A DNA stretch of 43,925 nt, from positions 1 through 43,925 of the forward strand of contig JAHJKP010000002.1 in assembly GCA_018821985.1 (NCBI GenBank). Reading direction: 5' to 3'. The notes under the pieces were generated by a model. It made no database searches, was not told the origin of the DNA, and worked only from the letters and a program-made list of their open reading frames with translations. A program made the translations under genes and the position numbers. The DNA comes from Pseudomonadota bacterium (lineage in GTDB: Bacteria; Desulfobacterota; Desulfobulbia; Desulfobulbales; Desulfocapsaceae). Below, in pieces: positions 1 through 43,925 of the stretch. Each line of letters starts with the position of its first letter. The first letter of the stretch is position 1.

Positions 1-43
1 CACAAGATAAATGATCCTGAAGTATACAGCATTGTTCAGTCAT
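1..43 (-). CDS. 5' end of a gene running off the left edge
   Basis: Only 14 codons are in the window, reading MTEQCCILQDHLSC. The start is supported by a good ribosome binding site (aaaggagac) seven or so bases before the ATG at 41-43. It is the first gene downstream, in minus orientation, of the attC-like site at 157-237, so it is probably the next cassette gene. Product unknown. Confidence 0.45.
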   Translation of the reverse strand, partial: MTEQCCILQDHLSC

Positions 44-156
44 GATTGTCTCCTTTTTCTTTTATAGAAAAAACAGAACGTTAATGACCGAAGTATACCA
101 TATAATCGGCTTTCATTTTGTTACGTATAATTTGGAAATATCTGCACCATAGCAAA

Positions 157-237
157 GCGTAACGCCTGCATCACCGGTCGCTGAAAGCGCGTAGCGCGGT
201 AAGCGATCCGATTGCATGCTGTTGTTAGTTGTTAGCT
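157..237 (-). repeat. attC-like integron recombination site
   Basis: Read on the minus strand, it opens with AGCTAAC (231-237) and closes with GTTACGC (157-163), with imperfectly complementary arms around a GC-rich centre. The AGCTAAC box is the exact reverse complement of GTTAGCT at 696-702, the 5' border of the same cassette, as expected when a circular cassette opens at its own attC. This supports a cassette spanning about 163-701 that carries the 108-aa gene. Confidence 0.7.
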
Positions 238-319
238 TGTGAAGCTATCATCAAAGTATTCAGTGCCTGGTAACAATACTTTTTCAGGTTTGAGCCTTTG
301 CTAATATTTTATCTTCAAA

Positions 320-646
320 TCAACCATTTTCGGTTGCTAATTCATTTTCAATTGCTTCAATCACTGCTTGCATCGCAAAACCTCGTCCTGTGTAGTTTGC
401 GCCGACCCCTTTGGGGATTTTGAGATGGTCTGCTATTGCATATATAAGACGTAGGTGACTCACCCCTATTAATTCTTGAACTAATTCCATTTCGTAAACA
501 TAGACATAGTCAGGGGTTGATTTAAAAACCTCAATTAATGGCAATATGAACTCCGCATCAAACCCTTGTTTTATCAAAACATTTGGATCAGGATAAACTT
601 TATTATGGTTCACATTTTTTATAGCATTCCGAATAGCCTCAATCAT
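320..646 (-). CDS. hypothetical cassette protein, 108 aa
   Basis: I do not recognise this protein. It is mostly alpha-helical by eye and soluble, with no signal peptide or membrane segment, and ends in an acidic ENELATENG-type tail. The start ATG follows a purine-rich stretch (aaaaaaggga) at a suitable distance. It is the only gene in a verified cassette: a GTTAGCT border lies 50 bases upstream and its attC about 80 bases downstream. Codon use is AT-rich, unlike the core genes at the right of the window, which fits transfer. Function cannot be assigned from sequence. Confidence 0.65.
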   Translation of the reverse strand: MIEAIRNAIKNVNHNKVYPDPNVLIKQGFDAEFILPLIEVFKSTPDYVYVYEMELVQELIGVSHLRLIYAIADHLKIPKGVGANYTGRGFAMQAVIEAIENELATENG

Positions 647-695
647 ATTGTATTGTCCCTTTTTTGCATCGGAAACTTTCGGTTCATGGATTGTA

Positions 696-761
696 AGCTA
701 ACATAGAGCTAAGCGGGATGTGCGGCTTTTTGCGCAGCTCCGCTTGAGCGTAATGTTGGAC
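696..761 (-). repeat. attC-like integron recombination site
   Basis: The minus strand reads GTCCAAC (755-761) to GTTAGCT (696-702), a perfect RYYYAAC box and an acceptable GTTRRRY-like core. The inner arms tccgcttg and taagcggga pair with an extrahelical base, as is usual in attC. Length is 66 bp. It forms the 5' border of the 108-aa gene cassette. Confidence 0.7.
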
Positions 762-859
762 GAAGCCGCTATGCGGCAGATAATCGGGGAACATCCAACG
801 AAGTATAATCAGCCACAAATGAGACTGATTTTTGCGGCTTTCCCATCGCTGAATGATGC

Positions 860-961
860 CTATTGCGAATTTTTGAATATAAATCTGAAATTAAGCTGCT
901 CTCTTATTTGGTTTAACAAGTATGCCGCAGCATCTTTATATTTCTCCCAATCTTTTGACAT
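860..961 (-). pseudogene. truncated cassette gene, 33 codons left
   Basis: A start ATG at 959-961 with a gagg-type ribosome binding site opens a reading frame beginning MSKDWEKYKDAAAYLLNQIR, which looks like a normal protein N-terminus. After residue 24 the sequence turns into an unrelated hydrophobic stretch and stops at 860-862. From memory, this N-terminus resembles a larger family of restriction-endonuclease-like proteins, but I cannot check that. The rest of the gene is absent, so I read it as a remnant left by a deletion between cassettes. No intact attC separates it from the gene at 1030. Confidence 0.45.
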
Positions 962-1029
962 GCTTTTTCCTCAGACGATCGTCAAAATCTAGCGGCCGAA
1001 GGTTGTTTGCTGGAGTGATGGGTTGGGCA

Positions 1030-1419
1030 TCATGTTGGATATTCGCCGCTACGCTCGGCAGATTGCGGAGCAGGAACAATGCAAAGGTCAATGCGCTTAA
1101 GAAGTTCGCCCTCAACCTTAGCCAATACAAGGCCTACGAGGTTGGCCTTGTCGTTTTGTGCAAGAATCACGCAGGACTGATTTTTTCCGTAAGCAGCCAC
1201 AGTGCCCATTTCAGCAAAAAACGTGGCCTTCGCCTGCTGGATTGTTATTAGCTTCGGACGGATGTAATCAAGAAACGCTTTCTTTGATTCTAGCGGTTGA
1301 AAGACATGCTGTGATTCATAAGTGAAATCATCAGCAAGCAGAGGCTCAAGGTGTTTTGTATTGAGCGTATTCATCATTTTTGCGTATGCCCGCAAAGCGG
1401 CCTTTTCGGTCAGTGGCAT
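1030..1419 (-). CDS. SnoaL/NTF2-like small protein
   Basis: This 129-aa protein has the look of an NTF2-like (SnoaL) fold. An N-terminal helix is followed by LEPLLADDFTYESQ and a central segment with the fold's usual spacing, then alternating strands. Such proteins act as small hydrolases, isomerases or ligand-binding shells, so no specific reaction can be named. I chose the ATG at 1417-1419 over a longer reading because aaaggagc lies just upstream and the longer form would run through the attC core. The stop is only three bases before a GCCCAAC box (1021-1027), the classic layout of a cassette gene ending at its attC, but the second half of that attC appears lost. Confidence 0.65.
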   Translation of the reverse strand: MPLTEKAALRAYAKMMNTLNTKHLEPLLADDFTYESQHVFQPLESKKAFLDYIRPKLITIQQAKATFFAEMGTVAAYGKNQSCVILAQNDKANLVGLVLAKVEGELLKRIDLCIVPAPQSAERSGEYPT

Positions 1420-1446
1420 GGTTGCTCCTTTGATGCATAACGGATC

Positions 1447-1524
1447 GCATAACCAGCGGGCCACCTAAACTATCCCGCCAGGTCGCTAACGTTCTTCCCG
1501 TCTGCGTTAATGCGCTGGTTCGGT
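1447..1524 (-). repeat. attC-like integron recombination site
   Basis: The minus strand reads ACCGAAC (1518-1524) to GTTATGC (1447-1453). The arms accagcg and cgctggt are complementary. A second GTTATGC core lies 12 bases further on (1435-1441), so the crossover core is duplicated. The NTF2-like gene starts 16 bases after the second core. Confidence 0.6.
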
Positions 1525-1553
1525 GTCCTATTTATTTGTAATTTAATCAAAAA

Positions 1554-1994
1554 CTAATTATTAAAACCTGGAAACGTAGAATTAGGAACACCTTTTCTCA
1601 ATAAAACAATTTTTGCTTTTCGGACAAAATCTAACAATTTTCTTTCATTACCTGGAGATATACCAAGACTCGTTATATAATTCTCAGTTGACTCTAGGTT
1701 GCTTATTGCTTGTTGCGTGTCATACCCAGCAATTATAGTACTTTTTTCTATTTCAAATTCTGAAACAAATTTAGCTCTATTACCAACTGACATATTACTT
1801 GATTTATATTTTTGTATTTCAGATTGAATATTATTAATCATGCCCTGTTCATATTCGCCAGCATTCGCTAGATCATGAATATAAACAATATTCATTGCTA
1901 AAATCATTATTGCCATACCGATAAACCAAAAATATCTGTTATGTGCCAATCCGCCAGATTCTGAATCTTGAAGCTTGTTTTTGATTGAATTCAT
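1554..1994 (-). CDS. single-pass membrane protein, unknown
   Basis: This 146-aa protein has a short polar N-terminus, one clear transmembrane segment at about residues 23-41 (WFIGMAIMILAMNIVYI), and a soluble helical remainder that ends in NSTFPGFNN. Without a cleavable signal motif it is probably anchored by that segment with the C-terminal part outside the cytoplasm, but orientation is inference. A ggag ribosome binding site precedes the ATG. It ends 30 bases from the attC at 1447-1524, so it is a cassette gene. I do not recognise the family. No attC is visible between it and the next gene upstream. Confidence 0.6.
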   Translation of the reverse strand: MNSIKNKLQDSESGGLAHNRYFWFIGMAIMILAMNIVYIHDLANAGEYEQGMINNIQSEIQKYKSSNMSVGNRAKFVSEFEIEKSTIIAGYDTQQAISNLESTENYITSLGISPGNERKLLDFVRKAKIVLLRKGVPNSTFPGFNN

Positions 1995-2044
1995 TTCCGC
2001 TCCATTTTGTTTGTAGTTAATGATTCTCTTTAATATGCTTAAAA

Positions 2045-2275
2045 CTACCTAAATAAGTGTATATATCTCTGTTTGAACTCAGTTTTGCAAGCTTCTGGCG
2101 TTGATTTGTTGGAGCCATCGCATCGATAAGCTGAATGTGCATCCCAACCCAGTGGCCATCTCTCGAAAACATGCCGGCCACATGCTGGGCAAAGAACGCG
2201 GTCATTGACTACATCCTCTACAGTTAACTCGTTTGCATTAAGGATTACTCCACTCTTGTCTCTCTGAATTTTCAA
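2045..2275 (-). CDS. small zinc-finger-like protein, 76 aa
   Basis: The centre contains CPACGRHVFERWPLGWDAH and then a further Cys, giving a C-x2-C ... H ... C pattern that suggests one bound zinc. The C-terminus ends EFKQRYIHLFR. I believe small proteins with a CPxC...GWDAH core and a similar tail recur as conserved hypotheticals, but no function is established to my knowledge. The start is a TTG with aggag about 12 bases upstream, so start choice is uncertain. It lies 50 bases before the membrane protein at 1994 and may share its transcript. Confidence 0.55.
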   Translation of the reverse strand: MKIQRDKSGVILNANELTVEDVVNDRVLCPACGRHVFERWPLGWDAHSAYRCDGSNKSTPEACKTEFKQRYIHLFR

Positions 2276-2358
2276 TAGTCAAGATTTCTCCTATTCTACC
2301 AAATCCAAAGACAATCAGGAAGAAAGTACAATAAAGGCACTGGTAGAATATTCAGACC

Positions 2359-2378
2359 TTCGATGTGGCAATATTAAC
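2359..2378 (-). repeat. 20-nt repeat, copy 1
   Basis: The minus strand here is identical over 20 nt to the plus strand at 18525-18544 (beginning gttaatattgcc). Both copies lie just downstream of a gene: the PIN-like gene here and the large helicase there. The next bases are also similar (tctgaatatt and tatctgattt). Meaning unknown. Confidence 0.6.
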
Positions 2379-2405
2379 ATAGAGGTAACCGGCCTGGGCG
2401 TCAGG

Positions 2406-2975
2406 TCAATCATGGCCAGCCCATGGTGGAAGCTCACCACCAAATTTGCTGGCCATGCGAACATTATTTTCATCACGTTCGCGAATTTTCTGACAAACAA
2501 AATCTACCGCCCCGTCCGGGGAGAGAACCTGCAAAAGATATTTTAGTTTGTGTCGATTTCCGAGTATCCCTCCCGGCTGCGATTTTGAGCCACCATCCCC
2601 AGTGACGAGTATTGCTGCGTACTTTGCAGCTTCACAAACAATTCTCACGTCATTTCTTTGGTTTTCATCACACGCACCATTGGGAAAAAGGGCGTTCTCT
2701 ACCTTTTGGAACAAAGGTTCAGAAGTATCTACCGGTGGCGTTGCCGTAAAGATGTTCTGATTAACCTTTCGCGTTCTGCTGGCATTGCCATCAGCTTGTG
2801 CTTCACCGTGAGCCGTAGCAGACATGTTTATCAAAATCACCCCGTCCTCATACCACTTCTCTAGTTGGTTGACCGCTACCAACTTCTGGCGAGCGTTGAT
2901 GAGGTTGGTGTCAATGTGCAATACCGGGATGTACAGTAACCTACGCTCCATTTTGATAGCTGGTGTTTGTTTCAT
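2406..2975 (-). CDS. PIN-like domain protein, possible RNase
   Basis: The protein (189 aa) opens with basic residues and then LHIDTNLINARQ, which resembles the first PIN strand and its metal-binding Asp (D22). A later segment, DVRIVCEAAKYAAILVTGDG, resembles the last two acidic positions of PIN nucleases. PIN proteins cut RNA and often act as toxins, but this assignment rests on motif shape only. The ATG has a gggaag site upstream. It follows the broken small gene at 3008-3241 by 32 bases on the same strand, so the two probably formed one cassette operon, with the small upstream product perhaps a partner that is now disrupted. Confidence 0.55.
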   Translation of the reverse strand: MKQTPAIKMERRLLYIPVLHIDTNLINARQKLVAVNQLEKWYEDGVILINMSATAHGEAQADGNASRTRKVNQNIFTATPPVDTSEPLFQKVENALFPNGACDENQRNDVRIVCEAAKYAAILVTGDGGSKSQPGGILGNRHKLKYLLQVLSPDGAVDFVCQKIRERDENNVRMASKFGGELPPWAGHD

Positions 2976-3007
2976 TTTTGGCTACTTCCCAAAACTCTGA
3001 AGTTTAA

Positions 3008-3241
3008 CTAAGCATATTGCTTTACGAATGTGTCCATTCGTTTCTTTACGTTGTCCCACGCCTGCCATGTTCTTTCAAATTCCGAAAGTTCATCTTCGGT
3101 AGGATTTCTTCCGGATGTTCATCGACCAATTGCTGCAAATTTCTGCTTAACGATGGCGAATGCCTGAAAGTAAGCGTCGCGGGCTGCTTCGTGCTCTTCA
3201 CAGAGATTTTTCCATTCGGCATACACATCGATTTGATTCAC
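3008..3241 (-). pseudogene. small helical protein gene with in-frame TGA
   Basis: A GTG start at 3239-3241 with aaggag seven bases upstream opens a frame beginning VNQIDVYAEWKNLCEEH. It meets TGA at 3119-3121 after 40 codons and then continues in the same frame for 36 more sensible codons (TSGRNPTEDELSEFERTW and on) to TAG at 3008-3010. The part after TGA is helical and protein-like in composition, so the whole is best read as a 77-codon gene interrupted by one nonsense codon. A single change from GGA (Gly) would explain it. Read-through or recoding is possible but less likely. The frame ends 32 bases before the PIN-like gene. Confidence 0.6.
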
Positions 3242-3286
3242 TGTATTTCTCCTTATTGCTGGAGTAAAGATGAGGCTGCATGATGC

Positions 3287-3311
3287 GCCCAACTCTGAGT
3301 TGAGTGGCGGC
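3287..3311 (-). repeat. attC remnant (half site)
   Basis: The minus strand has GTTGGGC at 3287-3293, a perfect GTTRRRY core, preceded by only a short complementary stretch (actcaactcaga). The rest of an attC is missing. It lies 46 bases upstream of the interrupted gene's GTG, as a cassette 5' border would. Confidence 0.4.
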
Positions 3312-3378
3312 AAAATCTAAATGTAATTTTTAGAAAGGATTCCAGAAACATACCGTTTATATGCAAAATGTCGCGAAT

Positions 3379-3978
3379 TTAAAGTTGTCCCTCTCGAAAG
3401 TCTGGTTGTTCGTTTTTTTCTATTATTTCCACCTCAAGGTCTTCACCTAAAGCTTCGCCAATTTTCAGAAGCAAATTTTTCTTACTTTCTGTACTGCTAT
3501 GTGTACAAATAAAATATTCTCCGCACATATTTTGTCCGTATTTTTCATGTTTGTTTTTGCTTATTAGATCAACACCATTAACCTTATGTCCTAATGGTTT
3601 CACCTTTTCAATACCAAGAAATTCTATGGCATCAACCAATGCTTTAGCAGCGGTTGGACGCTGAATAACTCTCCCGCTTGGAGTTGTTATTCTGAGGTTA
3701 GTTTTAGCTGACTTTGAGTGAGTGGGAATACTATACGAAGGTTCAATTTTAACACGCTTTCTTGTAGAAATATTTACTCCTGAGTTCCAATCTTTCTGCA
3801 AAGCTTCGAGCTTTTCTTTAAAGATGTCCAGTTCTTTGCCTGATTCACTTAGCTTTTGTGCATCTGAGTATTTACTGTTTTTAAAAGCGTTAATGCCTTC
3901 TTGATTAAGCTGTTCAGCAACAGCACTAATTTCTTCCATTATCATGGAAAAGGCGGTTGATACTCCATCTGATTTCAT
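3379..3978 (-). CDS. unknown protein with helical N-terminus, 199 aa
   Basis: I do not recognise it. Residues 1-65 are strongly helical and could form a coiled coil (MEEISAVAEQLNQEG, then KLEALQKDW). A basic linker (STRKRVKIEPSYS) leads to a C-terminal domain of about 110 residues with alternating strands, beginning near LRITTPSGRVIQRP and containing a Cys-Gly-Glu-Tyr segment. No signal peptide or membrane segment is present. A gggtgatg site precedes the ATG. It follows the ankyrin micro-gene by 32 bases on the same strand and may be the last gene of the sigma-54-driven transcript that starts near 7000. That link is inference from spacing and orientation. Confidence 0.55.
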   Translation of the reverse strand: MKSDGVSTAFSMIMEEISAVAEQLNQEGINAFKNSKYSDAQKLSESGKELDIFKEKLEALQKDWNSGVNISTRKRVKIEPSYSIPTHSKSAKTNLRITTPSGRVIQRPTAAKALVDAIEFLGIEKVKPLGHKVNGVDLISKNKHEKYGQNMCGEYFICTHSSTESKKNLLLKIGEALGEDLEVEIIEKNEQPDFREGQL

Positions 3979-4010
3979 ATTTCATCACCCTTTTTTTTTT
4001 GAATAGCAAG

Positions 4011-4163
4011 TTATTGATTGCCCCTTATTGCATAATGTAGTGGTGAGTTATCGTCATAAGGACAGTTTACATCCGCCCCCTGTTCGATCAGCATCTTTAT
4101 TTTTTTGTTGTCACCTTCCTCGGCTGCATCAGCCATTGCTTCTGCGAACTGTTCACATTTCAC
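4011..4163 (-). CDS. ankyrin-repeat micro-protein, about 50 aa
   Basis: The frame reads one ankyrin-like unit: KKIKMLIEQGADVNC followed by DNSPLHYAIRGNQ and a stop. This matches the usual LLxxGADVN ... TPLHxAxxxGN ankyrin pattern, a protein-binding repeat, but a repeat protein would normally continue. I place the start at the GTG 4161-4163, which overlaps the TGA of a short upstream frame as GTGA, the layout of translational coupling. The internal ATG of MADAAEEGDNKK is an alternative. It may be a small binding partner of the ATPase/PLD-like pair upstream, or a decayed longer gene. Confidence 0.5.
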   Translation of the reverse strand: MKCEQFAEAMADAAEEGDNKKIKMLIEQGADVNCPYDDNSPLHYAIRGNQ

Positions 4164-4195
4164 TTACAACCTTTCATATCAGTGGGTTCGGTCAT
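4160..4195 (-). CDS. 11-codon leader frame before the ankyrin gene
   Basis: MTEPTDMKGCK is preceded by ggagg, which overlaps the stop of the PLD-like gene. Its TGA overlaps the GTG of the ankyrin frame. Either it is a coupling leader, or a frameshift has split the true N-terminus from the ankyrin part. Confidence 0.4.
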   Translation of the reverse strand: MTEPTDMKGCK

Positions 4196-4198
4196 TTT

Positions 4199-5194
4199 TT
4201 ATCCTCCAAGAATACCGTTTATTTTAAATGACTGAGTGACTTGATCGAATTGAGGCGGATTTCCCATAAATTCTTTCCACCTTTCTTTATACTGATCTGA
4301 ATCCATCAAATGTAGGTCGTCTTTATCCTTTGATTCCGGGTCGTCATTTTGATCAATTCCATTGCCGAAAGCGACACCACAAGACTCGGTAAGAATATAT
4401 CGGTTATGGAATCCTTGGCCATGTTGCCGCTTTTTCCAGATTACAATGAAGATTTTTTTACCTGTCGGTATAATCTTTGGTAACTGTGTATGCATATCCT
4501 TAATGAGATTGTCGCAAACCCGTCTTTCCTCATCGGAATAGTTGTCTTGCTCTCGCTCGTAGTTACGAAAAAATCTGTCAATTCCAGTGTGAATTTCTAC
4601 CCTTGGGTCCTCAATACCACGTCTTTTCGTCCATATTTCCTGAAAAAACGCTGCCATGGGTTTTATAAAACGTTGTGTGTTCGGATCAAAATGTGGATCA
4701 AGAAAGGCAATGTGCTGGTATAATCGGAGTATGGGAGCAATTGCGGCAACCAGTTCCGGTGCCCTACGAACTACGGGTGGATGAGTTTTTACTTTCCATC
4801 TAGAATGGCGGCCATCGGAAACAAGTTTTTCTGCTGAAATAACATCCTCTTTCTCTCTTGGATTTTCTCTTGCCACTATTGCATGGAAAGGACGATCTTC
4901 ATGCTCTGTCTCAGCACGAACAAGCCACACGGGGATCTCACTGAAAGTGCTTTGACGCTTGACCATATTCTGAGTGAGATGTTGTAGCAAAGCGTCAAGT
5001 TTTATTTGTGCATTTTGGTCTTGCCCATACGGGCTTTTCTCGAAAGCTTGCCAGACCAGAGTTTTCCATTTTTTGGGATAGGCCGACACAATACGCCCTG
5101 TTTGCAGCCCAAATTTCTCATCAAAAAACAAATACTCTTTCCTGTCGTGCCAGGTTGCAACCAACTCAGGTTCGAGGGCAAATTCGCAAATCAT
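4199..5194 (-). CDS. PLD-like putative effector paired with DUF3696 ATPase
   Basis: This 331-aa soluble protein has an unrecognised N-terminal half. Its C-terminal half recalls phospholipase D-like (MIT C-terminal type) domains: IAFLDPHFDP at 164-171 resembles the strand often written DPYFD, and FHNRYILTE (262-270) with GNGID (277-281) resembles the HDR...GxGxD core. The usual HxK is HxR here and only one such motif is present, so a dimeric active site would be needed if it is catalytic. It starts one base after the ATPase gene ends, so the two are translated together and probably form a complex. ATPase plus nuclease-like pairs are common in anti-phage systems; a defence role is inference. 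Confidence 0.6.
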   Translation of the reverse strand: MICEFALEPELVATWHDRKEYLFFDEKFGLQTGRIVSAYPKKWKTLVWQAFEKSPYGQDQNAQIKLDALLQHLTQNMVKRQSTFSEIPVWLVRAETEHEDRPFHAIVARENPREKEDVISAEKLVSDGRHSRWKVKTHPPVVRRAPELVAAIAPILRLYQHIAFLDPHFDPNTQRFIKPMAAFFQEIWTKRRGIEDPRVEIHTGIDRFFRNYEREQDNYSDEERRVCDNLIKDMHTQLPKIIPTGKKIFIVIWKKRQHGQGFHNRYILTESCGVAFGNGIDQNDDPESKDKDDLHLMDSDQYKERWKEFMGNPPQFDQVTQSFKINGILGG

Positions 5195-5195
5195 C

Positions 5196-6881
5196 TCAAT
5201 ATAATTCCTTTACACGTTCATTAAAAAAACCTTTGGGCCAGCGATCAATAAAGTCTCCCTCTTCATCTACTCGGATGGTAAAACATGAGATTCCGTTCTT
5301 TCCTGTCTCTATGAAATTAATTGAAAGTTCCTCTGGAGCCAGAGTTAAGTTTTCAGGGGCTTTATTTTCTCCAGTTTCTCTGACACGGCGCAGAAATCTA
5401 AGCATAAGATGCTCAGAATGGGTTTCCAGCATAAAGGTCAGGTCTGGTCGTTGCCTTATTTGTTCGATAAACAAATCTCCCAAAGCTACCTGAAAAGCGG
5501 GATGAATATGCAGCTCTGGCTGTTCAATAACTACAACCCCACTTTCTCGATGAAGAGCGGCTACTACTACAGGCAGAACTTGAGAGATGCCAACACCTAT
5601 ATCATGTGGTGAAAGTTCAATATTTCTGATTATATCCCGGATTAACAGTCGCCTCTGCAGCGGCAGATCTCGTAAATCCACATCCTCATCAAGGTTTTCA
5701 GGCACCTCTCGGTATTTTTTCACCTCAACTCTATAACCTGAAGATAGTTTGTCCTCGTCGGCCATCCATGAATTTACATTGTCAAGAAAAGGCTCATCAC
5801 TGTTGAGCAGGACGTCATAGGCAGCAAGACCATCAGCCCATCGGTTCAATGATGATGGTGAAGAAAAAGGTCTGTACCCTCTTGGAGGAATCGACCTGAT
5901 TGGACCTACATAGCATAATTTTGCCAACTCATTTCGAACCAATTCTCCCGGACCTGTGATAAGGCTGCTATACCTGCGATCCCTATTGATTCTAATATGA
6001 TCCTCTTCACCGAATACTTGATCATGAAGGTTAAGCTCCCAGCCAATGGATAAATTCGTTCCCCAATTGGGAAGAGCTGAAGATTGGCCGACAGGGACTC
6101 TTTCGTTTGATCCTATTAGAATACGCTTATTTAGGAACTGGTTCCATCGAAGGTCAAATTCTGACTTAGCGTCTGGCTTAACGTCTGACTTATCATTATT
6201 AAAATTTTTCAGAACCGCTACACGGGCTTCTGGGGGAAGGTTGTCCAAAGCTTTTTTAGCCATTGCCTCACGGTCTTCTTCCATCGCTTTAAAGTCATGT
6301 TGCACAAACTCTAAAGATTTTTCAAAAAATATCGGGTTACGGTTGTTCAATTCAGAGATATAGATATGTTTCGCATCCTCTGAACAAACAATGCTTACAA
6401 GTTTCTCCCCGTTGGCAGATACTGAATATTCAGACACATATGCTTTTTTAAGCAGGTCACTCCATGTCACTGTCACCTGGACAACAGCACTGGTCATTCG
6501 ACGTACAGCATCAGCGAGATCGTCAGATGCCAAATCAAGATAACCTGTACCAAAAAAACCTTCCTCATTAATATCTAAATAATCCGGCAAAGCCTTTTCC
6601 CGCAGGTCAATATCAAAGCTTAGCTTTATCGGTTTTGTTTTGTCATGACCGTTGACCATGCTTTCGAAACCGCCAAGGTCTATAGCTTCCCCTCCCATTA
6701 AAGTCTTATCAGGATCGAGGTTTTGACGTTCAAAAATCTCATGGGCGTAATGCATCGCCTGAATGATTGTGGATTTTCCTGCCGAGTTCGGGCCAAAGAA
6801 CAGAGTAATAGGTTTAAGTTCAACTCTGACGGGCTTCTGAATGCCTTTGAAATTTTCGATGGTAATGGCGGTAATTAGCAT
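5196..6881 (-). CDS. AAA family ATPase with C-terminal DUF3696
   Basis: This 561-aa ABC/SMC-like ATPase starts MLITAITIENFKGI, the typical first strand of RecF/OLD-type ATPases. Walker A is GPNSAGKST (30-38). Near the C-terminus come an SPHDIGVGISQV signature region, a Walker B with VVVIEQPELHIHP, and an ETHSEHLMLR switch. The last 30 or so residues (FTIRVDEEGDFIDRWPKGFF) match DUF3696. Such ATPases typically sense or gate a partner effector in defence or toxin pairs, here the PLD-like protein one base downstream. The gene follows a consensus sigma-54 promoter at 7012-7027 with a leader of about 120 nt, and the sigma-54 activator lies immediately upstream. Confidence 0.85.
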   Translation of the reverse strand: MLITAITIENFKGIQKPVRVELKPITLFFGPNSAGKSTIIQAMHYAHEIFERQNLDPDKTLMGGEAIDLGGFESMVNGHDKTKPIKLSFDIDLREKALPDYLDINEEGFFGTGYLDLASDDLADAVRRMTSAVVQVTVTWSDLLKKAYVSEYSVSANGEKLVSIVCSEDAKHIYISELNNRNPIFFEKSLEFVQHDFKAMEEDREAMAKKALDNLPPEARVAVLKNFNNDKSDVKPDAKSEFDLRWNQFLNKRILIGSNERVPVGQSSALPNWGTNLSIGWELNLHDQVFGEEDHIRINRDRRYSSLITGPGELVRNELAKLCYVGPIRSIPPRGYRPFSSPSSLNRWADGLAAYDVLLNSDEPFLDNVNSWMADEDKLSSGYRVEVKKYREVPENLDEDVDLRDLPLQRRLLIRDIIRNIELSPHDIGVGISQVLPVVVAALHRESGVVVIEQPELHIHPAFQVALGDLFIEQIRQRPDLTFMLETHSEHLMLRFLRRVRETGENKAPENLTLAPEELSINFIETGKNGISCFTIRVDEEGDFIDRWPKGFFNERVKELY

Positions 6882-6923
6882 AGCAAACCTTTTACTTTAT
6901 TATGTTATGGGTGATTCTGTCTA

Positions 6924-6935
6924 CATTGATCAATG
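6924..6935. promoter_or_regulatory. 12-bp palindrome in the ATPase leader
   Basis: CATTGATCAATG is a perfect palindrome between the predicted sigma-54 start site and the ATPase start codon. It could be an activator or repressor site. No other copy was seen. Confidence 0.3.
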
Positions 6936-7011
6936 CACTGCTGATAGTTTTTTTGAGGCATTCCTGATCTATGAGCCTGGAAGTCTTCGCTGCTTTTTAT
7001 GCCTCCTACAA

Positions 7012-7027
7012 TGCAATCACCGTGCCA
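7012..7027 (-). promoter_or_regulatory. sigma-54 (RpoN) promoter for the ATPase operon
   Basis: The minus strand reads TGGCACGGTGATTGCA, a full match to the -24/-12 consensus TGGCACN5TTGCW. The invariant GG (7026-7025) and GC (7014-7013) are separated by exactly ten bases. Transcription should start near 7000, about 120 nt before the ATPase ATG. The promoter starts four bases after the stop codon of the adjacent sigma-54 activator gene, so the activator very probably controls this operon. Confidence 0.85.
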
Positions 7028-7030
7028 GAA

Positions 7031-8542
7031 TTATTCAAGGCCATATTTTTTAAGCCAATTTGTTAATGTCTGGTAGTTCGCTAAGTTTAATAATTTCGTA
7101 GCGTTTGCCTTATTGCCACGGGTTTCTTGCAAGGCTTCTCGAAGATAATGGGTTGCGACCGTTTGCATGATTTCCGGTAAATCTATACCTTGTGAAACCG
7201 GCTTACCTAAAAAATTATCCGAAACGTTATGTTCAGAGGGATTAGGCAGCAAAGCCTCCCTTACATCATTCTCCTGAATAACGGTTTCCGGTGACCAAAT
7301 ATACAATCTGGTAATGGTATTAATCATTTCCCGAATATTGCCCGGCCAAGAATGGTTTAGCAGAAGATTCCTTGCGGAAGCAGAAAGTATTTTATCTTCA
7401 TCAGTTGGGAGTAGTCTGCTTTCTTTATTAATCCGCTGTAAAAACGTATCCAGCAGTAAGTTCACATCCCCTTCTCTTTCCATAAGAGGCGGAAGCAGTA
7501 AAACAGCAACAGCAAGACGATAAAATAGATCTTCCCGAAATCTTCCGGCCGCTGTCTCTTTAAAAAGGCTTCTGTTTGTTGCTGCAATAATACGAACATC
7601 AATTTTCTTTGATCTGGTAGCTCCAACCGGCTTCACCTCGCCCTCCTGTAAAACACGGAGAAGCTTTACCTGCATCATAAGTGGCAGTTCGCCGATTTCA
7701 TCAAGAAACAAAGTACCGGAATCGGCTGCCTCAAAATGACCTTTCCTGCTCGTCGCAGCACCAGTAAATGCACCTTTTTCATGACCAAACAATTCTGACT
7801 CGATTAATTCTTCTGGAATTGCACCACAGTTAATCGCAATAAAAGGTTTTTCAGCACGTGGGCTTTCTGCATGGATTGCTCTTGCAAACAGCTCTTTCCC
7901 GGTACCACTTTCCCCCTCAATCAATACAGGGATTGTACGACTCGCTGCAAGTCGCGCTTTTACAACCACCTGCTGCATGATTTGGCTTCGATAAACAATG
8001 TCGGAAAAAGCCTTGGTATCACTTGAAAGCCCAGAGGCAAGCTGAACTATTTTACTATCTGGTGCATACAATTGAGGAGGGATGAAATCGGCAGCGATAT
8101 CAAACGGTATCGACACTGTCTTTACACCGTGATCAAGCGATGACTCTATAAGCTTTGCCGGGAATTTGGTTTTACTGAGGATAATCCACACAGCTGCCAT
8201 GGCTGGTGTGCCTGGGCTGAGATGAAAAGTAAAGGATGCTTGTTCGGGTAAATCTCGCTGTATATCTTGAAGGATATTGGAAGCTGAATGGTAAATATCG
8301 GAATAATCGGTTGGGCTGGAAAGTGAAACGAAGTGGAGGCTGACCTCTTTAAATTGACAGGTCTCTTGAAGCCATTTCTGATACTGCTTTCCCTTTGCTT
8401 TAGGATAATCGCATAACAAAATCAACTCATCCCAAACCATCTCTTTAACAGCTTGGGCAATAGGGCCGACTCCACATCTTTGAGGTTCTTTGATGGCCCC
8501 TAAATCAGTTGCACCTATCCAAGTGAATAAAATATTTTGCAT
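7031..8542 (-). CDS. CARF-like sensor / AAA+ sigma-54 activator (RtcR-like)
   Basis: The 503-aa protein has three parts. Residues 1-160 form a Rossmann-like sensor with HLSPGTPAMAAVW (107-119), the turn typical of CARF domains that bind cyclic oligonucleotides or RNA ends. Residues 180-420 are the AAA+ domain of sigma-54 enhancer-binding proteins: Walker A GESGTGKE (210-217), the sigma-54-contacting GAFTGA loop (257-262) and Walker B TLFLDEIGE. The last 45 residues are a Fis-type helix-turn-helix. The architecture matches RtcR, which switches on RNA repair genes, but no rtcA or rtcB lies nearby. Instead a consensus sigma-54 promoter for the ATPase/PLD-like pair begins at its stop codon. No clear ribosome binding site is present; the ATG sits inside a palindrome (8529-8566). 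Confidence 0.88.
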   Translation of the reverse strand: MQNILFTWIGATDLGAIKEPQRCGVGPIAQAVKEMVWDELILLCDYPKAKGKQYQKWLQETCQFKEVSLHFVSLSSPTDYSDIYHSASNILQDIQRDLPEQASFTFHLSPGTPAMAAVWIILSKTKFPAKLIESSLDHGVKTVSIPFDIAADFIPPQLYAPDSKIVQLASGLSSDTKAFSDIVYRSQIMQQVVVKARLAASRTIPVLIEGESGTGKELFARAIHAESPRAEKPFIAINCGAIPEELIESELFGHEKGAFTGAATSRKGHFEAADSGTLFLDEIGELPLMMQVKLLRVLQEGEVKPVGATRSKKIDVRIIAATNRSLFKETAAGRFREDLFYRLAVAVLLLPPLMEREGDVNLLLDTFLQRINKESRLLPTDEDKILSASARNLLLNHSWPGNIREMINTITRLYIWSPETVIQENDVREALLPNPSEHNVSDNFLGKPVSQGIDLPEIMQTVATHYLREALQETRGNKANATKLLNLANYQTLTNWLKKYGLE

Positions 8543-8566
8543 ACTTGGGATTATGCAAAATATTTT
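8529..8566. promoter_or_regulatory. 15-bp inverted repeat over the activator start codon
   Basis: Arms 8529-8543 and 8552-8566 are exact reverse complements (tatgcaaaatatttt) around an 8-base spacer. The activator's ATG (8540-8542) is inside one arm. As DNA it could be the activator's own binding site (autoregulation or distant enhancer). As RNA it would form a hairpin hiding the start codon. Which applies cannot be told from sequence. Confidence 0.6.
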
Positions 8567-8647
8567 ACCTATTTACAATATATTTTATACTCCACAAGAT
8601 GCTAATCACACGAATAAAGTCCATTTTTATAAATATAACAATGGTGG

Positions 8648-8715
8648 GGTCAGGTCTTGCAATCAAACATTTCTTGTTAGGTTGCTTAATCTTTGTGTGG
8701 TTGCAAGACCTGACC
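8648..8715. repeat. REP-like inverted repeat at the 3' end of the R-M gene
   Basis: Arms GGTCAGGTCTTGCAA (8648-8662) and its exact reverse complement (8701-8715) enclose 38 bases. The stop codon of the methyltransferase gene lies in the loop, and its last residues are encoded by this element. It resembles a REP or MITE insertion; it could also weakly terminate transcription, though no T-run follows. Confidence 0.6.
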
Positions 8716-11554
8716 GAGTTTTTTGTTTTGCCCGATCCAAATTCATGGCCAGCAACCGGGAGAGAATGGTTTCATCTGTCATCTCCGGCGTGTAGTCGGC
8801 CCAGCCGTAGGCATTGGCTACGGTGGCGTCTAGTTCGCGGTGGGCAGACACGAGCCAGGCCGGGTGGAGGTTGTAGAGATTGGTCAGGGTTCGCTTTTTC
8901 AGGTCTGCCTCGTGGCCCGGTTTGGCAATCGGGCGTTTTGGGAAACCAGCCTTCTCTTCTTCCGGGGTGATCACCCAATCCACCCATTCGGTTGGATTGA
9001 GCCAGGCTTCCCGCAACTGGTTGAGGCGAATAGCGGCATCGTCGATTTTTTCAGCAACCGGCCCGTTGGGTGCGCCGTTGGCGGTGTCCGCCGGGGTCAG
9101 GCCTGCAGGGAAGGGGAAGGTCTCAAAAACAGAATGAGCGTTGTAAGTCGGATCATTACCAACTCCGTGCCATGAACAAGTTGCAAGCGACCAAACCTCA
9201 TGGAACCGACTGGACACTATCCCGAATGTTGAGTCGTCAGAGCGAGCAATAATGCACAGCCGAGAATCTGGCGAAGTAAGCGCATTAAACCAGACAAACA
9301 AGCGGTGTTTGGAAACGCGGGGCGTGCAGATGAATCGCTTTAGCCCATTGCAAGCGTTACGAAAGTCGGCACCATTTCGGCCAAAGCGCCACCAATTTTC
9401 ACGCCTGCCCCGATCATTATTTTTATCCCGTTCCGGTTTAATAAAATGTAGAATATGCTCAAAAGGTTTTTCATAAAGGCTAGCAACCCTCTGGCTGATG
9501 TCAATGCCAAAATCTATAATCCAAGTATCTGATGGGCGTTTAACGATGTCTTGCCCATTAGCCCAAGGTTTAACAATATCGCTATTTGGTAGTCCGTTGG
9601 GGTTAGGTTGTTTCAGCCACTGTCGGGCAAGATCACCATGGATATCAAAAGCCCCACTTTTCTCTGCACCTTTGAAGGCCGTCCCCCAATTCTCCACCAA
9701 TTTCCCGGCCATGGTCATGTCCAAGCCACCATCAGAACCCGTCAAATCCGCATGAATGACCGTCACGGGCATGCCGTCCAGCCGAACACCTTCACCCTTC
9801 CCGAAACAGATCAAGGACACCCGCACCGCTGCACCGTCGTTGACCCACTCTTCATCTGACCAAGCTTCAAAGATCTTCGTAGTTGCCACGATACGGTCTA
9901 GCACCTTCCGGTTTGCCCCGCTCCGGATGGCGCTGGTGGCAACCAGCCCGGCGGCCATTACCTTACCCGCCTCGATCTGTGCCCGCGCCTTCTCAAACCA
10001 GTAGGTCACCAGATTGGCCCCACCAGGCACGCGGTCACCATAGCATTTTGCCAGGGCGTCAAAGTAGTCGCCGCCCAGTTCCCCGCGTTTTTTGCTGCCC
10101 CCTAAAAACGGCGGATTGCCTACAATCACATCGGCCTCAGGCCAGCTCGCCTCGCTGCCGTCTGGATTCAGCAGGGCGTCACGGTGTTCGATGGAGTCCA
10201 GCGAGCGGAGAATGGGATTTCTGATAATCTCCCGGCCATTGCGGCGGCACCACTGGATATCGCCTATCCAGACAGTGGTGCGGGCCAGCTCGGCGGCGTA
10301 ATCGTTGATCTCCAGCCCGAGAATATTGTGCGACCCGGTACGCAGCCATAGTTCCGGCTGATAACCCGCCAGCTCCTGGGCCTCAATGAGGACTTTCCGC
10401 TCTACATCACGCAGGGCAATCAGCGCCAGATACAAAAAATTCCCCGATCCGCAGGCCGGGTCAAGCACCCGGAAGCGGCTCAGGCGCATGAGAAAACCCT
10501 GCCAGGCAGCATTCGCATCCTTGTATGCGTTGCTCCTCGGCCCTTTGCCATGACCGGCGGCGATAACCGCCTTGGCTACCTGCCATTGGGCCAGCAGGGG
10601 ATCGGTGATCAAGGGGTGGATCAGTTTGGCGATGGTGTCGGTGTCGGTGTAGTGTGCGCCCAGCGGGGCACGAGTTGTTGGATCGAGGCTGCGCTCAAAC
10701 AGGGTGCCGAAAATGGTGGGGTCAATGGCCCGCCAGTCCATATGGGCTGCCTTGTGCAGAGCGGCAAGATCGTCCGGAATCAGGGCTGGAATATCCACAG
10801 TTTTGAAGAGGCCGCCGTTGAACCAGGCAATATCATGGTCACCATATTCGCCGCCCCCTTCTTCCCGCATGGCAACAAAGAGTCGGTTGATCCGACTTGC
10901 CGCCTTCCCGGCATCGTCACCGGCATTCTTGAGGATTCCGGTAAAGACCGAGCCTGGCAGCAGCTCCTCATCCTCGGCAAACATGCAGAAGAGGCATTGC
11001 ACCAGGAAATGGGCGACCTGCTGGCCGTCAAGCCCGCGGCCTCGCATAGCCATGGCAAGCCCAGCGAATTTCCCGGCAGCCTCGCCGGTGATGGCGGCGG
11101 TGGATTTTTCCGGACGGAGTTTTTCCGGGTCGGTGAAAACCCAGCGCAAGAGTTGCAACGTGCCTGGATCGGTCAGTTCCTCGATGCGGATTTCGAGCGG
11201 CTGGTCAGGATAGCCGGTGAAGGCGGTGTGGATGATGATCCGCTCCCGGTCGCACACCACCAAGAGGGGCGGGTTTTCCAGGCGCAGGGCATAGTCGGTC
11301 AGTTGCTTGAGGGCGGTGTTCAGGTCGCGGCCCGGTTTTTTGTTCTCCCAGCCGAAACAGCCACGCTTCCAGACATCGGCCCACCCATCGCCCCCGCCAG
11401 CCTTTTTAGCCCCCCGCTCAAAGCAATAGCTTTCAGGGTCACGGGGCTTATCAACTCCCAGCAGGTCGCAGAGGTCGTCAAAATGGGCCTGGGCTCCGCC
11501 GCGTTCGCTGAGGGTATTGTTTCGCCAGAGAGTGATGAATTGTTCAGGAGTCAT
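8663..11554 (-). CDS. MmeI-like type IIL restriction-modification enzyme
   Basis: The 963-aa protein joins endonuclease and adenine methyltransferase in one chain, as in MmeI (about 920 aa). An N-terminal domain carries a PD-(D/E)xK-like site around residues 60-75 (ADVWKRGCFGWENKK, E-x-K present). A helical spacer follows. The methyltransferase has SAM motif I DPACGSGNF near residue 362 and the amino-methyltransferase motif NPPF near 478. A target-recognition region and a C-terminal segment follow. It should cut and methylate unmodified DNA by itself, with no separate R or S gene. The final 15-20 residues (TRSGLATTQRLSNLTRNV) come from the REP-like repeat and are not family sequence. The gene is GC-richer than its left neighbours. 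No strong ribosome binding site was seen. Confidence 0.85.
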   Translation of the reverse strand: MTPEQFITLWRNNTLSERGGAQAHFDDLCDLLGVDKPRDPESYCFERGAKKAGGGDGWADVWKRGCFGWENKKPGRDLNTALKQLTDYALRLENPPLLVVCDRERIIIHTAFTGYPDQPLEIRIEELTDPGTLQLLRWVFTDPEKLRPEKSTAAITGEAAGKFAGLAMAMRGRGLDGQQVAHFLVQCLFCMFAEDEELLPGSVFTGILKNAGDDAGKAASRINRLFVAMREEGGGEYGDHDIAWFNGGLFKTVDIPALIPDDLAALHKAAHMDWRAIDPTIFGTLFERSLDPTTRAPLGAHYTDTDTIAKLIHPLITDPLLAQWQVAKAVIAAGHGKGPRSNAYKDANAAWQGFLMRLSRFRVLDPACGSGNFLYLALIALRDVERKVLIEAQELAGYQPELWLRTGSHNILGLEINDYAAELARTTVWIGDIQWCRRNGREIIRNPILRSLDSIEHRDALLNPDGSEASWPEADVIVGNPPFLGGSKKRGELGGDYFDALAKCYGDRVPGGANLVTYWFEKARAQIEAGKVMAAGLVATSAIRSGANRKVLDRIVATTKIFEAWSDEEWVNDGAAVRVSLICFGKGEGVRLDGMPVTVIHADLTGSDGGLDMTMAGKLVENWGTAFKGAEKSGAFDIHGDLARQWLKQPNPNGLPNSDIVKPWANGQDIVKRPSDTWIIDFGIDISQRVASLYEKPFEHILHFIKPERDKNNDRGRRENWWRFGRNGADFRNACNGLKRFICTPRVSKHRLFVWFNALTSPDSRLCIIARSDDSTFGIVSSRFHEVWSLATCSWHGVGNDPTYNAHSVFETFPFPAGLTPADTANGAPNGPVAEKIDDAAIRLNQLREAWLNPTEWVDWVITPEEEKAGFPKRPIAKPGHEADLKKRTLTNLYNLHPAWLVSAHRELDATVANAYGWADYTPEMTDETILSRLLAMNLDRAKQKTRSGLATTQRLSNLTRNV

Positions 11555-11664
11555 GTGGCTATGCTCTTTTGTATCCGTCGCAGGTCTTGCTTAAACCAGG
11601 AGAATGGCAATCGGCGAGAATAAGGAGAATCAGGGTTCCAAATACTTAGTCTAACAAGTAATTC

Positions 11665-11676
11665 TGCAGATCTGCA
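11665..11676. promoter_or_regulatory. 12-bp palindrome between divergent R-M and helicase genes
   Basis: TGCAGATCTGCA is a perfect palindrome 111 bases upstream of the R-M start codon. It may be an operator, but no local regulator gene is seen for it. Confidence 0.25.
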
Positions 11677-11846
11677 TATCACACAGACTTGCAATGGTGT
11701 GCATATTTTTCTTTACAAACAAACTCAGGCTCTTTGCTTTTCTTGCCTAAATAATTACGGTAATGTACCAATATATCGTAAAATATTCTTGAAAAATTTG
11801 CTGTGATCAAATATTCGCTTTTCTGCATATCTGGAAGTATCTAACT

Positions 11847-11990
11847 TTTCAGTTTCCTAGCCATTGTTTGACCTTGCCACTGGTTTCCTCTTAAAATGTT
11901 TTCCAGAATTACTGGTAATTATATTTCTATTGTGATTGAATGAATAGCTATTCATTTTAAATCGGGGAGAAGAAGTCAGGAAAAATCTAT
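11847..11990 (+). repeat. flanking direct repeat, copy 1, with likely promoter
   Basis: Positions 11861-11883 match 18632-18654 at 22 of 23 bases, and TGTGATTGAATGAAT recurs at 11931-11945 and 18702-18716. The distance between blocks is identical (78 bp) in both copies. Similarity fades outward over about 140 bp. It includes TTGACC (11868-11873), 18 bases and TAAAAT (11892-11897), a fair sigma-70 promoter for the helicase gene, and a perfect 16-bp palindrome at 11940-11955 (ATGAATAGCTATTCAT). The next 80 bases lead to the helicase ATG without another gene. Confidence 0.75.
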
Positions 11991-12075
11991 AAATCAAATT
12001 TTAAAGTTATGCCAAAAATGATAGAAGAACCGTAAGCTGCTTGTCTTTTGCTTTGGTTATACTTTTGGAGCCGCC

Positions 12076-15000
12076 ATGGTTGAATTACCTCAACAGTCGC
12101 AAGCGGAGTCCCCTCTCTCCGTAGAGGTTGAGTACACACCGTTCATAAACTTCGCGATGCAGCAGAACGCAGTACCACTGCTTCGGTCGCTTTCGGTGAC
12201 GAACTTTTCCGACAAACAGGCCTCAAACTTGGTTGTGCGTGTGTGGAGTGACCCATCGGTTGTAGCAGAAAGGACGCTGCGGCTTGATGCGATAGCCTCT
12301 GGGGAGAATTACGCTTTTTCTGACCTCGCCCTCACACTCCTCCGCGAACCACTTCGCAGACAGTCTGAGCGCGAGGATGGGCATCTGTGGATTGAGATCT
12401 CAGCCGACGGGATTACACCTACACGGAAACTGCTTCCTTTATCTGTGCTTGCCTACAACGAGTGGTACGGCGTCTCTTCTCTACCGGAGATCATCGCCGC
12501 GCATGTTCTTCCCAACGACCCCGCCGTTGAACGCATCCTGGTCGAGGCATCAAAGCTACTGCTGGAGAAGACGCAGGACGGCTCGCTGTCGGGATACCAA
12601 AGCGGCGACCCTCGCCGTGCGTATGCCCAAGCTGCTGCGATATATTTCGCGGCGGCGCGGCAGAAGATCAGCTACATTAACCCTCCGGCAAGTTTCGAGG
12701 CGACAGGACAGAAGATCAGAACTCCCGAGCATTTGCTCGACCGTAAGCTTGGCACCTGCATGGACACTACGGTGCTGCTCGCAGCGTGCTTCGAGCAGGC
12801 CGGGCTGCGATCGGCGGTTGTTCTGGTGGAAGGGCACACCTTCCCCGGAGTGTGGCTCGTGGACAAATCCTTCGATGACATTGTAACCGGTCACGCTTCA
12901 ATCCTCATGAACCGGATCAGATTGGGCGAGTTCATGGTAGTTGAATCGACGGGGATAGCTAAGGCCCCCCCCTTAAGCTTTAAGATCGCGCGGGAGCAGG
13001 CGACAACCCACCTCAGGACTGAGGTACGCTTTCACTTTGCTGTGGACGTGAAAGCTGCCCGCAAGATCGGCATTCGACCGTTGTCGCTGACCGAGGAGGT
13101 TAAAGGGCCAGCGAGCGAGGACGTCTGCTTTGATAGAGAGACCGAACCCGTCTGTGAAGACCTCATCGCCCCGGAAACAGTCGCGGATACCGGTAGCAAA
13201 AAGTCGACATGCCCCCCTCGCGAACAGGAGAGCGCCGTCGACCGTCTGGCCCGGTGGAAGAGCAACCTGCTCGACCTCAGCCTCCGGAACCGCCTGCTTA
13301 ACTTCAAGGATTCCAAGAAGTCGATCCCACTGCTCTGCCCAGATATCGCAGGTTTAGAGGACGCTCTGGCCGCTGATGAAGTGTTTCGCGTGCGCTCGAA
13401 ACCGGGTGCATGGGGGGCGGCAGACCCTCGCGACGCCGCTCTGCACCAAGAGCAAACGGGTGTTGACGCTCTGGCGGATTATCTGCACGAGGAAATGACC
13501 CAGCGGCGGGTGCATGCAGCCGTGACCGAGCGCGACCTTTCGGTTCGCCTCACCGAGATCGAGCGCGCCACCCGTCTGGGACTGGAAGAGGGAGGCGCGA
13601 ATACCCTGTTTCTCGCCCTCGGTTTCTTGGTGTGGACTGAGACAGCGACGAGCGACATCGAGCGACGCGCACCGATCCTCCTGATCCCGATGAGCATCGA
13701 ACGTAAGGCCGTGCGCGACGGGTTCCGTATCCAGCGTATTGACGAGGAGTCGCGGATCAACATCACACTGCTTCAGAAGCTCAAGGAGGACTTCGGCATC
13801 ACCATTGATGGTCTGGATCCCCTGCCCGAGGATGAGTCCGGTCTGGACGTAGCGAAAATCCTGCGAACTTTACGTGACGCTATCAAACGTCAGCCGCGCT
13901 GGAAGGTAGAAGATGACGCCAGCCTCACCATCCTCACTTTCTCAAGATTCCTGATGTGGCTCGACCTGGAGGCGAACGCCGAAGAACTTAAGAAGAATGC
14001 GGTCGTCCGGCACCTGATCGAGACCTCGAATGAGTTGTTTGATCCGGATGCGTCGTTTCCTGACCTGGAGAACCTCGACGACCGGTATTCACCATCGGCC
14101 ACATTCTGCCCGCTGCATGCCGATTCCTCACAGCTCCGCGCCGTTTACGCGGCGGCGGAGGGACGAACCTTTGTGCTGCAAGGTCCGCCGGGCACTGGGA
14201 AATCTCAGACGATCACTAACCTGATCGCCCATTGCCTGACGGTTGGGAAGCGTGTGCTATTCGTAGCCCAGAAGCGGGCGGCGCTCGATGTGGTGCATAA
14301 GCGTCTTGCGGATGTCGGACTTGGCCCCTTCTGCCTGGAGCTGCACTCGAATAAGACGACGAAAGAATCTTTCCGAGCGCAGCTGCGCGAGGCGCTTGGC
14401 GTGGCCGGGACAGGATCCAGCGAACACTGGGAGAGGGAGACGAGCCGCCTCGCCGAGCAGCGGAAAGCGTTGAACACGTACGCGCATGATCTGCACCAGC
14501 CCCGGGCGTTCGGGAAGAGTGCATACTGGGCTATCTCCCAAATGATCGGTCACGACGGAGAAAAGAAGGTGTCGTTGGACCTTGAGCAGGGCACGAATAG
14601 GACGCCAGAAGAGTACCACCAGATGCGCGCGGCGATCAGGGAATTGATGGAAGTCGCACGCATCACAGGAGAACCGTCCCGTCATCCCTTGAAGGCCGTC
14701 GGGTTGAAGGAGTGGAGCTACGGCATTGAGGAGGATGTTCTTCAGCTGATCCGGGCTACAGAGAATTCCGTCCAACGCCTGCAACAGATAATCGCCTTTG
14801 TAATGCCAGAAATGGGTCTACCGGTCGAAAATTTGTCCCTGGCCGATTTGGAAAAGGTGCAAGTACGCTGTATGGCACTGGTTGCCGACTCGGACAGTTT
14901 GATGCGCCAGGTCGAGAACCTTCTGGGGACTTTACCCAGTGCCGATGTTGGGCGCGTGCCTGAAGGCCCATCGTCCGATGTGGTTGCTGCCGAGGATCAA

Positions 15001-18000
15001 TGGGTCGAGTTTCAGAGACGCATTGAGCATTGGTTGGGACAAGCTCGACAGCGTCATACGAAAATCCTCTTCAGAGTGCAATCCCTCCAACGTTTTCAGA
15101 ATGGCTTGAACCTTAACCGATATCCCGCATTCCAGGGGATTCGCTGGGAAACCTTTGGGTGGGATGTTCAATCCATTAGCGATCTCCAAAATCTCATCGA
15201 TCAGTTAATGGACCTGCTCAAGCGGTGGGCGACGGAACTTCAGCGGCAGATGGATATGTACAAGAATTGGTTGGAGCTGATCACCGAGAGAATTTTCCTC
15301 CCGAACGGAGTACTCACAACCAAGGATTGGGTCGGGTTGCGGGATCGATTGTTGGATGCGATCCGGAGGGGGAAAGCCCGAGACGAGATGCGTAAGGGGC
15401 TACTGGCTGAATACTCCCCGCAATTGCTGGAACTGGACGTGGGCCAATTACTGGATTCCTGGCACAACAAGGATAGCCAATGGTTGTTCAAACGGTGGTG
15501 GAACAGTCGCGCGGTTCGCAAGGAGATAGGCAGAGTCTGCCTGCGCAAGCCGGGGAAGGCCGACGATTTGAAAATGGAGAAAGACCTGGAGTGTGCTTGT
15601 CAGGTCCTTCAGGAAAGCCATCGATTGGCATCGGAAGATGGGGAAGCCGCTCAATTCTTTCATACAAAATGGGCGGCAGGGGAAGCGGAATGGGCGGGTC
15701 TGGAAGAGGCTGTGGCTTGGGCCGATCAGTTCAGGAGAACCATTGACGCCATACCGGAGCGGGATCACACGGTGCCGTCGATGGTTGAGGATGTTTCCCA
15801 CCAGATAAACGAGGCGGGTAAACGGATTATTGGCGATAAGGGTAAGACAGGAGGAGCTTTTGTCGAGTTTCTTAAAACCCTTGAGGCTTTTCGGGAAGCC
15901 CAGCATCGCCTGGAAGGTACACTTTGTCTTTCCTTGCCATGGGGCGACGAAAGCGTACCAGGTTCGTTTGACAACGTGGAAGCCGTCCTCCAGAACCTCA
16001 CATCGAATCTCTCGCGCCTTCGGGAATGGACTCACTACCAAAGTGCCCGCGCCGCCGTTGTGCACCTTCATCTGTCCGGTGTGGTGAATGACCTCGAACA
16101 GGGCAACGTGGGTATATCCGAGGTAGAATCACTCTTCGAGCACTCCTTCGCTGACTGGTGGGTGCGGACAGTACTGAAGTCGATCCCCTCTCTTGTCGGC
16201 TTCATCGGAGAGCGGCATGCCCTGAAGATTCGTGAATTTCGGGAGCATGATGCCAAAATTGCCGACCTGACCAAGAAGGAGACTTTCGCCCGAATCGCCA
16301 GTGGGATGCCACGAGTGGCGTCGGCCGGACAGCGCACGCCCGCCAGCTCCGAAGCAGGCCTGCTCCAGCGGTTCTCGCAAGGAGGACGAAAGACAATCCG
16401 GCGTATTTTCAAGGAATGTCCCAACGCACTCGCCAGGTACAAACCGTGTCTCCTTATGAGTCCGCTTTCGGTGGCCCAGTTTATCGGCGCGGACTTCCCG
16501 AAGTTCGATATGGTCGTTTTTGACGAGGCATCACAAATGCCGACCTACGATGCAATCGGTGCTATTGCGCGCGGAAATCAGCTAATCGTGGTAGGCGACT
16601 CCCGTCAGCTCCCGCCGACCAGCTTCTTTGAGCGGCAGAAGGGCGACGAAGAGTACAGTGAGGACGACATGCCTGAGGAACTGGAGAGCATTTTGGAGGA
16701 AGCGGAGGCGGCGGGAATAAAGCCTCTGCGCCTTGACTGGCACTACCGAAGCCGCCACGAGAGCTTGATTGCCTTCAGCAACCGGCAATACTATGAGAAC
16801 CGGCTCCAAACTTTCCCGGCCGCGCTCGCGGAACATCCGAGGCTCGGTGTCCGGTGGTGCGAGGTTCCGGACGGGGTGTACGACCACGGGAAGTCACGCA
16901 CGAACCTCAAAGAGGCGGAGGCGGTGGTCGCCGAGATCATCAGGAGGCTGCTCGATCCCCAGGAACAGAACAACTCCCTGGGGGTTGTTACCTTCAGTCA
17001 GGCACAGCAGAGCCTCGTTGAAGATCTCCTGGACGCAGCGCGAGGTGAGTACCCGGAGATTGAACCGCATTTCACGACAGTCAGTGAACCTGTCTTTGTG
17101 AAGAATCTGGAGACGGTCCAGGGTGACGAGCGTGACGTGATCCTTTTCTCGATCTGTTACGGGCCGGACGTTGCCGGGGTCATTCGCATGAACTTTGGTC
17201 CGTTGAACAATAAGGGCGGAGAGCGGAGACTCAATGTGGCCGTAACCAGAGCTCGCAAGCAGTTGCTGGTCTTCTCGCGGCTCCGCCCGGAGCAGATCGA
17301 CCTCTCCCGAACTCAGGCAACTGGCGTGCACGACCTGCGGACTTTCCTCGACTACGCGAAACGCGGTCAGGTTGCATTTGCAGAAGAGGTCGCCCGCACT
17401 CGTGGCGAGGTGGAATCTTTCTTTGAACAGGCTGTCTTGGATGAACTTACAGCGCGGGTTTGGCAAGTAGATCCTCAGGTGGGTTGTTCAGGATACCGGA
17501 TCGATCTCGCCGTTCGCGATCCCGAATTCCCCGGGCGGTACATTCTTGGTGTTGAGTGCGATGGTGCGAACTACCACAGCGCTAAGTCTGCGCGAGATCG
17601 TGACCGGATTCGCCAAGCGGTGCTGGAAGGCCTCGGCTGGCAACTGCACCGCGTTTGGTCGACCGACTGGTGGCTCCAGCGCCCCAAGGAGATCGCAAAA
17701 CTAGAAGAGGCACTTGAGCTTGCGAAGCAGAAGTTCAGAGCCGCGGACGATTTGGACCTGAGTCCTCCGGCAAACATCCCTCCGGCGTACGTTCCAATTG
17801 ATAATACTATTCAGCAGGAAATGAACCAGTCATTTGCAAGGGAAGCGGCAGTTGTTGAACAAAAGCCTCTCAATCCCCTTCCTGACGTTGTCGAGTTTCC
17901 GGGGCAGTCGATCTATCGCCGTTATGAGGGCACATCGACCTTCTCGGGCGAGCTTCAAGATCCGACCAATGCCAGTAATGTATGCGACTTGGTCAGGTTG

Positions 18001-18456
18001 ATCGTCGAAACAGAGGCCCCCCTACTGTTCGACATACTCTGCTCCGAAGTCGCGTCTGCCTGGGAACTAAAAAGAGCAGGAAGCCGTATTCGCGAGACAG
18101 TACGGAACGCGGTGAAGCAGAACGGTTTTGAGGTGCGTCGCTCGGGAAAACGAGAGTTTATCTGGATCAAAGAGTTGTCAGAGAAGCCTTACGAAGGTTT
18201 CCGCATCCCAGGAGAGAGAGATCCAAAAGCACGCAGGGCGGAGGAAATTTGCCCGGAAGAGATAGCCAACGCGGCGGCCCTGGTCCTAACTCTACACATC
18301 AGTATGGACCAGAATGACCTTACGCGAGAGACTGCCAGCGTGTTCGGCATCACGCGGCTCGGTAACAAAGTGCGGTCGTCCTTCGAGGAGGGTATAGAAC
18401 TCATGAAAAAAAACGGAGGGTGTCGAATCGAGGGGGAGAGCCTCGTTGCGCCCTGA
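12076..18456 (+). CDS. DUF4011 / SF1 helicase / Vsr-like nuclease / DUF3320 giant
   Basis: The 2126-aa protein has, in order: a strand-rich N-terminus; a transglutaminase-like segment (about 225-260) with GTCMDTTVLLAACF and a downstream GHTFPGVW, possible Cys and His; DUF4011 from about 390 (RLARWKSNLLDLSLRNRLLN); an SF1 helicase with Walker A GPPGTGKS near 700, a long helical insertion, motif II FDEAS near 1483, then GDSRQLPP and VAVTRAR; a Vsr-like endonuclease domain at 1775-1870 (YRIDLAV, then GVECDGANYHSAKSARDRDR); and DUF3320 at the end. Proteins of this architecture occur in defence islands and are thought to unwind and cut foreign nucleic acid. The ATG follows ggag. It stands alone between two direct repeats and is GC-rich beside AT-rich cassettes. 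Confidence 0.88.
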   Translation: MVELPQQSQAESPLSVEVEYTPFINFAMQQNAVPLLRSLSVTNFSDKQASNLVVRVWSDPSVVAERTLRLDAIASGENYAFSDLALTLLREPLRRQSEREDGHLWIEISADGITPTRKLLPLSVLAYNEWYGVSSLPEIIAAHVLPNDPAVERILVEASKLLLEKTQDGSLSGYQSGDPRRAYAQAAAIYFAAARQKISYINPPASFEATGQKIRTPEHLLDRKLGTCMDTTVLLAACFEQAGLRSAVVLVEGHTFPGVWLVDKSFDDIVTGHASILMNRIRLGEFMVVESTGIAKAPPLSFKIAREQATTHLRTEVRFHFAVDVKAARKIGIRPLSLTEEVKGPASEDVCFDRETEPVCEDLIAPETVADTGSKKSTCPPREQESAVDRLARWKSNLLDLSLRNRLLNFKDSKKSIPLLCPDIAGLEDALAADEVFRVRSKPGAWGAADPRDAALHQEQTGVDALADYLHEEMTQRRVHAAVTERDLSVRLTEIERATRLGLEEGGANTLFLALGFLVWTETATSDIERRAPILLIPMSIERKAVRDGFRIQRIDEESRINITLLQKLKEDFGITIDGLDPLPEDESGLDVAKILRTLRDAIKRQPRWKVEDDASLTILTFSRFLMWLDLEANAEELKKNAVVRHLIETSNELFDPDASFPDLENLDDRYSPSATFCPLHADSSQLRAVYAAAEGRTFVLQGPPGTGKSQTITNLIAHCLTVGKRVLFVAQKRAALDVVHKRLADVGLGPFCLELHSNKTTKESFRAQLREALGVAGTGSSEHWERETSRLAEQRKALNTYAHDLHQPRAFGKSAYWAISQMIGHDGEKKVSLDLEQGTNRTPEEYHQMRAAIRELMEVARITGEPSRHPLKAVGLKEWSYGIEEDVLQLIRATENSVQRLQQIIAFVMPEMGLPVENLSLADLEKVQVRCMALVADSDSLMRQVENLLGTLPSADVGRVPEGPSSDVVAAEDQWVEFQRRIEHWLGQARQRHTKILFRVQSLQRFQNGLNLNRYPAFQGIRWETFGWDVQSISDLQNLIDQLMDLLKRWATELQRQMDMYKNWLELITERIFLPNGVLTTKDWVGLRDRLLDAIRRGKARDEMRKGLLAEYSPQLLELDVGQLLDSWHNKDSQWLFKRWWNSRAVRKEIGRVCLRKPGKADDLKMEKDLECACQVLQESHRLASEDGEAAQFFHTKWAAGEAEWAGLEEAVAWADQFRRTIDAIPERDHTVPSMVEDVSHQINEAGKRIIGDKGKTGGAFVEFLKTLEAFREAQHRLEGTLCLSLPWGDESVPGSFDNVEAVLQNLTSNLSRLREWTHYQSARAAVVHLHLSGVVNDLEQGNVGISEVESLFEHSFADWWVRTVLKSIPSLVGFIGERHALKIREFREHDAKIADLTKKETFARIASGMPRVASAGQRTPASSEAGLLQRFSQGGRKTIRRIFKECPNALARYKPCLLMSPLSVAQFIGADFPKFDMVVFDEASQMPTYDAIGAIARGNQLIVVGDSRQLPPTSFFERQKGDEEYSEDDMPEELESILEEAEAAGIKPLRLDWHYRSRHESLIAFSNRQYYENRLQTFPAALAEHPRLGVRWCEVPDGVYDHGKSRTNLKEAEAVVAEIIRRLLDPQEQNNSLGVVTFSQAQQSLVEDLLDAARGEYPEIEPHFTTVSEPVFVKNLETVQGDERDVILFSICYGPDVAGVIRMNFGPLNNKGGERRLNVAVTRARKQLLVFSRLRPEQIDLSRTQATGVHDLRTFLDYAKRGQVAFAEEVARTRGEVESFFEQAVLDELTARVWQVDPQVGCSGYRIDLAVRDPEFPGRYILGVECDGANYHSAKSARDRDRIRQAVLEGLGWQLHRVWSTDWWLQRPKEIAKLEEALELAKQKFRAADDLDLSPPANIPPAYVPIDNTIQQEMNQSFAREAAVVEQKPLNPLPDVVEFPGQSIYRRYEGTSTFSGELQDPTNASNVCDLVRLIVETEAPLLFDILCSEVASAWELKRAGSRIRETVRNAVKQNGFEVRRSGKREFIWIKELSEKPYEGFRIPGERDPKARRAEEICPEEIANAAALVLTLHISMDQNDLTRETASVFGITRLGNKVRSSFEEGIELMKKNGGCRIEGESLVAP

Positions 18457-18524
18457 GGAAAATTCCGGGGACACTTGACCGAATTCCAGCAATAAAATGC
18501 AGCAAATAACCCGGTGATTTTTGC

Positions 18525-18544
18525 GTTAATATTGCCACATCGAA
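18525..18544 (+). repeat. 20-nt repeat, copy 2
   Basis: Identical to the minus strand at 2359-2378 and likewise just downstream of a gene, here 69 bases after the helicase stop. Confidence 0.6.
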
Positions 18545-18617
18545 TATCTGATTTTATCCAACTGTCCTCGGGTTAAACCTTACTGTGCCGTTACGTATAA
18601 TCAGGAAGAAGCTCTTC

Positions 18618-18761
18618 TTTCTGTTTACCTACCATTGCTTGACCTTGCCACTGGCATCTTTTTAATTCTTTCCCCAAAATTCCTATTATAAATATTTTAC
18701 ATGTGATTGAATGAATCAACGTTCGTTTTTATGACGAAAGGAGAATTTGGAAAAATATAAA
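18618..18761 (+). repeat. flanking direct repeat, copy 2
   Basis: This copy matches 11847-11990 in blocks (see that entry), with TTGACC at 18639-18644 and a weaker TAATTC 18 bases on. The palindrome of copy 1 is degenerate here. No gene starts within 280 bases downstream, so it may be the orphan promoter of a gene lost when the next cassette arrived. Confidence 0.7.
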
Positions 18762-18882
18762 AGTCAGTGTTTGATTAACGGGTTAAGAAGGTTGATCCTG
18801 AATATGTTGGGAAAACACGGACGGCTCAATATTAAAGAAAAATACTAGACAGAATCCGCATAGCACAATATTGGCTCATTCT

Positions 18883-19033
18883 GCCTAATACACTGATGTC
18901 CCCGCTTCGCGGGACATCGCCCCGGATGAGTAGCGCTTTTGCTACGATCTAATATCAAGGTAAATCAAACTCCGGGACATCAAATGGATTGAGGTAGACG
19001 CAAACAAAGCGCTACTCATCCGGGGCGTTCGGC
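18883..19033 (+). repeat. large attC-like site at the head of the plus array
   Basis: A perfect 22-bp inverted repeat (18918-18939 and 19006-19027) ends exactly at GTTCGGC (19027-19033). A smaller hairpin (gatgtccc ... gggacatc, 18895-18918) lies at the left. GTTCGGC is the exact reverse complement of GCCGAAC at 20721-20727, the end of the next cassette, so 19027 is a real cassette border. The left box (gcctaat, 18883-18889) is a poor RYYYAAC match, and arms this perfect are unusual for attC. Confidence 0.55.
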
Positions 19034-19050
19034 GTATCAAGAAGGTGAGA

Positions 19051-19647
19051 ATGAACTATTTCTGCCACTTGGATTCATCCGGTGATCTTGAGTACACAAA
19101 TCTTCAGCTTTACTCGCTTAAGAAGGCCGCTGATGCGTGGAACGAACTCCTTGATGGTGTCACCGATACCGGTCTTGACAGCGTTAACCATCTGCGCGAA
19201 CGCCTTACGTTCATCGTAAGCTGTCTAGGGCTTTCCTTGTCGCAATTGATGGGACAGAACTGCCCTTCTCATGACAAGGAGAAGATAGATCAGCCAGGCG
19301 AGTTGCTGTCCAATATTCTGAACCGAACGAGTGTGGATCGTACAACGAAGCGCCTATTGAACAGCACGTTTGGAGATTTTTTGAAATATTATGGAGCTAT
19401 TCGGCACTTTGGAAGGAACCTGGATGATAATAACTATGAGGTAGTGCGGAAGTTGACTATCAGTGAACTCAACCGTTTTATAAAAATGACAATCCAAATC
19501 TGGGATCTGGTTATCGGTATTTACCGCCAAAACAGGGAGAACGAAATTGATGATGACGTATCATCAGTCTCCAACATTGTATCGTTTAACAGTCTTGCCA
19601 AACAACAGAATGTGGCTGCAAAACTTAACAACAGATTTATGAAGTAA
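19051..19647 (+). CDS. unknown helical cassette protein, 198 aa
   Basis: I do not recognise the family. It is largely helical, soluble, and rich in Asn and Asp, with an RHFGRNLDDNNYE loop that recalls R...H loops of some HEPN proteins but is too weak to assign. The ATG at 19051 is preferred to the GTG six bases earlier because aagaagg is then well placed. The gene begins 24 bases after the GTTCGGC border, typical for a cassette. The next gene starts six bases after its stop, so the two act together. Both carry YTNLQL followed by a helix: near residue 14 here and in the middle of the partner. Confidence 0.6.
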   Translation: MNYFCHLDSSGDLEYTNLQLYSLKKAADAWNELLDGVTDTGLDSVNHLRERLTFIVSCLGLSLSQLMGQNCPSHDKEKIDQPGELLSNILNRTSVDRTTKRLLNSTFGDFLKYYGAIRHFGRNLDDNNYEVVRKLTISELNRFIKMTIQIWDLVIGIYRQNRENEIDDDVSSVSNIVSFNSLAKQQNVAAKLNNRFMK

Positions 19648-19653
19648 AATCTT

Positions 19654-20550
19654 ATGATAAAATTCGTTTCTTCCCTTTTTGGTTCAAAAGAGTGTGAGCG
19701 GCCTACAAATGAATCTGACATTAGAAAGTATGCAGAAAATGCATTGTCAGGACTTGGTGTCTATGCCACTAATTCCTTGTCGGATGATTGGCCTAAGTGG
19801 GAAAAAAAGATGGAAGAAGATCTTGGTTATTTAGAAGTCCAGGCTCAAAAATTTTCAAGTCCTCATCTTTATACACAAGCAGGCAACGGGTGGGGCCTTT
19901 TTGCCATATGGTATCGCAGAAAAAAGGATGACAAAACAATCCCACTGAGGCGTGGCATATCATTGTTGGAAAGAGCTTTGGGGATTGATCCTGACTTTGA
20001 GAAAGCAAAAATAGCACTTGGTTCCATTTTGGTGGAAAGACAACAGGTTCGTGATCTAAATCGTGCTCTCCTTTTATTGAACTCAATTCAAAACAAATCA
20101 GGGCAAACTCAAGAACTTATAAGTAAAGCAAAACGCTGGCTTGGCGATATCGATTTTGACCAAAGTTTTGACTATACCAATCTGCAATTACTTCCTTTAA
20201 ATGCTCTGAGGGAAGAATTGAAAAAATGCAGAGCATTAATAAGAAATTTAATAAAAGATAAAAACTTAGATAAAATGCGCCCTGTCCTTGAACATATGTA
20301 TCGCCTTGCAGTGCTCCATGATGCGGCAACTTATGTGGTGCTACATGGTGACTATTTTATTGATAAAAATAAAGACAGGGCTTGGGACAAAAAACTTCAA
20401 AAAATTGTTAACTCCATCAATAAGTTTTCTTACAGTTCTAATGGGGCAATTCCCTCTGGAGAAGGCTATCTTTCCAAAAACGACAATAAAAACTTTCAGC
20501 TGGTTTTTGGAGAAACATCAAAAGTTTTCCTTCCAGCAAAATTATTATAA
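19654..20550 (+). CDS. TPR-like helical protein, second gene of cassette
   Basis: The 298-aa protein has tetratricopeptide-like helices in its middle: GISLLERALGIDPDFEKAKIAL and the next helix pair match the TPR pattern of alternating small and aromatic residues. The N-terminus (FVSSLFGSKECERP) is not a signal peptide. The C-terminal third is helical and ends VFLPAKLL. TPR proteins mediate protein binding, and the likeliest partner is the 198-aa product six bases upstream. A known function cannot be named. The DNA is AT-rich like the other cassettes. Confidence 0.6.
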   Translation: MIKFVSSLFGSKECERPTNESDIRKYAENALSGLGVYATNSLSDDWPKWEKKMEEDLGYLEVQAQKFSSPHLYTQAGNGWGLFAIWYRRKKDDKTIPLRRGISLLERALGIDPDFEKAKIALGSILVERQQVRDLNRALLLLNSIQNKSGQTQELISKAKRWLGDIDFDQSFDYTNLQLLPLNALREELKKCRALIRNLIKDKNLDKMRPVLEHMYRLAVLHDAATYVVLHGDYFIDKNKDRAWDKKLQKIVNSINKFSYSSNGAIPSGEGYLSKNDNKNFQLVFGETSKVFLPAKLL

Positions 20551-20720
20551 AAAGGTTAAAAAACAGGTAGTTACTTTATAATATTTGATTAAAACACGCG
20601 TTTAGGTTCAATCTCAGGGCAAATTATGGGAAAACAGGCAGATTGTGCCATTCAAATGACACGGACACTAAATCAATACTTGGCCAATATTTCGTACCTC
20701 AAGTCAATAAAACGAAATGA
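20551..20720. other. non-coding tail of cassette before attC
   Basis: AT-rich sequence between the TPR-like gene and the attC. I see no gene, terminator or promoter I can support. Confidence 0.4.
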
Positions 20721-20930
20721 GCCGAACCAGGCGGTTCACTTGACGCCGAGAACGTCTGCGGCGCTGACGCGGCAAGCGTGTTGGCGGCGCAAGTGACCTT
20801 GGTCGATAAGCTCGCCCGCTGACGCGGACGAGCTTATCGCTGCTGTTGAGTAAACTCGAACACCCTGACAGGTTCCGCCTATGGCTACACCTATCAAGGC
20901 GTTCGAGTTTACTCAACAGCAGCGTTGTAC
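20721..20930 (+). repeat. oversized attC-like site with nested hairpins
   Basis: It runs from GCCGAAC (20721-20727) to GTTGTAC (20924-20930), about 210 bp, longer than usual attC sites. The first part looks like a normal attC arm pair (ggttcacttg with caagtgacc). Then come a hairpin with 11-bp arms (20804-20814 and 20829-20839) and a perfect 23-bp inverted repeat (20839-20861 and 20901-20923). The motif GCTGACGCGG occurs twice (20763-20772, 20818-20827) and again in two later attC sites. Probably two attC sites fused. Confidence 0.65.
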
Positions 20931-20964
20931 TCAAAAAAGCATAGAGGCATAAACAAGGATATTC

Positions 20965-21723
20965 ATGGTTTGTCATCTACACGATTTAATAGAATCTATA
21001 GATCAGAATAAGATTTTGTGTATAGAGCCAATCAACGATGAAGAGTTTGATGAAATAACTAGGAAATTCAAAAACGTTGCATCGCAGGCAATCTGCTTCG
21101 ACATGGGTGAAGTTGACGAAATGCCCAATATTGCCCCTGTTTATGAAATGGTGAAAGAACCATTCCCAACATGCTGGTTTGAATTCAATTTTACTCATAC
21201 TGATGGAACTCAAATAATTCTTGGTATGTTAGTGGTTGTTCGAGACGAAGTTCAGATCACCTCTTTCCGGCGCAAACACAAGCAATGGTGTATACGGGGA
21301 GTTATAATATTAGACTCTCTATCTTCGTGGGAAAATTTCGGTTTATTTCCACCTGTTGATGTAGTTGGTGAGGAACTAAAGCAACACAAAATAGTTCTCT
21401 CAACATTTTTATCGGCTTTGAACTGCAAAAATGTAAAAAGGGTTGAGCATAAACCAGAGCCAAAATTACAAAAATCTAGAAGGAAAAGAGGAAAACTACC
21501 GCTGTTCTCACACTGGTCATTAGAACTCGCAATACCAGGCACTTCCAATAACAACTCCAAAAGTAATGGTACTAAATCCTCACCTCGAGTTCATCTTAGA
21601 AGAGGACATCCACGTCAATACACACCAGGGAATTGGACGTGGGTTCAACCATGTATGGTTGGAACAGGAAAAGGAATTGTAACAAAGGACTATGTAGCAA
21701 AGTTTGAAGGCTCCGAGGAATAA
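20965..21723 (+). CDS. unknown cassette protein with RRGH-type C-terminal motif
   Basis: The 252-aa protein has an acidic alpha/beta N-terminal part and a basic linker (QKSRRKRGK, about 170-178). Its C-terminal 45 residues read RVHLRRGHPRQYTPGNWTWV and then PCMVGTGKG plus KDY. A similar tail (RxHxRRGHxR ... WVxPxxVG) recurs in phage and prophage hypotheticals, from my recall of such families; function unknown. The gene begins about 35 bases after the GTTGTAC border and ends 17 bases before its own GTACAAC box, so it is the only gene of a verified 900-bp cassette. Confidence 0.6.
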   Translation: MVCHLHDLIESIDQNKILCIEPINDEEFDEITRKFKNVASQAICFDMGEVDEMPNIAPVYEMVKEPFPTCWFEFNFTHTDGTQIILGMLVVVRDEVQITSFRRKHKQWCIRGVIILDSLSSWENFGLFPPVDVVGEELKQHKIVLSTFLSALNCKNVKRVEHKPEPKLQKSRRKRGKLPLFSHWSLELAIPGTSNNNSKSNGTKSSPRVHLRRGHPRQYTPGNWTWVQPCMVGTGKGIVTKDYVAKFEGSEE

Positions 21724-21740
21724 ATAACTAAAGAAAAGCC

Positions 21741-21830
21741 GTACAACAATTTAATTCAGCGGATGGCGTGATCGTATGCGGCGCTGACGCGGCAAGTTCA
21801 TTGGCGCCACCGCTGATCAAGACGTTGGGC
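21741..21830 (+). repeat. attC site
   Basis: GTACAAC (21741-21747) to GTTGGGC (21824-21830), 90 bp. The inner arms cagcgg and ccgctg pair, and the loop carries GCTGACGCGG (21783-21792). GTACAAC is the exact complement of the border GTTGTAC at 20924. Confidence 0.85.
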
Positions 21831-21845
21831 AGTAAAATATACTAA

Positions 21846-22970
21846 ATGCAAAGAATAGATAAAGATACACTTAAGGAACTTGAAGAATCTTTAACCGAGG
21901 AGTTAAAGGAACTAGAAAGTTCCACTTTACAAAGAGCAAGCCTTATCGCAGAGAAAAAAGTATCTATCCAATCATTACATGGGTATCTTGGCGGGAAAAA
22001 CAACCATTACGTTGATAGCATTCGTTCACAGTTCCCTTCCCCTGATGATTTCATTAGTAAATGGATTCAAGGTTTACTCTCAAGAGTAAAAGAAATCGAA
22101 GATGAACAGCGTGTAAAATATAACGGCAACATTTACCAGAACTCAACATCACACAAAATCTTAAAGTTAGTACAAGACCCCATAGTTAATAAATATTTCT
22201 TATGCTTTCTTAAAAGAAATTTCTTCAGAAATATCAAAGAAAGAACAAGAGAAAAACCGAGTTATATACATTGGAAATTGTGGTTCGGTGAAAACCAAAT
22301 GCCTTGGGGTTTAATAATTGCACCAGCGTATAGAAAAGGCGAATGGACTAATGATGTTAGTGAAATAAGAAGAGCTGATTATCAGTATTGGACTATTGGC
22401 CATATTCTTTCAACTGGGCTAATTGATCCTGATAACAAAAATCCTATCCACTTTCATGACATTAAAGAGTTTGTCGTTTTCTATAAAAGTGTCTTGAAAA
22501 GACTTTCAAAAAGTCAATATGAAAAGCAAATAGTCGACTTGTATTTGGAATACTTAGAGAAATCTTCGAATCCACATGATGAGCCATTTTTAATTCCAGA
22601 ACTTCGATATGCTGGTTTAGAAAAAAATCACAAATACCGATTAGATTTTTCAGTTTTGAATTCTCATGTAATGGAATTTATTGGCTTTGAGTTGAGTCCT
22701 CACTCAACTCACATGGCAGTCAAAGGAATTAAAGGTAGAAAACAAAAAGACGTAAATGATGAGATAAAAGAAAAATGGAGCAAGGAAACATCAAAGAGGA
22801 ATGAATATTTTTTAAGTTATGATATTTCAACAATAACTTTTTCAGACAAAGAGCTTGAAGACATAGATTCTTGTTTTGAAACAATAGCGGCTTTTTTACA
22901 AAAACGGGCTCCAAAATCAACATCACTTAAAACATCACTGAAAGAACTAAGTGCTTTTCAAATAAAATAG
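21846..22970 (+). CDS. unknown protein, possible REase-like fold, 374 aa
   Basis: The N-terminal 120 residues are helical and charged, possibly coiled coil (ELEESLTEELKELESS). The C-terminal part has IPELRYAG, then YRLDFSVLN, then GFELSPHSTH, which resembles the D ... E-x-x spacing of PD-(D/E)xK nucleases (RLDF followed by an ExD/ExK strand), but the expected Lys is a Ser here. I therefore give a fold suggestion only. It begins 15 bases after the GTTGGGC border, and its stop is four bases before its own GCCCAAC box, so it fills its cassette. The ribosome binding site is weak, as is common when expression relies on upstream cassettes. Confidence 0.6.
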   Translation: MQRIDKDTLKELEESLTEELKELESSTLQRASLIAEKKVSIQSLHGYLGGKNNHYVDSIRSQFPSPDDFISKWIQGLLSRVKEIEDEQRVKYNGNIYQNSTSHKILKLVQDPIVNKYFLCFLKRNFFRNIKERTREKPSYIHWKLWFGENQMPWGLIIAPAYRKGEWTNDVSEIRRADYQYWTIGHILSTGLIDPDNKNPIHFHDIKEFVVFYKSVLKRLSKSQYEKQIVDLYLEYLEKSSNPHDEPFLIPELRYAGLEKNHKYRLDFSVLNSHVMEFIGFELSPHSTHMAVKGIKGRKQKDVNDEIKEKWSKETSKRNEYFLSYDISTITFSDKELEDIDSCFETIAAFLQKRAPKSTSLKTSLKELSAFQIK

Positions 22971-22974
22971 AATA

Positions 22975-23038
22975 GCCCAACAAAATGTTTCAGCGGAAGC
23001 CTCTAACTGCGCGGCTCTCGCTGAACACTACGTTATCA
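22975..23038 (+). repeat. attC site
   Basis: GCCCAAC (22975-22981) to GTTATCA (23032-23038), 64 bp, with arms tttcagcg and cgctgaa. GCCCAAC is the exact complement of the border GTTGGGC at 21824. Confidence 0.85.
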
Positions 23039-23061
23039 CCCCACAATAAAAGGAGGTTACT

Positions 23062-23265
23062 ATGGCTGATCATGTCTTATTACAACACGCAAAAAGAAAA
23101 CCATTCTCAAGTACGCCAGACATGCCCGTTGGGGCAACTTTTGATCACAAAAAAGGGTATTGGGTTAAAGACGGTAAAGAGTTGGTAACACAAGGTTCAA
23201 AGTATGGCGCTATGGTTTCAAAAAAATGCGATCAAGAGACTGGCGAGGATCAAAAAGGAGAATGA
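23062..23265 (+). CDS. possible precursor peptide for the ATP-grasp enzyme, 67 aa
   Basis: A small hydrophilic protein with a very strong ribosome binding site (aaaaggagg). A leader-like first half (MADHVLLQHAKRKPFSS) is followed by FDHKKGYWVKDGK and a tail dense in Lys, Thr, Asp and Glu (SKKCDQETGEDQKGE). Graspetide precursors end in cores where an ATP-grasp ligase joins Thr, Ser or Lys side chains to Asp or Glu, so this tail is a plausible core; that is inference. Its TGA overlaps the ATG of the ATP-grasp gene by four bases (ATGA). It starts 24 bases after the cassette border at 23032-23038. One Cys lies in the tail. Confidence 0.65.
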   Translation: MADHVLLQHAKRKPFSSTPDMPVGATFDHKKGYWVKDGKELVTQGSKYGAMVSKKCDQETGEDQKGE

Positions 23266-24203
23266 TAGTAGATATTCTCATCATTTCGAGTATTTACGAT
23301 TTTTCAACTGATCTTGTAACTCAAGCTCTTGAGAAAGCCGGAGTAAACTATTTAAGGCTCAATAAAGAAAGTTTTACGAAATATAGAGTAACTTTAATTC
23401 CAGAAGATGTTCTTATGAGAGTTGAAGGGCCTAGTGGATCTTTTACCGTCTCTGACAGTGTTCTTTCAGTCTTTTATCGTCAGCCCGTATTTTTACGAAA
23501 TACACCAGGCGAATCACTTTCGTTAAAAGAACAATTGATACGCAGTCAATGGATGGCGTTCCTGAGAAGTCTAAGCATATTTAAAAATGCGAGATGGATG
23601 AACTGGCCAGAATCAACCTATTTGGCTGAAACCAAAGCATACCAGCTCATGCAAGCCCATGAGTTAGGGTTCAATATCCCCAAAACAAAAATTGGGAATA
23701 ATGCAATAGAATTTCAATCTTTTAGTGGCGAAGTCATAATTAAATCACTTGATACTGTCTTGCTAAGAGAAGGGAATGACAGTCTTTTTACATATTCAAC
23801 TGTTACGCAACCCCATAGATTACGCGATGAAGAAGTTTATGAGGTTCCAATGACTGTTCAAGAATATCTTTTTCCAAAGACAGATATAAGGGTAACTGTT
23901 GTAGGTGACAATTTATTTGCTGTTAAGATCACAAGTAATGGCAAAAGTATTGACGAAGATTGGCGCATTATAAGTCGAGATAAAGTTGAATACACTGACA
24001 TACTGCTCCCTCATGAGGTGAAATCTTCTTGCCAGTGCCTTGTCAAAGAATTGGGACTCAGTTTTGGAGCAATTGACTTAATAGAAAGCAATGGTAAGTA
24101 CATTTTCATTGAAATAAATCCGACGGGTGAATGGGGGTGGATTGTCACACCTGAGCGTAGGATCGACACTTGTATCACCGAATGGTTAACTGGGGAGTCA
24201 TGA
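23262..24203 (+). CDS. RiPP-type ATP-grasp ligase (MvdD-like)
   Basis: The 313-aa enzyme has the layout of ATP-grasp peptide ligases of the microviridin/graspetide kind: an N-terminal domain starting MIVDILIISSIYDFSTDL, the WMNWPESTYLAETKAYQLMQ segment seen where MvdC/MvdD enzymes meet their peptide, the ATP lid region with VIIKSL and VQEYLFPKTDIRVTVVGD, and the metal-binding end FIEINPTGEWGW. These enzymes use ATP to join acidic side chains to Ser, Thr or Lys. I chose the ATG at 23262 (aaggag just before), which overlaps the upstream peptide gene. Its own TGA overlaps the next gene by four bases, so all three are one translational unit. Confidence 0.85.
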   Translation: MIVDILIISSIYDFSTDLVTQALEKAGVNYLRLNKESFTKYRVTLIPEDVLMRVEGPSGSFTVSDSVLSVFYRQPVFLRNTPGESLSLKEQLIRSQWMAFLRSLSIFKNARWMNWPESTYLAETKAYQLMQAHELGFNIPKTKIGNNAIEFQSFSGEVIIKSLDTVLLREGNDSLFTYSTVTQPHRLRDEEVYEVPMTVQEYLFPKTDIRVTVVGDNLFAVKITSNGKSIDEDWRIISRDKVEYTDILLPHEVKSSCQCLVKELGLSFGAIDLIESNGKYIFIEINPTGEWGWIVTPERRIDTCITEWLTGES

Positions 24204-24979
24204 CAAACCTACTTCTTATATTTGAGGAAATTTTCCCTTTTGTAATCTTTGCAAGAAATAAATGGAAAAAAATTCATCAAATTCAAACGAAAGGCGCACC
24301 AGAGCAGAAAGTTAAAGAATATAGCACGCTGCCTCTTGAGAAGTTGAAGCAACGTTTGACTGAAGAGCATGACAGAGCTACAAAAATTGACGAAAAGACA
24401 ACAAAATTTACTTTGGGGCTTAGTGTTAGCCTTACAATATTATCAACAACGAGCGGTACTCTAGCAAAACTATTACCTGATAACAATATCAACTCAACTA
24501 TCATCATTTTGTGTGGCATTGCTTCTGTGTTTATGCTGATAGCAGGCATCATATCTCTGGGGGCCTTGAAGACACTCCCAAGGTACGGCTATGGAACAAT
24601 GCACGAAATATGTGCTGAGAAAAAGGAGATAGGTCATTTTGCTAGTGTATTATTTCTGCAAGAAGAAATAAATATTGTTAGACATCAGCGAAATGAAGCG
24701 GCTTATCAATGTCTCAGAAATGGTTTTCTCCTTTTGTTATTGGCTCTTGTCATCTCAATATTTTTCATAAAAATTCCAGCCGACACAAAACATAGCATTA
24801 ATTCATCGAGCGATCTTATCGTAACAGAAAAAAATATCGTAAAAAAAGAAACTGTTCTCAAAAATGCAACTGAAAAAGTAAAGCTGGAACCAGCCAAAGA
24901 GAATGAAGACGCAAAAGAAACAAGCGATAACAAATCAATTCAGGCGACGGGAAAAAGCGCGGGGGCGCTGACGCGGTGA
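24200..24979 (+). CDS. membrane protein coupled to the ATP-grasp gene
   Basis: The 259-aa protein starts at the ATG overlapping the ATP-grasp stop. A hydrophobic N-terminus (LLLIFEEIFPFVIF) is followed by a charged helix (LEKLKQRLTEEHDRATKIDE). Two close transmembrane segments come next (FTLGLSVSLTILS; IIILCGIASVFMLIAGIISL), then a third near 180-200 (FLLLLLALVISIFFI). A Lys/Glu-rich tail follows, ending KSAGALTR. The helix-plus-hairpin resembles SLATT or Pycsar-type effectors, which damage membranes, but it could instead be an exporter or immunity protein for the peptide. The last codons lie inside the attC. Confidence 0.65.
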   Translation: MTNLLLIFEEIFPFVIFARNKWKKIHQIQTKGAPEQKVKEYSTLPLEKLKQRLTEEHDRATKIDEKTTKFTLGLSVSLTILSTTSGTLAKLLPDNNINSTIIILCGIASVFMLIAGIISLGALKTLPRYGYGTMHEICAEKKEIGHFASVLFLQEEINIVRHQRNEAAYQCLRNGFLLLLLALVISIFFIKIPADTKHSINSSSDLIVTEKNIVKKETVLKNATEKVKLEPAKENEDAKETSDNKSIQATGKSAGALTR

Positions 24980-25013
24980 GTTTTCAGGCCCGCGCCTGAT
25001 TTCGTCGTTAGCC
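24925..25013 (+). repeat. attC site overlapping the membrane protein gene
   Basis: CGATAAC (24925-24931) to GTTAGCC (25007-25013), 89 bp, arms tcaggcg and cgcctga, loop motif GCTGACGCGG (24967-24976). CGATAAC matches the complement of border GTTATCA at six of seven bases. The first 55 bases also encode the end of the membrane protein. Confidence 0.85.
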
Positions 25014-25023
25014 GTTTTCTATC

Positions 25024-25854
25024 ATGCGCGAAATTGTTGTCGACAAAAGTTTTCTCGATGGTGCTCCTGGCACTCAGGTTCTCGATGTGTTCACAAACCA
25101 CAAGGCGTTGATTATTGAGTCCTTGTTTTTCGAACTCATGACCACAGGTGCAAAGAGTCAGGTTCGTTGTTTCTCAAAGGTGCCTGATCAACCCGCTTCC
25201 TTCTCTCTTATTCCAAACATTGGCACACTTTTACGCTTTGAGTTTGAAACGCGTAAACCATGCCTTCCGTTGGATGATCGCCGCATTGAAGGCACATATA
25301 TTTTCAACGCAAAGCTTTGTAACGGAACGTTTGTTCCAGAAGGTCAAGTTTTGGCCGATCTTGAAGAAATGAAAACACATGTTGAAGCTGACACGAAATC
25401 ATTTCTTGAGAGATGCCAGGTGATACATCTGTACTTCCCGGAACTTATCGGCATTGAGTTCAGAGATTTTCCTGCTGCTGTTGCCAACGCCAGGCTGTCG
25501 TTAGCAACGGATTTCACCCGCGTTCGCAATATCTATGCAAAGCTTCATGCTGAAGCCCCTGAGCATGAAGCTCTCGAACCAGAACTACTTGGCCCACAAT
25601 GGGCTTGGTTTCGCTGGGTACAAAGCCAAATGCTTGCTGCTCTACGCATTTTTGGCAGATATCAATGTCGTATTCCAGATGCGCCCACTCCACGAGTACT
25701 ACGGAATGCAGAACACTCTATGCTAGATGTTGATTACATCCTCGCTGCTTCGTTGGCTGGAGCTATCGCCACAAACGACGCAGAAGTTGAGGAAGATTTT
25801 CGCTTACTTTGCCCAAATGGTCTTGTTATCAAACCGTTGCACTATAACGGCTAA
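25024..25854 (+). CDS. PIN-like cassette protein, 276 aa
   Basis: The N-terminus MREIVVDKSFLDGAP resembles the first strand and metal-binding Asp of PIN nucleases. ALIIESLFFEL (about 28-38) could supply the second acidic residue, and YILAASLAGAIATNDAEVEEDF (about 236-257) the last two. PIN proteins of this size act on RNA, and many are toxins, but no antitoxin gene shares the cassette. The ATG comes 10 bases after the GTTAGCC border. The stop codon lies inside the GGCTAAC box of the following attC. GC content is a little higher than in the neighbouring cassettes. Confidence 0.55.
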   Translation: MREIVVDKSFLDGAPGTQVLDVFTNHKALIIESLFFELMTTGAKSQVRCFSKVPDQPASFSLIPNIGTLLRFEFETRKPCLPLDDRRIEGTYIFNAKLCNGTFVPEGQVLADLEEMKTHVEADTKSFLERCQVIHLYFPELIGIEFRDFPAAVANARLSLATDFTRVRNIYAKLHAEAPEHEALEPELLGPQWAWFRWVQSQMLAALRIFGRYQCRIPDAPTPRVLRNAEHSMLDVDYILAASLAGAIATNDAEVEEDFRLLCPNGLVIKPLHYNG

Positions 25855-25875
25855 CGAACAAGGTTCGTGTTATCC
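25849..25875 (+). repeat. miniature attC-like site, 27 bp
   Basis: GGCTAAC (25849-25855) and GTTATCC (25869-25875) enclose only acgaac/gttcgt-type arms with almost no loop. GGCTAAC is the exact complement of border GTTAGCC at 25007. It is probably an attC that has lost its centre. Confidence 0.55.
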
Positions 25876-25876
25876 C

Positions 25877-25930
25877 TTGTCTTCCTGGTCTCTGTGCGCT
25901 ATTATATTAGTAATACGTAATACGTAAAAA
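25877..25930 (+). promoter_or_regulatory. mazEF promoter and operator
   Basis: TTGTCT (25877-25882), 17 bases and TATTAT (25900-25905) form a sigma-70 promoter. Two tandem TAATACG units (25911-25917, 25918-25924) overlap the expected start site and are likely the autorepressor site. A tggagg ribosome binding site follows before the antitoxin ATG. Confidence 0.65.
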
Positions 25931-25944
25931 ATGGAGGCATTTTT

Positions 25945-26175
25945 ATGCATAAGAAAATGACGATCTCGCTTGATGAAGCGGTGTATGAGGGGTTGTATCG
26001 GACCATTGGCCGGCGACGTATGAGCCAGTTTATCGAGGATCTGCTTCGTCCGCATGTCCTGGACAGTTCGTTGGATGCTGGTTATCAGGCTATGGCTGCC
26101 GACCAGGAGCGGGAGACCGAGGCAAAAGAATGGTGTGACGCTCTGGCAAAGGATATGGTTAATGAAACGCGGTGA
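25945..26175 (+). CDS. mazE: MazE/RHH-type antitoxin
   Basis: The 76-aa protein begins MHKKMTISLDEAVYEGLYRT, the ribbon-helix-helix pattern of small DNA-binding antitoxins, followed by RRRMSQFIEDLLRPHV. The C-terminal part is acidic and extended, as expected for toxin neutralisation. It should bind MazF and repress its own promoter through the TAATACG repeats. Its stop overlaps the toxin start by 14 bases, the usual coupling. It lies just after the PIN cassette. Toxin-antitoxin pairs with their own promoters are known stabilisers of large integron arrays. Confidence 0.85.
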   Translation: MHKKMTISLDEAVYEGLYRTIGRRRMSQFIEDLLRPHVLDSSLDAGYQAMAADQERETEAKEWCDALAKDMVNETR

Positions 26176-26488
26176 GGTGTGGTGGGTGGAGTTTGATCCG
26201 GCCGTGGGGACGGAGATCCGTAAGACCAGGCCCGGTATTATCATCAGCAACGACGCAGCCAACCGCAATCTTGCCCGGGTGGTTATCGTGCCACTGACCA
26301 GCAGTGTGGCCCGTCAATATCCCGGTGAGGCATTGGTGACCGTGGATGGAAAACAGGCCAAGGCCATGGCAGATCAGATCATGGCTGCCGATAAAATCCG
26401 CCTGAAAAGTCAGCTTGGTGTTGTGTCCAAAGCAGATATGCGTTTGGTGGAAGACGCCATCCGCGTTCATCTGGGGCTGCGCAAATAG
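26162..26488 (+). CDS. mazF: MazF-type mRNA interferase toxin
   Basis: The 108-aa protein has the MazF/PemK signature from its start: MKRGEVWWVEFDPAVGTEIR with KTRPGIIISND, then VVIVPLTSS, and ADQIMAADKIRL near the middle. It is the normal length for the family. MazF cuts single-stranded mRNA at short motifs and stops growth unless MazE binds it. I chose the ATG at 26162, which overlaps the end of mazE. No frameshift or missing core residue is seen, so the pair should be active. Confidence 0.92.
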   Translation: MKRGEVWWVEFDPAVGTEIRKTRPGIIISNDAANRNLARVVIVPLTSSVARQYPGEALVTVDGKQAKAMADQIMAADKIRLKSQLGVVSKADMRLVEDAIRVHLGLRK

Positions 26489-26513
26489 GGTTTTTGGTAG
26501 TGTGTCGGATGTT

Positions 26514-26603
26514 GAATAACATGAAGTGGTTAAGACTTGATCTGACAGTTACCAGATTGTAGGTGGTTTTTGTCAGGTCAGGCCTAAACTGCTTCAGGTA
26601 AAT
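26514..26603 (+). repeat. degenerate attC-like site after mazEF
   Basis: GAATAAC (26514-26520) is followed by tgaagtggttaagacttgat, which is largely complementary to the stretch ending ctgcttcagg near 26598. The right core is GGTAAAT (26597-26603), one base off GTTAAAT. GAATAAC is one base off the complement of border GTTATCC at 25869. It would close a mazEF cassette. Confidence 0.45.
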
Positions 26604-26680
26604 GCAGAATATTTTTTCTTGCACACCACTCAGCAACATGAAGTGGGCTATGTTGAGGAGAATCAATATGGTCTTCTCAA

Positions 26681-27319
26681 CTACTTTCCATCTTCAGATG
26701 TCCCACAGTTTTGGAGAACACTATCCAACAGGCTAATGTTTCTCATTAACCGTTGTACTGATTCCATTTTTTCGAGGGCATCAGCCCAATTGTATCCTAT
26801 TGCTTCAACACCTGGGGTTTCAGGAACACTGGCAACATAGCCTCTGAGAACTTCATCCCAGGCAATATTCAAAGAGAGCCTGGGATAAACTTTTTTCTCC
26901 TGCCATGTTTTTTGGACCGGGGGTCTCCCTTCGAATATTTCAAAGTAGATTTCAGGAAGATCACGCCTCACGGCATCAAGAGCGGAACTCACTCCATCCG
27001 CAGGCTTCTCTTTGAGCGTAAGAGCTGCTTCAACCGGATCAAATCCCCACCCCACACACCAACGAGCAAATGAATATCCCCTTTTATCAAGCCCCTGTTG
27101 CAGGCGAGCATCGATATCGTGTGAACGCTGGGGTCCTTTCTTGGACATTGGCCGGATCAACTTGGCGTCCCGCAATACTCCGTGGACAAAATTAATCTTC
27201 GTGTAGCCGAAAAGGTTGGATATTTCAATCACGCTCATCCCATTGGAAAATGCTTCGCAGATTTTTGCATGAAAATCGGACCTCAACCCCTCGATCTGCG
27301 TAAAACTATCAGTAGGCAT
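26681..27319 (-). CDS. HTH protein with HicB-like C-terminal domain
   Basis: This 212-aa protein has an N-terminal helix-turn-helix (AFSNGMSVIEISNLFGYTK, about 23-41). Its C-terminal region (about 140-200) reads PRLSLNIAWDEVLRGYVASV followed by PGVEAIGYNWADAL, close to the HicB-type antitoxin fold. No HicA toxin is next to it. It is the last gene of the minus-strand operon headed by the tyrosine recombinase, 25 bases after the 148-aa gene, and may be its regulator. The start has a gagggac-type site upstream. The domain calls come from sequence pattern only. Confidence 0.6.
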   Translation of the reverse strand: MPTDSFTQIEGLRSDFHAKICEAFSNGMSVIEISNLFGYTKINFVHGVLRDAKLIRPMSKKGPQRSHDIDARLQQGLDKRGYSFARWCVGWGFDPVEAALTLKEKPADGVSSALDAVRRDLPEIYFEIFEGRPPVQKTWQEKKVYPRLSLNIAWDEVLRGYVASVPETPGVEAIGYNWADALEKMESVQRLMRNISLLDSVLQNCGTSEDGK

Positions 27320-27344
27320 AAAAGTCCCTCCCTTGCCGAGTAGT

Positions 27345-27791
27345 CTACGGCGTTAAAAAATAGAGGGCCTTACCGATAGCGATATCCAACATGAGTACCT
27401 TTTGGCCATCGAGGTACACTTCGTTTACAATCGATTCATTGCTCTCCAGGAAAATGTGAAGAAAATTCTTCTTGTTTTTTTGGCGGGCCGCAAAATGAAG
27501 GGTTTGGGCATCACCATGGGGATGGTGTCGGTATATTTCCGTTGCAAGGTCAATCTTGCTGGCTTCTTTTCCTGATCGTTTCCAGTATCCTTGCATAAAA
27601 TAGAGCAGGGAAGATTTGATCAAAGAAAAGTTTTGAAGATTCCCCAAGATGATACAATCCCAAAATTGAACACGAATGTTTACCTTCCTCTCAAATCGTG
27701 TCCGAACTTGACTTCGCGCATCTTTGTATTCGAAATACTCCATTTCGCCACTGATCTTAATCCTGATGCCATCTAATTCAAAATCAAGCAT
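27345..27791 (-). CDS. unknown operon protein, 148 aa
   Basis: I do not recognise this protein. It looks like an alpha/beta domain with many aromatic and basic residues (IRVQFWDCIILGNLQNFSLI) and a C-terminal strand pair ending in ALYFLTP. It has no membrane segment. Its start overlaps the end of the 168-aa gene by eight bases, and it sits between that gene and the HicB-like gene. The tight overlaps say it works with the recombinase, perhaps as a DNA-binding or structural accessory; that is inference. Confidence 0.6.
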   Translation of the reverse strand: MLDFELDGIRIKISGEMEYFEYKDARSQVRTRFERKVNIRVQFWDCIILGNLQNFSLIKSSLLYFMQGYWKRSGKEASKIDLATEIYRHHPHGDAQTLHFAARQKNKKNFLHIFLESNESIVNEVYLDGQKVLMLDIAIGKALYFLTP

Positions 27792-28290
27792 TCTCTTCTT
27801 CCACCTCGTGCCATAATTTCATCAAATATGAAGGGGACACCTTGAGTTTACGGGATTGGAACAAGTACTCAGCAATAGGACGAAAGCCAGTCCCTGCTAT
27901 CTTTAATTCTCTAATCTCTCCCCAATAGGCGAGTACCTTGTGTTTTAATATGGGATTGCGGCCTCGCTTGAGTAGTCCCGCTACCTTAGCTTGACGCAGG
28001 TGGGTAAAGTCTTCATACTGTTCTTTCTGGGCAACACGATATCCCTTTCCTTTAATGGTGTCCCAGCCAGATCTGCGAGCAGCCAAGACAAATGCACAAT
28101 ATCTGCTTAATCGGCCTGGTAAGTCGGGCCGTTCTTTCTGGAGCTGGAATGTTTTTTTGTACCCAGTCTGAAAAATCGCTACTCGTTGTTCTTCAGGAAG
28201 AGAAGCAATCCATGAAAACAGGCGATTTCTCTCTGTTAAAGTCAGTCCAGTGACTGGATTGAACACATCTTCCATGGTCTTCTTATCCAC
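27784..28290 (-). CDS. recombinase-associated HTH protein, 168 aa
   Basis: The protein is basic and helical. Its C-terminal 45 residues (KIAGTGFRPIAEYLFQSRKL followed by VSPSYLMKLW) have the form of a helix-turn-helix with an AxYL turn, as in accessory proteins of plasmids and transposons. The middle has a LKRGRNPILKHK basic patch. It overlaps the recombinase gene by eight bases and the 148-aa gene by eight bases. A likely role is recognising the element's ends or helping excision and integration, by analogy to Xis or TnpC-like partners, but no homology is claimed. Confidence 0.6.
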   Translation of the reverse strand: MDKKTMEDVFNPVTGLTLTERNRLFSWIASLPEEQRVAIFQTGYKKTFQLQKERPDLPGRLSRYCAFVLAARRSGWDTIKGKGYRVAQKEQYEDFTHLRQAKVAGLLKRGRNPILKHKVLAYWGEIRELKIAGTGFRPIAEYLFQSRKLKVSPSYLMKLWHEVEEENA

Positions 28291-29245
28291 AGGTATAGGT
28301 TAAGGTTTCCCGCATCCGAAAATGCGATGTTTCAAGAGATGTTTGCTGTAAAGCCTTCTCATGGGATAATCCATGACTGACACACTCAAGATACCGTTCT
28401 TGGGCAAAGTTATGTTTGAGGCCATGACTGCCACGACCACGAGCATATTGCCCAGTTTCCCGAGCGGCTTTATTGATGGCCTCAACATAGGCATGATATT
28501 CGCTTTCCAGTTGGCTATGGGCCATGATGTAGCTCTTCAGGCGGTAATATGTTTCCAAAGAAACGAAATGATCTGTTTCTTTCCCGCCTTTTTCTATAGA
28601 GGCCACGACACCAACCAACTTTCCAGTAACAGGATCCTTTCCAGTGCCGCGAAGCCCTTTTATGGTGAGAGGATTTTTGAGACGCTGATTACTGGGCGCA
28701 CCAACACCTTCAGTTCGCAGGCCGCCTTCGTATTGGAGTGAAGCTTGCAGTTGGAATGTCGGGTTGGAAATTTTCTCGATCAACCGCACAGGATCGGGGT
28801 AGGCCCTGTTACCAAATACCTTGCTTGATTTGGGCAGTCGGGCCTTGCTTTGTGTGTAAAATCCCATGCGCAACTTTTCTGTTTCCAATGGGGCCACATT
28901 AAGGTTATGGCGTCCGACATAGAAATTGATGGCATATTCCAGCTTGCCCAGTGCGGAAAGAACGGTCTCCATGGTCTGCCGTGACCTTTTATTAACGACA
29001 TAGTAATCAAGTTTTTCTGTCAGATATTCGGCCATGTCTTCTGCGACCGCTGCTGAATCCTGCAGACTCTCCCGTCCTTTTTTCTGCATGTATTGAACAA
29101 AATGGTGGGCCTCATACTTATAAACCTTCCAACTTCCAAAAGAGTGGATGCCGCCATTGTCTGTTTTCGTCTGACGAAACGAACGGATGCCCTGTAATAC
29201 AGCCTCAACCTGCGAATGTAGAGAACGCGGCCAGCGATGCGTCAT
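28283..29245 (-). CDS. tyrosine recombinase with HxLK box
   Basis: The 320-aa protein has an N-terminal SAM-like binding domain and a C-terminal catalytic domain with GGLRTEG (R177), a beta-hairpin lysine region EKGGKE (219-224), HGLKH (274-278), and SHFRMRETLTY with H308 and Y317. Box II is normally HxLR; here the Arg is Lys (K277). It lacks the integron-specific patch, so it is not IntI. Tyrosine recombinases move DNA by strand exchange at short core sites. A gaggaata site precedes the ATG. It heads a four-gene operon that points away from the tRNA, about 950 bases from the tRNA 3' end. Confidence 0.75.
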   Translation of the reverse strand: MTHRWPRSLHSQVEAVLQGIRSFRQTKTDNGGIHSFGSWKVYKYEAHHFVQYMQKKGRESLQDSAAVAEDMAEYLTEKLDYYVVNKRSRQTMETVLSALGKLEYAINFYVGRHNLNVAPLETEKLRMGFYTQSKARLPKSSKVFGNRAYPDPVRLIEKISNPTFQLQASLQYEGGLRTEGVGAPSNQRLKNPLTIKGLRGTGKDPVTGKLVGVVASIEKGGKETDHFVSLETYYRLKSYIMAHSQLESEYHAYVEAINKAARETGQYARGRGSHGLKHNFAQERYLECVSHGLSHEKALQQTSLETSHFRMRETLTYTCG

Positions 29246-30161
29246 ATCTATTCCTCAACCTCTGAACTCCAATAGCCGTTTCCAGCCCAACGTGCTGATG
29301 AGATGACATGCTTTTTTTTTGCGCCAGCACAAAATGCGCCGAAGGGTGCAGATCCTTCGATGAGAGCCCCATCAATTTTACTGCTCTATGCTTGAGTTCC
29401 GGGGTTCCATATGGCTCTCAATGCAAAGGTACTTGGTTTGGGATTCAGTTAGCATCTTGCCAAGACGCCTGACTCGGGGGCATATACCCTGGTCAGCTTC
29501 GACTAAAGGTCAGAAATAACTTTCATCAATTCGATCATTCAAGGAAAGTACTGGTCCTCGAAATGAAAGGGCTTATAACTTAGGTCTGCCAATCCCTTTG
29601 GGGTTGAAGTGAGGTGGTCGGCCAAAATTGGCACCTTGCACACGCAAAAACTTCGATAAAAATCCCAATAAAAAACTTGGTTTTGAACTGTTTTGTTTTG
29701 TTCACGAATGGATGGTAACTATTTGTAACTCAACAATTTGTTCGTAATTTATGTTTTTATTCAAATTGCTATTCCTGTTCATTCCTGAACAACTCTTAGG
29801 CAGAGGCATATTGAATGTTTTCTTGGATCCGCTATGTCGGAGCCTTTCTCTCGGCCATCTATCTCGGTATCTTTTGAATCACCCTTGAGGCAACAGTGTA
29901 TAATTCAAAATCGGTAGATATAAGTTAAATGCGAATTAACATATTGAAATATAAAGATTTTTTGAATTATTATAACTTCTTGTAACTCAAAATATTGAGG
30001 AAAGCAAACGCAAAAAGTTTTTTTTATTTTTTATTCAGGCAGGAACTTTGAAAACAAAAGGGGAGAATATAATTATAGAATTGAGGGTGGAGGGAGGTGG
30101 TATTTTGTTGAGCAATAAAAATTTTTTTCCGTGCCGCATGTCACCGGCATGTAACGGAATA
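29246..30161. other. gene-free stretch between recombinase and tRNA
   Basis: No convincing gene on either strand. The left part has an 8-bp paired stretch (tgagagcc ... ggctctca, about 29361-29460) that could fold as RNA. The right part is very AT-rich with ttgtaactcaa repeated near 29729 and 29980, possible recombinase or protein-binding sites. The position suggests the attachment region of the recombinase element, but no tRNA 3'-end copy was found in the window. Confidence 0.4.
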
Positions 30162-30196
30162 AAAAAGGGGTTAAGCAAATTTTGCTTAACCCCTTG
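30162..30196 (-). terminator. Rho-independent terminator after tRNA-fMet
   Basis: On the minus strand AAGGGGTTAAGCAAA pairs with its exact complement over a short loop, followed by TTTTTT. It begins about eight bases after the tRNA CCA end. Confidence 0.9.
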
Positions 30197-30203
30197 AATT
30201 TAT

Positions 30204-30280
<77 letters not shown>

Positions 30281-30292
30281 ATGCATTGTGCC

Positions 30293-30320
30293 AATATAGC
30301 AAATTGGTAGATTATGTCAA
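30293..30320 (-). promoter_or_regulatory. sigma-70 promoter of tRNA-fMet
   Basis: TTGACA (30315-30320) and TATATT (30293-30298) with 16 bases between them. The -35 box overlaps the stop codon of treY. Confidence 0.8.
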
Positions 30321-33295
30321 GGATATTCTCCTTGATTGCTCCCCTCCAGCAGGGCCACGGGGAAGTGATTTAAAATCTCTCCCAGGAAAAGGGTGAGGTC
30401 TGTGTTCCTGTCTCCTGTATGGGACTCGCCGGTAAAGATGTTGCGGTAGGAGATACCGGCATCTCCCTCCGGGAGTTCGATGCCGGTATCTCCCCAGGCT
30501 GTCCTGCCCAGGGGAAAGGAAACATCCTCCCCCATCAGGCGTGACAGGAATCGCGGCACGATCACGAGCATCTTTTTTCCTTCGATTGTCCGTGTAAAGG
30601 CGACCACTGATTCCGCCTGCTCGCCTCTCACAGACAGCGGGGCGTAGGAGCCCTGCTCGAAGATCTTCCTGTTGTCGCGCCGGAAGGTAAGGGCCTTCCA
30701 GGTCAGGAACAGCTTGATGGCGCCGTCTTCCATGCGCTCGAGAAGGTCCGCACAGAGAGCGGAGAGCCCCAGCTGCTCTTCCCTTGCCCGTATTTCTCGC
30801 AGGATTTCTACTCTTCTGGCAAAATCCACTGGCCTCCGGTTGTCCGGGTCCACAAGGCTCAAGTCCCAGATTTCGCAGCCCTGGTAGAAATCGGCTATCC
30901 CCGGAGAAGTGATTTTGAGCAGCGTCTGGGAAAGGGAATTGAACATGCCTAGGCGGCTCACATATCCGGCCAGTCCTCGGAAGGAGCGGATAAATGGGGT
31001 GTCACCGTCGCCAAGGATGGCGTCGATGAAGCTGTCCACTGCCTCCTCGTGGGCGGTGTCGGGGTTCATCCAACTGCTGTGGACTTTCGCCTCGCGCAGG
31101 GCCTTGCGCATGTAATCCTTGATGCGTTGCCTGAGTTCGCTGGTTTTCTGTCCCTGGCCGGGTTCATGGGGCCAGACGCCGATCAGGGTCTGGTAGAGGA
31201 GATATTCCTCGTTGCGGGCGGGTGCATGCTGGCCGTTAATCTCTTTCCGGACTTTTCGATTGAGATGACTCCAGGTGGTGAGCGCCTTACGCCAGAGATC
31301 GGGAATCTCCGAGAGTACATTGATGCGCCCGCGTACATCCTCACTTCGTTTGGTGTCATGGGTGGAGGTGGTGATCATGGCATGGGGATAGCTTTCGAGA
31401 CGTTCCCTGTTCTGCCGGTGGAAGGCGTCAAGGGAATGACCAAAACGGTCAGGTGCGCCGCCCACTTCATTTAAGGAGACGAGGCGGTTATAGATATAAC
31501 AGGCCGTATCCTCAACGCCTTTGGCCATTACCGGGCCGGTGAGCTGCTGAAAGCGCATGACAAAATCTAGACGCAGCTGCAGGTCCTCCTCGTCTGAACC
31601 TGTGGGGCAGCGCAAGAGCAGGACCTCATGCAGAAAGTCGAATATGGAGGAGCCGATGGCCGGATTGCGGCGTCTGGCCTTGGCCACTGCCTGTTCGATT
31701 TTCTGGCGATCGTCCTCTGTAATCTTGCCGTCGCCGATATAGGTCCGGTAGACTGGGAAGAAGGCGATTACCTCCACCAGTGCCTTGGTAAGGCTGTTCA
31801 GGGTGAAGTCACGGGTGTGACGGTTTCGCTCGGAGATGGTGTTGAGAAAGTGGCTGAGGGTGTTGATCTCGCTGGACATGGAGATCTGCATGACAAGCCG
31901 TTTCGACTCGGTGGCCACCTCGAAGAAGTTCCTGTGGTTGCGGATGAAACGGCCATAAATGGTCTCAAATTTCCGACCGTTGAGGCTGTCCACGAAGAGA
32001 CCATTCATGCTGTTGAGAAAGGCATATCCCGTGGCGCCATGCATGGGCCAGTCCCGGGGCAGCCGCTCGTCCTGCATGAGGATCTTTTCCCCGACAATAT
32101 AGAATGGCGGCCAGGCCGGAGAGTCGGTATCGGTAGGAAGTTTTGACTGTTCCTCAGATTGGATCTCTGGCTGAGGCTGCTCGAGCCGGACGCGCAGGCA
32201 CTGGCTCTGGAGATGATGTAGGTAGGCGGCAGGATCGTAGAGGCCGTCGACGTGATCCACCCGCAGGCCGGTCACCTTGCCTTCACTCACCAAGCCGAGG
32301 ATGAAACGGTGCGTCTCGGCGAAGACCTCCTCATTCTCGACCCGGATGGCGCCCAGCGCGTTGATGTCAAAGAAGCGCCGGTAGTTGATCTCCTCCGTGG
32401 CGACCCGCCAGTAGGAGATACGGTAGACCTGTTCGGCCAGGAGACGGTCGAGCAGGTCAAAGCTCTCAGGTACACCCGGCCTCCCATTGAAGAGACGGGT
32501 GTTCTCGTCGATGAAGGCGGACAGGGCAGGGCAATCGCTGTAGAGCAGCGCGAGCCGGCGTTTGATCACCTCCTTTTCCCGGTAGCGCTCCACCACCAGT
32601 TCCGGATCGGTTTCCGTATACAGGGGCAGATGCTGGAGTGCAGTCATGATGCTCAGCAATTCCTGGTAGGGGAGACTGTCGCTGCCTACTTCCTGCTCAA
32701 GAGCCTCCATGCGGTGGCCGAGGATCTGCCCATAGGTCTTGGGGATAATAGGGAAGCTGTGTTCATGATATTGGAGGGTGAATGCGCCGGTCCCATAGAC
32801 GAGGACCAGTTCGCCGTTCTCGAGGACATTGCCATACTGATCCCCCAGGACCGGGATGAGCACCTTGTCTTTCAGCTCTTTCTTTACGGGATTCCAGTCG
32901 ATATCAAAGGTGTGAGCGTGAAGCGAGCTGGGGCCGTTTTCAAGGAGATCCTGCCACCAGAGGTTTTCCTTGCTCTCCACACACATATGGTTCGGCACGA
33001 TATCAAGAATCTGACCCATGTCGAGGTCGCGCAATCGTTGGGTGAAGGCCTCATATTCTTCTTCTGATCCGACTTCCGGGTTCAGGCCATCGTGGGCCAC
33101 GATGTCGTACCCATGGGTGCTGCCCGGGCGGGCCTTGAGGTAAGGGGAGGCATAGATGTCCGTCACCCCCAGGTCCCGCAGAAAGGGCAGGATGGCGGTC
33201 GCCTCCATAAAGCCGAAGCCTGCATGGAACTGCAGCCGATAGGTGGCAGCGGGGATACGCGGAGAATACTGAGCACAATTGGGAATGTTTTTCAT
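30317..33295 (-). CDS. treY: maltooligosyl trehalose synthase
   Basis: TreY (992 aa, GH13) turns the reducing end of maltodextrin into an alpha,alpha-1,1 linked trehalose unit; TreZ then releases trehalose. The N-terminus IPAATYRLQFHAGFGF and the following LRDLGVTDIYASP are classic for the family. ILDIVPNHM, GLRVDHVDGLYDP and a late STHDTKRSEDVR carry the GH13 regions and catalytic acids. Length is a little above the usual 700-950 aa. I start at the ATG at 33293-33295 (MKNIPNCAQ); a TTG 18 codons earlier is possible. It is the last gene of a minus-strand cluster, 60 bases after the antiporter. Confidence 0.93.
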   Translation of the reverse strand: MKNIPNCAQYSPRIPAATYRLQFHAGFGFMEATAILPFLRDLGVTDIYASPYLKARPGSTHGYDIVAHDGLNPEVGSEEEYEAFTQRLRDLDMGQILDIVPNHMCVESKENLWWQDLLENGPSSLHAHTFDIDWNPVKKELKDKVLIPVLGDQYGNVLENGELVLVYGTGAFTLQYHEHSFPIIPKTYGQILGHRMEALEQEVGSDSLPYQELLSIMTALQHLPLYTETDPELVVERYREKEVIKRRLALLYSDCPALSAFIDENTRLFNGRPGVPESFDLLDRLLAEQVYRISYWRVATEEINYRRFFDINALGAIRVENEEVFAETHRFILGLVSEGKVTGLRVDHVDGLYDPAAYLHHLQSQCLRVRLEQPQPEIQSEEQSKLPTDTDSPAWPPFYIVGEKILMQDERLPRDWPMHGATGYAFLNSMNGLFVDSLNGRKFETIYGRFIRNHRNFFEVATESKRLVMQISMSSEINTLSHFLNTISERNRHTRDFTLNSLTKALVEVIAFFPVYRTYIGDGKITEDDRQKIEQAVAKARRRNPAIGSSIFDFLHEVLLLRCPTGSDEEDLQLRLDFVMRFQQLTGPVMAKGVEDTACYIYNRLVSLNEVGGAPDRFGHSLDAFHRQNRERLESYPHAMITTSTHDTKRSEDVRGRINVLSEIPDLWRKALTTWSHLNRKVRKEINGQHAPARNEEYLLYQTLIGVWPHEPGQGQKTSELRQRIKDYMRKALREAKVHSSWMNPDTAHEEAVDSFIDAILGDGDTPFIRSFRGLAGYVSRLGMFNSLSQTLLKITSPGIADFYQGCEIWDLSLVDPDNRRPVDFARRVEILREIRAREEQLGLSALCADLLERMEDGAIKLFLTWKALTFRRDNRKIFEQGSYAPLSVRGEQAESVVAFTRTIEGKKMLVIVPRFLSRLMGEDVSFPLGRTAWGDTGIELPEGDAGISYRNIFTGESHTGDRNTDLTLFLGEILNHFPVALLEGSNQGEYP

Positions 33296-33355
33296 TTTTA
33301 CCAGCCCCAGGTAAGAGTTCTTCTGATCCCCATTAGGTATTACCCTCAAAGTTCA

Positions 33356-35242
33356 TTACCCACACCTAGTTTCCCTGACCTCCGATATGTCTGTGTCCAT
33401 TGGTTGCGACTTTTCATCTACTGCTGCCAGTATCTCCCGGAATTCTGTGAGTACTGGCCCTTCAGCAACAAGCACGGTGACCGCTTTATAGGTATTGAGC
33501 ATGCGGTGATCGATCCGGAAACAGGGGCGCTGGTCAAGCCAAGCGGCGAGGATGACGATCGAATCAGGATGTTCCTGCTCAAGTTCGCAAAGCCTGGCTG
33601 CTGGAAATCCCTGCTGAACAGGCAGGAGCAAAAGGGAAGCCTTTTTTTCGTCAAGCAGCCGAAGCCACCTCTCCAGATACAATCCTTGCCCGCCCAGGAG
33701 ATCCATCCAGGCCCGGGACCTACGTCCGAACTCCTTCGGGGGGCGTTGTAGAACTACAACGGGGTGCTCAACTCCCAGGTCTCTTCTGGCGAGCTCGGCC
33801 ACCAGCAGGTTCAGCTCATCGCTGGTCGTCGCGGCGATGATCGTTGTATCCCGCTCCACACCAGCCTGTTCATAGGTGGCCGTATTCCTGGCATCCCCGC
33901 GGACTGTCTGGACTCCTAGGTCCAGGAATCGTTCCAGCCGCAAGGAGGCGGAGTCGATCACCACAATGGTACCTCCGTGGGGCTTGGTCTGAAGGGCGAG
34001 GGCCTCGGTCAGGGCGTTGGCGCCAATAAGTACCAGACGTTTCCGGGCAGGGTCTTTGGTGTAGCCGAGGATTCGGGGAAGGATCATGGCCATGATCGTC
34101 GCCCAGACGCAGGTGACCAGGATGGTGAGATAGACCAGGCCTTCCACGACGTTTCCCCCTGGAAAGGCAGCCTCACGTAACTGCGAGGCAGCAAGGGAGG
34201 CCATGGCTGCGGCGACGATGCCGCGGGGTGCAGTCATCATCAGGAGGACACGGTCTGCAAGGCTGAAGTCCCGGGAACGGGTGCAGAGCAGGATGGAGAG
34301 CGGCCGGGCCAGAAAGATAAGCCCGGCGGTCACGAGCAGCCCTCGCCAGCCGAGCTGCCATATTGAGGTGATGTCCAGCTGGCCGGCGAGCAGGATGAAT
34401 AGAAAGGAGATAATCAGGGTTGAGATCTGTCCTTTGAAGTTTTTCAGGGAGTCCATGTCCGGGATTTGACTTCCTGAGAGGGTGATCCCCATGACGATGG
34501 CGGCAAGGATGCCCGAATGGCGGGCTTCATGTTCGGAGAAGAGATAGCAGAAAAGGAGGATGCCAAGGACAACGATATTGGACAGATCGACATTCAGCAT
34601 ACGGGAACGGAGCAGGTAGCCTACAAACCTGCCGGCCACAAATCCCAATATTCCACCGGTGGCAAGGAGTTTTATGACCACAAGGGTCATTTCCTGCAGG
34701 GGAAATCCAGCCAGTTCGATCCCCTGCAGGACAATATAAGCAAGCACCGCCCCAATGGGATCGATGATGAGTCCTTCGGAGATGAGAACGGTCTTGACCT
34801 GACGCGGTGCTATCAGGTGTCGCAGCAAGGGGGTGATCACTGTCGGGCCGGTCACCGTGGTGAGTGCACCGAAAAGGGCGGCGCAGGGAAGAGGCATGTT
34901 GATAAGCCCCATGGCAAGTATGGTTGCACCGACACCGGTGACCAGTACGCCGATGGTGAGCAGATTCCGCACCGCAGCTCCTACCTGCCTCAGCTGCCTG
35001 AGATCCAGGCTGAGCCCCCCTTCAAAAAGAATGACGGCCACCCCGAGATGGACAACGACCTCAAGTTCACTGCCCAGGGAACCTGGTGAGAAGAGGCCAA
35101 GTATCTCAGGACCGGCGACCATGCCGAATATGAGCAGGGGCAGGATGGCAGGCAGTTTTATCCGGTCGGCGACCACTTGGGCGGTGATCCCCAGGCAGAG
35201 GGCAATGACGAGGGTGGAGACAAGAGAGTGGGCCATGTTCAT
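33356..35242 (-). CDS. cation/proton antiporter with RCK (TrkA-N) domain
   Basis: This 628-aa CPA-type antiporter has about 12 transmembrane helices in the first 390 residues, including PLLIFGMVAGPEILGLFSP, FEGGLSLDL, and the TGPTVITPLLRHL helix typical of Na+/H+ or K+/H+ exchangers. A cytoplasmic Rossmann domain follows (about 400-520: RLVLIGANALTEALAL, then VVIDSAS) that binds nucleotide and gates the transporter. Its ATG directly follows the treZ stop (TAAATG), so it is translated with the trehalose genes. The likely job is ion balance during osmotic stress, alongside trehalose as compatible solute. The ion cannot be told from sequence. Confidence 0.85.
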   Translation of the reverse strand: MNMAHSLVSTLVIALCLGITAQVVADRIKLPAILPLLIFGMVAGPEILGLFSPGSLGSELEVVVHLGVAVILFEGGLSLDLRQLRQVGAAVRNLLTIGVLVTGVGATILAMGLINMPLPCAALFGALTTVTGPTVITPLLRHLIAPRQVKTVLISEGLIIDPIGAVLAYIVLQGIELAGFPLQEMTLVVIKLLATGGILGFVAGRFVGYLLRSRMLNVDLSNIVVLGILLFCYLFSEHEARHSGILAAIVMGITLSGSQIPDMDSLKNFKGQISTLIISFLFILLAGQLDITSIWQLGWRGLLVTAGLIFLARPLSILLCTRSRDFSLADRVLLMMTAPRGIVAAAMASLAASQLREAAFPGGNVVEGLVYLTILVTCVWATIMAMILPRILGYTKDPARKRLVLIGANALTEALALQTKPHGGTIVVIDSASLRLERFLDLGVQTVRGDARNTATYEQAGVERDTTIIAATTSDELNLLVAELARRDLGVEHPVVVLQRPPKEFGRRSRAWMDLLGGQGLYLERWLRLLDEKKASLLLLPVQQGFPAARLCELEQEHPDSIVILAAWLDQRPCFRIDHRMLNTYKAVTVLVAEGPVLTEFREILAAVDEKSQPMDTDISEVRETRCG

Positions 35243-37144
35243 TTAGCGGAGTTCCGTTTGATTTGCCTGCAGCCATTTCTTGTCTGCGGCCAGGAACACG
35301 ACCACACTCAGAGGATTGCTGGTACAGAGTGCTCCTTCTTCCTGCCGGGTCCTTCCCGGCAGGAGAGTGCCTGGACCACCCCATTCGCTCCCCGAGGAGT
35401 CGAGGAGCAGATCCCATCCACCCGGCCAGGGAAGATCTACGGCCAGGGGTACGGTCCCGAAATTGAGGATGCAGAGTGATCGGCAAGGACCGACTTCCCG
35501 GGTCAGCAGCAGCAGAGGCCACTCCTTTGTCCGGGTCACGCTGCAGTCCTGACGACTGACTACACCCAGGCTCCGGTGCTTTTGGCGGAGGGCAATAAGC
35601 CGGCGGTGGAAACCGTAGAGCAGTCCATGGCGGCCATGTAGGCGAAGGCCGGTATTGATGCGGCTCCCCTGGAAAGTGGCTTCCTTCTGGGGATCGACCA
35701 CCTCGCCTTCCCAGTTGAAGGCGGCGAACTCCTCCTTGCGGCCACAGCGCACTGCCTGGATGAGCGCGGTATCGCTGTGGCTTACGAAATAGTGAAACGG
35801 TGCAGTCTCGCCGTACTCCTCGCCCATGAAGAGAAGCGGCAGAAAGGGGGAGAACAGCACTGTCCCGGCGGCAAGCTTGAGCCGTTCCAGATCAAGGTAT
35901 TCAGCAAGGCGGTCACCATCCTTGCGGTTGCCCACCTGATCATGGTTCTGGGAACAGACCACAAAGCGCGAGGGGCTGATATCGCTGGCGTCATTACCAT
36001 GTCGCCGTTGTCGATACGAAGAGAATTGGCCTGTATAAACGAAGCCCTCACGAAAGGCGGTACAGAGTTGCTCGAATTCCCCGAAGTCCTGGTAGTAGCC
36101 CTGTTCTTCTTCGGTGAGCAGGGTGTGGAGGGCGTGATGGAAATCGTCGTTCCACTGGGCGTCGAGCCCATAGCCCCCTTCTCTGCGGGGACGGATCAGT
36201 CGGGAGTCGTTCAGGTCGCTCTCGGCGATGACGTAGGTCTTGCGGCCCAGGGTCGCTCCAAGCTGATGGACCGCTTCCCCCAATTCATCCAGGATGTGGC
36301 GGGCGCTGAAATCAAAAATGCCGTGTACCGCATCGAGGCGCAGGGCGTCGATATGATACTCTTCGATCCAGAACAGGGCGTTGCCGACAATGTACTCCCG
36401 GACCCCGTCACTCCCGGGACCGTCGAAGTTGACCGCATCTCCCCATGGCGTCCGATACCGGTCGGTGAAATAGGGGCCAAAGGCATGGAGATAATTGCCC
36501 TCCGGGCCGAGATGGTTGTAGACTACATCGAGGATGACTGCGATTCCCTGCCGGTGGCAGGCGTCCACCAGGGATTTGAGGCCGTCTGCTCCCCCGTAGC
36601 TCGTCTGGACCGCGTAGAGGTATACACCGTCATAGCCCCAGTTGCGCCCCCCTGGAAACTGGGCCACGGGCATGAGTTCCACTGCCGTGATCCCCAGTTC
36701 GCACAGGTAGTCGAGTTTGTGTTCCACCCCGGCAAAGGTGCCGTCCGCGGTAAAGGTGCCTACGTGGATTTCATAGATAATAAAGTCTGCCAGATCCCTG
36801 CCGTGCCAGTCGGAATCCATCCACCCATGGGATGATGGGTCCAGAACCTGCGAGGGGCCGTGGACTCCCTGGGGCTGGCAGCGCGAAGCAGGATCGGGTC
36901 GCTCCAGTCTGTTGTCCAAGAGAAAGGTATAGAGCGTTCCCGCTTCCATGCAAGGTACGAAGCCGCTGAAATAGCCCTTCTCCTCTGGCATCAACTCAAT
37001 TGTTCCATCCTGATTGCTGCCCTTGTCAGAGATCTGCCGCACCGCCACCGTCGCCGTCCGTGGCGCCCAGACGCGGAAGAAGACACCATCCTGGAGCAAT
37101 GTCGGTCCGAGAACAAGGGAGGCGGAATGGCACACTTGTTTCAT
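35243..37144 (-). CDS. treZ: maltooligosyltrehalose trehalohydrolase
   Basis: TreZ (633 aa, GH13) hydrolyses maltooligosyl-trehalose made by TreY to free trehalose. An N-terminal CBM48-like domain (VFFRVWAPRTATVAV) is followed by the barrel with YEIHVGTFTADGTF, VILDVVYNHLGPEGN, ALRLDAVHGIFDFS (catalytic Asp) and YVIAESDLND (catalytic Glu), all standard for TreZ. Length is normal. The next gene's ATG follows its stop without a gap. It lies between TreT and TreY in one minus-strand cluster, so the cell can make trehalose from both sugar nucleotide and glycogen. Confidence 0.94.
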   Translation of the reverse strand: MKQVCHSASLVLGPTLLQDGVFFRVWAPRTATVAVRQISDKGSNQDGTIELMPEEKGYFSGFVPCMEAGTLYTFLLDNRLERPDPASRCQPQGVHGPSQVLDPSSHGWMDSDWHGRDLADFIIYEIHVGTFTADGTFAGVEHKLDYLCELGITAVELMPVAQFPGGRNWGYDGVYLYAVQTSYGGADGLKSLVDACHRQGIAVILDVVYNHLGPEGNYLHAFGPYFTDRYRTPWGDAVNFDGPGSDGVREYIVGNALFWIEEYHIDALRLDAVHGIFDFSARHILDELGEAVHQLGATLGRKTYVIAESDLNDSRLIRPRREGGYGLDAQWNDDFHHALHTLLTEEEQGYYQDFGEFEQLCTAFREGFVYTGQFSSYRQRRHGNDASDISPSRFVVCSQNHDQVGNRKDGDRLAEYLDLERLKLAAGTVLFSPFLPLLFMGEEYGETAPFHYFVSHSDTALIQAVRCGRKEEFAAFNWEGEVVDPQKEATFQGSRINTGLRLHGRHGLLYGFHRRLIALRQKHRSLGVVSRQDCSVTRTKEWPLLLLTREVGPCRSLCILNFGTVPLAVDLPWPGGWDLLLDSSGSEWGGPGTLLPGRTRQEEGALCTSNPLSVVVFLAADKKWLQANQTELR

Positions 37145-37450
37145 GACACCTCACCCGGTGGCTGGGCGGCTATATTCCATGGCAGATGGAGGGGTCGTTG
37201 CGGAAAAAATGGACACTCTCTCAGCATCAGGGACCTCTGTCCACTAGACAAATTGAGGCAAGCTGAGGAGAAAAAACAGTAGAAAGTGCGGGGGGCTATC
37301 GGCAGTATAGAGAGGTGCATAAAACATATCCTCCTGATAGATGAGACGCGGATAGTTCTTGTGGTTGGGAGTAGCGGTGTAGAGCGTCTCTTTCCCCGCT
37401 GTACCTGTTTATAGATGAGCATACTCGGTGCTCCAGCGGGAAAAGGGGGG
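37145..37450. other. spacer between treT and treZ
   Basis: About 300 bases. On the minus strand aggagg is followed by short frames of 27 and 59 codons (the longer one overlaps the treZ ATG as ATGA), but their residues look random and I do not call a gene. No clear terminator was seen, so treZ may be read through from treT. Confidence 0.35.
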
Positions 37451-38689
37451 TTAGATGTAGATGGTGGACGCCTCCTGCTGCGAGTTCAGGATATGGAAAA
37501 GGGTCAGGTATTCCCGCAGCTGGCGGGTGTGAAGGAAATTTTCCCGGACGAACTCGCGGGCCTTGACTCCCATCTTGTTGCGTAGTCCTTTGTGATGAAG
37601 GAGAAAGCGGATACGGTGCGCCGCCCCTTCGGGGGTGTTGACGAGAAAACCGGTATGGTAGTTGATCAGCTGTAGCCGGATGCCGCCGGTGTCGCCGCCG
37701 ATAACCGGCTTACCCTTCCACAACCCTTCGGTGACCGTGAGGCCGAATCCTTCGCGGGTCGATTTCTGGATGACGATGTCGGCAAGCCGCTGGAGGGCAT
37801 TGATGGTCCGGTGGGCGTCGGAGGGCAGCAGGAGAACGTGGATATCGGGATCACCGTTGGCTGCTTCCAGCACTTCTTCAAGGACCTTTTGCCCTTCCGG
37901 GTCGTCTGTGGCCCCGCCCCCGGCCAGCACCAGCTGTACCGGTTGAACTTTACGCACCAGCTGATACGCGGCAATGACCCCGAGGGGATCTTTGAAGCGA
38001 TCGAAACGTGATATCTGGACCAGGAGGGGTTTCTTCGGGTCGAGGTTGTACTGATGGCGGACGGCGGCGATCTCTTCCGGGGCAAGGTCCATGTTTTTTT
38101 GGCTCAGGGGGTCGATGCTCGGCGGGATCAGAAACTGGGGATGCGGTAGTGGCTGGGCAAACTGGCACATGGAGAAGATGCTTGCGTCATAGCCGGAAAC
38201 AAAGGGTTTCAGCCCCTGCCAGACCGCGCGTGCCGGGCGGCTGACATCGATATGCGCCCGCCAGATCCATTTGCCCTTGCGGTTGGGGCAAAGTCCCAGC
38301 AGGGCTGCTGGTTGCGGGTCGTGGATAACCACCAGATCGGCATCTTCCAGGATCGGCCGTAGCCGGACGGCGTTCTCCTCGTTTAGTCCGCGGTATGTCT
38401 GCCACTCACGGCTGTTGATGGTGACCGGGAAGCCCTGAAGACCGTTATGGAATTTTTTGGTGACGTCGAAAAAATCAGCGTTGCCCTCTATCACCTCCCA
38501 CTGGACATCAAGTCCTACATCCTGCATGAGCGGGACCATCCATTCGAGAATCTCCGCCACCCCGCCGCCCTCGCGGGTGGAGTTGACATGCACCACCTTC
38601 TTGCCGGCGAGGCGGAGGCCCAACTGGCGGAGCTGGCTGATGACGGTTGTGCTCACCAGCCCTTCGTAGGTGGAAAGGAGTTTGGTCAT
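37451..38689 (-). CDS. treT: trehalose synthase, glycosyltransferase TreT type
   Basis: TreT (412 aa, GT4) joins the glucose of a nucleotide sugar to free glucose, giving trehalose. The N-terminal domain has GKKVVHVNSTREGGGVAEIL and the C-terminal domain VQISRFDRFKDPLGVIAAY, STREGFGLTVTEGLWKGKPV and GGDTGGI, the nucleotide-sugar-binding elements, all close to the archaeal-type TreT. I chose the ATG at 38687-38689 with aggaggt just before it. Its ATG overlaps the stop of the DUF5752 gene as ATGA. Confidence 0.93.
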   Translation of the reverse strand: MTKLLSTYEGLVSTTVISQLRQLGLRLAGKKVVHVNSTREGGGVAEILEWMVPLMQDVGLDVQWEVIEGNADFFDVTKKFHNGLQGFPVTINSREWQTYRGLNEENAVRLRPILEDADLVVIHDPQPAALLGLCPNRKGKWIWRAHIDVSRPARAVWQGLKPFVSGYDASIFSMCQFAQPLPHPQFLIPPSIDPLSQKNMDLAPEEIAAVRHQYNLDPKKPLLVQISRFDRFKDPLGVIAAYQLVRKVQPVQLVLAGGGATDDPEGQKVLEEVLEAANGDPDIHVLLLPSDAHRTINALQRLADIVIQKSTREGFGLTVTEGLWKGKPVIGGDTGGIRLQLINYHTGFLVNTPEGAAHRIRFLLHHKGLRNKMGVKAREFVRENFLHTRQLREYLTLFHILNSQQEASTIYI

Positions 38690-39333
38690 GACGCACCTCC
38701 TGTTTGCAGGGTCCGCACCAGCTCGTCCCGGAGTTCGCTCAGGGTGAAGAAGGAGAAATCGACGCTTTGCAGGCTTTGGCACCAGTCCTCATGGCCGGGA
38801 AAACAGGCGAGCCAGGCTGAGAAATCGTCGACCCCCACGGGTTCACGCCGCCGTGATTCGAGGAAATGATAGTAGATGCTGCCGTTGGTCATCCGGCCGA
38901 TGGCCTCGGGCAGCTCTGGCGGTGAGGTGACTCGCAGTCCTGTATCAAAAACCACGGTCACGGCCTCGCTAAAGAAGAATTCGCTGCCGTGCAGGCATGA
39001 GGGCACAAAGTGCACTTCGCTCAGCCGCTCGTCGAGGATCTCGAGCACTTGTTCCCGCAGTTTTTCCAGATCGGTATAGAGATAGGGGTTGATGATGCCC
39101 AGCCGCTCGGCAAGCACCCTGTCGCCCACTTGCAGCAGGGCCCATACTGCGAAATCGTTGCGGTAGTCAGGGTTGTCGAAGCAGGGAACGAGGGGGGTCT
39201 CGCAAAAGTGGTGGTAAAGTACGTCCTGCCGGCAGGTGGCAATCCGGTCGCGCAATTCCCTGAGATTGATGGCGGGGGGCACGTTGCTGGTTCTGCTGAG
39301 CAGCGTGCAGTCCTGAATGATAAAGTCTTCCAT
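38686..39333 (-). CDS. DUF5752 family protein linked to trehalose genes
   Basis: This 215-aa protein resembles the DUF5752 family, often found beside TreT-type glycosyltransferases. Recognisable parts are the start MEDFIIQDCTLLSR, LYHHFCETPLVP near residue 40, FAVWALLQVGDRVLAERL, and SIYYHFLESRRR in the second half. Conserved HH and YHF pairs suggest a carbohydrate-related or metal-binding role, but none is proven. The ATG at 39331-39333 follows gaaggagg. The gene overlaps treT by four bases, so it likely assists trehalose synthesis or its control. It is the first gene of the minus-strand cluster. Confidence 0.75.
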   Translation of the reverse strand: MEDFIIQDCTLLSRTSNVPPAINLRELRDRIATCRQDVLYHHFCETPLVPCFDNPDYRNDFAVWALLQVGDRVLAERLGIINPYLYTDLEKLREQVLEILDERLSEVHFVPSCLHGSEFFFSEAVTVVFDTGLRVTSPPELPEAIGRMTNGSIYYHFLESRRREPVGVDDFSAWLACFPGHEDWCQSLQSVDFSFFTLSELRDELVRTLQTGGAS

Positions 39334-39678
39334 GGTTCCTCCTTCCCGCCGTAAATGGCGGTCCAGCAGGCGAGGTACCTGTTGGGTATAAAAGGGTGAT
39401 GGCTGTGTGGAGGGAACCGGTATGCGTCCCATCCTTGACTTTTTCACGTAATCTTACTTTGAAATAATAGCAGGATGGGAGGGAGGAATCAAATCTATTT
39501 GTTGCTCATTGCAATTTGCAGTGCAGCTGGCATTTGGGTCGGCAGTACTGCACGGCTCGTTGTCCTACCAGATGTACTGCTTTGTCGCCGCTCGCTCATA
39601 GTTGAGTATGTGCCCAACTACTGTCTCTTGGTGTCAACTTGAATGCCTTTTGGAAGCATATCCTTTTGGGGTTGATAT

Positions 39679-40122
39679 TCATCCTTGGGGCGAAGAGGGT
39701 ATGGCAAGAAAAGGCTGCAGCTTTTGGGTGATGTCCGTTGGCAGGGGGGTCAGTTTTCCCTCCCGATTGACCGAGGCATGGGTGGTGAAGCCCTTGGCCA
39801 GGAGGCGTGGCTTGCTTGCCTCTTCTTCTATAAGTATCCGATAGCTGAAGGAGCAGGAAACCTTTTTCAGTTCAGTGAGACAGGTTTCTATGATGAGCAG
39901 GTCATCATAGCGAGCAGGGGCCTTGAAGCGAATATGGCATTCGGTTACCGGCAGAATGATCCCCAGTTGTTCAATTTCACGATAGGTGCAGACCCGATCA
40001 CGCATGAATTCCGTCCTTCCCAACTCAAAGTAGCGCAGGTAGTTGGCATTATAGACCACGGCTGCGGCATCCGTATCGCCATAGAGTACGCGGTGCTGAC
40101 TGCGGTGGGTCAATTCATCCAT
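39679..40122 (-). CDS. acyl-CoA thioesterase, YbgC/4HBT family
   Basis: This 147-aa hot-dog-fold thioesterase starts with HRVLYGDTDAAAVVYNANYL, the family's catalytic-Asp motif (YGDTDxxxVVYxxxY), followed by FELGRTEFMRD. The middle CHIRFKAPARYDDLLIIET and the strand KVSCSFSYRI complete the fold. It hydrolyses acyl-CoA or acyl-carrier thioesters; the substrate is not clear. I start at the ATG at 40120-40122, which overlaps the end of the phosphoglycerate mutase gene by eight bases. No signal peptide. No terminator was found in the 230-base spacer downstream, where I see no gene. Confidence 0.85.
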   Translation of the reverse strand: MDELTHRSQHRVLYGDTDAAAVVYNANYLRYFELGRTEFMRDRVCTYREIEQLGIILPVTECHIRFKAPARYDDLLIIETCLTELKKVSCSFSYRILIEEEASKPRLLAKGFTTHASVNREGKLTPLPTDITQKLQPFLAIPSSPQG

Positions 40123-41344
40123 GCTTGTGCCGTTCCAAGAGTTTTTCCATAAGCAGCTCCCCGTTGGCCATGCCATTGTGAAGTCTTTTGTTCTCTGCCT
40201 CTCCTGATTTTTCACTGAAGGGGAGATTACATCCAGGGCTTGTTTGCCGGGAGTCGTAGAGAATGGTCGGGACCGGATTGTCAGTATGAGTGCGCAGGCA
40301 AAGAGGGGTGAAATGATCCATGGTGGCAATCAGGCGGAAATCCTCACCGCTTTCCTGGAGTCCCTGGAAAATAGGACCAACAATCTTTTGATCAAAGTCT
40401 TCAATGGCCTGGATCTTGTCCTGAAGTAATCCCTGGTGTCCGGCTTCATCCGGTGCCTCAACATGGACCAGGACAAAGTCTTGGGAGCGCAGGGCCTCGA
40501 GTGCGGCCCGGGCCTTGCCCGCATAGTTGGTGTCGAGATAGCCGGTGGCCCCTGGGACATTGATGATGGAAAGCCCGGCATTCACTCCCAGCCCTTTGAG
40601 CAGATCCACCGCTGAGATCAGGCTGCCGCTCAGTCCGAAACGCTCCGCTAAGGTCGGCATTGTAGGTGATTTCCCTTCTCCCCAGAGCCAGATACCGTTG
40701 GCAGGATTCTTACCAGCGGCCATCCGCTTGGCATTGATTGGATGAGCGGCCAGGATGGCTGAGGCCTTGTCCAGGAGTGCAGCCCACCGGGGATCTTCAT
40801 AGTAGCGGGCCCAGGGTGCGGTCACGTCCTTGCTGGTGAAGTCATGGGGTGGGACGGTGTCCATCTGGGGATAATCGCCCTGCACCAAAAGGATATGGCG
40901 GTAGCTGACCCCAGCGTGGAAGTGAAAGGTGTCGGTGGCGCAGCCTGCTTCGAGGGCGGCAATCAGCTGGTGCGATTCATCACTGCTGATATGGCCGGCG
41001 GAATAGTCGATCATCCGCACTTGATTGTCCGCTTCGCGGGCCAGGGTGACCAGATTGCAGCGGAAGGCTGTTTGCTCCTGACCCAGGGTTAGGCCCATGG
41101 CGGCGGCTTCGAGTGGAGCCCGGCCTGTGTAATACTCTTCGGGTTTGTAGCCAAGCAGGGAGAGGTTCGCCACATCGCTGCCCGGTGGATAGCCGTCGGG
41201 AATAGTGTGAGTCAGAAATAGTTCACCTTGGCGGCACAGGGAGTCCAGAGAGGGTGTGTTTGCGACCTCCAGAGGGGTATGGTTGTTCAGTTCGGCTATA
41301 GGCAGGTCTCCCATACCGTCGCCTACCAGGATCAGATATTTCAT
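40115..41344 (-). CDS. apgM: cofactor-independent phosphoglycerate mutase, ApgM type
   Basis: This 409-aa alkaline-phosphatase-superfamily enzyme starts MKYLILVGDGMGDLPIAELN, the metal site of archaeal-type phosphoglycerate mutases, then has DVANLSLLGYKP with the Ser that carries phosphate, and HVEAPDEAGHQG with the metal ligands. It interconverts 3- and 2-phosphoglycerate in glycolysis and gluconeogenesis; some members are homoserine-kinase-like. The latter is worth keeping in mind because the upstream gene is homoserine dehydrogenase, so a threonine-pathway role is possible. It overlaps the thioesterase gene by eight bases. The ATG at 41342-41344 is preceded by a weak aagg site. Confidence 0.85.
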   Translation of the reverse strand: MKYLILVGDGMGDLPIAELNNHTPLEVANTPSLDSLCRQGELFLTHTIPDGYPPGSDVANLSLLGYKPEEYYTGRAPLEAAAMGLTLGQEQTAFRCNLVTLAREADNQVRMIDYSAGHISSDESHQLIAALEAGCATDTFHFHAGVSYRHILLVQGDYPQMDTVPPHDFTSKDVTAPWARYYEDPRWAALLDKASAILAAHPINAKRMAAGKNPANGIWLWGEGKSPTMPTLAERFGLSGSLISAVDLLKGLGVNAGLSIINVPGATGYLDTNYAGKARAALEALRSQDFVLVHVEAPDEAGHQGLLQDKIQAIEDFDQKIVGPIFQGLQESGEDFRLIATMDHFTPLCLRTHTDNPVPTILYDSRQTSPGCNLPFSEKSGEAENKRLHNGMANGELLMEKLLERHKHG

Positions 41345-41408
41345 CAAAAAAAGCCTTGGTCTGAATTTGCAGTTGTGCTGTCAGGGGTACGGGTGGCATT
41401 CATTGTTT

Positions 41409-42710
41409 TTAATCCACGAGAAAGCGGATCTTGACCGTTGGCTCGGGGCAGAGCTCCAGAGCGTCAATCTCGGCCAAGGCCTTTTGCACAGATGCCTCAG
41501 AAGCCTCATGGGTATGAAGCACGATACTGACCGGTTCATTCTGTTGCCGACTCTTCTGAATAACGGATTTAATGGAAATGGTATGTTTGCCGAAGATACC
41601 GGAAATAGTGGAAAGAGCCCCTGGCTTATCCAGGGCGGTGATGCGGAAATAATAGGGGCAGACGAGCTCGGTCATGGGGGTAATGGTGGGGAGACCGATA
41701 TGTTCGGGTAGGTAAGAAAGTGCCGGCACTCGGTTGATAGAACCATGAAGAATATTTCTGCCGATATCAACCACGTCTGCTGCCACGGCGCTGCCCGTTG
41801 GCATCTTGCCGGCTCCCTTTCCGTAAAGCAAGACATCGCCCACGGTGTCGCCAGTGAAATTGATGGCATTATAGGCCCCGTTAATATTGGCCAGCATGTG
41901 TGATTCTGGTACCAGGGTGGGGTGCACTCGAGCCTCCATATGGTCGCCATGGTGACGACTGATGGCCAGAAGCTTGATTCGGCAGCCGAACTCCCTGGCA
42001 AATTCGATGTCAATGGGTTGAATCTTGCTGATCCCCTCGGTGTTGATGTCCTTGAGTTGGACATGTTTGCCGTAGGCGATGGTCATGAGGATGGCCAGTT
42101 TATGGGCGGTGTCAATGCCTTCGATGTCGTAGGTGGGATCTGCCTCGGCGAATCCCAGGGCCTGAGCCTCTTTCAATACCTCCTCAAAGGGGGTACCGTG
42201 ATCGGTCATTTTGGTGAGGATATAGTTGGCCGTACCGTTCATGATACCCATGATGGAGAGGATCCGGTTGGCGACTAAGCCCTCTTTCAGGGCCTTGATC
42301 ACAGGGATGCCGCCGCCAACGCTGGCCTCAAATCCAACTTCGACATTGCTTTGCACTGCCGCTTCAAAGATCTCTTTGCCGTGGATGGAGAGCAGGGCCT
42401 TGTTGGCGGTGACCACATGTTTTCCGTGTCTGATCGCCTCGAGGAGAAAGGTCCGGGCCGGTTCAATGCCACCAATAAGCTCAACCACGATATCAATGTC
42501 CGGATCATTAAAGATATCACCGACATCTTTGGACAGGATTGTTTCCTGGAATTGTTCAGGGAGCTTATTCAGGTTGATGTCTACCACTCGGGAAAGAACA
42601 ACCCTGGTGCCAATCTTGCGCACGAGACGGTCACTCTGCTCGAAAAGAGTCTGGGCCAGACCACTGCCCACAGTGCCAAAGCCAATAAGGCCCACTTTGA
42701 TAACTTTCAT
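41409..42710 (-). CDS. hom: homoserine dehydrogenase
   Basis: The 433-aa enzyme reduces aspartate semialdehyde to homoserine for threonine and methionine. The N-terminal NAD(P)-binding loop is GFGTVGSGL (10-18). GIEPARTFLLEAIRHGKHVVTANKALL follows, with the catalytic-domain segment EADPTYDIEGIDTAHKLAIL, and a C-terminal ACT domain begins near residue 350 (YYFRITALDKPGALSTIS), which usually mediates threonine feedback. Length is normal. It is the first gene of the minus-strand group with apgM (64 bases on) and the thioesterase. If ApgM acts on homoserine, two threonine-pathway steps would be linked. Confidence 0.95.
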   Translation of the reverse strand: MKVIKVGLIGFGTVGSGLAQTLFEQSDRLVRKIGTRVVLSRVVDINLNKLPEQFQETILSKDVGDIFNDPDIDIVVELIGGIEPARTFLLEAIRHGKHVVTANKALLSIHGKEIFEAAVQSNVEVGFEASVGGGIPVIKALKEGLVANRILSIMGIMNGTANYILTKMTDHGTPFEEVLKEAQALGFAEADPTYDIEGIDTAHKLAILMTIAYGKHVQLKDINTEGISKIQPIDIEFAREFGCRIKLLAISRHHGDHMEARVHPTLVPESHMLANINGAYNAINFTGDTVGDVLLYGKGAGKMPTGSAVAADVVDIGRNILHGSINRVPALSYLPEHIGLPTITPMTELVCPYYFRITALDKPGALSTISGIFGKHTISIKSVIQKSRQQNEPVSIVLHTHEASEASVQKALAEIDALELCPEPTVKIRFLVD

Positions 42711-43024
42711 GATTTTTTACGCATCGTGTTTTATTGAAGATAAGAAACTGAAGTAGAGAAAGGAAGAGAAAAATGGAGAAAGATGATTCTTCCTGTTACT
42801 CTTTAAATAATTGAAGTGAAAATAACCGCTTTCCGAATGAAAGTCAAAAAAGAAGAACAGATATTTTGCTGGCCTCAATTTCTTTTTTGGATTATAGTTT
42901 TACGGTTATTTTAAGTGAATACACATATCGGGTTTGAGGTATGTGTCCTTGATTGCTGGTAAATTACGTTAGGCGGTTTTTGAAAAAATCGTAAAATAAA
43001 AAACACTGGATGAAGGAGAACGGT
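42711..43024. other. divergent promoter region, hom and adk
   Basis: About 310 bases of AT-rich sequence between divergent hom and adk. It must hold both promoters. No box pair stands out enough to call, and I see no gene, hairpin or riboswitch. Confidence 0.4.
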
Positions 43025-43705
43025 ATGGCGGTAAATATTCTGGCTTTCGGGCCAAACGGAAGTGGCAAAGGTACCCAGGGCGCTATTGTTAAGGATAAAT
43101 ATGGGTGTAATCATATTGAATCCGGTGCTATTTTTCGTGAGCATATCAAGGGCGGTACTGAGCTTGGTAAGAAGGCCAAAGAATATATTGACCGCGGCGA
43201 CCTGGTACCCGATGAGATCACCATTCCCATGGTTCTCGAGACCCTTGCAAAATCCAAAGAACAAGGATGGCTGCTTGATGGTTTTCCACGCTCTCTGGCC
43301 CAAGCTGAGGCGCTGGATAAAGCCCTGAAAGAGGCGGGAATGGCCCTGGATTATGTGATCGAGATTGAGCTTGACCGTCAGATTGCCAAAGAGCGGATCA
43401 TGGGTCGCCGTCTGTGTGCCAATGATAATAACCATCCCAATCATATTGCCTTTGAGGCCATTAAACCGGTTGAAAAAGATGGCAAGCTGGTATGCCGTGT
43501 CTGCGGCGGTGAGCTGAGTGCCCGTGCTGATGATCAGGACGAGACGGCAATCGGCAAACGTCATGATATCTATTATGACACCAAGACCGGCACTATGGCA
43601 GCAGTTAATTATTTCAAGAAGGCAGGTGGCGCCAAGGTTATTTCTGTTGATGGTTCCATCTCCATTAAGGATGTGACTGCCGCGATCATGAGCCAGCTTA
43701 ACTGA
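43025..43705 (+). CDS. adk: adenylate kinase
   Basis: The 226-aa kinase interconverts ATP + AMP and 2 ADP. The P-loop GPNGSGKGTQG (9-19) has Asn where most have Pro-Gly; then come SGAIFREHIKGGTELGKKA (AMP site), WLLDGFPRSLAQAEALD and RRLCANDNN. The lid has CRVCGGELSARADDQDETA with only one C-x2-C pair, so a full zinc site is not present. Length is at the long end of the family. The ATG follows aaggaga. A strong terminator begins about 70 bases after the stop, so it is transcribed alone. Confidence 0.93.
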   Translation: MAVNILAFGPNGSGKGTQGAIVKDKYGCNHIESGAIFREHIKGGTELGKKAKEYIDRGDLVPDEITIPMVLETLAKSKEQGWLLDGFPRSLAQAEALDKALKEAGMALDYVIEIELDRQIAKERIMGRRLCANDNNHPNHIAFEAIKPVEKDGKLVCRVCGGELSARADDQDETAIGKRHDIYYDTKTGTMAAVNYFKKAGGAKVISVDGSISIKDVTAAIMSQLN

Positions 43706-43776
43706 TGGTGATTTTGACGGTGTCCCCTGAGAATATCTGTCTGACTTTTTAGGGATTCCGGTAGTATCTACTTTAG

Positions 43777-43818
43777 GGGACATGCCAGTACCTGTGACCG
43801 GCATGTCCCTTTTTTTTT
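43777..43818 (+). terminator. Rho-independent terminator after adk
   Basis: GGGACATGCC (43777-43786) pairs with GGCATGTCCC (43800-43809), followed by a run of nine T. Confidence 0.93.
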
Positions 43819-43897
43819 GCCTTTTTGTGCAGGATATCTTAGAGTCGTTTTCCATACGGTTTACTCGCTTCAAAGCTGTAATGATTGGAGGCAAGGG

Positions 43898-43925
43898 TTG
43901 AACATAGCGTTTTTCACTCCTTTTA
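43898..43925 (+). CDS. 5' end of a gene, possibly a glycosyltransferase
   Basis: A TTG start with ggagg upstream reads LNIAFFTPF before the window ends. The (M)NIAFFTPF start is typical of GT4-type glycosyltransferases, but nine codons are too few to be sure. Confidence 0.35.

Follow-up and report, generated by a model that had tools for sequence, protein, structure and literature searches.

The window, by which we mean the whole stretch of 43,925 nucleotides that was analysed, contains a gene predicted to encode a 2126-amino-acid protein in which the Pfam domains DUF4011, AAA_11, AAA_12, MTES_1575 and DUF3320 were recognised. Hhe-type defence helicases combine DUF4011 with an SF1 helicase and a nuclease domain, and the same combination is found here (DUF4011, AAA_11/AAA_12, MTES_1575). 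Among the PADLOC models, PDC-S37 gave the best match (1317 bits) and Hhe the second (610 bits), a likeness that indicates a predicted function; a literature search retrieved no paper on PDC-S37. Judging from its sequence, the helicase is an accessory, defence-type gene. A scan of named genomes with six peptide patterns, from which records near the own genome may be left out, recovered relatives in a Desulforapulum MAG (58%) and in two Dyadobacter genomes (38% and 36%). The helicase has on its left an MmeI-family type IIG restriction enzyme, an RtcR_PspF2-type CARF-sigma54 activator and an AAA ATPase akin to defence ATPases, and on its right a cassette array and a MazF/PemK toxin, so that these surroundings are, by their predicted gene content, a defence-rich accessory region. 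The features discussed below are the following, a caret marking the crossover point.

8663..11554, minus strand: gene for an MmeI-type (type IIG) restriction-modification enzyme, interpreted as a cassette behind R2
11651..11831, minus strand: R2, second dispersed element, attI-like, directed towards the MmeI gene, crossover G at 11655
11818..12012, plus strand: w1, 5' copy of the promoter-like dispersed repeat, presumably the helicase promoter (profile match 139.9 bits)
12076..18456, plus strand: DUF4011 / SF1 helicase / MTES_1575 nuclease / DUF3320 protein of PDC-S37/Hhe type
18526..18587, plus strand: R4, beginning G^TTAATATTGCC, read as the end of an array; elsewhere it follows attC-like hairpins (by eye)
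18587..18784, plus strand: w2, 3' copy of the same repeat as w1 (profile match 194.3 bits)
18766..18895, plus strand: R6, attI-like tail of w2, ending ACTG^ATG in the window
18896..19027, plus strand: R7, attC-like element with an inverted repeat, separating R6 from cassette 0
19028..20924, plus strand: cassette 0, start GTTCGGC at 19027, attC core GCCGAAC at 20721
20925..21824, plus strand: cassette 1, start GTTGTAC (G at 20924), attC core at 21741
21825..23032, plus strand: cassette 2, start GTTGGGC (G at 21824), attC core at 22975
23033..25007, plus strand: cassette 3, start GTTATC (G at 23032), attC core at 24926
25008..25869, plus strand: cassette 4, start GTTAGCC (G at 25007), attC core at 25849

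The initial annotation had described the helicase as bracketed by two direct repeats of ~140 bp, and these repeats proved to be real. They withstood the comparison by which that annotation was to be refuted: positions 11847-11990 and 18618-18761 aligned with a score of 50.8, as against a mean of -7.5 (sd 4.5, best 9.1) for 1000 dinucleotide shuffles (z 13); once the two perfect blocks had been removed, the remaining alignment still scored 22.3 versus -4.9 (sd 3.9), a value reached by none of 1000 shuffles, with 70 of 111 positions identical outside the blocks. The first block, TTGACCTTGCCACTGG, is found at 11868 in the 5' copy and at 18639 in the 3' copy, and the second, TGTGATTGAATGAAT, begins 63 bp further on in both (11931 and 18702), so that the register is identical. 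The equal spacing of the blocks is thereby upheld, while the figure of 78 bp given for it was not reproduced, the start-to-start distance being 63 bp and the value depending on how spacing is measured. Searching with a profile made from nine family members, both window copies included, extended the repeats to 11818-12012 and 18587-18784, beyond the length first stated. The helicase does lie between them, as had been noticed; it is not their sole content, because the short repeat R4 is also there, directly 5' of w2. The longest exact block shared by w1 and w2 measures ~16 bp, which in our view makes the suggested loss of the helicase by recombination between the copies unlikely; no instance of such a loss was seen, and no one-copy, helicase-free version of exactly this locus was found among the genomes compared, all at species level or above.

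Both copies belong to a ~195-bp dispersed intergenic repeat family present in 11 of 17 genomes of the same genus and in none of 41 others (58 genomes, E 0.001). Nine full or partial copies align in the own genome, the window's two among them, hence seven more than the pair from which the initial annotation had started, and the 5' copy used as query gave further matches there on contigs C29, C26, C43 and C47. A 16-bp core word, allowed up to 3 mismatches, was matched 73 times versus 25 times in the reversed control, and the profile gave 59 matches in the loci searched with it, which total 410,745 bases. Tails were aligned for 11 copies, of which seven carry R6 behind the core and four carry other tails; core and R6 together form a compound unit common to unrelated loci. 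Tandem copies occur at two loci (L144 and L149), and transposase-domain genes lie near one w1-type copy (L140).

Over the full model w1 and w2 are 62% identical. The nearest copy to w2 is on contig C29 of the own genome (87% identity), those nearest to w1 are in other species (78% in G002 and 77% in G009), and in a tree of 32 copies the two fall in different clades with local supports of 0.99 and 0.97. Since they sit in different clades and each has closer kin elsewhere, w1 and w2 are not one cassette duplicated around the helicase, and the proposal that a promoter cassette was duplicated when this gene arrived is not supported. The repeat is not the signature of a mobile helicase unit either, because the family precedes unrelated genes throughout the genus. 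Such a unit, specific for the helicase and flanked by direct repeats, would account for two same-direction copies bracketing an accessory gene whose close form was found in the own genome only among 58, four others holding relatives with 32-43% identity in the stretches listed. We nevertheless regard it as scarcely credible, given the separate clades, the many unrelated genes behind other copies and the only other homologue of the helicase in the genus (in G012), which has no repeat in ~1.5 kb around its matches. From their sequences, the two repeats look like members of a genus-wide promoter-like family and not like the ends of a helicase unit.

The position of the repeats relative to genes is strongly biased. 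The next gene on the 3' side is on the same strand in 43 of 49 scorable copies and not in the other six, against a null of 0.48 obtained from 83 gaps without repeats (p 7e-9), tandem copies and copies at orthologous places not being independent. For this count, four of the 59 profile matches were left out as scoring below 24 and six of the remaining 55 were unscorable, with genes called by a longest-ORF rule, not by a trained gene finder. Downstream genes include those for hemerythrin, MreB, radical SAM, PilZ and GGDEF proteins, a NorB locus, histidine kinases, aldo-keto reductases, TrmO and a GIY-YIG protein; as they are unrelated, paralogy of the downstream genes was rejected as the cause of the repeats. 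What is found is a homologous short sequence 5' of non-homologous genes, as in mobile promoters. Sigma-70-like hexamers (TTGACC/TTAACC) stand at a fixed place, where 15 of 32 copies agree with a sigma-70 promoter in 9 or more of the 12 positions, as do 0.7% of shuffles. A promoter scan of the window listed w1 (TTGACC-18-TAAAAT), in a number of hits not above that expected by chance, and listed nothing at w2. We infer from these patterns that the modules act as promoters. The part of the initial annotation that saw promoter-like repeats 5' of genes, marking a region of mobile genes, is therefore retained, whereas the origin of the pair in the arrival of the helicase is not.

One GGDEF gene has the repeat and two of its relatives lack it; their similarity starts only ~10 bp before the called start, so that the 5' regions differ. 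A histidine-kinase orthologue has the repeat in the own genome and in G012 but not in G008, where another gene takes its place, and a clean insertion could not be read from these three genomes. The search for an empty site by way of TrmO orthologues yielded a single homologue (53%).

A MITE inserted at intergenic sites would, like this repeat, be short, non-coding, dispersed and sometimes tandem, and the transposase-domain genes near the copy at L140 would fit it as well. Yet the orientation towards genes is far from random, terminal inverted repeats are not apparent by eye in the alignments and the ends vary among copies, so we hold this origin to be very improbable; no clean case of an empty site with a target duplication was found for the repeat. 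An IS terminus was dismissed as well, no inverted ends being apparent by eye. Other candidates were likewise tried and set aside. For an RNA leader or riboswitch, RNAalifold on 18 copies gave three pairs, none changed on both sides, and an Rfam search at gathering thresholds in the window and seven loci returned only two tRNAs. As to a TetR-like operator, an 18-bp perfect palindrome occurs in w1 and in one copy of G009, and the other 30 of 32 copies reach at most 7 of 9 pairs, so that it is at best a feature of a subfamily. A tie between the w1 subfamily and defence genes was discarded, five nearby proteins having no PADLOC match.

The tail of w2 suggests a link of the repeat with integrons. 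The last ~65 bp of R6 match the intI-side DNA of G009, G012 and G002, with E values of 6e-19 (L156), 1e-15 (L159) and 4e-14 (L157). At these sites the integrase is divergent and the site ends in TACACTG^TT; the integrase adjoining it has 467 amino acids in G009 and G002. Three further intI-side sites (L158, L160 and L155, in genomes G001, G007 and G011) end alike, the E values of R6 against L158 and L160 being 3e-4 and 0.01, and the alignment is continuous across ten sites, of which four adjoin intI and six lie away from it. Seventeen R6 copies extend to the end of the element; of these, 12 read ACTG^TT, four, the window's included, have ACTG followed by other bases and one is degenerate; with the three intI-side copies removed, ACTG^TT is found in 9 of 14. 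The window's R6 may be dead as an attI, since its crossover, which in a complete integron is of the GTTRRRY type, reads ACTG^ATG and R7 lies between this site and cassette 0. Where R6 occurs without the core, it stands 12-58 bp 5' of a same-strand gene in all six loci examined. No recognisable attI tail was found at w1, and no promoter-like module was seen beside the intI-side sites examined.

Beyond R7 follows the five-cassette array, the places of which were first spotted by eye. In each of the five, the attC core is the reverse complement of the cassette's own start, the 6-mer of cassette 3, which recurs by chance, and single 7-mers of cassettes 1 and 4 being present at other places of the stretch too. 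The fold z values of the five attC are, in order, -13.3, -2.1, -5.2, -0.3 and -1.8; the first is driven by an extra inverted repeat, and by fold energy that of cassette 3 is no better than shuffles and those of cassettes 1 and 4 are weakly better. In G006 (contig C76) homology to cassette 4 starts at window position 25007, behind a different attC-like sequence, which confirms this boundary. More generally, 11 of 23 R2/R6 sites (8 of 17 away from intI and 3 of 6 beside it) have, within the 4.5 kb that follow them, an attC-like hairpin with a core exactly complementary to the bases immediately behind the site, compared with 8% on average and 25% at most for permuted cores; at the other 12 sites no core-matched attC was found. 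In this strict test, two R2-pattern matches (L192 and L200) that blast did not support had been dropped, and 'away from intI' means that the 3-20 kb examined contain no intI, in genomes that are drafts in many contigs. A looser core-match test did no better than its control (21 of 25, control 16-22). A first attC scan found none in either sequence or control, and a second gave 14 versus 27 in the reversed control.

On the other side of the helicase, R2 stands back to back with w1. Fourteen of 16 R2 copies end in TG^TT, and the sequence beyond is variable and unrelated; a gene starts within ~100 bp in the direction of R2 at 13 of the 14 loci examined (the exception is L182), and five integrase queries found no integrase in the 14 R2 loci. 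In G014, the MmeI region on contig C29 starts at the same GTTAGAC, there behind an attC-like hairpin, and on contig C81 the boundary, equally placed, reads TCAGAC instead of GTTAGAC. The hairpin on contig C29 of G014 leads us to read the MmeI gene as a putative cassette for which R2 would stand in for attI; in the window, the 4.5 kb behind R2 yielded no attC with a matching core.

The helicase itself may have entered in the same way. The start of R4 was matched at nine distinct places in the loci examined, eight of them with G^TT, and inspection by eye showed an attC-like hairpin in front of most. In the window, R4 follows the helicase after CCGGTGATTTTTGCG, just before which stands AATAAC, and CCGGTGATTTTTGCG could be the 3' half of an attC. 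On its other side the helicase has AAAG^TTATGCC at 12006/12007; as ATAAC pairs with GTTAT, it is possible that the helicase is a 6.5-kb cassette with a damaged attC. This would-be attC is a remnant at most, and 6.5 kb is very large for a cassette. On contig C25 of G002, the copy most similar to w1 has behind it a second copy of the core and next, without an intervening gene, R4, an arrangement that resembles, in its sequence, a site before the arrival of a gene.

Integrons are usually pictured with one integrase, one attI and one array, the cassettes of which are expressed from a single promoter at the head. In the window, cassettes ending in attC are present and an adjoining intI is not: five integrases of the genus, used as tblastn queries with E values up to 0.1 admitted, detected none. 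The window element is consequently not a complete integron, and recombination at it is putative. A full intI is found in 9 of the 17 genomes of the genus, the own genome among them, where it is on contig C16 with an attI of a somewhat different type. We consider it probable that the repeats belong to dispersed promoter/attI platforms without an integrase of their own, a variant of the integron with putative promoter and recombination activity. The repeats would be copies of a genus-specific dispersed promoter-like module; at w2 this module would be joined to an attI-like integron site and then to the five-cassette array, forming a platform, and w1 would be the promoter of the helicase, which lies between it and R4. 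An integrase made elsewhere, such as that encoded on contig C16, would join circular cassettes to the 3' end of the platform at the G^TT point, and the promoter of the platform would transcribe whatever had been captured. A promoter module with an attI-type site and no integrase would explain the 5' bias, the unrelated genes, the G^TT ends and the attI homology. Support at the level of sequence comes from the family, its orientation bias, the homology to intI-side attI and the cassette boundaries, and from relatives in which MmeI and cassette 4 lie behind other sequences; that the element works like an integron platform, that IntI acts in trans on it and that the helicase was taken up as a cassette are steps we infer.

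A different history would be that each site lacking intI is what remains of a complete integron of its own, with no action in trans today. This would fit the sites on contigs C50 and C54 of the own genome, beside which 20-30 bp align with the intI start region of relatives, remnants too short for detection by tblastn, as well as two loci of G012 (L101 and L113) in which R6 copies are accompanied by integrase-like pieces with stop codons inside, and the broken G^TT in 5 of 17 R6 copies. However, independent decay alone would not give a compound unit of core and R6 at unrelated loci, and a full intI has been kept in the genomes mentioned above. PMC12901181 states that integrases less than 40% identical can use the same attC. 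We think decay of this kind unlikely, if still a serious alternative, and as it shares its anatomy with the platforms, the confidence placed in the two readings overlaps.

Mobile promoters, as Matus-Garcia 2012 and van Passel 2014 are said to describe them, are homologous short promoter-like DNA 5' of unrelated genes. The family could consist of these only, the ~195-bp module spreading by some copying process and the attI-like tails being incidental, for the core carries different tails, R6 also occurs without the core, the 5' bias is strong and the kind is already in print, going by PMC8049555 and the works cited there and in PMC9208149. The G^TT boundaries, the attI homology and the cassettes after the sites would then be left unexplained, and we judge this reading improbable. 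Dispersed platforms share with mobile promoters the short promoter-like DNA 5' of unrelated genes, and differ in having their module joined to a site of site-specific recombination.

The platforms resemble chromosomal integrons in the attI-type site with a G^TT crossover, in cassette starts that pair with their own attC core and in the promoter-like sequence 5' of the array. Unlike them, the site in the window has no adjoining intI, several such sites occur per genome and some are joined to a shared promoter-like module. Clusters of attC lacking an integrase are known as CALIN; the arrays described here also lack an integrase, but they are still headed by an attI-type site and a promoter-like module. 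According to PMC12901181, attG sites are places of cassette insertion in the genome away from intI, as here, but they diverge from classical sites, whereas R6 is homologous to the intI-side attI. The same paper describes the delta-attI cassettes of mobile integrons, in which a fragment of attI replaces the attC of the cassette; these too are attI copies away from intI, whereas the attI-like copies in our loci head arrays. No description of dispersed attI platforms was found in the open-licence literature, as far as its accessible text goes.

With several promoter-bearing attI copies per genome, a cell could express captured genes at many loci, and the presence of integron-type genes at a distance from any integrase would be explained; dispersed platforms offer a concrete, testable source for arrays lacking integrase. 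We more tentatively propose that chromosomes across the genus carry several landing pads of promoter and attI, into which one or a few IntI would feed cassettes in trans. The cargo would include defence genes, MmeI for one and perhaps the giant helicase too, and captured genes would then be distributed among many expressed loci and not gathered in a single array. On the scale of the genus, a 19.9-kb piece of the window used as query showed the intergenic DNA to be a mosaic of repeats.

The promoter-like core repeat that lies 5' of the DUF4011 helicase gene (window 11818-12012, copy w1) contains a perfect palindrome of 18 bp at 11939-11956, which is identical in a copy of the same type in genome G009 and is a candidate operator. 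At this second locus (L140, positions 3746-5809 of the locus; contig C89), two genes with transposase domains (Zn_ribbon_IS1595 and DUF772) lie downstream of the repeat. At loci L108 and L109, the core copies of G002 and G016 end abruptly near a GTGCG-like sequence, and the G002 copy is adjoined by a group II intron maturase gene; the dispersed repeat may be a target of group II introns. In the Pseudomonas aeruginosa defence hotspot cDHS1, a DUF4011 gene forms a conserved flank (PMC10250203).

The following features flank the helicase gene and its repeats in the window:

7031-8542, (-) strand: CARF-AAA-HTH regulator of the RtcR_PspF2 type, adjoining defence genes
8644-8724: palindromic repeat around the 3' end of the MmeI (type IIG restriction-modification) gene
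18896-19027: R7, a 132-bp attC-like inverted-repeat element
19028-25869: five integron cassettes, no integrase adjoining

R7 is possibly an ORF-less cassette between R6, the attI-like tail of the 3' repeat copy, and the first cassette (cassette 0); it recurs in at least eight places in G009 with 95-98% identity. The attC of cassette 0 contains, at 20838-20924, a 36-bp inverted repeat, 92% complementary, and repeats of about 100 bp that are 94-97% identical to this region are carried by G002, G003 and G006. The majority of the cassette proteins scanned were without a Pfam match; the protein encoded at 23226-24203 resembles ATP-grasp peptide-maturase models, with scores below the model cut-offs.

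On the left side, the palindromic repeat at the MmeI end has numerous copies across the genus. Further out, the word GTTACGTATAMT (120-131) occurs 16 times in its own genome, versus none for the reversed control, frequently close to contig ends, several of which are involved.
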